A DNA stretch of 64,000 nucleotides from Periplaneta americana (lineage: Eukaryota; Arthropoda; Insecta; Blattodea; Blattidae), in NCBI RefSeq assembly GCF_040183065.1, contig NC_091120.1, positions 73,572,708-73,636,707 of the forward strand, given 5' to 3'. Below are positions 1 through 64,000 of the stretch, piece after piece. A model generated the notes under the pieces. That model saw only the letters and a list, made by a program, of their open reading frames with translations, ran no database searches and had not been told where the DNA came from. Position 1 is the first letter of the stretch; each line of letters opens with the position of its first letter. A program made the translations under genes and the position numbers.

Positions 1-1010
1 GACAGCTTGGCCTGAAACAATAAAATAATGCCAGTAAGCCAACAAAATAATTTCAAACTCTGTGTAAATAGTTTCTACGTGTTTTCATCACATAACAAAA
101 TTAATAAACCTACACAATAGCTAAGAAATTGTTGGCAGCATTATTATAATTGTTTCAGGTCAATTTCTGCCATCTTTTTCACGTAAGAATGTTAGCTCTT
201 CAACTCAATATGGTGTAATATTACTCTACCCTTCAATTAACACATTATAAAATAAATAGCGTATGTTGTGGTCTCAAGATAACTAAAATAAGTAGGCTCT
301 ATTATTTTTAACTAATACTAGGCGAATGTAGTTTTAGTTGACAGGCTACTTTTTATTCCTTCTTTCCTTCCCCCTCTCACATTCAAAGGACAGTTTCTCG
401 TAATACTTCTCATTAGTGTTACTTTTTTTTTTAATTATACCGAATTGTATAAGTTCAAAAATATTCTAAAGACTTATAAGATGTTTTAGGTCTGAGACAT
501 CTGCAGAAGGCATTAATATTCTTGCTCTAATTTGGAATGTTTAAAACATGATTAAGCAGTATCATTCAAGACTTTTTAATAGGCCTACTACGCAAAAATA
601 TTGTCATTTTTTGCAGTATTTCAAATATCAAAATCGAGTAAAATTAAGTTGTCTGTTTCATGAGATATTTAATAATAATTTATGGCAAAAATTGACTATT
701 ACTGCAGGAGTTAAAGCAATGTACAGTCATTCCAAGGAAATAAAAACAACACGTAAACTAAAAATAGTCTATTTGGTATTTTGTATTCTTGAAATGTAGT
801 AAACTCATAAAATTCTGTATTCAATCTCTTTATCTGTTTCAAAAGACGAATTTGTGACAATGAAGACAAGTGTACGATAAAGATACTCAATTGTGGATTC
901 GGAAAGTTTAGTTTTGAACTAATTAACTGAAGACAGATAAGAAGTTAACGATTTAAATTAAAATAACAAGAAAAATAATTATTTGTTTGGATTTTCAATA
1001 ATCTGCCTTT
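1..1010. other. No gene recognised
   Basis: AT-rich sequence with no coding signal that I recognise. The short open frames here lack splice-site support and any family motif. One copy of the over-represented octamer TAGGCCTA lies at 580-587. Confidence 0.5.
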
Positions 1011-1016
1011 ATTGGG

Positions 1017-1402
1017 GAAAATTTCAGAATACGGATTCCTCACTTACAATTATATCTTAAAAAAAAACAGGGATAAACTCCAGACGATGGATTGCACCCT
1101 TCCCCGAATGCTCATCATCATGCTTACGAAAAGGCACTTTTCAGTCCCAATAATTTATTTTGTGTTCACAAGGTTGGAAGTAGGAGCACAGTCTGTACAC
1201 AGTCACGAAGCTCAATACGTATGGAATATGCATCCATAGATAGTTGCTAACCACTAGGATCGCTACTATCGTCTCATCACAGACAATGCGAAATAGTACT
1301 GGCACAGTCTATTGTTCCTAGTACCCTCGCAACCCAAGCTTCGTGGCTGTATATACTGGACTGTGGTAAGAGGGAAAGGAAGGAATCCGTGTTCTGAAAT
1401 TT
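1017..1402. mobile_element. MITE-like inverted-repeat element, copy 1
   Basis: The left end (TTTCAGAATACGGATTCC) is the inverse of the right end (GGAATCCGTGTTCTGAAA). Inside it is a shared core (aaaggcacttttcag, then aataatttattttgtg) that recurs in the copies near 45.0 and 56.1 kb. This copy is longer than the other two, apparently because extra sequence was inserted. I see no transposase and no clear target duplication, so it is a non-autonomous DNA transposon of uncertain superfamily. Confidence 0.6.
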
Positions 1403-2078
1403 ATTCAACTTATTGTATCGTAAGAAAATAGATGCATTACAGCAAATACTGTACTAGTATTGTAAGCTGCGAATAATCTAAGTTATCTGCGCGTAAAAAC
1501 CGGATGGTGTCCTGGTATTTTATTTCGAATAAATAAATACTCACAGCTTAATATGTTGTATTAGTTGTCCATTTGCTTTCTCGTTGAACGTCTGTGCCGT
1601 CGATGTAAGTTTCATTTGCCCAGTTGTATCGGCTGTGTATACTCCAAGCACCAAACCAGCCTATATAGGAGAAACATAATGCAAATTAGTAATTCACTAA
1701 TCACCAAGTACTGGACAAATATATCATTTACGGACTATAAACTAAGTACTTACCTTTTCTTTAAGTTGCTCACTTGAAAACATTCTGAAATAAAAGAATT
1801 TGTAAGGCTTACATTTACTCAAAACTCTGTATGTTGCCATGAATTTCGTCATCAATACTGCATCCGCTTAATATACTCTGCTGCTGCTCTCAGTATCCGG
1901 CTTTCGTGCATGAAAACATTTATTTCAATTTATAAATTTAGATTGTGTGCTCACACTTTGCGTACCACCATAAATATTTAATATTAAAAATAATAACAAT
2001 TAATTCATAATGAACTTACACTGCAAATATACCTTCAATACTACTTTATTTTTTGCTTAGCGGCGTGATTTGAGCAAG

Positions 2079-5000
2079 ATGGCGTTGTATAGAAGAACGC
2101 AAGTATACTGTAAACACATTTATTCTCAGAAATATAAATGTGCAAGGACTTTCAGCTATAGCAAAAAGATTTTAAATGAAAAGGTATTGAGTGGAGACTA
2201 TTTAAAACAGCAAGCAGTTACAAAATAGTTGGTGTCGAGCTGTACAAATAGTATCAAAGATGGGTAGGCCTAATTGTAAGATGACGTGTCTGTAGGTCTT
2301 ATTTAATTGAAAGTAATTTGTATACTGTTAATGAGTAGCCTACTGTACTTAATCCAGTTATAGGGATATTAATTTATCCTAATTTGACGAAACTGTAGAC
2401 CTTTTATCGAGGGAAGAGAGCTTTAGGAGAAACTTTTAAGGTTAAAGTAAGTCTCGGTGGCGGGCTGTCATTTTGACAGGGCTGCGTTGTGATGTTTACA
2501 AACTTAGAAAAGCAAAATAGCATTGACAATTTGCCAGAAGAGTTAATGCCGCAGGACCCACTCTTCGGGTGAGGAGAATCACATGTCACACATGTAAGGT
2601 GACCATATTTTTGGAACAAGAAAACGGGACATTTTAAATTTTTTTCCCAATGAAACAAGGGACAAAAGAGGATGCTTAAAATTGTTTCGTCATAAATACG
2701 AAGGTTTGGAAACTAATAACAAGTAAATAATGTGTAACTTACATCATATAGTAGCACTGAATTCGCTCCAGCCAAACAATTCTGTAGAATTATTGGGCAG
2801 GAGTTATTTCTCATTGATAGGCCTATTTTGCTGATGAATGGATCTTCTTCAGTAAGTTCACTTTATACCACACTACACTGTATAATAATTTACGCAAGTG
2901 TGGTTAAAGTTTACCTTATTAGCCTAATCATAGTTTTCAAAGTCTGTACTGAAAGAGCGTTCTTATCATTTGTCCAGAAACCATTCATATGAGAAAACTC
3001 TCGTTCAGTGGGGGCATTAATTCCAGATAAAGGAGAAATTCGAATATTTTAAGAAAATTGGTATAAGGCACATTGTTCATATTAAAATGTGAAATAATTT
3101 CTACCCAACAGTAGCTAGGTGATGTTTTTTCTAGTTTCCATTTTTCCAATATTTTCGGTGATATGTACTGTTTAATATGTATACTCATCATACAGACCAG
3201 TATCGTATATTATAGTCGAAGGAGCCATTTCCCTTATGAAATCTTCAGTCTTTTGTAGGCCTATATCCTTCTATTGCGGTACTCCTGCCTGTCACCCAAC
3301 TGCAGTCCCATAAACTCACAATGGTTTCAAGCCATTTATTTAAATATTCAGGTCCAGTTTGATAAAATGTATGGGCATACTGTTTAAATTTTGCAATCTC
3401 TGATGATAAACCCTCATTTTCCAATTTACCAAGAATTGATCTGATAGCTGATATTATGAAACAGGCTTCACCCTTGGAAACTAAATTAGCTTTTAAATCA
3501 TGTAATACAGGAATTACTTCAAAAACAGTGAAGGTAATTGCTTGACCTTCTACTCTTTGAACTGCAGTATGAAAAGTTTATGCTCGGTTGTGAAGAAAGT
3601 ATACAGCCAAACTTCTGATAAAGGATTTTCAAAGAATGATTTGATAACAAATGGACATTTATTTTGAGATTCAAAATATGATTTCAGAGGAACAAACATA
3701 GTCAGAAGACATTCGACTGCAGGGAGTAAAGCAAGCCACTTTGTTTTGCTATACCCTATAACTTGTTTGTACTCCTGGTCAACAAATTCACAAAATTCTT
3801 TAAGGTTTTTAACCCTTACAGTATACACATAGAAATAAGAATATATTTTAGAAACAATGGCTTCAACATCAATAGGAATTTGTGAGGTTCAGATCTGTCT
3901 TCGGACAGTTGACTAAACAAGAACAATAATAATTTTATTTTTTTAATTAAAAAAAAGTTCCTTTTTTGTGCAATCCAGAAGACGGAGTTTATCTTCTTAT
4001 TTAAGGATCTTAGTGAATTATGTATGAAACATGAAAGAATTGAATTGTTGCAAAAATGTGTAATAAAAAAGTATTATCTTCATAACACTTTTTTATTGCA
4101 TGTGTGGATCTGGAGCAGATATAGGTCTATTATCATTTAATGTTAATAGCCTATATCTCTACTGTTAGCTGAATAACTAGCACATCAAGTTTTCATACTG
4201 AAGATGTGAGTTCAATTACCCTGACAAATTTGCTGATAAAAAAGCCAAACCGTTTTTTAAACAACCATCTTTTAGTAAATCTTGAAGGATATCGGTTGAT
4301 AAAACGTTGTTTTTGCCCAGTTCATTTACAACATTGCTTGCAAAGAGTACAACGGCCTTATAAAATTACTGTTTAAGTGATTTGTTAATGTAAAGCCTTT
4401 TATAAGAAATCTATAATGTAGAAAATAAATTGAGTTAATAATGTTCCAGAAAGGATTGGTGGTTGGAGTATATGTTACTGATAATGAAGACGATCTGAAA
4501 TTTACACCAGCATTCAAAAAGATTAATGAAAAATGTGGTGGGAAACTACTGGAATGTACTAAGTTGTAAGTTTTGCTCATGCATTAATACAGAATGTTTG
4601 CCAGGAAACAGGTTTCTCTCAGGTAAATGCTGCAGGCCTTTTACTGCTACAGATGAATGCAACTGGCAAGAAAATAGTGTGAACATTTCCCTTGGGTTGA
4701 GCATGGGAAGTTTTTTTGTTGCATAGTATGGGTAAATATTACAGACTGAAAGGACGTCAATGCTAGAGCAATAGTATACAGCTGATTTCCATTCAGTGTA
4801 GTTAAGTTTTGTTCGTAGCAGTACAAATTAGAACAAGAATCTTGTGTAGGCATTAAGAAGAAATCGTATAAGTTAAAGGGTAGGCCTGTTGTTGTGCTAT
4901 ATCTCTAGTAATTGACAATTCCATCACTTACTACTTTATAATATACGCCAGTAAATTAGCTACATCTGTAATGTAATGTATAAATCGCTTGCTTCTATTG

Positions 5001-8000
5001 CCAAAAACTGACACACTGAATCACTGCTAGTTATTACTTGTCCCTGTCATGTTTGAATGGTGCCATACTCAGAGAAACTGTTTCCACGCCTGCACCTGTT
5101 TTTTGTTCAGTATAGCAAAGTTTATGAATAAACATCTTGATTACATAGGCCTAGGTCTACATTAACATTTGTGTCACTAATGATTTGTTAACTTCGTTAA
5201 ACAAACAATTTTTTTTAATTTCCCTGTGTTTGAAACTGTTAAGGTGTTTTACCTTAATTAATGACTAGTTTTAGCTTATTTCCATCATCTTCAGATTTCT
5301 AGTTCTTGTTTATTTAACAAATTTGACAAATCATTATTTATGGGTTGACGGACTATATGTAATTCCTAGCACCTGTCAGTTGTTAATAATATGATGTGTC
5401 TTACCTGTTATTTTGTGTATTACAGCATGCACTTCAGTGAAATTTCTGTCACTGCTTTTCCAAAGGGTTTCAAAATGAAGCTGCTTGCTGAAGCTTAATT
5501 GGGGTTGCTATTATTTGAGTTGTGGGAGTGCACAGCTATTCCTTCAGACTTTGCGGTATGTGACATCTACTTCTGCTTTGCATTTCAGGTGTGGGATTCT
5601 TTCATAGATAGGGGTGTGATTTTTTGGTGATTATTTTTACCGTGATTTCAATGATTGAAATGATTTAATTTTGGTGAATATTTCGTAAAAAAAAACAAGG
5701 AATTTCGTGCATATTTCGCACCCCAAAAGAAACTTAAACAATTATTTAATAAATCAGTTTTCAAATTATTATTGAAATAATCCCATTGAAACTAACAGAA
5801 AATTGTTTGCATCATTAATTAAATTTATAATTCAATTTCATTCTACTGTGAAGAGGTTATGACATGAGTTCATCTCATGAAGACAATTGTTGCAGGAAGG
5901 AGAAATCACTTTGTCTGCTTGTGCTGCTCCCTAAAAATAGTCCCTGACTATGCATGCATTGTTACCAGATGTCACACGCTTGCTGAATGATCAGATATGT
6001 AGAAATGTTCATGTATATTTTATAACAAAGAACATTTTCACGTTTTATTTGAAAGAAAGAGTAATTTTTCGTGCGAATTCTCCATGAAACCTGTTTTTTG
6101 TTGAACATATCATGATTATAAAGTAATTTCGTGGATTTCCACCAATTTCGCGAAAATATGCGGATTTATTTCACTTAATTTTGGATTTATTTAGGGATTT
6201 CCATTTCCCATGTGTAAAATTAAATTTTAACATTTTTTACGTATATCATTAATACTAGTGTTTAAAGCATCGTAAAATAACCTACTAAAAATACTAGTGT
6301 TGTGGGATTTAATCGATTAATCTAATAGATTAATCGATCAATTTCTGTTGTAAGATTAATCGATCAAAAATATTTAATCGAATAATCTAATCAATTAAAA
6401 TTATTCGGTTGTAGTTTATATTAATTATTATTTTGTTAATACAAACTCGTACTAAAAATTCCGACAATATTCCTCTCTCGGAAAATGCTTGCTTAAAAGC
6501 ACAATAGTACTGTTATTTTCTAACTCCTAAGCAAGTAGCGTAGGGAAAATCTTTGCATAAACACTTCAGAAAGAGATGGAGATATGAGGACAGTGACCTA
6601 GTCTATCTTTATTGAAAGTTGAAACACAATGCGAAACTCTTATTAAGTTTCATGGTTTTCCAAGAAAACTTCCACCTTATTGTCAGCTCATCTTCCTAGC
6701 ATATGAAATACATACTTTTCTGGGATTCATCCCCCTCATCCCTTATGAAATAGCCATGTCTACACTGTGTGCAAGTGAAAGCGTAACTATCTTCTTCTTT
6801 TTCTAAAATCTGGTAATTCGATTATAATAGGGGCCAATCTTCTGTTTCGAACACAGTACTTTTGCAGTTGCAGTTTCTGTACTGAGTTTGTATATGAAGG
6901 TTGTGTGTTTAGTTTGCTAAAGAAAAAAAAAAAATCAGTTTTCTGTGGTCTGTGAAAAGTGTAAATTCCATTACGTCACATGAGAAGTTGAGAGGTAAAC
7001 TCGGTGAACCATTTGGATTTAAATTGAACGATCGTGGAGAAATGCTTGACAGAAAAAAGTTTTTTCGTGTTTAGTGATGCAGGAAACATTGTTACTAAAC
7101 ATAGAGGAGTACTTAATTCGGAGCATGTGAATGCACTTGTTTAAAATCATGGATGAAGCAGTGTTAACTAGGTGAGTCTTCAAACTTTTTGTTATTTATG
7201 TTTGTCTCAAAAATTCCCGGAGAAATTGATACAATAAATTATAAGCCTCATAATAAATATATTAGTAAATAAATAAATTAAAATAGTTGTTTTGTAATAT
7301 AACGATACAATATATACAGACATACAACATTTAATACTTATGCTTATCACCGTACACAAGTTAAATTTAACAGTAATTGTGTATTATAGTATAACAACAT
7401 TTTTTCAAATCGATTAAAACTCGATTAATCGATTAAATTCAAATAGTTAATTGATTAAATATTTTGATCGATCAACAACAATTCCAAAAACTTACACCCC
7501 TGATCATAGCTAAAAATTACATTGACTTGTCTTTTTCCTCTTCTCTTCATATCTTAAAATTTCAAAATAATTATCTTTATAAGAAAGACATTTAATTTTA
7601 TTAGTCACTGGAGAAACAATTAATTGTATGTGTGTGGGTGTGTGAGAGTGAGTGTGCCTATAAGTACTTTGCTACATTTTAAAACCATTGAACATATATT
7701 GCATTTAACATGGTGTAGGAAGGCTTTCAAATTAAAACTCTTTCAACTAATGTTTCAGCTGACATCATTTCTTCGAAATAATGTGAATTTTTTTAGAAAG
7801 TCAAGGTCTTGGACTGATTCAGCTATGAAAATAATGATTGACTACGTGTATTGGTAATTTATGTGTTGGAAACTTTAATTGATGGATGAAATACACAGAG
7901 TGAACCAAAAGAATTTTATACTTTTAAAATGATATAGAAATTATGTGATGCTAAATTAAAAACTTAGCCTGCATTTTCATCAGTCAGTAGAGTAACTCTC

Positions 8001-8758
8001 AAATTTTTGTTAAGATAGTTTTGGTTATTATTGCTGTAATTATTTTAATGGTATATAAAATGGTTGGTTAATGAAAAAAGTTACAGAGTGTTTGCTTACA
8101 TAGAGTAAGTCAACCAGATGGTGTGCTACTAGCACGAAGCCCATTCAACATGCTGCACCAGTGGTGGACTACCAGCACAAAGCCCATGCAACACGCGGCA
8201 AACTGTCTTTCGCATGCTTGGCAGTCCAGTTCAGTCTCTCTGTAGTCGTGGTTATGTTGACTTAGATTGCGTGTTATTCTTCTTTCTTATTGACCTCGTC
8301 CGCTTGTGAGAGGTTTTTCTCAAAGCAGATGGTTGGATCTAATACCGTGGCCTTATTCTTAACCCTGTTGATGGCTAGGATGTCCGCGTGCCTGTTGGAA
8401 TCTGCATCCGAAATGCAAAGAATCTCTTCATGAACTTCCCAACCAAGGTGTCTTAGGACTTTTGCAATACTTGTCCTCACTCTATGATGTCTGTTGTTCC
8501 ACAGTAGCTCGCTTTTCCTGCAGAATCCCAATACGTGACCAATAGTTTTTGTCTCGTTGCAGCCAGTATGCCTACAATGGGTTGTATTAAAGGACCTGTC
8601 AGGAACAGATCTTACAGGAATAAGATTGCAAGAAAGCTTCACCGCATTGACATATTCAGATGTTGAAAGAAGTTTTTTGCTGGACATCCATGAATTAGCT
8701 ATAGGACACTCAGCATACATAGTCACTCCTTTCCCTTTATGTGGCAGTTGATATACAC

Positions 8759-8819
<61 letters not shown>

Positions 8820-11800
8820 ATATGTGTCTGGAAGTCCACACCTGTGGAGTAACGGGTTGCGCGTATGGGCATGAAACAAGGTGGCCCGGGTTCGATTCCC
8901 AGTCAGGGAAGTTACCTGGTTGAGGTTTTGCCCAGGGTTTTCTCTCAACACAATATGAGCAAATGCTGGGTAACTATCGGTACTGGACCTGGACTCATTT
9001 CACCAGCATTATCACCATCTCATTCAGATGCTAAATAACCTAAGATGTTAATAAAGCATCGTAAAATAACCTACTACTGTGTGTCTGGGGAAATGACATT
9101 GCACTCGCCTGTAGTCACATGAGATCTGGAATAAGAAAACAATTTTTCCATCTTAAAATGACAAAAGATTGTGTGTATGTTGAATGTATTATGAATTTCT
9201 TAACCTTTACAAAAGGCTGTTATCTGTGAATAATAAATGATTTTTCTTAATTATATATTACAGCTCATTTAACGTGTGGCTGTCTATGATAGTTACTTCA
9301 TTACCTTTATGCCCAGTGGTGTACATAGTTATTGTATTACATACTTTAGAAATACAGGCTAATAGTATTAAACTATATAATTATACTGTTATTTTAAGAA
9401 CGTATGTAGGATACCACTTTAAAACTTTTTTATTACTGTTTTAGAGCCATATCAGGTGTGAAAGTAGGTAAAGGTCAGTTGTTTTACAATCTTGACCCAC
9501 AGTTTCCAGTTGTCTCTGTTGTGGGACTCGGAAAAGAAGGTACTGGTTACAATGAACAGGAAAATATTCACGAGGGAAGAGAAAATGCCAGAATTGCAGC
9601 ATCAGGTATGATTACAAATTACAGTGTGTGTTAAAAGTGCATACTTTCCATAATTAAAAATTACATGTAAGACACTGAAGAATAAATTGTACAGTTTTTC
9701 TGTTTACTGCCTGGAAATGTAGATGAGTAGTCAGAGAAGGAAAGAAGGTTGGAAAATATGATTGCAAAAATGGAGAAAACTTGGCTATTAATTGTTTTTG
9801 CCAGATTGTGTAACAGTGGATTTCTTCTGGATTACTAACATTTGCATACTTTCGAGTATCCAGTCACTTGCCTGAGTGTTTTGTAATGTTGTGAGTCACA
9901 TGGCCAAATCTGGACTTCGGGGAATTCCAGTCTTGAACTAATTATTAAAAAGTTGGAACATAGCTGTCAATAAAGTTTGTTTACTGCAGCTAGAATGGTA
10001 GTTTTATTTTACGAAAAATGGCTTTAAATGTGAAAATAGTAAAGAGATCCAGAAAGGTTACTCCTTCACAAGTCCAATGAAATACTGTTAGTCAGTACAC
10101 ACACTATTTGACTCCACTTTTCAACACTTTTCAACAATCAAACGCACCCACACAACAGGCAGAGAAGTACGAGATGACGCCGAGATCTAGTAGGCTCTGA
10201 GGATGGTGTGATGAAGCACCGAAACAGCTGTAAGCCGCACAGACTTACATAATTAACACGAGTAATTCCGCTATTTAATCAATTACTATTAGTGTTTTAG
10301 AGACAAGTAAACGAATTGTGGACATGAGCTGTGCATACAGAATTCCATGTACAGCCGTAAAAAAAGAGAAAAAGAGAGAGACCACACTCGTGAACAGCAA
10401 ATATATTCTAAGTCCACTTCGGATCATGGTGATGTTACACAATGCATGTGCTTGTAGATGCGTACTTGAAGCAGTTTTGAAACTATGGTGTTTAAGCAGG
10501 AGTCATTCGATATCTGCATCTCGTAGAGCAGCAGTAGAGTGCTCATTTAATAATTCGAAGGTTGTGAGTTCGATTCAAGTTATAATTTTATTTTGTTATT
10601 GTTCATTAGCATTGTAAATAATATTCAAGTTATCATTTGTATTCTGTTATTGTTCTTTAGTGATATGAATAATATTCAAGTTATCATTTATATTTTGTTA
10701 TCATTCTTTAGCAATGTAAATAATATTCATGTTATTGTTTTTAGTGATATAATAATATAAAGTTAATGTTGGGTTTGGAACAATACAGCTGCATAATACG
10801 AGTGTTAGTATTGTCTTCTGTTATTATTACATTATACTATCCTGTAACACAATAAAATGACAAGGACTGACGAGGATTTGAACCTGAGACGTTGATATCT
10901 AAATTCCGACGTTCTTCCAACTGAGCTACGGCATTTACTTGGTACCGGTACTGGTGTAATGCAATACATTTTCAGAAACACTACAATGTAACATTCATTT
11001 AGATTATATTCTGAATATTTAATAATGATATAAAAAGGGTACATTTATGACAGTAATATTTATAGTCTTTCGAAAACAAATTACTGCTCTGAGGTCGAGA
11101 TTATGAACTATATTTCGTTTTAATTCTGTGGAATTTATGTTTATTCAATGCCAGTGCCAGGCACAACTAATCGATATAAACATATGAAGACTTTGTCAGC
11201 TATGGATGATCTATAATTTATTTCCTACAATTTATAATGCTAAGATGCCATAAAGTGTTGTATCCAACTCGTGGATAATCTTATTATGACACCCGTGAAA
11301 ATTGTCGCACATATGATAGTGAGTGCGACAAACATTCACTCATTCCATAATCATCAAGATTATCCACTTGTTGCATAAATAACTATTATGATCCTTAAAT
11401 AGGAGGGAAGTTACATGCTTTGATTAAGGTATAATTTTATTTCAGAAAATTATATATATTATATATGTTTTAGTGGGATATCTGAAAATGGATGTGAATA
11501 GTATGTTCTAGTACCTACATATCTATATATCATGCAGAGATTCATTGTCATTTAGTTTGCTATGATTTTTTTCTCATGTCTTAACTATAACATTATAGTT
11601 GTTGGAGGATTCAAGAAGGGATAATCCGTTAATTTACTACATGTCAATTTATATGTCAAGGGCATCATGCCAGAAGGGTATAAGTGCAAGTTTACAGTAG
11701 AGTCATATAAATATGGAATGATTTTTCATATCCTTGTCTATGTAACAAGATATTTTCTTTGATTCTTTCTCATGTCAACTGTAATTCTCACATGACTGTT

Positions 11801-14800
11801 TTGAAACATAAATAGGTTCTATTAAATTTTTTCTCATTATTGCAAAATTTGTTGATATGACCTTCTGGCATGATGTCCTCAATATGAAAATTATTTATAT
11901 AAAAGAAAGTGACTGCTTTGCGTCTACCAGTGCAAATGTAGCACTGGTAGTATAGGCTCTTCCTGAACTGTTGATTTCGGTTATTGATATGGGATTTATT
12001 TAAATATTTATTTCCCTCTAATAGTGAACACTATTGGTAGAGGATATTATTTGGAGAATTATATTTCCTGTTAGCATTTTAATTTTTTTTTTCTTTCCCT
12101 TCAGTGGGCTGTAGACAACTGCGTGACATTGGTATTACCAACATTGTATTGGAGGGTTTGGGTCATCCAGAAGCAGCTGCTGAAGGTGCTACTCTTGGAG
12201 TATGGCAATATGAAGAATTCAAAAATGAAAAGAAGCAGATGAAGATACCACAGTTAGAGTTACTTGAGAACGAAGACAAGTGAGTATTTTCTTTTTTTAA
12301 ACATACATTTATTTAATTTTATTCAATAAATTAGGGAAAATGTTCCAAAACTGATATGGCCATGTTTATGAGTAGTTTTATTTTAGTCCTGCTCAGAATC
12401 TTAAAATTTTATGATTCTGTGAAGCCTACCTTTTTTTTTTTTTTTTTTTTGTATAAAAGTAAAGTTTTCTCTCATGTGTGTTAATGTATGTACGTGCTTG
12501 ATGTTTGTGTGTGCACCATGCTGTGGTGGCACTGAGATAGGGATTTATATATCTAGAACTTCAGTGTGAGATGAAGGTGAACGGCTATAGTGCTTTCAGA
12601 ATAAGAAGGCATATGACCTAAGCCAATAGTGTTCTGGCAGCAGTAGATTACAGTGTTCACACATAGTGCATAAGCTAAGGACAGGGACAGCAGTTATATG
12701 TGGAACAAAGACGAAAGTAATCATCTTTGCAGTGTATGTCATAAGAGACCTGTTTCGTTAATAATTAATTAATGTTATTTTCACTTTCTGTCCTATAGTT
12801 AATTTCTTTCATTTAGTCGCCCTTATAGCAATGCATAAACAGCATAAATTAAAAAAAAAAAAAAAACTTTGAAACGGGATCCACACAACTCACAAGAACA
12901 AAGCAGCCACTCTCGGAAAGCAATGCAAAGCAGAATCATAAAGAATAATGTTGCCATATGGCGCCACGTTACTATCAATTGAAATTAACTATTGTGCATG
13001 CCAGTTATTGATTATTGAAAGTCAAGTCGATATTTTGGACTTGGTTATCACAAAATCCACTTGAAAATTATTCCTTAAAAGCGGGAATTAATTACATTAT
13101 TCTTATGGTAATTTGGCTGGCACTTAACAGATTATTCTTTTAAAATGGAAACGTTAAAATGGGGTTTTACTGTATGTAGTAAGAATTTTTGTAACCTTAT
13201 TTTTGTGTACTGCAGAATTAATACCATTTAATTGGACTTGTGTTGGTTTAGCTATATAGATATAAAAACTTAAATTGACGTTTTCATTTTTAGTATCAGC
13301 TTTCATTATGATGAAGACTTTAACATGTATGCATGTATGTTACAAAATTAATCAAAAAATCTTTTCTCCATAACATTGTATAAATGAATTCAAATTACTT
13401 CTTATTGGTAGATTAATTTAATTTATTGACAAATTTGTGACCATTCGTGTTCAATTGCATTTGTAATGTTTTTTTTTTTCTCGTTGTTTGGTTGTAAATG
13501 CATAGAATTGGCTGTTAAAGATTACTGTCCTTCATGTACCCCACTTTCTCGAGGATGATCTTGAGACTTCAGGGTCAGGCACATAAATATAGATGAAATT
13601 AATTTTTTCACAATATGCTGTTGGCATACAGTCCAGTACGAAACATGTTTGATTCCTTTCTTGTGTATTAATTTGCTAGGATGAGTTCAGTGGGTAGTCT
13701 GAATTTTGCTACAAATTGCTTCTCAGAAAAGTTCCAGAATTAGGTCTGATGTTTTTATTACATTGCAATACGCAGTATGTGCTTGTAATGTATTTACCTA
13801 TTGCAATTTATATATCTGTTATAAATGTATATTACTCTAATTAAAGATTGTTCTTCAGATGTTCTTGGGAAAGAGGCGTAATAAAGGCTGAGGGCCAGAA
13901 TCTGTCTAGAAGACTGATGGATACACCAGCAAATTGGAAGACTCCAAAAATTTTTTCTCAGGTATTAACTGTGGGAAAAGTCTCCATATATAATTTTAGC
14001 AGGTTTACCAAATATTACAAGAGTCCCTGTTGGCTTATTTTATTTTTTTTTTCTGATTGCCATCCCTTCATCCTTTTCCCCTTTAAGGGGGGAGATCCAC
14101 CATTGGCCTGCAGAAATTTAGTGACATTCATTTTTTTTTATATCTCAGCTACTATAAAAGCTAAATGAACAAAACTTTTCATGCTTAATATACATACATT
14201 ATATTTTATAAAACACTATTCAGAATATTTTTACTAATGTTGCTCATGTTTGCTCTAACTGTTAATCTAACACTGTTCAACAATAAGCACGAACAGAAGG
14301 AAATGCGTACATAACCTCGTGCATGCAGACAAATGAGAAACGAGGCTAGCAAACAGTAAAAATAAAATTATCCCCCTGACATTGGCACTCTAAATACCGC
14401 CGAATGGATGCTGTGCTCGTGATCATAACCTTGAACACCAGAGTCGCTAATATACAACGCCTGCTTTATTGTGCGAAATTGGGTTGGACAGGCCTTGGTC
14501 TGTGTGATAGTTTTGCACTTACATATGTAATTAATGAGGTGATTCCAAGCATATTGGGAATTCAGTCAATTGGCTTTCCCAAAACAAGCTATGAAATGTT
14601 TCATATAAAACATTTTTATCTGGAAAAGGAAGCACAAACAGGCGACATTGTATTAAACTTTTTTGTTTGGAATATCTCAAAGAATAACACCCTAAAATTA
14701 ATGACATTACTTACTGTTCACTCTGTATACAGATCATACTTGTAGTATCTTTTTCCATCATTGGTGATTATAAACAAAACATGTTATACCAACAATAACT

Positions 14801-17800
14801 TTTTTTTTTTTTTTCAGATTGTTACAGAGACACTGAATATAGGTGGTGTTGATGTGATAGTGAGAGATAAATCTTGGGCAGAAAATAAGAAAATGGGAGC
14901 TTTTTTGAGTGTAGCAAAAGGTTCTTTAGAGCCACCAGCTTTCCTTGAAATTAAATATATGGGTGATCCTAACAATAGTAAACCTATTGCCCTTGTAGGT
15001 AAGTACAAGAGTTGAACTAGTATTTTATTGTAGAACGTCTCTTGAGTCGAGAACCTTCTTCATTCGAGCAATATTAAAAATATTAATGCAAAAATTTTAG
15101 CACATAGTGAGCTAAGCAGTTTTCAGAAAGTCAACAAGTCATGTTAATTTTCTTGCTTTTTTTTTACTGAGTTTATTAAATAAATATTAGTCTTTTAATA
15201 TGTGCATTAAAACCTAAATTTAATGACTCTCTTACTCTAAAAGGAGATATTTCAAGAATTATCAATTTATTAAAACGAGTTCCACTATTATAGTGATATT
15301 TATCAATTTCATTTGCTTTACTTTTTCACTTAATGTTTCTAGATTTTTTTTATCAAGATCATCATCATCATCAACCTCCTCCTTCTCCTCCCCCTCTTCA
15401 TCATCACCATCATCATTGTCGAAAACATTTTAACTTTGTTAGTAGAATTTCATATTTCTGAGTTAAACTAAATCCTTCATAAAATATATTTTGTGTTTGA
15501 AGTAATGCTAATACCGAATTAGTACAAGGGTGATCCAGGAAATAGCTATTGTTTGGCAGGTCAATCAAGCTCTATTCAAAGTTGACTGGTTCAACCAATA
15601 CCTTTTCTCAATATTCTGTGAGTGCAGGTTGTAACAAGTTATGGTGCATTTTATCATCATCATCAACAATACGATTTGGGCCCATTGGCCCGTTTCGTCT
15701 CCATAGCAATATTAAAATTGGTCTTTCCAGCGTTTTCTAGGGCGTCCGATTCGTCTTCTCCCTTGGGGTTTATAATGGTGTAGTCGGTATGGAATGCGAG
15801 TTGGTTCCATCCTACATATATGTTCATGCCATTTATTCCTATATTCTGTGATAGTGTGGTGCATTTTATGAGTGTTCAAAATGAATTGTATTATACAAAA
15901 TCCCGCCAACTGTGGGGTGGCAAGTGTTATTCGATTCTTGAATGCTCAGAAGTTGAAACCTGCAGAAACTGATATATGGCTGTCTTATATGACCCCAAAG
16001 AGCAAGTTGCAATCACTTGAGTGGCATCATCCCTGCTTATTACTGAAAAAACCACGAAAATTCAGACATATTCTGTCAGCGACTGTTTTTTGGGGTTGTA
16101 AGGTTTAATATTTGAGGAGAAAAATTCGCTCCGGCGCCGGGGATCGAACCCAGGTCCTTGGTTCTACATACAAAGCGCTCTGACCACTGAGCTACACCGA
16201 ATTCAATCCACAGCACCGGATCGAATCTTCCTCCTTCAGTATTTCCCTTTGTGGCCTGACTCCAGGTTAGGCATATATGTTGACGTATATGTCTAGTGTC
16301 AACTGCCATTATACTAGGAGCGCACTTAGTTGAGTGACTTATTTGGCCGGGATTCCGCAGTTATGATGCACTGCTAGCTATGAGAATATTATGGATTTAT
16401 CAATTTGTCCTACAGAATAATCTCTGTAATATTGACAATTAATATTTGAGGAGAAAAATTCGCTCCGGCGCTGGGGATCGAACCTGGGTCCTTGATTCTA
16501 CGCACCAAGCGCTCTGACCACTGAGCTACGCCGAATTCAATCCACAGCACCGGATCGAATCTTCCTCCTTCAGTGTTTCCAAATAAGTCACTCAACTGAG
16601 TGCACTCCTAGTATAATGGCAGTTGACACTAAACACATATGTCAACATATATGCCTAACCTGGAGTCAGGCCACAAAGGGAAACACTGAAGGAGGAAGAT
16701 TCGATCCAATGCTGTGGATTGAATTCAGCGTAGTTCAATGGTCAGAGCGCTTGGTACGTAGAACCAAGGACCCGGGTTCGATCCCCTGCGCCAGAGCGAA
16801 TTTTTCTCCTCAAATATTAATTGTCAACATTACAGAGATTATTCTGTAGGACAAATTAATAAATCCATAATATTGTAAGGGTGTTCTTTTGGTGGATTTC
16901 ATGCCAAAGAGCACTACAATGAATGCAGAATGGTATTGTGAGACACTTAGAAAACTGCGATGAACCATCAAAAACAGATGGCGTGGAGTGCTTTCTCATT
17001 GTATTGTGCTTCTCTATGATAATGCCCGCCTTCACACTTCTACTAAAACCCAACACTTGCTGGATCAGTTTGGATGTGAGGTTTTTAATCATCCACCCTA
17101 CAGTCCAGACCTTCTAGCGATTTTCACTAAGCTCAAAGAGTTTCTATGCAGAAAACATTTTGGAAATGATAACATGTTGAGGAATGCAGTGAATAGACTC
17201 CAACTTAATAGATTGGAGATAGCCAAGTACGACAAAGGGTTTCTGATGCTCGTGGATTGGTATGACAAATGCTTAAATGAAGGAGATGATTATGTGGAAA
17301 AGTAAGATAAGCTTCTTTTGTGTAAGAGAAATCATTTTTTAAAGAAACATTTGTTTGTAAAGTTATTACAGCCAAATGGTCGTTACTTCTCACCCTCGTG
17401 TAAGCTTCAGTTTCGTATGGACATTTGCAGTTTTGCTGAGTATGGCTGAATCTACGAAAAATCATCTTAAAAATATTGCTACACACTAATAAAATTACTG
17501 TAATCCCTATTATCTCTTCATGTTATTTAGAAAAAACAATTTTTAATCTATTTTTTACTTCTCTCTTGGATACTAATGTTCCAATGCAGTGACTTTGGAT
17601 CTTCTTCAGTGAAGAAAAGAACTTCTGAGTTAATATTACAGGAAACAATACCTATAGCGATTCACACTTGTGCATGGTGTATGTGTGTTTTCAGATGAAC
17701 GTTTGATCAAGTTTTTATTATCCCATTATATATACTTTTTTTTGTTGCTGCATATAGGTAAAGGTGTGACTTTCGATAGTGGTGGCCTCAGTCTGAAGAA

Positions 17801-20800
17801 GGCTGAAAATATGGATCTAATGCGAGGGGATGTTGGAGGAGGTTCATGTGTTGTGGGAACAATATATGCAGCAGCTCGTTTAAAACTACCTGTCAATATT
17901 GTTGGTAAGCTGTTGATTACAATGTTAATTGTACATTTTATTATAGAAAATTATACTTCACCACATTTAAGGTAAAATAATGCTCCAATGTTTACAGGAT
18001 TTTCATAAGGTTGAATTAATATACATTTAATATAGCACATATTTATAACTCTCAACTTGCTTATATATTGTGGAAACAAATTTCCCTTGCCTTCATAATC
18101 ACAGCATAGAATGAAGCTAAACTGATTAGAGAAATCATCTGTCATGATACTTATGGGCGAATTTCCCAGAACTGTAAAAAATATAAATTTTAGCATATTC
18201 TGATTTTGAGATGCATATTTTTTTTTCTGTCTATATGTTCGTGTCACATTAGTGTTATTAATTAAGGTATTGGCAAACTCGTTTGTGATATTTGTGGATT
18301 TTATGAATTATTTAAAATTTGTACAATACTTGATATTGGCGTCTAGAATTTAGTAATGACTCAGTGCTCCTAGGAAAAACTTCAGTTAGGTTCAGGAAAT
18401 TTCAGTTGGGAATAATAAAAAAAATGGAATATAAATAAAATACTTTGATGTCTCATCAAACAGCTAAAACATTTTTTTTCGAATTATACATTTAAATTAC
18501 TCACCATGCCAAAAATATCAGTTAATATAGATCTAAATATTTAGGACATCCAAATGTTACATGACACAGGTCAAAATATGAGTTCAATGTGCTAAGCTTA
18601 TTCTGTATGTTGCCAGCCAGATCCTTTACAACTTGGTAATGATGGAAAGTGAGGTTTTAGCATAATGACATGGAGAGAGTTGTAACTGAAGGTACGGTCA
18701 CATGTCGCTACTTTTGCAGTGCTGCAGTACAAAAAACTGCTACATGTGAACAACGGTGCAACCTGAAAAGTAATGGCTGCTGAACCTGCTGGTTGCTACT
18801 TTTTCATGCTGCTTGCACCTCAAAAGTAGCGATATGTGAATAGGATTCTCAGGGTTGCAGCCGCAGCATTTTTTATATCGGTTTTGTTGAAACTTTGCAG
18901 CATTTGCGACCAGTGTTGCCACCGAAATGTGCCAGTGATACTTTTATTGTTTGGCTATATTTTAATGTTAGTTGTGATGAAAATGAATGATTTGTAACAG
19001 TTACTAAATGTACAATACAATCAGAGTATGATATGATTACTTTTTTTAATTTTTCTTAGCGTAGTTTCAAACAGGAGGGTTGCCAACATTGCTTACATGA
19101 ATATGCTATTGGTTATCATTTAAGTATATAGGCGTTTTTTAATAGTTTTATAGTAAAAATAATGCCAATTTCTGAATACTAGTTAGAACAGAAAAGCAAA
19201 TAATAGATAAGTAAGCTATCACATGAGTTTCATAATCTGAAACTCAAATGCGAACATAACCACAAAATGTATATTAAAAAGTCAACATGGAAATGGAAAA
19301 CTACAGCTAGACTGCAGCTGCAAAAGTAGCATCTTATGTGTGAACAAACTCGCAACCTCCAGTTGCAACTTTTGCAGCACTCGGGTTGTGCTGAGCACTA
19401 CTTTTGGCTTATGTGTGAACATCGACACACAACTTTTGCATCTGCAGTACAAAAGTAGCAACGTGTGACCGTACCTTAAGGCTAAAATTTAATAATTCTT
19501 AGAATATGAAATTATCAACAAACTACATCCATACAAATAACATATTATAGGTACAGCTGATGTAGATTTTTTAATAAAATGTCTCATGAACTTGGTAATG
19601 ATGTCAAAGTAGGTGACGAAACTAAATGATGTTATAAATATGGATAAGCTTAAAATTGCATAAAAATTCCTGAAAATCAATACAATATCATTTTTACTAG
19701 TAATGTGATGACTAACTTAATTAGTAATAAAATAATGTGTGTTTAGTTTACGAAGAGAATTGTAAATGAAGTGAGTCTAGGACACAACTTGATAATGACA
19801 TTTCACCTATAAGGATCTCAATAAATGCTAAAATAAAATGTAACATTTAATAAAGTTTTAGAGATGTGATAATTTCGAATACTGTGGTGGTGTAGATTTA
19901 AAAAAAAAAAAATACAATTTATATTTGTTTAAATTTCATCAGGACTGAGATTTGATACGTTTGAGAAAATGATGTTGTTGTTTTCTAATGCCAGGCGTTT
20001 GACAATAAAGTAATTTGACCTCTTGCACTCCAATATTTTTCAAAGATATTATCATGACCAGCCACTGAAGCACAGATTTTGAGGTGTTCCGAATCCATTT
20101 CTTGGTTTGACTTGCACAATGGGCAGTTAGGGGACTGATATATTCCAATTCTATGCAGGTGTTTGGCCAAACAATCATGGCCTGTTGCCAATCTAAATGC
20201 AGCTACAGACGATTTTCGTGGTAAATCGGGAATTAACTGTGGATTTTGATGCAGAGAGTTCCATTTTTTCCCTTGGGATTGAGTTATCAAATTTTGTTTG
20301 TTGAAGTCTAAGTATGTAGATTTAATAAATCTCTTCGCAGAGTAATATGTAGATTTAGTAACAGGTCTGTAAGTAGCAGTGCTGCCCTTCTTTGCTAAAG
20401 CATCCGCATTCTTGTTTCCCAGGATTTCACAATGGGATGGTATCCATTGGAATACAATTCTTTTATTGAGTGATATTAATTGAGAGAGCATTTTAGTTAT
20501 TTCTGCTGTTTGAGATGAAGATGTGTGTTTAGAGACTATTGATAGAATAGCTGCTTTGGAGTCTGACAATATAACTGCATTCTTAAATTTATTGACGTGG
20601 CATAGAAGATTCCTGAGACATTCACTTATTGCAATGATTTCACCATCAAAACTTGTTGTTCCATATCCAAGAGATCTATAAAGTGAGAAGAGACAGCACG
20701 TGACACCTGCACCTTGTTCTCTGAAGATCAAGAATCCGTCGGTGTATAAATGAAGCCAGTTTTGTGGAGGGTACCTAATATTAATTGTCTCTAAAGACAA

Positions 20801-23800
20801 TTGTTTCAGTATTTCAGTGTTTACTTCTGATTTCAGTATTTCTTCTGTTATATTTAGATTATATTCTATATTTAATAGGGTTAAAGGGTTTGGTTTAATT
20901 TGTAAGTTTTCTTTTAAATTCGGGATATTGATTTTCTGTGTTAATTCTTGAACAATGGATATGAAACTTTTTTGAGTTTTCAATCTACAGAGAGGACTGT
21001 ATGAATGCCAATTGTTTCCTGGTAATCTGATAAGTTTTTCATATTGAATCAGTGCTTTTTCTTCTATTGTCATTTTGATGCTGTTAATATTAGTGAGGAA
21101 TCTCATAGAATCTATTGGCGTTGTTTTGATTCCACCAATAATGAGTCTGAGAGCTTGGTTTTGAACATATTCTATGTCGTTTATGAAAGGTGAAGTAATT
21201 AAAATTTCTCCGCAGTATGTCAGCACTGGCTGTATAAACATTTTGTATGTAGTGTTCAAAGTATTCCTAGAGCATCCCCATTTCTTTCCTGCTAGTCTTT
21301 TTAGAAGGGAGAATCTTTTACGAGCTTTTTCAGAAATGTATTTCAAATGGTTGCTCCATGTTAACTTACTATCGAAAATAACTCCAAGATAGCCTATTTG
21401 GATTCATAAGTCCTGGGAAGGTGTTGGCCATTGTATTGGATATTGAATTCTCTTTCTTTTTTACCGAGTGAAAATATTTGGTAGTTACTTTTGCTTAAAT
21501 TGAGTGTCATCAAATTTGATGTATTCCATTCATGTAGTTGATTTAGAGCTTTAAGAGCAGAATTTTGAATTTTGTCTCTATGTCTGTAAGATCCGGAAGT
21601 CCACAGAACTATATCGTCTGCAAATAGTGCTGTTTTCATGTTTGATTCCTCTAACAGGGAGGGTAAGTCATTTATATAAATATTGAATAAAGTTGTGCTG
21701 AGGACAGTGCCCTGAGGTAGACCTCGATATGTTTGTCTGTAACTAGAAAGTGAGTTATTGAATTTAGTGGCAATGAATCTTTGACTAAGGAATTCTTATA
21801 TCCATCTGAACATATTGCTGGAGATACCTAATTTCTGGAGTTTTAGTAATAATTTATTTCTCCAAACAAAGTCATATGCTAACTGAAAGTCAATAAATAT
21901 TGCCAAGGTATCTTCTTTCTTGTTAAAACTGTCTTTTATTTCTTGGCCGAGGCATATGACTTGTTCATTGGTAGAGTGTAGTTGTCGAAAACCGGCTTGT
22001 CTTGGTGATAAAAGATTTTGGGATTCTAAATACAAGTTAAATGTTTTTTTATTAATTAATAGGCTGAATGATTTCCAGAGATATTCAAGAAATTTTATGA
22101 AGGAGGCTTTCTCCCTTCTTTTTGACAGGAATGGAATTCAATATTTGTTAGTTCATAGCTATGATAAACTAATATTGTTGCCTTCTAAGGCATAGCTATT
22201 ATCATCCTTGTTTCTGGATACAAGTATCGTCAGTTCAAACCCAGTTGATATTTCGAACAAAACATTTCAAAGTATGACTTTCCCCAGGAGGGAAGTAAAA
22301 CTGTGGGTTTTGTGACACACCAAGTTTGTGGTAAATAATAAACTTTAAGACAATAAAAAAGTGAGGAGGGGGGCAATTTTTGCCTATCTACCACAGTTCT
22401 TACTGTTAGTTGAAATGGATCTAGTGACTAACCCTTGATTATGATTTCTGGATCAAAATGTAAAAATAATGTAAAAATTCTTAGCAATACCTCTTGCTGA
22501 GATATGAATAATCCTACGAATCTCTTGCATACCATGTGATCTGTTAATAATAAGCAAACTTACTTAGACATATCAAGCACCAGTAAAAAGCTAGTATTGT
22601 TATTAGTATTATTATAATGTACAGGAGAAAAATTAATAAATAAAAAAAAAAAATTGCAGTGTAAAAAAATACTTTTTATAAATGAGATGTCATGTCAGTA
22701 GCTCTTCCAGTTACATTTTCTTTTTCCAGGTCTTGTTCCATTGACAGAGAACATGCCAAGTGGTTCAGCCAACAAACCTGGAGATGTGGTATATGCCATG
22801 AATGGGAAATCCATTACTATCATTGATACAGACTACGAGGGACGGTTGATTCTTGCTGATGCTCTTTGCTATGCACAAGAATTTAAACCTAGATTTGTAA
22901 TAAATATGGCTACATTAACACGTATGTTTAATAACAAAATATATTTAAGTTGAATAAAATTGTTTTTATGTTCATAAAAGTATATAGAAGTAATAACTTA
23001 AATATTTCACTTCTATCACTATTTCTTTATCATCACTATTACTATCGGCCCCATGTTCACTCACCTGATTGTTATTGGACAATATGCAATCCTGCCAGAC
23101 CCATTGTTACATTATTTTATACATTAAAACTGTTAGAAAAATAAATTCACCTAATGAAAAATGTGTAAAGGTTGGCTCTTGAATACAATTTAAAATAAAT
23201 TGTGTGCAGTACAATGAATTTTATAGTCTTATTTTTAATATACAGAAGAATTCCTCATATCTGGCAACTGTGGGCAAAACCAATGCCAGATAACTGATTT
23301 TGCCGGATAATTGGAAAATACGTTTATAACTTACATAAAGACACACTATACTGCACAAACATTTTTTTCCATGTTTAAATTTAGTAATTTTCATATAGAT
23401 ATTTAAAAATAATGTTTTTGAACTGAATCAAGATTTGTTGGAACATGGGACTTTGTATAGGACATGTAATGGCCAAGGTTGCTTGCGCATCTTACAATTT
23501 TTCTGCCATTTGGCCCATAATACAAGCATTCCTCGTAAAATGAACCATCTGTATAATTGAGCCACACTTTGCAAAACTGACATCCACAACATGGACAACC
23601 TTATAGAAAAAATAATAAAACTGGCTTATTTTTCACAGTAAAGACACGTTTCAACATAAAATAACTTTGTATTTGTGTATTTTCAGATTATATTCAAAAC
23701 TGAAACTAAATTTTTATGTCACTGTCAACGTATTAAGGATGCTTAATTCACTATATAATCCAAATATTAAATATTTAAAGTGTGTAATATGTCATAGGCC

Positions 23801-26800
23801 TAAATTATGCAGAACATTTTTGGGAGTCTGGAAAAATGAAGCATAAGCTTTAAGGGGTCCGTGATATTCAAAATGTTTGGAACCACTGTAGTAGTCGTTT
23901 GTCAAGCTATATTTCAGTATATTGTATGAAAGGAAAATTAGAAATAGGTAAGAAATCTTGGAAGGTTAATATAAACCTTATTTACGACTTTTAAGAAACC
24001 TGCAGGTTCATTGCCACCCTCACATAAGCCAGCCATCAGTCCCTATCCTGTGCAAGATTAATCCAGTCTCTATCATTGTATCCCACCTCCCTCAAATCCA
24101 TTTTTATATTATCCTTCCATCTACGTCTCAGCTGATATCAACCTTATTGTTATTAATTTAGTTATTTTAAATGCTAATTATTTTAATTATGTTACTTGGA
24201 GAATCTTACCCCAGATACTTTATCTTGTGCTTTTGTACCTTAATCTGAAACAGTAGTATTGTAATGTCTTCCTTTTCAACAGAATTTACTTATTTCTACT
24301 TATAAGCAAAATGCTAACTTTCATATGATTAGCCACGACTGGTTAGTCATAATCTTGTTATACAGGACAGGCCACAAAGCTGTTACAATTTATATGATAT
24401 GTCGAAGTTACGGTTATATATTTTTAGGTATTTATTTTCACGTAGTTTCTCAAAGATGCAGTAGTTCCACTCAGTTCAGTCAGTAAAGACCTTCACCATT
24501 CTCAATGCACACATGCATCTGTCGAATCATGCTCTCCATGACTTGGTGACACATAAAGACAGGCACGAACTGAAGGTCGTGCAGATCTCTTGGTTTCACA
24601 GCATAAACACGATCCTTCACCATCCCCCATAACCAAAAGTCACATGGTGTGATGTCGGGAGATTATGCTGTCCATAGCAAGGGCACAACTCTTTCAAACC
24701 ATTGTTTTCCAAATATGTGTCTTTCACGTACCAGTGAACCACCAGAGCACAGTGAGCTGGTGCACCAACCTTTTAGAAGTAACCTGACTGCAAGATTTCA
24801 GTAGGATGTTTCGTTCCATGAAAGTGCACAGCATGGCAAGGTATCCTTCGCTGGTAATGGTATCTTGATCAGAAAAGAATAGGCCCACAATGCCCAGTTT
24901 AGAGATACCATGTTTACTTTTGGTGCATCACATACATTTTTCCGGAGTTCATGCTGATGTTCCCTACATATAACATGTCTCCATATAAAATATGTTGTTG
25001 TTGTTTTCTAATGCCAGGCATTTGACAATAAAGTCATTTGACCTCTTGCACTCCAATATTTTTCAAAGATATTATCATGACCAGCCACTGAAGCACAGAT
25101 TTTGAGGTGTTCCGAATCCATTTCTTGGTTTGAGTTGCACAATGGGCAGTTGGGGACTGATATATTCCTATTCTATGCAGGTGTTTGGCCAAACAATCAT
25201 GGCCTGTTGCCAATCTAAATCTAATTATATATAAAATATATAACTCAACCTCCATATAAGTGGTAACACCTCTTAATTTAAAATTCTTTTTAAATTAGAG
25301 ACAAGTAAGTCTGTGTTAATCTTAAAATTAAGCATTATATCTATGCTAAATGTAGGTGAATTTTTTATTTTATATGAAGTGGAGATACTAATTGCACTTG
25401 GAGCATCAGCGTCTGGTGCTTACAGCAATTCGACACCCCTTGTTGAGAGCCTGTGTCAGGCAGGAGCGCTCTCTGGAGACAGAGTCTGGAGAATGCCATT
25501 GTGGCGTTATTTCAGTCAACAGGTGACAAGTATGTAAAGTCTGTGTAATTGGTTTAACTATTATGTTATAAACTTGATATGAATATGAAAACTTAATTAT
25601 TTTTTATATTGTATTTATAGCTTTAATTATCAAATCTGAAGTATGTGATGTACTTTCATTTTAAAAGAAACATGGAAACAGATTTATATCGGTTTAGTAA
25701 AGAATGTCTTTCTCGATATGACACGTTTTCTTTTCTTCCAGATTCTCAGTATTCTGACCTTATCAATTTGGCAGGACCTATGGGAGGATCCTGCACTGCA
25801 GCTGCTTTTCTGCAGGTAATACACTGTAGTTAATGTTTACTATCATGAATTTGATACATGCTGCCATAGTGGACAAATTGTATCATGAGTACTTAAGATT
25901 AGGGTATTTTGCATGTAAACTAATGTAATCGTATTAGTCTTTCAAATAGCATTGTGCGAAGAACAATGAAAAGCATGTAATAAACAACATATGTATTGAG
26001 CATGTTCTTTCCCATGACATGTTTAAATAAAACATAATATTATATTATTGTTTGGAATATTTTTAGCTGACACTTGTGAAAAAGTAATCTAAGCATAGTT
26101 ATTATGTGTATTGTTTTGTGTACACTTTCTGATCATTCTGCTGTGTGCATTAGACTGTGCAAAAGTTCGAACAATATGTATTCTGATTTCCATATTTTAA
26201 AATAATTGTAGCTCAGTTGGTAGAGCAGCTGGCTATGGACTGGAAGGTCCGGGGTTCGATCCCAGGTGGTGACAGGATTTTTTCTCGTTGCCAAACTTTC
26301 AGAACGGCCCCGAGGTTCACTCAGCCTCCTATAAAATTGAGTACCGGGTCTTTCCCGGGGGTAAAAGGCGGTCACAGTGTGGTGCCGACCACACCACCTC
26401 ATTCTAGTGCCGACGTCATGGAAAGCATGGAGCTCTACCTCCATGTTACGGGGATACCTTTTTACCTTTACCAAGATGAGTTAATATTACGCACATAAAG
26501 ATTTTTTTATTAACTTAGTCTGAAATTAAAATTAATATCTATTTACTTTGCATTTTATTATGTATGAGTGTTGATTACATTTTGTTTCTGTAGTTTACTT
26601 CATTTCAGTAAGGAGAGTTTTATATGTTAGTGTTACTTTAAGTAAAGGGTTGATTGAAAGAGTTGTTCCCTACCATTTTTGTGAAACCATTATTCCTAAC
26701 GTCTGTTTTTCCGAAATTTACTTTTTTTAATCCCTTCCAAAACAATTATTTCTAATCTACATTTTTTCGAAAGGAAATTCTTCCGTTAATCATTATTTCT

Positions 26801-28208
26801 GCATAAGAAAGAAAGAAATTCACACAATTGTACCTACATCGATTTCACGTTTCTGATAATCCTACTTGTCTGTGGTGCAATAATCATGATGAAGATCTGG
26901 AACACATTCTTCTATACTGTCCATCCATAAACCACAAAAGAAGTAAATTAAAATCATCAGTACCAGTTGCAGAAGACACAGCCCTGCAGTATATATTGAC
27001 TATACCCCAACTCTGGCTACTAGCAACAGGCATCTATAATGAACACCAATCAAAATACCCCTCATTTCTCGTGAGAAACAACTGAATAGACTACAGTGGA
27101 CTATAGTTGATTTTATGTTGTCAGCAAACAACTGGATACATTAAGAAGATTGATTGATTATTTCTGCATGAGAATTCATGAAAGTATAGTAATATTTTAG
27201 CATTGCTAAGTACTGCTTACATTACATTTCGAAGTAAAAATGTTTGTTTTATTCACCTATTCACCTACAAAGAAAGAGAACCAGCAATAATTACATTTAG
27301 GAGAGGAATGAAATTGCTATTAAATATATTTGTACGTTATAAAACAAAGAACTGAAAGACAGGGAAAAATTCATTGGGAGTGCAAGTGACTTTAAACAAA
27401 GAAATGTTCTGCAAGAGCCATCACCACCGGCAAGTGCTTAGGGATAACTATCATACCATTCTCATTCTCCAAACCGAGGAGAAACAGAGATAGAACTAGT
27501 AAAACAAAATATGAAGTGTGCAGCCCAAGAACATTGGGAACTTCTTTCATCATAAGCATTGTGTTTTGAACTACAGTGAATTTCTTTTAGTGTGATACAT
27601 TTTTTGCTCAAATGGGAAAATTGAAAGAAATCACTTCCAAGGGAGAGGAGATGTGATAAAAAAAACTTTTCAGAGTAAGAGATTTCTATCATTTGATTCA
27701 TATCTAGAGGAAGATAGTAATGGAAGCCAGGTAATTATGTTTGGCACAAAAGAAAATGTACACTTTTTAATGAAATCTCACAAATGATTTGTAGATGACA
27801 CATTCAAGCATAATCCCCCTATATTAAAGCCAATAATGTATGTGTATGCTTCTTAATTATTATTAACAGTTTCCAGTTCAGAATTATTGAGTTTCGGAAG
27901 AATGATTTTCGGAAACTTGGACATAGGATTACAGCCTTTCAAAAAATGTATGGGAATCTAGATGAGCTCGTATGTAATTAATAATGTGAAAATCAAAACA
28001 TGCACTTATACCTATTTATATATCTGTGTATCTTAATTTCGGTTTTCTGTCCTTCTAATAGGAATTCATGCCAAAGGGAGACTGGATACATCTGGATATT
28101 GCTTCAGTCATGGGAATAGGAGATACAACCCCTTATCTTTCAAAAGGCATGACTGGTCGACCAACGCGTACTTTGATAGAATTTATTATAAAGCAAATCA
28201 ATGGCTAA
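2079..28208 (+). CDS. LAP3: Leucine aminopeptidase (cytosol aminopeptidase, peptidase family M17), 11 exons
   Basis: Dizinc aminopeptidase that removes N-terminal residues from peptides; the family works as a hexamer. Inferred exons: 2079-2183, 4450-4565, 9445-9605, 12105-12279, 13859-13961, 14818-14998, 17758-17904, 22730-22921, 25380-25529, 25742-25815, 28062-28208. All junctions are GT-AG and the phases agree, giving 516 aa plus TAA; human LAP3 has 519. Expected metal-site and active-site residues are present: Lys in [10 protein letters not shown], its Asp, Asp in MDLMRGD, and Asp/Glu/Arg in DTDYEGRL. The C-terminal [14 protein letters not shown] is typical. The family signature NTDAEGRL reads DTDYEGRL here, and TLTG reads TLTL at the exon 8/9 junction. 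Exon 1 is inferred: a basic, mitochondrial-leader-like 35 codons. A shorter form could start at ATG 4441, which would make 484 aa. Introns are full of transposons; exons look intact. Confidence 0.93.
2930..3890 (-). mobile_element. hAT transposase relic (minus strand)
   Basis: Minus-strand pieces resemble hAT transposases. One at 3550-3828 has [18 protein letters not shown] followed by a MFVPLKSYF segment, and a C-terminal piece near 2935-3020 reads like the hAT dimerisation motif ([11 protein letters not shown]). A parallel relic at 32.5-34.0 kb carries the same GYSKTRW block. It lies in intron 1 of the aminopeptidase gene, is broken in several frames, and its terminal repeats were not found. 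Confidence 0.7.
6262..6298 (+). repeat. SINE 3'-end fragment
   Basis: The string aaagcatcgtaaaataacc matches the 3' end of the SINE at 8832-9079. Only this tail is present; it abuts the inverted-repeat element that starts near 6298. Confidence 0.5.
6298..7502. mobile_element. hAT-like element with AATCGATTAA-rich inverted ends
   Basis: The left end (TTGTGGGATTTAATCGATTA, then repeated AATCGAT words to about 6415) is mirrored by the right end at 7400-7502. On the minus strand the right end starts CAGGGGTGTAAGTTTT, the usual start of a hAT element. The interior keeps a short readable stretch near 6960-7170 but no intact transposase. I could not find a clean 8-bp duplication, so the superfamily call is tentative. 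Confidence 0.5.
8114..8200. repeat. 43-bp tandem duplication
   Basis: Two adjacent diverged copies of about 43 bp, at 8114-8157 and 8158-8200. Both begin ccag, carry a ctac-agcac-aagccca core, and end in a caac-a-gc-gc block. No function is apparent. Confidence 0.6.
8274..8750 (-). mobile_element. R2-type LINE fragment: CCHC motif and restriction-like endonuclease
   Basis: The minus-strand frame encodes the C-terminal part of a non-LTR retrotransposon with a restriction-like endonuclease. It has [20 protein letters not shown] (zinc-knuckle-like), then [11 protein letters not shown], then RHADILAI and LDPTICFE, which match the endonuclease core. It is clearly homologous to, but quite diverged from, the LINE at 50.9-55.25 kb (for example RADIIAI and IDPTIRFE there). 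The reverse transcriptase is missing. The coding part stops at a CA microsatellite, which gave the frame a spurious Val-Cys extension. Confidence 0.8.
8755..8818. repeat. (CA)n microsatellite with CGCA start
   Basis: Alternating cgca units followed by about 23 ca units, between the LINE fragment and a SINE. It is possibly an expanded element tail. Confidence 0.9.
8832..9079 (+). mobile_element. tRNA-derived SINE, family 1, copy A
   Basis: It has a B-box-like GGGTTCGATTCCC at 8888-8900, a shared body (ggttttgcccagggttttct, ctcattcagatgctaaataa) and the tail gcatcgtaaaataacc. Flanking direct repeats TGTGTCTGG at 8823-8831 and 9080-9088 define the insertion. Related copies lie at about 35930-36170 (+) and 46728-46937 (-). 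Confidence 0.85.
10193..10236 (+). ncRNA. Hammerhead-ribozyme-like fold (Penelope/retrozyme type, minimal)
   Basis: Read as RNA: stem I GGCU (10193-10196) with AGCC (10233-10236); core CUGAGGA (10197-10203, fits CUGANGA); one unpaired U; stem II GGUG (10205-10208) with CACC (10217-10220); GAAA (10221-10224); a very short stem III (A10224-U10231, C10225-G10230, loop AGCU); then U-A, the expected UH cleavage position, before stem I closes. All invariant core positions are present. Hammerheads with a tiny stem III are known from Penelope-like elements and retrozymes. The flanks (about 10060-10300) look like a remnant of such an element, with no reading frame. The single bulged U before stem II is unusual. 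Confidence 0.6.
10577..10765. repeat. 51-bp minisatellite, about 3.5 units
   Basis: Units at 10577-10626, 10627-10677 and 10678-10728 share caagttat, a ttttgttat-like middle, ttctttag and aataatatt; a partial fourth unit follows. Just upstream (about 10530-10575) is a tRNA-like B-box stretch, GAGTTCGATTC, so the array may have grown from the end of a SINE. Confidence 0.75.
10866..10936 (-). repeat. tRNA-like sequence (SINE head or decayed tRNA)
   Basis: The minus strand has an A-box TAGCTCAGTTGGAAGA and a B-box GGTTCAAATCC at tRNA-like spacing. The T-stem and acceptor pairing are poor, so this is more likely a SINE head or pseudogene than a working tRNA. Confidence 0.5.
11262..11390. mobile_element. 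Short palindromic MITE
   Basis: CAACTCGTGGATAATCTT near 11267 is inverted as AAGATTATCCACTTGTTG near 11370, with about 90 bp between. Size and ends suggest a very small non-autonomous DNA element inside an aminopeptidase intron. Confidence 0.45.
11645..11895. mobile_element. MITE with ~40-bp inverted ends
   Basis: CATCATGCCAGAAGG at the left (about 11664) is repeated in inverse orientation as CCTTCTGGCATGATG at about 11862. The similarity extends outward to a total of about 40 bp on each side. There is no coding content. Confidence 0.55.
15655..15856 (-). mobile_element. RTE-like LINE 3' end inside the mariner
   Basis: The minus strand encodes a typical C-terminal tail: [19 protein letters not shown] followed by [14 protein letters not shown]. 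It ends in a GAT-repeat tail. A 13-bp target duplication, TGGTGCATTTTAT, flanks it at 15642-15654 and 15857-15869. It is heavily 5'-truncated. Confidence 0.85.
16104..16872. mobile_element. Block of three SINE copies in opposite orientations
   Basis: Three copies of one tRNA-headed unit: two on the minus strand (about 16108-16345 and 16440-16580) and one on the plus strand (about 16600-16830). Each has a B-box (for example GGGTTCGATCCCC) and a shared GAGGAGAAAAATTCGCTC end in one or other orientation. The flanks around 16385-16440 and 16820-16872 are also inverted copies. TTGTAAGG at 16096-16103 and 16873-16880 brackets the whole block, so it may have entered the mariner as one unit. Confidence 0.75.
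18689..19478. mobile_element. DNA transposon with ~30-bp inverted ends (AAGGTACGGTCACA)
   Basis: The left end AAGGTACGGTCACATGT is inverted at the right as ACGTGTGACCGTACCTT. Inside, many direct and inverted copies of a short word (CAAAAGTAGC and its inverse) crowd both subterminal regions. No transposase frame is present. The ends recall PIF/Harbinger-type elements, but that is only a suggestion. Confidence 0.65.
19972..22165 (-). mobile_element. RNase-H-bearing LINE (Jockey/I-type), 5'-truncated, copy A
   Basis: Minus strand, read from about 22165 down. Reverse transcriptase pieces come first ([15 protein letters not shown] at 22035-21796; [11 protein letters not shown] at 21639-21394), then a 453-codon frame (21346-19985). 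That frame has an RNase H domain ([29 protein letters not shown]) and a zinc-knuckle-like [18 protein letters not shown]. The copy ends in AAC repeats instead of poly(A). The frame has at least two shifts or stops upstream of the RNase H domain. It sits in the aminopeptidase intron between 17904 and 22730. Three other 3' ends of this type occur in the window. Confidence 0.9.
24000..24133 (-). mobile_element. LINE 3' coding fragment (RTE-like)
   Basis: The minus strand reads [20 protein letters not shown], then INLAQDRD, a stop, [13 protein letters not shown]. This is the common C-terminus of arthropod endonuclease/reverse-transcriptase LINEs. One in-frame stop is present. Confidence 0.7.
24440..24960 (-). 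mobile_element. Tc1/mariner-like transposase relic
   Basis: The minus strand contains [20 protein letters not shown], the C-terminal catalytic-Asp block of IS630/Tc1/mariner transposases, followed by a decayed continuation. One in-frame stop lies just before this block. The ends were not identified. Confidence 0.65.
24994..25228 (-). mobile_element. RNase-H LINE 3' fragment, copy B
   Basis: The last ~230 bp of the same LINE family as copy A ([20 protein letters not shown]), ending in AAC repeats. An 11-bp target duplication, ATATAAAATAT, lies at 24983-24993 and 25229-25239. Confidence 0.9.
26207..26472 (+). mobile_element. tRNA-derived SINE, family 2, copy 1
   Basis: The head is strongly tRNA-like: GTAGCTCAGTTGGTAGAGC, then GGGGTTCGATCCC. 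The body includes ccgaggttcactcagcctcc and a ccgggtctttcccgggggta hairpin. A nearly identical copy lies at 58824-59123 on the other strand. Confidence 0.85.
26800..27163 (+). mobile_element. LINE 3' fragment with (GATT)n tail
   Basis: It encodes a LINE C-terminal zinc-knuckle-like motif, [18 protein letters not shown], then about 60 more codons and a stop at 27083-27085. It ends in gattgattgatta. Only the last part of the element is present; it lies in the last aminopeptidase intron. Confidence 0.7.
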
Positions 28209-28553
28209 TTTGAATAGTGAGGTAACAGGGTCAATTACAATGTTTGTTATTGTTTGATTATCAGTTTAGATCAAGAGCATTTTTTCTAAATATTGCAATA
28301 AGGTTTTATCATAAACATTTTGAATGGATGTATTGTACTCTAATAATAAAAAGATATTTGATAGGTGAGGTTATAATGAAAGAGCATGACTGTATTGAGG
28401 ACGTTAATCTTCAAAATGGATATCATAATCAAAGGTTTATTGAGAATAGGTATAAGTGCTTTGGAAGTACATATGTGTCAACATTTATAATTTCATAATA
28501 TGTATATTCATTTTAATAATCTCTCTAAAAGAATATGTATTCTTATATACACA

Positions 28554-29153
28554 ATACTGGGTGTTCATTTCAAAGTGTGTCATGACGTCACTGTTGTTGG
28601 GTCACCGATTTGAAGCGAGTTTCAGCTGATATGTTAGAGAAGTTGCCTATTATTTAAGGCGTTCTTCAATCTGAACTTGAGAACATGTACGGTATAACTT
28701 GAACGTCGTAGCAACAGATGGCGGTCTGTACGGTCTGTGTGCTACCATAACCTCTTTCGAACTATGTTTTGCGCCGGCAAGTCGTACGCAGGGTATTTTG
28801 TTATCATCGGTTGCGTACGGTAACATTCCACAACACAAATCAAATGCTCCGTGTTCATGTTGACCATCGAAGTTAATGTCAACAAATACGTAAGTAATCA
28901 TCTTAACCCTCTCCCCATATCCCGACAGTACGTATTTCCAAACAGTTCACATTCCTGCCACTACCGGCGTTACCGTACGTATCGGCACATACTCTTCAGA
29001 ATGAACGCCGTACTTGCTAGCCAACTTCTCTGCCTCTTAGATTATACACCTGAGCTGCGGAAGTGTAGGAAGATTGAATTCTCTAGGCTCATCAGCTAGC
29101 CACATGACGGCATACAGCGAGCCAAGACACATTTTGAACTGAACACCCAGTAT
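28554..29153. mobile_element. ~600-bp inverted-repeat DNA element (ACTGGGTGTTCA ends)
   Basis: ATACTGGGTGTTCA at the left is inverted as TGAACACCCAGTAT at the right, with about 27 bp of matching ends in all. It is richer in G+C than its surroundings. It starts about 350 bp after the aminopeptidase stop codon, so it may lie in the 3' untranslated region. No transposase is visible. Confidence 0.65.
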
Positions 29154-29613
29154 AAGATAATGGAAAAAAAGAACAAAGGAGAGGTAAAAGAATAAGACAG
29201 TTAAAATTGTCAATTTGCATACTCAGGTGCCTAATTCTTGCCTAATCCATGACAATACAAGAAAATGCATACATTTTTCTATACGTACCACGTGTGTGTG
29301 TGTGTGTGTGTGTGGTACATTGTATTCCATTTTATTCATATTTATCGTGTAAGAGCTTAGTTACATAAATACAATTTAGGGAGCAAGATAAAAGTTAATT
29401 GCAATTCTCTTTACAGTTCATTCGTGCTGAATTTTAGGGATACTCAAAGAGTAATTTGGAATCTAACACAGTTGTTTTAATACATACATTTATATTTTTT
29501 ATTTTGAATCTTTATATTTCATAGTAACTTTTTTACATTTATATTAATTACTTTTTCAAAGTACTTGTTATAATTGAATGACTGCACACAATCATGAACT
29601 TTGTAATTTTTAC

Positions 29614-29619
29614 AATAAA
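29614..29619 (+). terminator. Possible polyadenylation signal of the aminopeptidase gene
   Basis: AATAAA followed by a T-rich stretch, 1.4 kb after the stop codon. Earlier near-matches (for example near 28345) could be used instead. Confidence 0.35.
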
Positions 29620-29741
29620 GTTTTTTTTATTATAAAACAGGAATTCTTGCCTTCACTTTCCCATAGATGAGTGTGACTATTATGTAACACGACTGCAGGG
29701 TTACTAGATTGTGCTGAAGATAAGCCCAGAGAACAATGATT

Positions 29742-29746
29742 ACTAT

Positions 29747-29783
<37 letters not shown>
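29742..29783. repeat. (TTA)n microsatellite
   Basis: About 13 tta units in a row. Nothing else is recognisable between here and 30060. Confidence 0.9.
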
Positions 29784-30071
29784 GTGATTTAGATACTTCA
29801 CAAAACTAAGATCACTGTGGGGAAGAAAAGATGCTGACAATGGTTAACTTACTGAAAATGAAATCATAAACTGTTACCTTAAAACTTATATTTTTTGGAG
29901 CTCCATACAGGATCCAAAGTTCGTTTGTTTTCCAAAACTGTATTATAGAATTCACAGCACGTCATTTTCATGTTCATGTGAATACAGATTTCTGCATTTA
30001 TTAGTTCTTTCAACATTGTTTCTTTTGTTTGTCCATAATGCATTCATCATGCAGTTTTTACTCCTGGTTGA

Positions 30072-30142
30072 GTGTTAGAGAAGGCCGTATGGCCTTAACT
30101 CTGCCAGGTTAAATAAATCATTATTATTATTATTATTACTTA
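30072..30142 (+). repeat. LINE/SINE 3' tail with GGCC hairpin and (ATT)n
   Basis: AGAGAAGGCCGTATGGCC followed by ttaactctgccaggttaaat and an ATT-repeat tail. A second copy lies at 40915-40972. This looks like the conserved 3' end of one retroposon family; the rest of the element is absent. Confidence 0.6.
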
Positions 30143-30261
30143 TTCTACTGGATGTTCCTGACTGGAATGGCTAGCAAATACTGTCTAATTTTCAATAGAT
30201 TTAGCATCTTGGCTTTTAAAAATGCAGTTACATTTTGGAATTTTTATTTTGCTTCCTATTG

Positions 30262-30522
30262 TTAATTGAAGCGTCGGCTGGAACAACATTGTAAGTTACA
30301 AAATTTTCATTCGGCGTGTTTCTGTGTAATAATGTTGTATGTCATGTTACTTTGCTATACTCCTTGGCTTGCAACTGTCCATCAATGCAGTACGTGAAAT
30401 TTGTCCACTCAAAAGTTTGCTACCCTCATAAGAACAACGTTGTACATGTACACATTATTGCAGCTCCTGTAAATTTTACCAAATGTAAGTTATAACGTTG
30501 TTCCAGCCGACACTTCAATTAA
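30262..30522. mobile_element. 260-bp inverted-repeat element bounded by TTAA
   Basis: TTAATTGAAGCGTCGGCTGG at the left is inverted at the right (CCAGCCGACACTTCAATTAA). The match continues inward to about 38 bp in total. TTAA at both edges could be a piggyBac-like target duplication. Confidence 0.6.
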
Positions 30523-30869
30523 TGACATGTTGGTAAAACTGTCTTTAAAATGGACATTCATTTTATAGTTCATTAACATAGAATTCAGAAAGTACTTGCA
30601 ACTTATTCATAATGTTAAGTAAATCACTTATTGAAAACAGATGAACTGCAAAGATCGAGGACAGAAAGGCTTTTAAATATGTTACTGTGGCAGAAGTCAT
30701 ACCATGTTACAAGATACAACAATCTATTATAGACAGTCGACATTTTTCTCTATGATTTCCTGTACTGAATGACAGATTTTCTAATGACATGTTCACTTCG
30801 CATCCAAAAAAATTGTCCTCTCTACAATTTTCGATTTACTTTCACATTTTAACAAGGTATCTATACGAC

Positions 30870-31250
30870 CATAATCAAAAATAAATTATCATATCTTTAT
30901 GAAGACAAAATCACTGAAAAACAAAATGGATACCGAAAAGGAAGATCACGTTGTGATGGCTATTTTACTACGAAGATTTTAATAGAAAAACATAATTTGT
31001 TTAATATCGAAACACACTTAGCATTTATTGATTTCGTAAAATCATTAGATAAAGTTAACAGAAATAAACTTTTAGAGATTTTATGTCATGATACTGTATC
31101 AAATCAAGTCATTTTTTCCATCAAAATGAAATTGCCATAAGAACTGAATATGGAACTCCTAGCTGGACTTCAATAAACCAAAATGTTAGACAAGGGTGCA
31201 GTCTTTCCACTCTTCTATTTATCATATTATATATGAAGCTCCTATTTTGT
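30870..31250 (+). mobile_element. LINE reverse-transcriptase fragment (RTE-like)
   Basis: The plus strand reads QNGYRKGRSRCDGYFTTKI, then THLAFIDFVKSLDKVNRNKL (the first catalytic Asp block). In another frame it reads NVRQGCSLSTLLFIILYMK. These are consecutive reverse-transcriptase motifs with a frame change between them. Confidence 0.75.
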
Positions 31251-31363
31251 ACATTTGGAGGCAAAGTCATTATGCCGAAATTCAAATTAATCGAAACACA
31301 TCCTTGTATATTTCTTTCACTAGCCATTCCTCACGAAAAGAACAAAAAATACCTCTTAGCTGC

Positions 31364-31684
31364 AAGCCGCCATGATGGTCTAGTGGCTAGAGTGCTGGAC
31401 TTACAATCCTGTGGACCCGGGTTCGATCCCTGGCATACCTCTAATTTATAACTTGTGTTGGGCAAGCCCATGGTCCAGGTAACACAGGGGTTTTCCCCAG
31501 AAGCTCCTATTCTCCCTATGACATCCCAACAAATCTCTTATCATCTCGTCTCAATGCAGGTGTAACGTAGACCGGACTTCTATGGTGCAGCCTGGGCAAT
31601 GACTCTATCAGTAAATTGATCAACACTTCTGGCTTCATATGGGTGAATGACGAAGTCGAGTACCTGCCATTACTTAAAAACAAA
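31364..31684 (+). mobile_element. tRNA-derived SINE, family 3
   Basis: The head is tRNA-like: ATGGTCTAGTGGCTAGAGTG, then CCCGGGTTCGATCCCTGG. A perfect 14-bp target duplication, ACCTCTTAGCTGCA, flanks it at 31350-31363 and 31685-31698, so the insertion is well defined and fairly young. Confidence 0.9.
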
Positions 31685-32504
31685 ACCTCTTAGCTGCATT
31701 CATATTACATTATTATTTCAACTCATCACACAAAACAGCACTAATTAATGTTTCACATTGTCTGACAGCTTTATGTTCAACACTGAACTGTTCCTGTTGG
31801 CAAAGCAGCAGTGGGGCAGGTGGAGGATTAATGACTAATTTTGTATTGATGCACAATAATGACAACCAATGTTTGTTCATCTCGCCAACAGAAAAATAAT
31901 TCATAAATAAATTTAATCGTGAACTTCATAAGTTTTTTCAGAACATGAATATCGCAATTTACATCTCTGGAAGACTTAAGATTATTTTTTAGCCTGGATA
32001 ATATTTTAAAATAACCACACACTCTGAGCGATCCCCAGAGATCTGACAATTCTAGTCCTCTACCAAGAAAACTCACAGGGATAAATAAACTGACCATTTG
32101 TCCCGTATTTGAGAGCCTTGTCCCCCCTTTTTTTACGGGTCTGAAAAAAAAAATTGTTCTGTATTTTACTTCTTGTCCATACTTTAGAAACCATGGAATA
32201 ATCATTGAAAATTTTATATACCACCGTATTTTACAATATTTATATGGGTTGTAAGGACTAGTGAAGTGCATTCCATAACCTCTCCTACTCAATTCCCAAC
32301 CTCTCCTTCCCGTGGTGCAACCTGTTTTTAACAAATGAGGCTCTGGGGACCAAGTCACAGCGGTATAACTGTTCCACAAAAAAAAAAAATGGAGGAAATG
32401 CCATTTCACCATGCTGATCTACCACAGTATCAATGCGTTTCCTAAATGGCAAATAGGAAATGGATATGTGATGACAATTCTGACTAGGTTGAAGCAATCT
32501 GCTG

Positions 32505-34030
32505 ACCAATGGTAGATGTGGTAATTAGACGTAATTTAGCAGCTATAGAAGAAACTTTTACATATCATATCGTGCAACACAATCATTATTTTCCATCCAC
32601 TGATTGCACTTCTAAATTGGTTAAGAAGTGCTTTGAACAACAATATGCGTGGGAAAGAACAAAATCTCAAGCTATTGTGACAAAGTATTTGAACCTGAAT
32701 CTCTGAGGTGCTTGTGTTTTGATCTGGAATGTGTTTACTCTCATTGTTATAATTATGGAAGTACTAAATTATGTTCTATTCTACTTAGATATTTTAAACC
32801 AAGCTGTGGAATTAAATTGAAAATATTAGAAATGAAAGAATTACAGTAGGTGGTGAAACCCCAGATATATTATCTAGCTACATTCTAGAGATCTTACAAG
32901 AAAACAACATAAAACACAATTTGTTAGCATTGTGTGTAGAGAATACTAATTGCAACTTTCTTCAAGATCAGGTAAAAACAATGTGTTTTCAAAATTACAA
33001 TAACAACTGGGAAGAAGTTTAATAGGTGTAAACTGTGCAGCCCATATCATACATAATTGCATACAAACAGCTACAGATTGCCTACCTACAGATATTGAAA
33101 ATATTGTAGTGAAGGTGTACAGTTTCTTGTATGTATGTATATTGTTAGAGTTGAGAAACTAAAGGACTTCTGTGACTTTATACAAACAGATTATCAGAGA
33201 TTACTAGGTTACAGTAAAACTAGGTGGTTAGTGTTATTACCAGCGGTAGAGTGCATACTAAAAATGTTCCAGCCCTTAAAATCATATTTTGTGCATCAAG
33301 AAAAGTGCCCCAATGTCATTAAAACCTTTTTTGAGAGAATATATTGTGAAATATAGCTCTTCTTCATCCATTCACAGTCTCAACCTTTCATGCAAATGTA
33401 CTGAAAATAGAGTCACAAGATCTTACAATGAGTGAAGTGTACATTATCTTGAAAAATCTAAAATTTAAATTTGTAGGAAGGAAGAAAGAATAATTTCTAC
33501 CAATTAATGTACGAATTATGCTGGAAAAACTACATGAAAATGGAGATATTAGTGACATCTTGTTTCAAAGAGTGTCTTTCTACTCCGCATGCATGGAATA
33601 TTTAGATTGATGGACCCAAGAGTTCAAAGAAATAAAGTCTCTTGATTGGTTACTTCTTAACCACTAAACTAGTCAGAAATTGAATCAGCAGTGGATTTTA
33701 ATACAAGTAAGAAAAATGGCATAAGCATAACGACAGAAATCTGTTTGACGAAGTATGTTGTGTTAAAGAGTTACTTCAGTGAAGATAAACTTAAACAGTG
33801 GGAAGAAGAGAACACACCAGTTGACAGAAAATAGGTAGAGATCTTCGACAACTTAAAGAACAAAAATATTTCACATGGAAACTTGCTCAAAGTCGCTGAT
33901 TTTTGCTTTTGTTTGCCTGGATCCAATGCTTCAACAGAAAGGGTGTTCTCTTTTATGAACAATTTATAGGACACAAAACACATTAAAGTTGAAACATTGA
34001 AAGCTCTGCTAGTAAGTGTAATTATGATAT
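32505..34030 (+). mobile_element. hAT transposase relic (plus strand)
   Basis: Pieces in order: 32509-32706; GVNCAAHIIHNCIQTATDCL near 33030; GYSKTRWLVLLPAVECILKM at 33200-33260; and the C-terminal dimerisation block CLPGSNASTERVFSFMN near 33905-33965. It is broken by several stops and frame changes. It is the same family as the minus-strand relic in aminopeptidase intron 1. Confidence 0.75.
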
Positions 34031-34943
34031 GACATGTGGAATTCTATAAGTATATCAGACATAGAGACGACATTCTGAAGGGAATCCATTCTTCAGACAA
34101 ATATGACCAGCGCAGCTCTGGAGCTATGTAGACGTCACATCAAAAGCCTATGTTTTGCAGTTACGTTGGTGAGTTCATAATTATTATTTTTATTATATTC
34201 ACTCACTTTATGGGCCTAAGTAGAAAAGTAGCTAAAAGATGCGAGTTCATTTGTGTATTTTTTATTTTTGTTTGCCTATTAAACATTTTTTTCTTAATTA
34301 TTGTGCATTACTTTGTGATCCATCTTCTGTTATTAACCCCTTACCACATAGGACAGTTTTGCACACACTGATTTTATATTAAAATAACTCAAGTAGTTCT
34401 ATATTTCTCAACTGATGTTACTTATGGTCAAATCCAGTTATTGACAGTCTGCTATATCTGTCCCAGTATGCAGTTTGAAATATTATACGCTTATATTATA
34501 AGTTATATGAATATAAAACCGGTATGTGCCAGTATGCTGTAAGGGATTAATTATGCCAGCTGACAATACCATAAATTCATTTTGATTCTTAAGGCTAACA
34601 AATATCTTATATTACCTTCTCTCTTCTCTTCTTGCATTTTGCTATTAGTGTTATTCTGTAGACTGAAATGAATTCAGTTTAAGTAATGATTCTCTATGAG
34701 AAAAAAAAGTCAAATGGTTGGGAAAGTCTACAACTGATTTGATTATAAATCAGAAAGCAAAAGGTGGGAAAAACTGTGCGTACAATAGAAAATTTCACAG
34801 AATAAGGTATAATAACAATTGGATATGTGGTTGTGAAATAAAGAATCTCTTTTCTGTTTCCCTTGTCTTCTCTTAGGTAAATGATTCTAATTCGTGCAGT
34901 AGAATGGGGGTGACTGATTTAGGCTACCTATAAAATAACACAA

Positions 34944-35160
34944 TAAATTAAATTATGATTTATTTAATAATGTAACTGTAGAGGTTATATCAGCATTGCT
35001 GGTGTGCCGGGATTTTGTCCCGCAGTTCTTTTACATGCCAGTAAATCTACTGACATGAGCCTGTAGCATTTAAACACAAACATCGACCTGAACCGGGATT
35101 GAACCCGCAACCTCGAGCACAGAAAGCCAGCACTATACTGACTATGCTACCGAGGCCGAC
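34944..35160 (-). mobile_element. tRNA-derived SINE, family 4
   Basis: The head on the minus strand is GGCCTCGGTAGCATAGTC, then GGTTGCGGGTTCAATCCCGG. A 14-bp target duplication, ATAAAATAACACAA, lies at 34930-34943 and 35161-35174. Confidence 0.9.
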
Positions 35161-35929
35161 ATAAAATAACACAAATTATATTAAACTCATGCACAATGTT
35201 GAATCTCAGTTCTATCGGCAGTGTAAGTGTAGCAGCACAGTTAAGCCATGCATACCGTGATGAAATATTGAAAAACAATCAACAAGTGGAAAGGTATGTG
35301 CTTTCCAAATTTATCGATTGTACCAAGTTTTGCAGAGCTTTTGAGCTTACTTTGAGAGACCACAACGAGATTAATAATTCTGAAAATCCTGGTAATTTCG
35401 TAGGACAGACAGATTCCGTGACGAGTATAAACAAAGCTGTACAGGAACACATGGACTCGAACCAGATGTTTAAAGGGACTTACAAAACTATACAGAACGA
35501 ATTGTTACTGTATGTAGGAAGTTTGCTGTGAAGCAATAATGCAGGAAATGAAGCAGACTTCGTTGCAATAATGTCAGATGAGACAACTGATATCTCCTTT
35601 CAATCACATTTAGCACTGATTTTTCGTTACGAGAATAAAGGCAAGCCATTTGGAAGATTCTGGGGATTTTTCATCTGGAGGGTCGAGTGCGCAGATGCAA
35701 TTTCTAAATGGAGTAAATTCTCTGTTCAATTTCTAAATGGAGTAAATTCTCTGTTCAAAGAGAAACCTCACAAAATAAGAATACAGACTTATAACGGAGC
35801 TTTTGTAATGTCTGGTGAAAGAGATGAGGTTCAAGTGAAAATAAAACTCATCCAAATGCGTACTTCATACATTGATATAGGCCTACTCACCAGTTAAACT
35901 TAATTATGGAACAAGCTACTTCACAGAAC

Positions 35930-36172
35930 CAGCTGTGGCGTAAAGTCTGGCATGTATGACCATGAAATGAGTGGACCCACATTCAAATCTTGGTTGAAAT
36001 AAGTTATCTGGTTGATATGTTTCCGGAGTTTTCCCTCAACTCATTAAGAGTGAATTCTGTGCAAATTTAGGAGTTGGATCCTGGACTCATTTTCCTGGCA
36101 TTATCACCTTTACCTCATTCAGATGCTAAATAACCATAGCAGCTGATAAAGCTTCGTAAAATGAATCAATTA
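35930..36172 (+). mobile_element. SINE family 1, copy C (diverged)
   Basis: It shares ttttccctcaactc, cctcattcagatgctaaata and the gcttcgtaaaat end with copy A at 8832-9079. The B-box is eroded, so this copy looks old. It interrupts the hAT relic. Confidence 0.7.
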
Positions 36173-36405
36173 AAAAAAATCGATCCACAAGGGTGTTTTT
36201 CTTTGATTTGTCGGCTTCCTCCACAATGTTTGTCAGCATTGGAATCAGTGGTGGATCGTAGAATTCTGAGATATTTTGCGACTAGGTGGAACTTTAAATC
36301 AAGACTGTTAATGTAGTTTCTGAGAACAAGAGTTTAGAACAATGTTTGCTGGAATTAGAGAAAATGTCACATAACAAAACTTGTTACGGATCTGTTAGTT
36401 TACGG

Positions 36406-36611
36406 CAGGCCTGCAGAACTTGCAAAGTAGGGGAACTATGACATCAGCCTCACTTCACTTCTATTGGGGATGATAGACTTCCGTCCCGAGAATGAATGTT
36501 GATGCAGCCGAGCATAACTAGAACGCCGTGACCACACAGGTAGAAAAGGTGGGTGGGGTAAAAGAGGGGAGGAAAGCAGTCGCTCTCAAGAGCTACAGTT
36601 CTGCAGGCCTG
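36406..36611. mobile_element. hAT MITE with perfect ends and target duplication
   Basis: The inverted ends are perfect over 15 bp (CAGGCCTGCAGAACT). The 8-bp duplication GTTTACGG lies at 36398-36405 and 36612-36619. The element is 206 bp, non-coding, and sits inside the older hAT relic. Confidence 0.92.
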
Positions 36612-37139
36612 GTTTACGGCATTATTTGGAAGAGGAAGAATTTCTGTACTGCTTATCATTTTCAGCAAAAGAATTGTCACATGTAGACATTTGATACAAT
36701 CAGTTACAAGCAAGATCGACTGATGTAATTCAAGCAAGAAATGAAGTGACTTGTTTCAGAGGGGTTGTCATGCAGATTAGAGAATCCACAAACCACATTC
36801 ATACTGAAACTGAGTCTTCATCAGCTAGTAAGCAAAGAGAAATGGAAAACAGGCATATTGACGCTAAAGAACTTGTGATAGAATTGTGGAAGAGGATCAC
36901 CAACATTTCAAGTCATTAAGTCATCTTGATGTGGCAAACTTGTTAAACTCTGCCAACTTCATTGACAATCTACTAGATACGTTTTGCGAAATAACGAAAC
37001 TACTAAAGATAATAAACCTTCTTAAGGAACACAATGTCCCAGGAACTTGTCACTGCACTTGCTATACTATCGATTGAGAAGATGATGGTTAAAGGCATAG
37101 AAGGATTCACCATCAGAGTAATAGATACATTCTGCAGTA

Positions 37140-39744
37140 GAAAGGAGCATTGCATGAACTTCATTTTGGACATTAGATTAGTTGCATGTTACATTTTATG
37201 TGTATAATGAAACTGTAGCACACTCGATATTTTGTCACCAGCCACCCCTGACACTAATACGAGTATTTACATTTAAATGAGTATTTTCTTTTAATACAAT
37301 TTTGTTAGAAGTGCATATTGTTAAATCACAAATGCAAATGGTTAAATATTAACCAAGTGGTATAAATTATCACTAAACAAAAAGAAATGAGTTTTTAGAA
37401 AAGTTGGTGTGTCCAATTAACACAATGTGTTACTGCCACAAAAGTTATTATGCTTTGAAAAATACTGTGAACTTCATACTTACTTTTTCTTTACTAACGT
37501 AAGATTGTATACATACATAGCTTTATAGTTGTTATTATTTGAATAGAAGAATGCGATTGTTGGATATTACTCTTTTTTGAAATTGAATTATAAATTTTAA
37601 CATCTACATCCTCTGCTATCCCCCTTAGTTGGCACTCATGGTGGATTCAACAGAATTCTATTACAAGTCATACTGGATATACCATGTTTGAGTTGCAGTG
37701 CGTTTGAAGACTGAATAATAAGTCGTGTTTTGAGCCCAGTATATTCACGCCATGATTTTTATTTGTGCAGCCACACAATGAACCATTTAAGAGTACAAAC
37801 TTTACACACAATATTCATTACCACAGAACAGAATTTTTCACACACACGAACACACATTTTAATCCTTCAATTAATATAAATTGTTATGTTAAAAAATGTT
37901 CCTTCTGGAAAAGAAATTTGTCAATAAAAATTCAATGTTTTCTTACAAAATTTTCACACGTGCTTCGATGCATAAAACCAACTGAACATACATGAAATAT
38001 CTTTACATCAATGCACAGTTTTGTTGATAATGAAGTATGTAAATGGCTGTGCTGAATGAATTATTAAAGATTAAGATTCTTGAGAGCAGAAAAAGACATT
38101 CCTCCTTTTTATACCACTTTCGTGATAAAATTTTAAGTGTATTGTGGAGAATGGAACAAATATAACTAACTATCCTATATCAGTATTTTAGGAACCAGGT
38201 ATCAATAAGTCATTTAAAGCTTACAAATCTGTACGAAAATATTTTATTTATGAGCACAAAAATGTGTGTTTCTCGGGCTTAATCCCTCCCACCCCCCTTA
38301 AGATCTTACTTAATAGCGAGCACAATTTATACATCTAGTGCATATTATTTGCATGTGTCTTTAATCTGGCTAGAAACCTTACTGATGTGATCAAATTAAT
38401 GTCACAATAACAATTATTTTCAATTTCACATCATAATATGCCTCTCAATGGTTCCCATTACCATCTCTAATCTGATTGTCTTATTACATCTTTGGGCTTG
38501 AAGTAAAACAAATATTTCTTATGGAACTATATTGCAACAGACCACTCTGAATGTAACTAACGACTTTTCTTCATTCACGTAACAATACATTACACAATTC
38601 ATTCTTTATCTATAAATCTATTTATATACGTAAACCTATTTACATGCTACTTGGAAGAAACCCGTAACTAATATAACCAACAGGTAGAGAGACTTCACGT
38701 TTCTGGTCCACCATCTCAGTTTAGAAGTGTCCACTACGTTCACAACACCTCAACAATTTTAACTCTTCTTGCAGCAGTCGGGGGTTGTGAGAGAGAAGCC
38801 AGCAGTAGTAATTTCTTGAGGTTCGGGTTGCCAATTGTCATGAAATAGGTTGTGTGCTTTCTTTGGTAAGAGTAACTGCTAACAGGTTTGCTCAAAGCTC
38901 TACATGCAATGCCATTCTCCTATATTGCACATTTCTTACCAATTTCTTACAGAGGATATTATATGTACTCCAAAAGTGATAAAAGAATTGCAATAATCAT
39001 TTTTACTCCTACTTAGGATGAATTACACAAAACTGCATACAGGGCACCTATTACTAAGTAATGACGTTCATATTATTATCTTAATTTACATGAAGTTTGC
39101 TAGAAAAGGATATAAGCATAGCCATCTTAAATTAACAAATCATGTTCATACACTTGGCAAAGGTGCTACTCCAGCATTTGTTGGTCTGATTGCAGAAAAC
39201 AAGCAGACAACACATTCATGAAATATGTTTAAAATTTCGTTTTTAATAACTTAATAGTAACTGAAAAAGCTTATGAACGATTTCAATACCAATAATAATG
39301 ACGACAGGCTTTAAAAGAAAATTGTATTAGACAATAATTTGAAATTTACACCATATAAGCTTAAATTTAAGTGATGGAATTGACTGATAAATTACAAAAG
39401 TACTAACTGGGTAATAACCTAATGTAGGCCTACTGTTCTCCATTGTACCACTGTGTAATAAATTGGTGAAAATTATGTTCGCAAACACAGAAAACTTTTG
39501 TGAATTATTACATTAAATTGCTGCCCATATACACACTGTTAAAATTTCAAGCTAAACTCTGCCAAATGAATAATACGCACATCCGTCAGATCATTTAAAG
39601 GAATCTCACTGTTTTTTAAGCCTATTTTTGAAGTTAGGTTGTTATAAATCACAATGCTCTTACTGCACTTATGCCACTATAAACTTTTACTGCCATCATA
39701 GTTTAATTTGCATAGAAACATTTCGTTTAAGGAACCATTTTCAC
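37140..39744. other. No gene or element recognised
   Basis: AT-rich sequence without motif-bearing frames. The open frames at 37765-37995 and 39018-39221 have biased composition and no family resemblance. Confidence 0.4.
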
Positions 39745-39756
39745 TTTCACAGACTT

Positions 39757-39894
39757 GTTGTTGTTTTCTAATGCCAGGCATTTGACAATAAAGTCATTTG
39801 ACCTCTTGCACTCCAATATTTTTCAAAGATATTATCATGGTTAGCCACTGCTGCATAGATTTTGAGATGTTCTGAATCCATTTCTTGATTTGAG
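39757..39894 (-). mobile_element. RNase-H LINE 3' fragment, copy C
   Basis: The last 138 bp of the copy-A family, ending in AAC repeats. A perfect 12-bp duplication, TTTCACAGACTT, lies at 39745-39756 and 39895-39906. Confidence 0.92.
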
Positions 39895-39909
39895 TTTCAC
39901 AGACTTAAA

Positions 39910-42258
39910 TTTGCAGAAAACTCTTCCACAAAGCTATTAAAATCACTTATTACACCTGTTTTTCAATACCTGTTCTTCTTTTTCTTTATTTATTTTTTTC
40001 TATGGCCTCTTTTCTAGAATTTGGGTTAGATCCATACCTTTCATTTTGGAATTTACAGTACTATATTGTTCGAAAGTTTGGCATACCAATACCGGTACCT
40101 AAGAAGTAATTTCATAAGTGTGCCATCAGGTAGTCTGTATTAAGTTACCATAAAAAAATCTTTTTTTTTTTCGTCAAAGTGGTTGATGCACACAGTTGTT
40201 GAAGAGGTAAAGTCTAATCTTTTCGAGATACTTCACGAATCCATGCTTGTCTTTTATCCTCACCCTTGGGGAATGAAAACATTGTTATATGTGTGCTAGA
40301 TTTTAATGTACCATCATAGTTAGACTTGCATTCAGCAACACAGCATCATCTAGGCATTTAACATCTAAGTAATTAAAATTTAATGATACAAATATGTGTG
40401 TCTAAAATGAAATGTCAAAATATTTAGGTTGGGTAAGTTAAATATAGAAATAATTATAATAATTCTTACCATAGTACAATAGAAAAACAGAAGCAGCTGT
40501 TAAAAACAATATCTACATGTAAAACAACTGTTAATTTAAAGCCTCACTAGATCATTCTCCCACACTTTACACTCCAGCTCGGAGTCTGATTCTGCTCTAT
40601 GCCAACATTGCGAATTCTAACAGGAGCATGGCTTGTTAATTTATGATGGCTGTGATATAAGTAAATTAATTATAAAGTCGTCTTAATGGTATTTCCATAA
40701 TTTTTTAATACTGGCCAAAAAAGTTTTTGTATGTTTGGAAAAATATAAATTCAATGATATATGACACAACATTTTCTATGTTTTGTAGTTTTGTCCCCCA
40801 TACTAATTTACTTCTTATTATAACATACATCTTTTAGAAATAAAAATAACGAAAATATTTACATAATTTCATGTGCCAAATAAGCTTGTATTGTAGTTGT
40901 AATCCCCTGGTAGAGGGGCAGAGAAGGCCTGACGGCCTTATCTCTACCCGGTTAAATAAATACATACTAATACTTTCAGAGACCACTTAGTAGTTGTTAT
41001 ACTGACACAAACTATGGAAATGCATTCATTTTGCAATTCATGTTTAATGTTCCAATAAGTTATACTGAAAAACAAATTGTATGATTATGGAAATGTAGTT
41101 ACACATTTTTCCCAACTTCAAATCAAGATTTGCTGAAACAAAGCTACCTCTGCCATCACTTTTGTTGAGCTAAAGTGTCCTGACTGTAGAGTATTTCGTG
41201 TACTGCTGTTGAACAACAAAAGATGGCTGATAAATTGAATGTAACTTTGTCTTAGCTAGCAAAAATTTTGTTTTCATGTGAATATCAACACTACAAGTTT
41301 TGCGAAATGGAAATTATTAATGAACATGTAATGATCTCTAATGAAATTTCATTTGGGCTTCACAAATTCAATTTCTATAAAGAAACAAACTTTGCATAGG
41401 GACTACTGAACTTTGTGAATGAACAGTAATATTTATTCGAGTTTGTATGTACTTTGCAAAAGAAATATTCCTTTACTGAGACCTAAACAATAGCTCGTGT
41501 ATCAAGTGCCAATAAGTATACCCAGTTAAAAAATAAATGGGTCTCAATCAAATTCCATAATTTTTTTTTTCTGCAGTGCGCTAAGAACTTATCCTTCTCT
41601 TAAGTATGTTAATACTGAATGTCTTACTGCAGTGCTGATCTGTTACATTCCTGATATTATTATGTAACCTTTACTCTTAACAGAACAAAAATAATAGAAA
41701 TTTTATATATATAAACGCTTGTACTATGGCTTCTACCAACATCCTCATCTGTTACTGATACATGGCACAAGTGTTTGATAAATTTCATTCTCTTCAAAAA
41801 ATCTAATACTTTAAATCAATGCTATACTTTCACGGAGTTCATAAAATGAAATGTATAAATGTTTAGTTGTAAATGCAGTAAAAAAATACATTAAGAATAC
41901 CAATTAAATGTTTAATAATGATCCCTTGCTTACTATCTCATTATAACTTTCCTTTTAATGATTTCCTTTTGAGATTGCCTTGAACAAAAAAAAAAAAAAA
42001 TAATAATAATTTGGGGTTAATATATATTTCTATACTGCAAGTAAATCTGGCCTATATATGGAGTACATTATAAAGAATCCTCAGTGTACCAAATTGTGTA
42101 CTTCCCATCTTCCAAACAGAGCATTGTTGTAGTCTGAACACAATCACGAACATTGTCAAAAAGTTACTAGAAGTCTACGGTACGATGCTCCATCACCATG
42201 TTCAAATCGCACAAATCCCAAGCAATGAACCGCACCGAGTTCCATCATGTGGGAGGGT
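39910..42258. other. Downstream region of MED28 (possible 3' UTR) with one retroposon tail
   Basis: No coding signal. 40915-40972 repeats the GGCC-hairpin tail seen at 30072-30142 (agagaaggcctgacggcctt). Several TTTATT words could be minus-strand AATAAA signals for MED28, but I cannot choose one. Confidence 0.4.
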
Positions 42259-42345
42259 TTAGGGGGCAGTCCCATAGTCCAGTGCTCCGCGTCCTCTCCC
42301 ACGCCCTCTTCCCCTGCCTCTGCCCCGCCCCCTCCCCCGCCCCCG
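42259..42345 (-). other. MED28: In-frame Arg-Gly extension after the MED28 stop codon
   Basis: The annotated TGA is at 42346-42348 and the next base is C. The same frame continues for 28 codons to TAA (42259-42261): ten Arg-Gly dipeptides and then ALDYGTAP. Arg is written with five different codons (CGG, AGG, AGA, CGT, CGC) and Gly with three, so this is not a plain DNA repeat. Possible explanations: translational readthrough at UGA-C, a recent nonsense change of a Gly codon (GGA to TGA would give EGRRGRGRG), or an assembly error. Confidence 0.6.
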
Positions 42346-45300
42346 TCACCTACGTCCCTCTGGCATTCCTATGTTGCTCGTGGTCTTCTCCAAGAATGCT
42401 AAGGGGCCTTGTAACACTCCACCTGGTCCTTGAGTGGGGAAACCAGACGGACCTCGTGGGCCTGCAGACTGCTGCATGAACATCGCTTGTTGGGGTGACA
42501 CCATTGGTCCAGGACCCCCACTACCAGATGCTACTGAGATTCCTGGTGGACCCTGCAATCAAATGCATGCCGTTTCAGTGAGAAACCCACATGGGGCTCA
42601 CTGAAACATCCAAACACAAATAAAAACTCTAAATAAAAAGTAAACATCAGAAACTAAAGAATAACTTATAAAAATGTAATTAAAAATAAAGTAATATATA
42701 ATATAATTAAAAATAAATCAATGCCTTGAATTAAGACAACAAAAAATAAATAAACTTTTGTTATATAAAAACTGAAAGGTCATAAATGAGAAAGTAATAC
42801 AATTTAATAAAATCAAATATTGAAGTTTTATCACTGATACACTGATATGTAATTCAATTACTATTAGAAAGTTACCTATAATATAAAGATAGTTATAGGA
42901 ATATTATTTTGATTCATCTACACGTTTTAACTACAAATCTTTTTTCTTCACGTCATTATGCATGAATTCATCTAATCTACTTTCTTTATAATCTAGATAT
43001 TTAAAAATAAGAATGTAACACGTACATTTTGCTGGATATGTTATATTTCAAAGGCATTCTGAATAAGGTTAATTGTCTGAATTTTGGCGTTAATATTTCT
43101 GCGCTAATTAATTTTCGATAGAAAACGTGTTAACTTATATGGCGAAAATCATGTCCTTATATGTTTCTTTGTAACGATTACATTTGAGTCAAATGTTTAT
43201 TTTTCCAGTAAAACGAATTATGCGAAAAAATATATTTAAAACAAACTTAATACACATAAATTATTTGATTAAAACTATTTCCTTTTTAAGATACGTAAAA
43301 TATAGACATATAGTTCTCCAGATATGAAAAATGTATGTTTAATATTTCCTATGTTAAATGTAAAACAAGGTTAGTTCCTAATCACTAAAATTGTGCAGAC
43401 TGATCTAGTGCATAATAACAATATCTAACTAAATTCCCTGAACTATTTATCAACTAGAAGCAGTGGGTGATGTTAAAAGTGCTATTACTTATAAACTGTG
43501 ATGAATTATCAATATGTGCTAAGATTAATACATACATATTACAGTAATTATGACATAGATAATTACTTTTCGCAACGCAGTTTCCATTTCGCAATTACGG
43601 TGACTTGGGGCATATCGGACGAACTTAAACTGTTAAAAGAATAAAAGCCAAGCAAAATAAATTAGAGAATGTCGTAATACAAAATAAAGTGAGGGATGGA
43701 ACAGTGTTGCATTGTCCTTTGTTTTCCCCCAATATGCTACCTGTTGTTGCATTTGTTGCTGTTGAAGCTGCTGCTGTATTTGCTGTTGCTGTTGTTGCAT
43801 TTGCTGCATCTGCTGTTGTTGCATTTGTTGTTGCTGTTGCTGCTGCTGTTGTAACTGTTGTTGTTGAAGCTGCTGTTGCATATTATTAGGCATAGTATTA
43901 GGTTGTGGGGGTGCACCAGTGGGAGGTGCAGGAGGTTGAGGTCCCGCATTTCCATTTGGTAATCCAGTAGGAGCTGGACCCTGTGCAGGTGACTTTGCCC
44001 AGCCTTGAAGATCAGCCAGTAAATTCTGCCATACAGCTATTTTTTCATAATGTCTTTTTATCAGGTCTTCTTTTCGTACCAATTCTAATCGAAGCTCATT
44101 TGTATCCTGAACAAATATAAGATTTGACATTAATAAGATAATGTCACAGTAATATAATAATGCTTACTGACTTTAATGTTTGTTAAGCACAGATGAGGAG
44201 GATATGGACATGAAACACCTTGCAAATTGCGAATATTTTGAGACTTTTCTATCTTATGTAAAGATACTGAGAAGCAAGAAGGAAAATAACTTAATTTCTA
44301 AATCCTAAGCATTAGATACACACAATAATGTAATCTAAGAATCACATATACAAATATAGATGTGATAAGCTATATACAGATAATAAAAAAAAGGTCTCCA
44401 TACAAAATCCATTTTTTCTGTAGTACTGTATTGTATTGTATATATTAACATTCCATGGTATTCATACATGCTTACAGCTAGAATATGAAACAAGTCAAAA
44501 AACTTAATACTATTATAAAGTCTTAATTTATAGTCACACTCTAGATGAAATATATACAGACGAGATTTACACTATAGTCTACTATAGTCCCGTCCCTCTA
44601 ATTTCCGGCAGCCAATGGCATTGCAGGTCAGCTACATTTAAACGTGTGCGTCTTGTGATTCGCTGTGGAAGACGTTATTCATTTCTTAAGGCTCTTTTAT
44701 TGGCGTTTGCAGAAAGCACATGAGGACGTTATTTGCCGCTCAATTATTTGCTGAATTACAGTCGTTTTATTTATTATCATAGGAGCTACGACATGATGTT
44801 TAACGGTGTGGCAAATAGATTCCTAATATGGTAGCTCGGCAATGAAAGAACAAACTACCTAACTAGACTTTATAGAGCCTTCACTTCCTCAGACTAAGCA
44901 AAGAGGAGGAGTCACGCCGGGAATAACAGCGTCGCGACTATAGTACAACACAAAGTTTTAGTATCAATTTCATGGGAAAATTTTAGAACACGGATTGCAC
45001 CTACCAAATTATGTCTTAAAATACTAAAAGGTGCAGATTTGTCTGCGTTTGTAGAATGCGCATCATTATATTTACGAAAAGGCACTTTTCAGTGCCAATA
45101 ATTTATTTTGTGTGCACAAGGTTGGAATTTTGAAGTAAGAGGGAAAGGGTTCAATCCATGTTCTGGAGTTTATCCCAATATATTTTCTGTACAGACGTTA
45201 CACAAACTGATAGTAAAACTAGACAAACAGGAAAGCACAGAGAGAAATAGCATGGAAAATGTATTAAAGTATCATATCCTTTAGTTCATTTACATATGAG

Positions 45301-48300
45301 GAGCATCGTTTCAAAACGTGTTATGTTCCCGAATTCTAATTTTACAGGAAACAATAAAAAAGTTTTTCTCCTAAAGTGTTTTGAATATGTATAAAAATGA
45401 ACTGCCATCGTGTTAATATAGACATTTATAACTAATACTGATAAAATCTGAAATGTGTTTCCTATCACAATGCGGAGCAATTTCACTTTTAATTTGTTAC
45501 TTAATACGTTTTGAAACAACACAAAGAATTTAATACGTTTTGATCGAACACCTTTTGTTTCTTACACAATGCTGTTTCATTTATTTATCTTTTTCACAGA
45601 GATGCCATTTATTATTTGTTATAAAGTAACAGAAATGGTTGTTTGAGATTAAATATTCTGTGTTCCGCATTTATTATCAACAAAATAGGCCTATCATAAG
45701 TTATACTAGGGCACTAATAAAATTGAAGGTACATTGTATGACTTGAGGCTTTCCCGGCGTTTAATGTAGAATAACTCTTCTCGGGTTCTCAGCCAGGTGA
45801 GTTGGAGATTAGCTTCCAAGCTTTCGACGGCTAGCTCTGCCATCTTCTTCAGGGAATGAAGTGATGTGGGACCATGTCTAGCCGGTATATATGCAAAAGT
45901 AGGGCTTCCTGCTGTCAGACAGTTGGGACCAGCAAGTAGCTCCTGATTGGCTGCCGCTTCCACAAACCAGAATGCTCCTGGCGGTCGGGACTAGGAACTA
46001 GCTCCTGATTGGCCCGCAGCGGGAAGCCCTACTTTTGCATATATACCGGCTAGACATGGTCCCACATCACTTCATTCCCTGAAGAAGTTGGCAGCGCTAG
46101 CCGTCGAAAGCTTGGAAGCTAATCTCCAACTCACCTGGCTGAGAACTCGAGAAGAGTTATTCTTGAAGGTACATTGTTTTTTTGAGTATCCTTTAGTCTA
46201 AAATGAATACACATAAGTAATATAATTATGAAAATACAGTCTTTCAAAACCTGATTATTCAAGAAAATGTTCACCATGTTCGTTATTTTCAGTAGAAGAT
46301 CCTGTATCATTGCTGAGGCAGAAACATAGAACCCCACGTCATCCAGTTTTTCCTAACTATCTTCAAATCTCCTTTTAGCAAAGTATCCACATTGTTCTTC
46401 TTAGCATCAGTAAGATTTGTGGCACTGTTATTCTTCTTACTCCTCGTTTTATAATATGAGTGCCTACTTTGAAAGGATTATCATATCTAAATGTGGGTTC
46501 CATTTTCAAAGTAACCTCTGATTTTCCATTTTTATAGATCCTTTTTAACGTAACCCTTTTAATATCCTTGATTGCGTCCGCCTTTTTGTATTGTGAAGCT
46601 AGAGATTTGTAATCTCGAATTGTCCAATTTTTTCCTAGAGTTTTAACGGAAGCCACTGTTTCATAAAAAAAAACCCTATATTCATTAGGGGTAATTATCT
46701 CGGCTTTTTTACTTATTTATTTTACTAAGTTATTTTACGATGCTTTATCAACATCTTAGGTTATTTAGCATCTGAATGAGATGAAGGTGATAATGCCGGT
46801 GTAAAGAAAAAGAGTCCAGGGTCCAGCACCGAAAGTTACCCAGCATTTGCTCATATTGGGTTGAGAGAAAACTCCGGAAAAACCCTCAACCAGGTAATTT
46901 GTCCCGACCTGGCCGTTACTCCACAGGTGTGGACTCTGCTTTCTTGCGCAACGTTTTCTCTACGATTCAGAATGGCCCCACACTGGAAAATACATTACAA
47001 CTTCGGAAATATGTGGGGTGCCTTGCTTTGGAGCCAGAAAGGAAGGACATGTACTATGTGCATGTTTTTGTTCTGCCCGCTGCATCTGTCAAGAAAAGTC
47101 TTATGCAAGTAACATCCTGCTCAAAGCTGAGAAATGACATTCCTCCTGATGCCACTTCATTTGCCCTCTTCCAGACTGAATCTCGTTGCATGCATAGAAT
47201 GTAGGGAACTTTGAGGGAATGATGCATAGTGAATTGGAAACGATTAGTTGTAGAAAGGTCCAATTTTCCTTATTGTGTGTAATTGGAAATGCATGTACTT
47301 TAGAAGATAATATTATCTCAGAATGAGATATTTAATTTAGTTTATTGTAGTAACACAGCTGATGTATTTATCTTGTTTCGATTTCGCGATTTCTTTTTGT
47401 TTTTGTTGTCAGCCTTTTCCTGATCCTCTTTGATCTTTCTCCACTATTGAATAACCATTCATTTTACACAAAAGTAGTAAGCAACCGTTATTCATTACAT
47501 CATGCACATCGCTGACAACTTAGGAAAAAATGCGGCATTTCGTTCTGGTCAACCAACGAAAGGAAAACAGTTGGGAATTTAATACGATTTGAACCGATCA
47601 GTTTCGCGAACATAACACGATTTTATCCGACCGTTGCTTACGAGATTACACAAGCTGGCGCATAGCACGATCGAGAGTAGGTCTCTGTGAGTCATGACAA
47701 TTTCTGCCGCTAGGTTCGCCTCGCTGTCCTAAGAAATGTTGAATAGTACCATTAAAAAGCATTGTGTATCGTGAAAATAGTTCGATTAATTGTGCATTAC
47801 TGATTGAGTACGAATATTATAAATATGCCAAGCATATTACAGTGTTATTTGAAGTTTGTTCAGCTAAGTTATATTCGAAAATTGGCAGTTATCCGTCACA
47901 ATTCTAATTACTTTAAATCCAATATCTTCCACTACTTTCAGGGCTTCCATAGTCAATTTTGCCAACTCATCTAAGGTTAAATTGTGTGTAAAATAAAATG
48001 GCACTGGTATTCTGTACTTTGTAGACAGACCCTTGAACAGAATGCACAGCAATTTATTGGCCAGCTTATTTTCAATCCCAATAACATTTTTCTCAGTGTC
48101 TGTCATTCCTATCAACATATCCAAATTTCTGTCATACATCAATTTCGGTTTAATACTCATTTCGTCAATAATGAGAGATCCAACTTTTTCATTTTCATGC
48201 TCCAAGGACTTTTCCTCTGCAATTAGCCGAGCCTTTATCAAAGAGGTGACACCTGTTTCTCCTTTTGAGTGACCAATATAAGTTTTTAATGTCTTTTGAT

Positions 48301-50095
48301 GGGGTAAGTGTAAAATACCCAAGTTTCTTAGTAATCTATAGCCGGTAGATGACCTGTTAGATAGCAATATGCAGATTTTCAGTGTGTTTTCATGAAATTT
48401 ACACTTTTGTTTTCCGAAAGCCTGAATTTGTTCAGTCAAAAAGCTTGCTTTCAAACTACCTTCTTTTGCAGCTTCTTTTATTTTGGTAAGTTGCTTTTCA
48501 ATTCCTTGTTCTTCCTTCTCGTTTTGTTTCTGTAAACTCCAGAGCTTGCTTTTTAAATTAGGCCTACATATTGTCTGTCTTAGTTTTCCAATAAACTGAT
48601 TTTGTTTCCGAATTGTCCTAGTAATTTTTTTACGTTGTAATGTAATGGCTTTGGGAATTTTTTTACTTTCAATTGAGCATTGTGTGGCTATAGTTTTTTT
48701 ATGTGCTTCATAGATTTCTTCAATTGAAACATTTGCTTCATTGAAAGCTGATGTACTATGTTCAACATTGGGTTTATTTTTCTTAGCAGGATGGATGTTA
48801 TTCACCACTTCTGTTATCCTTCTTTTGTTGCGTCTATTTATGTTTGAAAAATTTTGTTTATGTTTTGGAAAATCATCAAAGACGGATGGTACCAAATTAG
48901 GAAGCAAACGTTTTATGTTGTGCTAATGCTAAAATCAGCTTCTTTGAAATGTCTGCTGCAGACACGCGATTTCTTGTTTGGCGTCCAAAGAGTCCTTGGT
49001 TTGTCCCCTTCGCGAGAAATGGCTACACACCACTTCTTTCTTAGTCCTTCATCTTGTGGAAAACAATGACACGAAAAATCACATTCTTTATTCTGGTTCG
49101 ATTTGCACAATGGCACACAGCAGTAAACCATTTCAATCACACAAATTACAGGCTAACTTCCTAATTTAATAAATGCTAATTCGAAATAGATTTACACGCA
49201 CTAAAATACTACAGCGTTTACTATTACTATGCTCAATAGATTAATCAGTAGGCCTATAGAAATGTTTTCACCACTGCAAGAAAAAATCGCGCAATAAATT
49301 ATACTTCTCAGTTATTGTGACGTTCGTATTTTTTTTAAAGAGAGGGAAAAGTTAGGCCTTCTTGCAAATGCTTAATTATGAATTCAGGGAAATTAAAGAT
49401 AATGCAGTACCTTAATTAGTTGCAATATCTTATTTAATAACAATATTAATAATATTAGGTGAAAAGGGTAGGCTATAGTGCGTATATGTAAGATGTCAAG
49501 TTAATTTATTTCCGGAAATGTTTGGTGTATCAACTGAAGTACAAAGCAGACAGTCCCTCAGTTTATATGTAATATGTTTTAATATCAAGAATGACAGCCT
49601 TTTATTGTAATATAATTGAGGAGTAGAAGTTTGGAAATTACGTCTCTTGTCCATAAAATATTGTACGAAGCATTTAATAAGCAATGGTGAGTCCTTTAAA
49701 TGTCCCAAATGTTAATGTCATTTAAGTGTTCTGCTATGAATATTTAGGGCAGAACAGCGCTCAGAGCGGCGGAATTGGCATTACGAGGGAACCACTTCAG
49801 ACTCGTTTTTCAAGCGCTATGCGCCAGCTTGTGTAATCTCGTAAGCAACGGATCCGACGCATCAGAAGGCGCATACAAAAAATACAGAATATAATATGAA
49901 CTGATCCAATTTTGTTATGATATATGATGAAGACATGCTTATAAGTGAGAAATCGCATCAAACTAAATTTCGATAGAGGGGGGACTTAACACGTTTTGAA
50001 ACGACACTCCTCATATAGGTATATAGACTGATATGAAATGAAGTGTTTGAAAAACAGGAATAGAACGGGATAATTACAACCTCAGTGTGAGTGTA

Positions 50096-50132
<37 letters not shown>

Positions 50133-50535
50133 CTACACAGATTTCAATGAAAGTGCCCATAAGCATATAGACGAGCAATTACCTCTTTAACAACCAACTC
50201 CGGTTTCAGAGCAGACAAAAGAAACCTCTTTTGTAGAAAGAAGGCTTCCATTTGACGTGCTAAATCAATGAAACGTAAAATTGTATGGTCAACCTCTACC
50301 CGAATTTCATCTTTTTCCATCGTTGGCAATGCTTCTTCTTTGGTTAATACTGTAAGACATGACTGGAAAGAAAAGAACATATTCAGTTTTATTCCAAGCG
50401 TAATCATATTGAATTAGACTCCTTGTCAGTCAATTAGTTATTCTTTTATAGCAAAATAATTAAATAAAGCCATACCTGGAAAGCTTCCTCAAATTCATCA
50501 ACTAAATTACCATTTCCATTTGTTGTAGCCGCCAT
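42346..50535 (-). CDS. MED28: Mediator of RNA polymerase II transcription subunit 28, 4 exons
   Basis: Head-module subunit of the nuclear Mediator complex, which bridges activators and RNA polymerase II. Exons on the minus strand: 50476-50535, 50183-50362, 43741-44106, 42346-42552. All junctions are GT-AG and phase 0. They encode 20+60+122+68 = 270 aa. The start is ATG in MAATTNGNGNLVDEFEEAFQ. Exon 2 holds the family core (RFIDLARQMEAFFLQKRFLL). Exon 3 begins with a charged helix (RLELVRKEDLIKRHYEKIAV) and ends in a long Gln/Met tract. Exon 4 is Gly/Pro-rich and ends GPLAFLEKTTSNIGMPEGRR before TGA. Fly MED28 is shorter, mainly in the C-terminal half. The intron between exons 2 and 3 is 6 kb and contains nested transposons. 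The TGA is followed by an Arg-Gly extension, annotated separately. Confidence 0.93.
44975..45176. mobile_element. MITE-like inverted-repeat element, copy 2
   Basis: The ends TTTTAGAACACGGATTG and CAATCCATGTTCTGGAG are inverse. It has the same core (aaaggcacttttcagtgcca) as copies at 1017-1402 and 55981-56181. About 200 bp, in the large MED28 intron. Confidence 0.7.
45738..46162. mobile_element. Palindromic insertion with 15-bp target duplication
   Basis: Two arms of about 190 bp (45769-45960 and about 45970-46162) are near-perfect inverted copies, sharing for example ccggtatatatgcaaaagta and its inverse, and cgtcgaaagcttgg. The left side has about 30 extra bases. The direct repeat TTGAAGGTACATTGT at 45723-45737 and 46163-46177 shows insertion as one unit. 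The length of the duplication suggests a retroposed origin, possibly a Penelope-like terminal-repeat dimer. Confidence 0.8.
46375..46656 (-). other. Unrecognised open frame inside the outer element
   Basis: 93 codons, Lys-rich, with words such as KNGKSEVTLKMEPTFRYDNP. It has no ATG near the 5' end and no family that I recognise. It may be a decayed coding part of the surrounding transposon. Confidence 0.3.
46728..46937 (-). mobile_element. SINE family 1, copy B
   Basis: The inverse of copy A: on the plus strand it runs from ttattttacgatgctttatc through ttagcatctgaatgagatga to ccgttactccacaggtgtgg. Divergence from copy A is modest. Confidence 0.8.
46950..47203 (+). other. Unrecognised open frame with protein-like composition
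   Basis: About 84 codons from just after the SINE to a stop: SAFLRNVFSTIQNGPTLEN, then LRKYVGCLALEPERKDMYYV, then VFVLPAASVKKSLM. Composition is that of a globular protein rather than noise, but I do not recognise it. There is no start codon of its own. It could be a transposon frame or a captured host fragment. Confidence 0.3.
47864..48907 (-). CDS. P/THAP9-like transposase, N-terminal and RNase-H-like part (truncated)
   Basis: 347 codons read on the minus strand. The start resembles the post-THAP AVPTLF-type motif (NLVPSVFDDFP). A Lys-rich coiled-coil-like stretch follows, then the transposase core: SLIIDEMSIKPKLMYDRN carries the first catalytic Asp, and VIRIVTDNCQFSN the second Asp region. 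The frame ends there, so the GTP-binding insertion and last catalytic acid are missing. The THAP domain upstream (48913-49140) is in a different frame. Confidence 0.8.
   Translation of the reverse strand: MLPNLVPSVFDDFPKHKQNFSNINRRNKRRITEVVNNIHPAKKNKPNVEHSTSAFNEANVSIEEIYEAHKKTIATQCSIESKKIPKAITLQRKKITRTIRKQNQFIGKLRQTICRPNLKSKLWSLQKQNEKEEQGIEKQLTKIKEAAKEGSLKASFLTEQIQAFGKQKCKFHENTLKICILLSNRSSTGYRLLRNLGILHLPHQKTLKTYIGHSKGETGVTSLIKARLIAEEKSLEHENEKVGSLIIDEMSIKPKLMYDRNLDMLIGMTDTEKNVIGIENKLANKLLCILFKGLSTKYRIPVPFYFTHNLTLDELAKLTMEALKVVEDIGFKVIRIVTDNCQFSNIT
48913..49140 (-). CDS. THAP DNA-binding domain of the P-like element
   Basis: C2CH zinc finger: CCVPLCKSNQNKECDFSCHC, FPQDEGLRKKWCVAISRE, SRVCSRHFKEADF. 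The spacing fits THAP domains (C-x2-4-C, W, C-x2-H). In P elements this domain binds the transposon ends. The frame shifts just before the LVPSVF motif that should close the domain, so the protein is probably not made whole. Confidence 0.8.
   Translation of the reverse strand: MIEMVYCCVPLCKSNQNKECDFSCHCFPQDEGLRKKWCVAISREGDKPRTLWTPNKKSRVCSRHFKEADFSISTT
50099..50132. repeat. (AT)n microsatellite
   Basis: About 16 ta units, 50 bp from the 3' end of MED28 exon 2. Confidence 0.9.
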
Positions 50536-50588
50536 CTTGGCGCAGCGAATTAGCAGCGACTAGGAACGCGTTCCACTAAGTACTCATG

Positions 50589-50606
50589 CGCGGAAGTGAC
50601 GTCACA
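50589..50606. promoter_or_regulatory. ETS/CRE composite site upstream of MED28
   Basis: CGGAAGTGACGTCAC joins an ETS-like core (CGGAAGT) and a full palindromic CRE (TGACGTCA), about 60 bp upstream of the MED28 ATG. The stretch around it is rich in CpG compared with the rest of the window. This composite is a known promoter element of housekeeping genes; factor binding here is inferred. Confidence 0.6.
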
Positions 50607-51258
50607 AGCAGACGATACGTTAACCACGCGGACGTTACCAGAAATTTGCAAATGTGGTGTGTATTTCACTTTTTTAACTATATCAGTGATTCGGTTTCTG
50701 CCAAACAGTTAGTGCAGTGTATTTATTAGAAGATTTCTAACATCTACAATTACTAGGAGTGCTTTTAATACATGCATATTGATTTAATTCTAATTTTTTC
50801 ATTCTATACAAAGAAATTGGCTTTGTTTATGTGGTTGTTAAGGACATTTTTTTCTCTATTTCGTATATTAACTTCTTGTGTATCGCTGAATATTATTCTT
50901 AACTGTTTTCATAACCCACTACTCTATGTTATGACATCTGTTTCCGCTACATTTACTACGGATGATACTGTTTCTGAAATTTCTTCAACCTTAACAGATA
51001 GTCTTCATTCATTTATATGTAACTTATGTGGGAAATCGTTTACAAAACGTGGACTAAATATCCATATAGCTCGTAATCACAGTCTTAAACAAGATTCCCC
51101 GCCTGTCGGCATTAACCTTCATGATACTTCCTCTTCATTCAAAAGTAGCATCCAAGACTCGGAAGCTAAAATTTTTAATGGAAAAAAAAATAGACCCAGA
51201 AGAATCAATTTCAAACTCTACATGCCCTCACTGTGGTAAATCATTTCGTCGTATCAAC

Positions 51259-52275
51259 CAGTGGCGGCTGATTGACTGAGGCAAGTGAGGCCGGGCCTCA
51301 GTCACTTGGCTTAACTGAAATCAAATTTTGTGTTTTTATATAATGTATTAGTTATTTGAATGAAGCATATATCTCTGTAGTAGCATTTGAAAACTTTGAT
51401 GTATTTAGACCTGTTTTGCAGTAAAATTTGTTCCTGAGGCCGGAATCGCTCCTGCCGGGTCTGCCTTGTGATGTATATAGACCTGTTTTGCAGTAAAATT
51501 TGTTCCTGAGGCCAGAATCGTTCGTGCCGGGTCTCGCTTAATGCATTTCATGTCCTTTCGCGGGCTTTGAGTTTACGCTTAAAACGTTGTAGCTGAGCCA
51601 CAATTCGGCTGGCCTGGTCAGGTTTCACTCGTCCCATCCATGGGCCGGCCTCAAGGGTAGAGTGGGGTGGGAATAGCAGTGGTGACTCGTCTTCCTAACT
51701 AGGCCATAAATAACAAAATTCCAGCTCTTTGGCAGGCAGAGACCCACTCGATTCTCTCCCCTTATGTCTCAGTTTATGACATAAGCGAGGGTGTTCTTCT
51801 ATTGTACTTCCGGTAATGAATCTGGGCCAATGTTGTTATGTATTTTGGGAAAATATAAACAGAAACAAATGAGAGAAATAATGCTGGTGCAGTTAATTCA
51901 TTGTTGGAGTGTTCTTTTTCGAGAAGAAATAATACTGAAAGAAAGGAAGTTTTAAATAAAGGGAGAGCCTACCGAGATACCTGCGACATCGCTGATAATT
52001 TTTCTAACACATAATCTTAAAACGCGAGTTTCTATTGCATCCTGGTATGGGCAACATAAATGGTTATGTGATAATGTGATTCAAAACAAACTTCTCTTGG
52101 CCTTGTTTGTTGCTGTCAAAGGAAAAAAATAAAAAGAAAAGAAAGGGGAATTTCAACACATAATGTGGGATGCTTCATCACACTGAAACAATCACTGAAA
52201 CTCAGAGCATGACAGCTTATTTGGTGAGTGAAATTATTATTATTTTTCATTGATAGTAATAAGAATAGACTAATA

Positions 52276-52308
<33 letters not shown>

Positions 52309-52447
52309 ATAATACAGTAATAATGATATTAATAATATAATAACAATAATAATTAATATAATGAATAAACATTTCCTATCGGAGGCACTTAAACTAAACT
52401 TAGTTGCATCTGGCCTCACCGAGGATTTCGATCTTCGGCTGCTACTG
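51259..52447. mobile_element. Non-autonomous hAT element inserted in the R2-type LINE
   Basis: A perfect 8-bp duplication, GTATCAAC, lies at 51251-51258 and 52448-52455. The ends CAGTGGCGGCTGA and (inverted) CAGTAGCAGCCGA are hAT-like. 1189 bp, with no transposase. It contains a 70-bp tandem duplication (about 51398-51537) and a TAA-rich stretch near 52275-52330. Confidence 0.92.
51398..51537. repeat. ~70-bp tandem duplication within the hAT element
   Basis: Two copies sharing agacctgttttgcagtaaaa and tttgttcctgaggcc, differing at a few positions. Confidence 0.8.
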
Positions 52448-52505
52448 GTATCAACAGTCATATATCTCGTGTTATATATAGACAAAATATGACTCGAATC
52501 CTACA

Positions 52506-54362
52506 ATTCCAAATGTTAATGATTGCTTGAGTCAAGATAGTTCATCTCTTAAAAATGAAGAGGACTTAAAATTTTGGGAACAACAGTTTTTAAAAATATC
52601 TAATGAATTTAAAGATGATAATAAATTTGATGACAATAAGTTTGATGAACTTATATATAGTTTCCTTACATTTCTACGGAATGCTAAAGCTCAATGTAAA
52701 GGTCCTGAACACCCAGCTGTCAAATACTTTCGAGCACGGAAAGCCAAGAAACTCAATCAGCAACGATCAAACTTTTCTCAGTCCAGTAATCCCACATGTC
52801 GTGATAAACATTTTCGAGAAAGGAAAAAACAACAATATAATTATGATCTCGTTCAACATTATTATTATTTTAGACGTAAGAAGGTAGTTCAATCTATAGA
52901 GCATGATACAGAGGCTACACAATGCAAAATTCCCATTTCTAGTATTTATGAATTTTATTCTGAAACATTAGGAACAGAAAATGTTTCCACTTTCCCTGAG
53001 AATGATGGTATAAATGATTCTCACCATTTGATATCAATTGAAGACATACAGCATGCCATGAAAGGAATGAATGTTGATACGGCACCTGGCCCTGATCGGA
53101 TATTACTTAAGGTAATAAAAGAACTAAAATGCTCTAATATTATTTGCATTATTGCCAACATAATGCTTGCTTGGAATTATGTTCCCAAATCCTTTAGAAG
53201 AGGCCGTACCATCTTAATTCATAAATCTGGAGATCCGAGTATAATTACTAATTGGCGCCCCATAACTGTTTTCTCTATTTTACGCGGAATTATTGAAAGG
53301 ACCTTAGAAAGAAAAATTCGACCTTTTCTGGAACTATCTTTTCAACAAAGAGGATTTGTAAGAACTCCGGGAACATTTATTAATTCTTCACTGGTTAACA
53401 GCTGTCTTCAACACTCTAAATTAAAGAAGAAAGATTGTTGTATCACGTTTTTGGACGTTTCCAAAGCGTTTGATAATATTGGATATCAACAAATTGAACA
53501 GTCTATTAATTCGACCTCTGTTCCTCAGGAAATGAAATCCCTAATAAAATCTCTCTTAACTAATAACTCTGTCTTCATTGAATTAGATGCAGCTACCCGT
53601 ACAAAAGACATCCCCGTTCATAGAGGAGTTGCTCAAGGATCACCTTTATCACCCATTCTGTTCAATCTGGCTATTGATTTCATTTTTAAGGAATTAAATG
53701 ATCCTGAATATGCCTCTCAATTTGGTTACCAACTTAGTCCATACTGCCAGAGCTTAACAGCTCTAGGATTCGCTGACGATATTGCCCTCATATCAAATAA
53801 TGTTGAATCAGCTATGTTTCTAATTGACACTACTAATCAATACTTACAGCGAATAGGTCTACAACTTAATGCCTCTAAATCCAAAGCCATTGTTATAGAA
53901 AAAGGAAATCTAAAAACATCTGACATTACAACAATAAGTGGTTTGAATATAGTGTCAACAAATAGCAATGACACCATTAAATATTTAGGCGTCACATATA
54001 AAGATGAAATCATTTTAGATGAGAAAGGCATTATGAATAAATTACATACTAGTATATCCAAACTAGTACATTCAACGCTTCTCAAACCAGATCAAAAGAT
54101 AAATATAATAAACCAATATATATGGCCAAGTCTGATTTATCCTCTACAATGTGCTCCATTATCAAAGCTCAAACATAGTTTTTTGCTTGATATTGATAAA
54201 TTGATAAGAAGTGCTGTCAAGGAAATAATTGGATTGCCAATCGATAGCCCAGATAGTATGCTTTATAGTTCCAGAAAAGTTCGTGGTCTGGGGATTATGA
54301 AAGCTTTGTGGGAAGCATTCTTGCAACATATTAATGTAATGCAACCTGTTAGATTCCATTGA
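52506..54362 (+). CDS. Reverse transcriptase of the R2-type LINE
   Basis: Over 600 codons open (the 5' limit is a stop; there is no clear ATG because the protein should continue from the finger region). Motifs in order: VDTAPGPDRI, a NWRPITVFSILRGIIERTLE block, CCITFLDVSKAFDNIG (first catalytic Asp), HRGVAQGSPLSPILFNLAID, LGFADDIALI (the Asp pair), then a YLGVTY thumb start. All catalytic residues are kept, so this part is fairly young. The frame ends in a stop about 100 bp before the next coding part, at a one-base shift. Confidence 0.9.
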   Translation: MPNVNDCLSQDSSSLKNEEDLKFWEQQFLKISNEFKDDNKFDDNKFDELIYSFLTFLRNAKAQCKGPEHPAVKYFRARKAKKLNQQRSNFSQSSNPTCRDKHFRERKKQQYNYDLVQHYYYFRRKKVVQSIEHDTEATQCKIPISSIYEFYSETLGTENVSTFPENDGINDSHHLISIEDIQHAMKGMNVDTAPGPDRILLKVIKELKCSNIICIIANIMLAWNYVPKSFRRGRTILIHKSGDPSIITNWRPITVFSILRGIIERTLERKIRPFLELSFQQRGFVRTPGTFINSSLVNSCLQHSKLKKKDCCITFLDVSKAFDNIGYQQIEQSINSTSVPQEMKSLIKSLLTNNSVFIELDAATRTKDIPVHRGVAQGSPLSPILFNLAIDFIFKELNDPEYASQFGYQLSPYCQSLTALGFADDIALISNNVESAMFLIDTTNQYLQRIGLQLNASKSKAIVIEKGNLKTSDITTISGLNIVSTNSNDTIKYLGVTYKDEIILDEKGIMNKLHTSISKLVHSTLLKPDQKINIINQYIWPSLIYPLQCAPLSKLKHSFLLDIDKLIRSAVKEIIGLPIDSPDSMLYSSRKVRGLGIMKALWEAFLQHINVMQPVRFH

Positions 54363-54984
54363 TGATCCTCTTCGTGCGACTACAAGAAATTTCGCACAAG
54401 AAATAAGAGCCAGTATACAACACCTTGGTTTCCCCTCTGAGGAACAGCCTAATGTGCGAAATCTACGGAAGAAACTACGAAATCAACAGTTTGAAGAATG
54501 GAAAAAACTTAACCACCGTGGTAAAGGTGTTTCGCATTTTTCAGAATGGTCAAAATCAAATTCCTGGATATCAACCAAGAAAGGCCTTTCCACCTCTCAA
54601 TGGACTAACGCTATAAAAATGAATTGCAATGTCATCGCATTACGTAGTGTCCCTGGTAGGAGCCAAGAATCCCGTTGCCGCCATTGCAACGAGTACGAAA
54701 CCCTTCCTCATGTTCTTGGTGTCTGCAGAAAAGGGGAACTGTTGCAGAACAATCGTCAACACTGGGTTAGAAGCCGAATTGCTGAATGTCTCAAGAAGTC
54801 TGGAAAGTTTGACATTTATGAAGAAGTACATTGTATTTCATCCACTGGCTCCACCAAACGTGCCGACATCATAGCAATTGATAACAATCAAAAGATTGGC
54901 TTCATAATCGATCCCACTATAAGATTTGAGGGTGCCGAATTCCAACCACAAGAAGTAGATCTGGAAAAAAAAAAGACATTATGA
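54363..54984 (+). CDS. CCHC and restriction-like endonuclease part of the R2-type LINE
   Basis: The frame continues the element after a shift (DDPLRATTRNFAQEIRASI near its start). It has a CRHCNEYETLPHVLGVC zinc-knuckle-like motif and then the endonuclease core (NNRQHWVRSRIAE, KRADIIAI, GFIIDPTIRFE). In this class the endonuclease nicks the target DNA for target-primed reverse transcription. Confidence 0.88.
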
Positions 54985-55220
54985 ACCCTGCTTTCCTTAT
55001 CTGGAAGAGAAATACCGCATACCCGTTTGTCGCTAGGAAGTAATTGGCTTGCTCTTTGGTGCAAGGGGCACTATATCAAGATTTTGTATCAATTTCTTTC
55101 ATTGTTTCCATATCGATCTTTTGGAACTTCAAGATATAGCCATTAATGTTTTAAGACATTCCTTGCTAATTGTAAATAACCATCTGTACAGCTCTATATA
55201 TGAAAAATAAATTATTCATG

Positions 55221-55352
55221 TCGAGGATAGCTGCCCTCCAAAAATAAATTAAATTAAAATAAAATTTAAATTTAAAATAGAATATTGTTGTTCTACAATT
55301 AATTTAGGTGCTGTTACTGCTCGCTACCCTTTTTTCAAGGGCAGCTATCCTT
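55221..55352. repeat. Inverted repeat GGATAGCTGCCCT at the LINE 3' end
   Basis: GGATAGCTGCCCT at about 55223-55235 is inverted as AGGGCAGCTATCC at about 55338-55350. The first lies just before the A/T-rich tail of the R2-type LINE, the second about 90 bp upstream of the zinc-finger gene's ATG. Could be a target-site feature, a hairpin, or chance. Confidence 0.5.
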
Positions 55353-55437
55353 TTTGGATTCTTCTCTCCTGTCTGTGACCAGAACAGCACGCACCACGTC
55401 GATAGGCCATTGTATCACCATTATTCACGCGACACGT

Positions 55438-56806
55438 ATGCCACGTGGACGACAAATGGGTGTTGCCTGCTTGTTATGTAACAAGATTTTTTCAAACCAG
55501 ACTAATGTGAATAGACACAAAAGAGAAGTTCACGATTGTAGAGAAAAAGAAGTCATTGAATATGACAAAGATGTTTCTGTCTTCAAGTGCTTGGAAGGGT
55601 GTGAGGTATCGTTCAAATACAATTCGGATTTACGAATTCATTTACAAAAAAAACATATTAATCAAGAATGTGAGGAGCAAGAATTTTCTAGTTTTGAAGG
55701 TAAGCATATTTTTAGACAATATAAATAATAATAATAAAAAGAGAAATCTTGTAGTGAAATTCATTTAATTGTATAATAATTATTGAATTTCTTCTATACA
55801 GAGTTCATGGCATGGATGGCGAGGATAGAGAAAGAACACTTGGTCCAGTACGAGAAAGTGACTGGCAGTAAGGGGAAAAGAGATCAAAATATTGAAAGGA
55901 TATACTTTGAATGTGTGAGATCAGGTATGGGTTCACTATATGAATTAATGATGCAAATACTGTTATAATTCAAGCAAATAAAAACTTCAGTATACGGTTA
56001 CCTCACTGACAACAATTATTTAAAATACCGGTACTTATAAGAACAGATTGTCTGTGTTTGTCGAATGCGCATCATCATGCTAACGAAAAGGCATTTTTCA
56101 GTGCCAATAATTTATTTTGTGTGCACAAGGTTGGAATTTTGTGGGAAGAGAGGAAAGGAGGTAACCGTGTTCTGAAGTTTATCGAACTTTCAATTGGAGG
56201 CAGTGATGTGACAATATTGAGAGAACATACTTCGAATGTGCGAGATCAGGTATGAGTTCATTATATGGAATGGATATATTAATTAGGGTATGCAAATTAC
56301 TGTTGTAATTCATGAAAGTAAACTTTCAGTTAGGAATAGGGAGGTCAAAATATTCACTTCGAGTTCAGGTATGAGTTCATTATATTAATTAATAATGCAA
56401 ATATTGTTGTAATCCTAGAAAGTAAACTTTTAGTAAGAGACAGGAGGTGAAAATATTGAAAGGACATACCTACTTTGAATGTGTGAGATCGAATCTGAGT
56501 TCATTATATTAATTAATCATACAAATATTGTTATAATTTATAGAAAGAAAACTTTTTTTTTTCAGGAAAAACACGTCAATCATTAACAGTACGTAAAAGA
56601 AGTTTGAAGTCTCAAGGATCTTGCAAATTAGGTAGATTTTGCACAAGCCAAATAATAGTAGTACATGATCTTACAAATAATAAGTGCAATGCAAAGTTTT
56701 ATAAGACTCATTATGGCCATAAAAATGAGTTGCAACATTTGACTGTTCCAAAGACTTATCGCATGGAAATTGCTACAGAATTGATTGAAGGAATTTCACC
56801 AACAAA
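55438..56806 (+). CDS. C2H2 zinc-finger protein, first three exons (3' part not found)
   Basis: Exons 55438-55699, 55802-55924 and 56566-56806 join with GT-AG sites and consistent phases (208 codons and 2 bases). Start chosen at the ATG of MPRGRQMG, after an upstream non-ATG frame. Two fingers: CLLCNKIFSNQTNVNRHKRE followed by VH, and a second ending SDLRIHLQKKH. Exon 3 has the YKTHYGHKNELQHL block, found in arthropod proteins related to MULE-type transposases. I do not know its function. The exon 3 donor (GTAAGT at 56807) implies more exons, none of which I could place. It could be a transposon-derived gene. Confidence 0.6.
55888..56555 (+). repeat. Exon-intron boundary repeated in four partial copies
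   Basis: The end of exon 2 with its donor (aatattgaaaggatatactt, gtgtgagatcaggtatg) and about 60 bp of intron recur near 56212, 56355 and 56450. Each copy shares gagttcattatat, and two keep the AGGTATG donor. A MITE (55981-56181) separates the first copy from the others. The later copies would not keep the reading frame as exons. Confidence 0.7.
55981..56181. mobile_element. MITE-like inverted-repeat element, copy 3
   Basis: AAACTTCAGTATACGGTTAC at the left is inverted as GTAACCGTGTTCTGAAGTTT at the right. It has the shared core with copies 1 and 2, lies in intron 2 of the zinc-finger gene and is about 200 bp. Confidence 0.7.
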
Positions 56807-57340
56807 GTAAGTACCGACATTTTCCTGGCTTTTTTTTTTTTATATTTGTGATAGAGTGGATCATGAGCGTGGTCATGGTTATGGATGATAATAGAGATAA
56901 ATAACTCTGAATGAGCAAACATTGTATGGTATTCTAAAGAAATAGAAGTTGCATTAATTCAAGAATAATTACAAATTGCATTATTTCATATACACACTAG
57001 ACCTCTGCATTCTCTTGAAAACAGCCGTCCGAGCTCACTGATTAGTCCTCAGTTGTGAAGAAAGTAGCTGGGAAATGATATGCTCGAGCACATACAGTCG
57101 AGAATTTATAACCGGCCGGTTGAAACATTTACTTGATCTGTTGCATGCACTCGAGGTTATTGCACTACAATTACATCACCTTTTATTGCTTGATATCCAA
57201 AAAAAGCCTACTTAAGAAGGTTACAACTTTGTTTTTATTTCAGATAGCACGAAAATTAGGAAGTACCATATGAACATTTAAACAAGGAAACATAATTTTT
57301 AAATAACACAATTCTTTAAATGAAATAATGCTTTATATAT

Positions 57341-57522
57341 CAGTGGTTGTCAGCACTTGCTGAAATGTGCAATGGGTACGTGGTGTCGTCCCGTGCGCAC
57401 CGTCGTGCAACAGGGAGAGAGAGGGAGAGCATACCCGCTAGCAGCTACGAGAGCATATAGTGCACTGCGTTTTCTGCGGGTAAGGAGCCTAGCCCCAGCA
57501 TGCTCTGTGCTGACGACCCCTG
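57341..57522. mobile_element. hAT MITE (182 bp)
   Basis: CAGTGGTTGTCAGCAC at the left and, inverted at the right, CAGGGGTCGTCAGCAC. The flanks ttatatat and ttttatat are an imperfect 8-bp duplication. It is GC-richer than its surroundings. Confidence 0.7.
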
Positions 57523-57775
57523 TTTTATATTATCAATCAGTAATGTTATTCAGCATCCATCTTGTCTAATTCATTATATCAGTAATGAATGTTTAATGTG
57601 GCTTATTAAATATATGATTGCTTAAAAAGAACAGAGATCTTGTGATGCGTCTCAAATTTCTTCAAAAGCAGATATAATCTATTTTAGTTACAATATTTAA
57701 TAAAAATAAAGCAAATATACATGCTCACTTTGCTTAACATTTGTACAATAATGTATTTTAAGAGACGGTTAATCG

Positions 57776-57930
57776 CAGACAGTGATTGATGTTGCAGCTA
57801 CTTATGGTAAGGTGGATGCAGATTCTGTTATTCCACATTCAATGATCTTATCACGAAATATCAAGGATGCACCAAACATAATTCATTCTGAAGTTATTTC
57901 CGAAATTAAAATAATGGAAAAATCGCCATT
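57776..57930 (+). mobile_element. hAT transposase fragment (Hermes/hobo-like)
   Basis: TVIDVAATYGKVDADSVIPH, then SMILSRNIKDAPNIIHSEVI. This resembles the region of hAT transposases where a conserved P-x-x-x-x-x-SRN block precedes the catalytic core. Downstream codons do not match, so only a fragment is present. Confidence 0.5.
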
Positions 57931-58823
57931 TGTTTTAAAATTAATATATATATTTTTTTCAATCTTATCTAGAATTTCCTCTTTGGTTTCTTTAATGTAT
58001 TTACTTTTGAATTGTGCCATTACAAATGCAATGTTACGAATGTTACAAAATATTATAAGTTAACTGTTCCATTGAACTAGAGGAGAAAGACTACAAAATT
58101 TTTTTTATAATTTTTTAGTGCTGCTTATACTTTATATTTATATTCTGATAGAAAACATAGTTTGTTAAAATTTTATTTTATTTTATTGCTTTATTAATTT
58201 ATTATTATTATTTAAATATTTTACTGTAATTTTTATTCAGTCTGATAGCCTGTATGCCTACAAGGATCACTAATCATGTGACAGAGCATCAAGTAGTTTA
58301 ACATTTTTATAGCGCATACTATAAACGCACCGATCAAAGACAGTTTTCAGTCTATGATACTCTTTGAGCAACTGGGACAACCAGTCGGCTGTGATGCTTC
58401 GAGTGTTTTGCTTTCTGCAGAGTCAGTACACATGGCAGGTGGTTACTGTGTATAGTACGAAGTTTCGATTTTGTATATATCATGACTCTTAGATGGTCGT
58501 TTTCAATGAAATGCAGAGTCTAATACACAAATTTCAATAACATCTACTTACACAAGAATTAATCTATAGAACAGAAGGTATGTTTCGATATAAAGGATTT
58601 TACTTGCTTCTTGAAGCTGTGTTTGCTTTTTGTTTCCTTGATGCTAGTTTGTAATTAGTTATTAATGTTACTTCCCTATTAAATAAATTTTGTTTATATA
58701 TGTTATACGGAATCCATGGCATAACGAATGTGATATGGGCCTGCCCGCAAAAATAAAATTTCGGGCCCCCTAAAATAAAATGTATCAGTGCACCCAAATG
58801 TATAACCTATCAATAACTAATAA

Positions 58824-59123
58824 AAAAAAAAAGGTAAAGGTATCCCCGTAACATGCCATGAAGGCATTTGGGGGGCATGGAGGTAGAGCTCCATGCTTTC
58901 CATGACCTCGGCACAAGAATGAGATGGTGTGGTCGGCACCACGCTCTGACCGCCTTTTACCCCCGGGAAAGACCCGGTACTCAATTTTATAGGAGGCTGA
59001 GTGAACCTCGGGGCCGTTCTGAAAGTTTGGCAACGAGAAAAAATCCTGTCACCACCTGGGATCGAACCCCGGACCTTCCAGTCCGTAGCCAGCTGCTCTA
59101 CCAACTGAGCTACCCGGCCGCCC
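58824..59123 (-). mobile_element. tRNA-derived SINE, family 2, copy 2 (full length)
   Basis: The inverse of the copy at 26207-26472, but with the complete head (GGGCGGCCGGGTAGCTCAG on the minus strand). A perfect 15-bp duplication, ATCAATAACTAATAA, lies at 58809-58823 and 59124-59138. Confidence 0.92.
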
Positions 59124-59403
59124 ATCAATAACTAATAATGACATAAATATATTTACAGCTGATAGAAGTTCAACTTTAATGCGATATATTTCCAAATTAT
59201 AAGAACAAGGAGATTAATCGTTCATTATTGTAAGATTATTAAAATAATAACAAATATTAATAAATTTTATTAAAAAGCATATAATATATATACTATAGTG
59301 ATTGAAATTAAGTAGGTGGGTAGGCCTGTCATTAAGTATATACTTCTATCTGCTATCTGCTGTTTGTTGTACTTACAAAACTTTACTGTACTCACATTGA
59401 ACT

Positions 59404-60005
59404 CTAGTGAAACTGGACCATGCAGCGTGCTTTCTGTGATGCGAAGGTATTGATGATATCACTAACATCAATGGATCTAGCCCTTTCACATTCGATACTG
59501 AGGAGGCTGAGTTCATTAAATCTGTCTTGGGTCATAGAATTCCACAGATAGTTCTTTGTAAGTTTTAGCTTCGAAATGATCGTTCGGCCGAAGAAACAGT
59601 ATCCGGAATAGTTAGAAATAGGTAAAATGCCGTGCATAAGTCTGGAACTGTAGCAGCTACGATTGAATTTTCTATTATAGATTTGTTAATTCAGATACAG
59701 AAGTTAATGAGGCTATTTTTTTCAGAGCTTTTCTGAAACCTATTACCTGGTCTGGGAATTCACTGGATAAATCTTCCTCATATTCATTTTGAAGAACCAC
59801 TGCTGCATTATGAATCTCTTAGTCAGAAGCAGAATTTAGAAATTCTGGGGAAATAATTTTGAAGAAATGGTTAACATTATGCATATCCTCAAATCTGTTT
59901 TTTAATTGAGCTACAATAATGTCCAAATAACCATTAAAAACAGTGGTTCTGAAATACATCTTTGGATCTACTAGCCGCTCATTGACAAATATACTTCTAT
60001 TTGTT
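59404..60005 (-). mobile_element. hAT (ZMYM1-like) transposase relic
   Basis: Minus strand: YFRTTVFNGYLDIIVAQLKN, then RFEDMHNVNHFF (59819-60005). The C-terminal block is IISKLKLTKNYLWNSMTQDR, then RFNELSLLSIECERA (59404-59637), the usual dimerisation end of zinc-finger-MYM-type-1-like hAT proteins. Broken frames. It lies directly upstream of the VPS52 exon at 60010. Confidence 0.7.
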
Positions 60006-60009
60006 ACAG

Positions 60010-61679
60010 TACCCATATGACGCTTTGTTTCGCAGTGAGTAATATTGCTTGGTTGACAATGCTTGCCGTGAGTACCTCTTCTTGGCCGAGTTCTTCATAG
60101 TACAAAGGCCACAAGCCCTAGAGCTCTTTAATCAGATCCTGGGGAAAACACTGAATCTTTTAGTGGTAAGATTCTTACAAACTATTATTTTGTTGTTGAA
60201 TTTTGTTACAAAATGTTGTATTATATAAAATGTACTGTTGACAATTACTGAATCCATCTTTTAAATATTTACTTTTGTACTGGAAGCTGGCCATTTGCTT
60301 CCTGGCAAATTAATCTTACCTGATCGTAGTAGGGCTAATAATTGTCGGTGGAACAGTGTTTACTATGTTTGTGCATAATATGATTAAAAAACAAAACATA
60401 CAAATTATTTGACTAATGGCAATGTTTATCAACCTCGGTTAAAAACGTAGTAACTATAGGTTATGAAATTATGGTTAAAAGTAACCGGAGTTAAAGTGTA
60501 ATTTTGGTGCACCATTTATAATCACTGGTTACTTACATATGGTTAGCTGAAATATAATTTAATTAGGGCAAAGTCTGTGATGATCATAGATCACACATGT
60601 TTCTATAAAGTGACTAAAGGAAAGGATCCATTCCTCTGCAAAGATGATAGTCAACGTCTAAAAATGACTGTGCTTACTCCATTCTGCATCAAAACAAATA
60701 TATAATATATTTTCATCTTGTATTTGTTTGCCTTTCGGCTCTATTATGTTCCTGGTTGCATTTCTTTGTTTTTCAGTGCTTTAATTTAGAAACTGTATGC
60801 CTTGAATTCAGTATGGGATATTTGTCTGTTGTGAATTTCTGTCGTGTATTGTTTACAATGACCCCATTGATAAGAGAATCCAATGTTGTATTAATGCAGT
60901 CAGATTAAAATAATCCAAATATGCACTTGATGGGAGAGACTGAAAGATAAACAAGAAGTTTACTGAAGAGTAATAAGATTTTTATTAATGTATGCATCAT
61001 AAAAAGAAATCTGACTTTGTCTGTACACTTTCTTACGCATACAGAAAAATCTGGAGACGTTTGTGCAAGATTGCTACGATGCCATTGCCCTTTTCTTGTG
61101 TATACACCTTATACTGAGATACCAGCTAATGTGCCACAAACGAGCAGTACCAGCATTAGATCGCTTTTGGGACACCCTTCAGGCTGTTATATGGCCAAGG
61201 TATGTGTGTGTGTAAATGTTTCCTTTACTATAATCTTCTAATGTACTCTTGGTTACGAAGATTTGTTGGTCTTCTCCTTGGTGTAATGGTTAGCTTGTCT
61301 GACTATGAATGAGGCACTGGGTGTAGGGCCTCATAATCGCAAAAATTAGAGAGCTATGATAGGTAGCGAACTTCAGTTATAAAAGCCAGTTAATAACACC
61401 TGTGGAAGCTCACAGCACTGACCTTGCAGCACCTCTATCTCATCTGGTAGTTATGCCAGGACTTTTGAAATTATTTCTTAAAAAGAGGAATATTAGAACG
61501 AGATTTTATTTTGGATCAGCAATTATAAAGTCATAGAATGTACTGTATATATTGGATGAGAAATAGTTGCACAAGGTTGGTCATTTTGTTTCAGGTTTGA
61601 GTATATCTTCCGATTGAACATTCAGAGTATAAAGAATTGTGATCCAACAAAGTTTAACAAAGAACTGGGACCACATTAT
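60010..61679 (+). CDS. VPS52: VPS52 (GARP/EARP vesicle-tethering subunit), three internal exons, one with a nonsense codon
   Basis: VPS52 is a subunit of the GARP and EARP complexes that tether endosome-derived vesicles at the trans-Golgi and recycling endosomes. Exons 60010-60165, 61045-61199 and 61595-61679 have GT-AG borders and matching phases. They encode YPYDALFRSE, then after an in-frame TAA YCLVDNACREYLFLAEFFIV; KNLETFVQDCYDAIALFLCI, ending in RAVPALDRFWDTLQAVIWPR; and FEYIFRLNIQSIKNCDPTKF, ending GPHY. The next family motif (ITRRYAEF) should begin the following exon, beyond what I can find. TAA at 60040-60042 stands where relatives have a His or Gln codon (RSQHYAL in human). The N-terminal exons were not found upstream, so this may be a partial or dying copy. 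Confidence 0.85.
61270..61470 (+). repeat. Possible decayed SINE
   Basis: An A-box-like TGGTGTAATGGTTAGC near 61280 looks like a tRNA head, but the B-box is degenerate. It lies in the VPS52 intron between 61199 and 61595. Confidence 0.4.
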
Positions 61680-62740
61680 GTAAGTATTGTATGTACTTCA
61701 AGTACACATATGCTAATAAAGTAATTTGTTACTACTCTTTATACAGAATGCATGATAACCATAACACTGAAACATAATGAAAATTGAAATTAAATTTTGT
61801 CAAACTTACATGCTACCAGTTGTCAGTGGTTTCCAGAGATGGAATGGTAAAATGTGTGTAAAATTGAAGAGTCTTATGTTATAAATGTGCTATAACGTTG
61901 TGTCCATGGTTTTTCTGGTTTGTGGCTGCTCAAGGACCCACAAGTTTCTCCTCCACACTGAAAACTCTCGTATTCACCTCGCCATTTTGCACTCTTGGAA
62001 TGGCTGGATATTTCCGTGTAGTATGGTTTCCCTCAGGTTCACCAGGTATCTCCCACTGTGATCACACCTTGAAACACCACTGTCAAGATCGGACACAATT
62101 TTCATGTACAGATTTGTTTTGGAGAAAAAACAAACATGTGTACTGGGACTTCTCGCCCTCTCTGTACTATAAAAATGTCATGCACAGTTTTCTAAAAATG
62201 CAGATGTTTCTTTAAAAAATTGTACTGACTACAATTTCTGATGATGAAGTTGTGAAATTTTTTCTTGTTGAAGGATATATTCATGTGAACAAATTCGTAC
62301 ACGTTTTTTACGTTTTTTATTTCACAGTTACTGGAAAAGAAATCTTGTTTCAGTGGCCAATATTTTTCAAAATTTAAATTTTCAAATTTGACATTATTTT
62401 GCACATGCTAAACCTGAGCCCTGAAAGTATAAAGTATATTATATAAAGAGAACTCATTTGTGAACGTTATTACAAATTTTGCCAGTGTCTCCTCAAATTT
62501 GGCGGTAAAATAAATGTTACAAAATACTACACACTCTTTATACTAATTACATATGACACTTATGCACTGGAAAAATCGATATAAAATTTATTGTTGATTG
62601 ATAATATCGACTTCTGTCAAAAGAAGAGACTTTCCTTCATAAGTTGGCATGTTGTGTTGATATCACATGATTGAAACAGTAATTACGAGTGTGTAAAAAT
62701 TGCAGCTGGTGAATCAACTGGTGATAATACAGTGTATAAC
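61680..62740. other. No gene or element recognised (VPS52 intron or downstream)
   Basis: AT-rich. The open frames at 61898-62215 (+) and 62192-62404 (-) have no recognisable motif or splice support. Confidence 0.4.
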
Positions 62741-64000
62741 ATGTTGTTGTTGTTGTTGTTATCTAATACCAGGCTTTGGCAACGAAGCCATTAGCGTTCT
62801 TGCTCTCCAATATTTCTCTGTGGTGGATCCATCAGGTAGAACTTCACAGGTTATGAGATGATCTTCAGTCATTTCTTCTTCTTTGTTGCATAGAGGGCAA
62901 TTTGGATTTGTGTAAATTCCTATTTTATTCAAGCGTTTGGCCAAATAATCGTGTTCATTCATTCATTCATTTATTTTATTCCATAGATCTTACATGAGCA
63001 ATGAAGCTTTAAGATGTGGAACATGTCAACATTTTACAATATTACAATTACAATTTTTATAGTTTTACAATTTAGTAATTTTCTACAATTTTTACAATGT
63101 TGTACAATTTTTTTACATTTTGGCGAGATGTAGTGTTCTGTAAGTAGTCTGAATTTTGCTACTGCAGATTTACATGGGATTTCTGGAATAATTTCTGTTT
63201 TTTTTTTTTTTATTAAAATGCTCCATTTTTTTATCTTTGGCTTTGGTACATAGTGCTTGATTTTATATTTATTTTTAATTAGTCTTTTGATGGATGTAAA
63301 AGGTAGGCTTGTATTTGTATTCTGAATTAAATTGGATCCTTTTTTGGCAAGAAAGTCAGCAGTTTCATTTCCAGCAATTCCGCAATGTGCAGGTATCCAT
63401 TGCAATTGAATTCTTTTCTGTAGTTTTTGAAGTTGTTGGATCATTTTGTGACATTCTTTAATTTGGATTGACATCATTTTATATGGATTTATTGCATATA
63501 ATGCTGCTTTAGAATCAGAGAGAATGACAGCATTTTGAAATTTATCTATTCTGTATAGTAGGTGTTGGAGTGAGATATGAATAGCCATTATTTCCGCATC
63601 AAAATTTGTTGTATGACGTCCTGCTGGTTGATAAAATGAGAATAACGCACACGTAATTCCTGATCCTGAGTTGTTATCAATAGTAGACCCATCTGTGTAG
63701 ATATGTAACCATTCTTCTGGTGGGTATCTATTGTTCACAGCTTCTAATGCCAGCACTTTTAGTACAGGTTTGGTAGTTTCAGATTTTGTAACTGGTTTTT
63801 CTAAATCTAGTTGAATGTTAATTGGTTCGAAGGTTAGAGGGTTTTTCTCTGCTTAAAATGTTTTCTTTAGATTTAGGGAGATTCAATTCTGTTTTTATTT
63901 CCGTGACTTTGGACAGGAACTTGTTTATGTTTTCAACTTGGTTGGGTGTAACAGTCTTTTTTACCATTTTGTTGTTGTTAACCGTAGCATTTTTTCATGG
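62741..64000 (-). mobile_element. RNase-H-bearing LINE, second subfamily, interrupted, runs off the window
   Basis: The minus strand ends in AAC repeats (GTT units at 62744-62760). The C-terminal CPLCNKEEEMTEDHLITC lies at 62759-62962. After an insertion, the RNase H domain reads [44 protein letters not shown] (63034-63756), with all four catalytic acids. Upstream, a stop or frame break occurs near 63855. It is related to the 19972-22165 LINE but clearly diverged. Confidence 0.88.
62957..63132 (-). mobile_element. Short retroposon 3' end inserted in the LINE
   Basis: 176 bp with a TGAA-repeat tail on the minus strand (attcattcattcattc on the plus strand). GTGTTC at 62951-62956 and 63133-63138 is the likely duplication. 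LINE homology stops and resumes exactly at these points. Confidence 0.75.

Follow-up and report, generated by a model that had tools for sequence, protein, structure and literature searches.

An in-frame arginine-glycine extension behind a candidate leaky stop codon in the MED28 gene of Periplaneta americana

The gene for the Mediator subunit MED28 in the cockroach Periplaneta americana ends in a TGA stop codon, behind which the same reading frame continues through ten Arg-Gly dipeptides to a second stop. The key question is whether these additional codons are ever translated. We put the probability at roughly 60% that the TGA is an ancestral, leaky stop, and that low-level readthrough adds the Arg-Gly tail to a minor isoform of MED28; translation past the stop is something we infer from the DNA sequence.

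The MED28 gene and the frame beyond its stop

The window (the whole stretch of DNA that was analysed, 64 kb in length) carries the MED28 coding sequence on its minus strand, where four phase-0 exons encode a protein of 270 residues. The exons and the features that follow them are:

50476..50535, minus strand: MED28 exon 1, coding part (MAATTNGNGNLVDEFEEAFQ), from the ATG to a CAG|GTATGG donor, phase 0
50183..50362, minus strand: MED28 exon 2, from a TTTCCAG acceptor to a GAG|GTAATT donor, phase 0
43741..44106, minus strand: MED28 exon 3, in which the Med28 domain ends and which holds a Gln-rich stretch, from the TTGTTCAG acceptor to a CAG|GTAGCA donor
42346..42552, minus strand: MED28 exon 4, made up of 68 codons plus the TGA stop, behind the TGATTGCAG acceptor
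42346..42348, minus strand: first stop, TGA, then C (TGA-CGG), by codon-by-codon reading
42262..42345, minus strand: in-frame extension of 28 codons, (RG)x10-ALDYGTAP, with a GC content of 0.762 against 0.563 in exon 4
42286..42345, minus strand: ten Arg-Gly units with synonymous-only variation, by codon reading and repeat tests
42323..42344, minus strand: canonical G-quadruplex motif G5-C-G5-A-G5-C-G4, beginning one base (C) after the TGA
42259..42261, minus strand: second in-frame stop, TAA, by codon reading

The protein is MED28 by its domain, as the full Pfam profile PF11594 (Med28, positions 1-102) matched residues 10-110 at an E value of 1.8e-33. A phmmer search of PDB chains matched three MED28 chain sequences, all mammalian, with E values of 2.3e-28, 3.1e-28 and 5.3e-27; these full-length alignments end at residue 126-128, upstream of exon 4. 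Residues 1-132 gave 6 pattern matches among viral contigs and 49 among genome contigs, and exon 4 gave 9 among viral contigs, with no relative confirmed in any of the three comparisons. On the 3′ side of the second stop the first ATTAAA poly-A signal lies at 299 bases and the first AATAAA at 821.

The codons immediately ahead of the TGA are GAG GGA CGT AGG (EGRR). In the tract behind it arginine is written with five kinds of codon (CGG three times, AGA three, AGG two, CGT and CGC once each) and glycine with three (GGG five times, GGA three, GGC two). The tract is a degenerate tandem repeat of 12/24 bases. The ALDYGTAP peptide at 42285-42262 is encoded by GCA CTG GAC TAT GGG ACT GCC CCC. A preliminary description of this DNA had reported the TGA-C of MED28, the (Arg-Gly)x10, ALDYGTAP and TAA in one frame, and the variety of codons for both amino acids. 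Our reading agrees with it in coordinates, which lie on the minus strand, and in codon counts.

The tail does not appear to be a piece of a known domain, and we rejected that candidate. Against Pfam it gave just two matches, at E values of 0.16 and 0.31, and against the PDB it matched six sequences at E values up to 1. The best of these were a GR20 dipeptide repeat (0.00025) and SNF2 (0.084), and the alignments of these two among the six consist of plain RG/GR repeats.

The window also holds several other elements. Within MED28 intron 2 (44107-50182) there is a transposase-like ORF of 352 codons on the minus strand (47867-48922; Pfam TNP-like_RNaseH_N, E 1.2e-24). Pieces of retrotransposons, which we infer to be of the non-LTR kind, lie at 19988-21403 (minus), 52482-54359 (plus) and 63037-63852 (minus), with matches to RNase H (E 7.1e-10 and 1.5e-17) and reverse transcriptase (E 1.2e-32). 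A probable leucine aminopeptidase exon is found at 17658-17972 on the plus strand (Peptidase_M17, E 7.8e-19). Two tRNA-Tyr-like genes (gta) stand 334 bases apart on the minus strand at 16128-16201 and 16462-16535; ORFs over or near both repeat a similar peptide, so they may be the heads of a tRNA-derived repeat and not tRNA genes. A dispersed repeat, perhaps tRNA-headed as well, is present in two copies with a shared reading frame at 26187-26498 (plus) and 58817-59131 (minus).

Constraint on the arginine-glycine frame

The ten 6-base units of the tract comprise nine distinct sequences. Measured against a consensus made of the commonest base at each phase they show 15 departures, five each in phases 1, 3 and 6 and none in phases 2, 4 and 5 (hypergeometric 2.9e-6), which is the pattern that Arg-Gly codons permit; this and the other figures from the repeat tests are not exact probabilities, because they describe a single sequence chosen by a reader hunting for oddities. 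A minimum spanning tree that joins the nine distinct units requires at least nine changes, and all nine are synonymous (P about 4e-5, taking the synonymous fraction of random mutation to be 0.32-0.33). When the bases of the tract were shuffled 20,000 times the longest run of Arg-Gly units obtained was five.

The alternative to be weighed here is that the tract is simply 3′ UTR, in which a G-rich repeat is kept at the level of RNA, as a G-quadruplex or splicing enhancer, or has recently been inserted from a gene encoding Arg-Gly repeats, with the match to the MED28 frame a coincidence. The tract is a degenerate tandem repeat with the sole canonical quadruplex motif of the 64 kb, as this alternative would have it, and G-rich RNA can act on its own. 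However, a simulated neutral repeat that grows and mutates kept ten Arg-Gly units in none of 20,000 runs, nor were they kept in any of 8,000 runs at each of six further settings, which combined three start units with or without protection of GG runs. The control for GG runs is needed since many of the same bases would also be preserved in a G-rich RNA element. In five of the ten units the G of the arginine codon has no neighbouring G, and so no role in a G run, yet it is still G in 5/5. A captured fragment, for its part, would have needed to land in frame directly behind the stop. We therefore regard an untranslated origin of the tract as unlikely.

The remaining five frames of the tract are less regular. 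Four contain seven or eight distinct dipeptides, and one antisense frame contains two (Pro-Arg and Pro-Leu). Coding frames on the other strand were rejected, since even in that frame, the most regular, the amino acids change.

The synonymous-only variation, the control for GG runs and the lone arginine-codon G together mean that the evidence within the sequence favours selection on the protein. The preliminary description had taken the codon variety as that expected if the protein is kept, and the nine synonymous changes out of nine, together with the simulations, bear this out.

The position of the stop

Comparison with two mammalian chains makes it most likely that the TGA coincides with the ancestral stop of MED28. 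The last 22 residues of the cockroach protein (LQGPLAFLEKTTSNIGMPEGRR) align ungapped and at zero offset with the last 22 of 7emf_1 (9/22 identities) and 8t1i_W (10/22), which we take to be human and mouse MED28. Both chains have 178 residues and were treated as full length. For neither chain did any of 100,000 shuffles align as well, and when exon 4 was placed against the human C-terminus by the best ungapped local alignment both ends came out level, with none of 5,000 shuffles as good. The C-terminal 25 residues, used alone, found no match among PDB chains at E values up to 10, and for this reason the comparison of termini relies on direct alignment. The seven residues that follow a conserved Asn-Ile are not conserved between Periplaneta and the mammals, so chance could explain the equal length.

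The position of the stop bears on a second alternative, in which the MED28 stop was lost in this lineage, an Arg-Gly tail evolved as a constitutive part of the protein, and a glycine codon GGA has recently become TGA, perhaps as a reversion to the old stop; an assembly error or a variant of the individual sequenced would have the same appearance. A constitutive tail accounts for constraint on the protein without any readthrough. The TGA also occupies the glycine slot of the repeat register, with AGG-TGA one base away from the tract unit AGGGGA, and only 3/61 possible preceding codons would place it so. The last three residues before the stop (GRR) are all Arg or Gly and resemble the repeat, which has a chance of about 1-2%, and TGA-C is by reasoning the product expected of GGA-CGN. 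A change of glycine to stop within an Arg-Gly repeat would in this way often yield TGA-C as well, so readthrough and such a change cannot be told apart by the stop context. Against this alternative, the stop lies exactly at the mammalian terminus, so a new stop would need to have arisen at the very site of the old one. The change would also need to be very recent, since not one amino acid in the tract has changed. The suggestion in the preliminary description that a GGA recently became TGA and shortened the protein is thus weakened by the alignment of stop with stop, which speaks against truncation, while the proximity of AGG-TGA to the repeat unit and the Arg-Gly character of GRR still count for it. 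On balance we think this course of events possible but rather improbable.

Stop context, the quadruplex motif and routes past the stop

Readthrough as such is already known in insects, where it is abundant. Functional readthrough stops are reported to number more than 600 in mosquito and 900 in fly (PMC5100048), and in the bumblebee at least 306 of 851 readthrough candidates are given as functional (PMC7826183). According to both sources TGA and a 3′ C are favoured at such stops, and this leaky context is the one found at MED28. The preliminary description had made TGA-C the leakiest stop context known in animals; these two reports have the context favour readthrough, and "leakiest known" goes further than they do. 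In insect readthrough genes the commonest 8-mer between a point 250 bases upstream of the stop and the second stop is CAGCAGCA (PMC5100048/PMC7826183), and one copy lies inside this zone, 240 bases upstream of the MED28 TGA, although a Gln-rich protein would in any case be expected to have CAG-rich DNA.

MED28 thus shares with the Drosophila, Anopheles and Bombus cases described in these reports the TGA-C, an in-frame second ORF, a sign of constraint at the protein level and CAGCAGCA upstream (PMC5100048, PMC7826183). It differs from them in that its constraint is read from repeat units within one genome, where theirs comes from aligned species, and in that its tail is mostly a single Arg-Gly repeat. 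The main text of PMC7826183 contains neither "MED28" nor "mediator", and that of PMC5100048 does not contain "mediator". Searches of open-access papers for cockroach stop codon readthrough and for insect readthrough with RGG returned none, which is not the same as absence from print, and a search of the open-access literature for MED28 with readthrough returned papers that by their titles concern horse and bowhead whale.

Outside the insects, UGA CGG is listed among the typical leaky stop contexts for one sequence cluster of the ilarvirus CP-RT (PMC11166343); the context is shared with MED28, but theirs are coat-protein genes of plant viruses and ours is an insect gene. In a mammalian reporter whose bases ahead of UAG were randomised, G-rich sequence is described as enriched in the monosome fraction, with C-rich sequence upstream suggested to promote readthrough (PMC13341110). 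The nine bases before the MED28 TGA are G-rich (5/9 G), which counts against readthrough.

The G-quadruplex motif that begins one base behind the TGA is the only canonical one (searched as G3+ N1-7 x4) on either strand of the 64 kb window, and it is made by the Arg-Gly codons. A synthetic quadruplex placed after a stop is reported to give 1.5% readthrough against a background of 0.3% in rabbit reticulocyte lysate, and its authors, writing in 2013, left the investigation of natural sites to later work (PMC3919603). A cluster of G runs directly after the stop is common to that system and MED28; their construct, however, was (G3U)4 in a Colorado tick fever virus readthrough reporter, whereas in MED28 we have a sequence motif with a spacer of one base, against the 6-8 bases given as best for frameshifting (PMC3919603). 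Read by eye, a register that uses later G runs would place the start of the predicted quadruplex 7 bases from the stop, but with one 8-base loop. A short RNA stem-loop was also considered as a stimulator and was rejected, as folding behind the stop did not reach significance: over 121 nt the folding had a z of -1.51, with 15/200 shuffles as good, and other lengths after the stop gave -1.70 (86 nt, 10/200), -0.64 (60 nt, 44/200) and +1.54 (49 nt, 193/200).

Quadruplexes tend to arise from Arg-Gly codons and are bound by peptides of the RGG type, and several RGG proteins are reported to attach to their own mRNA at the site that encodes the motif (PMC11789052). The MED28 motif may, in consequence, be a by-product of the Arg-Gly code. 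As in the cases of that report, the Arg-Gly codons of MED28 yield a quadruplex motif and at the same time specify a peptide of the quadruplex-binding type; those cases (FUS, FMRP and G3BP1) are RNA-binding proteins whose coding sequence contains the RGG motifs, while in MED28 the Arg-Gly codons lie beyond the stop. The words "readthrough" and "stop codon" are absent from the main text of PMC11789052. A further version of the readthrough account, which we hold to be speculative and quite unlikely, is that MED28 has a natural quadruplex recoding site, where readthrough of the UGA-C would be stimulated by the G runs that the Arg-Gly codons create, and the tail so made could bind its own mRNA in an autoregulatory loop.

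Ribosomes or transcripts might also be led past the stop by another route, by +1 frameshifting at the UGA in the manner of antizyme, splicing at the overlapping donor, A-to-I editing or selenocysteine insertion. G-quadruplexes stimulate +1 frameshifting in vitro too (PMC3919603), and the MED28 +1 frame continues without a stop to 42156. Yet along the tract this frame has 7 distinct dipeptides in 9, varying without sign of constraint, and in 12% of shuffles it remains open past the tract by chance. The corresponding ORF (42156-42368, minus strand, 70 codons across the stop) had no Pfam match, and its openness through the tract is expected from codons that start with G. The donor-like TAG|GTGACG scores 2.30 against 1.91 for the real exon-3 donor, by a rough donor matrix with approximate frequencies. 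The preliminary description had offered it as a splicing option, but the donor is an ordinary one: by the same matrix 3.0% of the GT sites of the strand score at least as high, and its use would remove the Arg-Gly tract and discard the tail. For selenocysteine, a search of 38000-43000 with Rfam gave no matches at E values up to 1, so there is no recognised SECIS element in that region; an Rfam element near the stop was rejected as a candidate on the same result. ADAR, which would have to edit the UGA, disfavours a 5′ G. Taken as a group we consider these routes very improbable.

Readthrough is therefore the best of the three options that had been put forward, with the constraint on the Arg-Gly frame, the stop level with that of mammals and the insect preference for TGA-C in its favour. 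In the mechanism that we propose the TGA would be the ordinary, ancestral stop that yields the normal Mediator subunit. A fraction of ribosomes, presumably small, would insert an amino acid at the TGA by means of a near-cognate tRNA and read 28 more codons, because of the C and the G-rich, possibly structured stretch that come after. The near-cognate tRNAs at UGA are those for Trp, Arg or Cys. The resulting minor isoform of MED28 would carry (RG)10-ALDYGTAP as its tail, and this tail would have been kept at the protein level for long enough to allow at least nine synonymous changes. Arg-Gly repeats are typical disordered segments that bind RNA and G-quadruplexes, so the tail would probably let some MED28 bind RNA or enter condensates.

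The function of most readthrough extensions is unknown (PMC5100048). If our reading is true, a Mediator subunit gains a minor isoform with a tail of the RNA-binding type, which would give a readthrough extension a clear role. It would also make MED28 a candidate natural G-quadruplex readthrough site, the point left open in 2013 (PMC3919603). A self-coupled quadruplex loop would be new, and would link a Mediator subunit to RNA.
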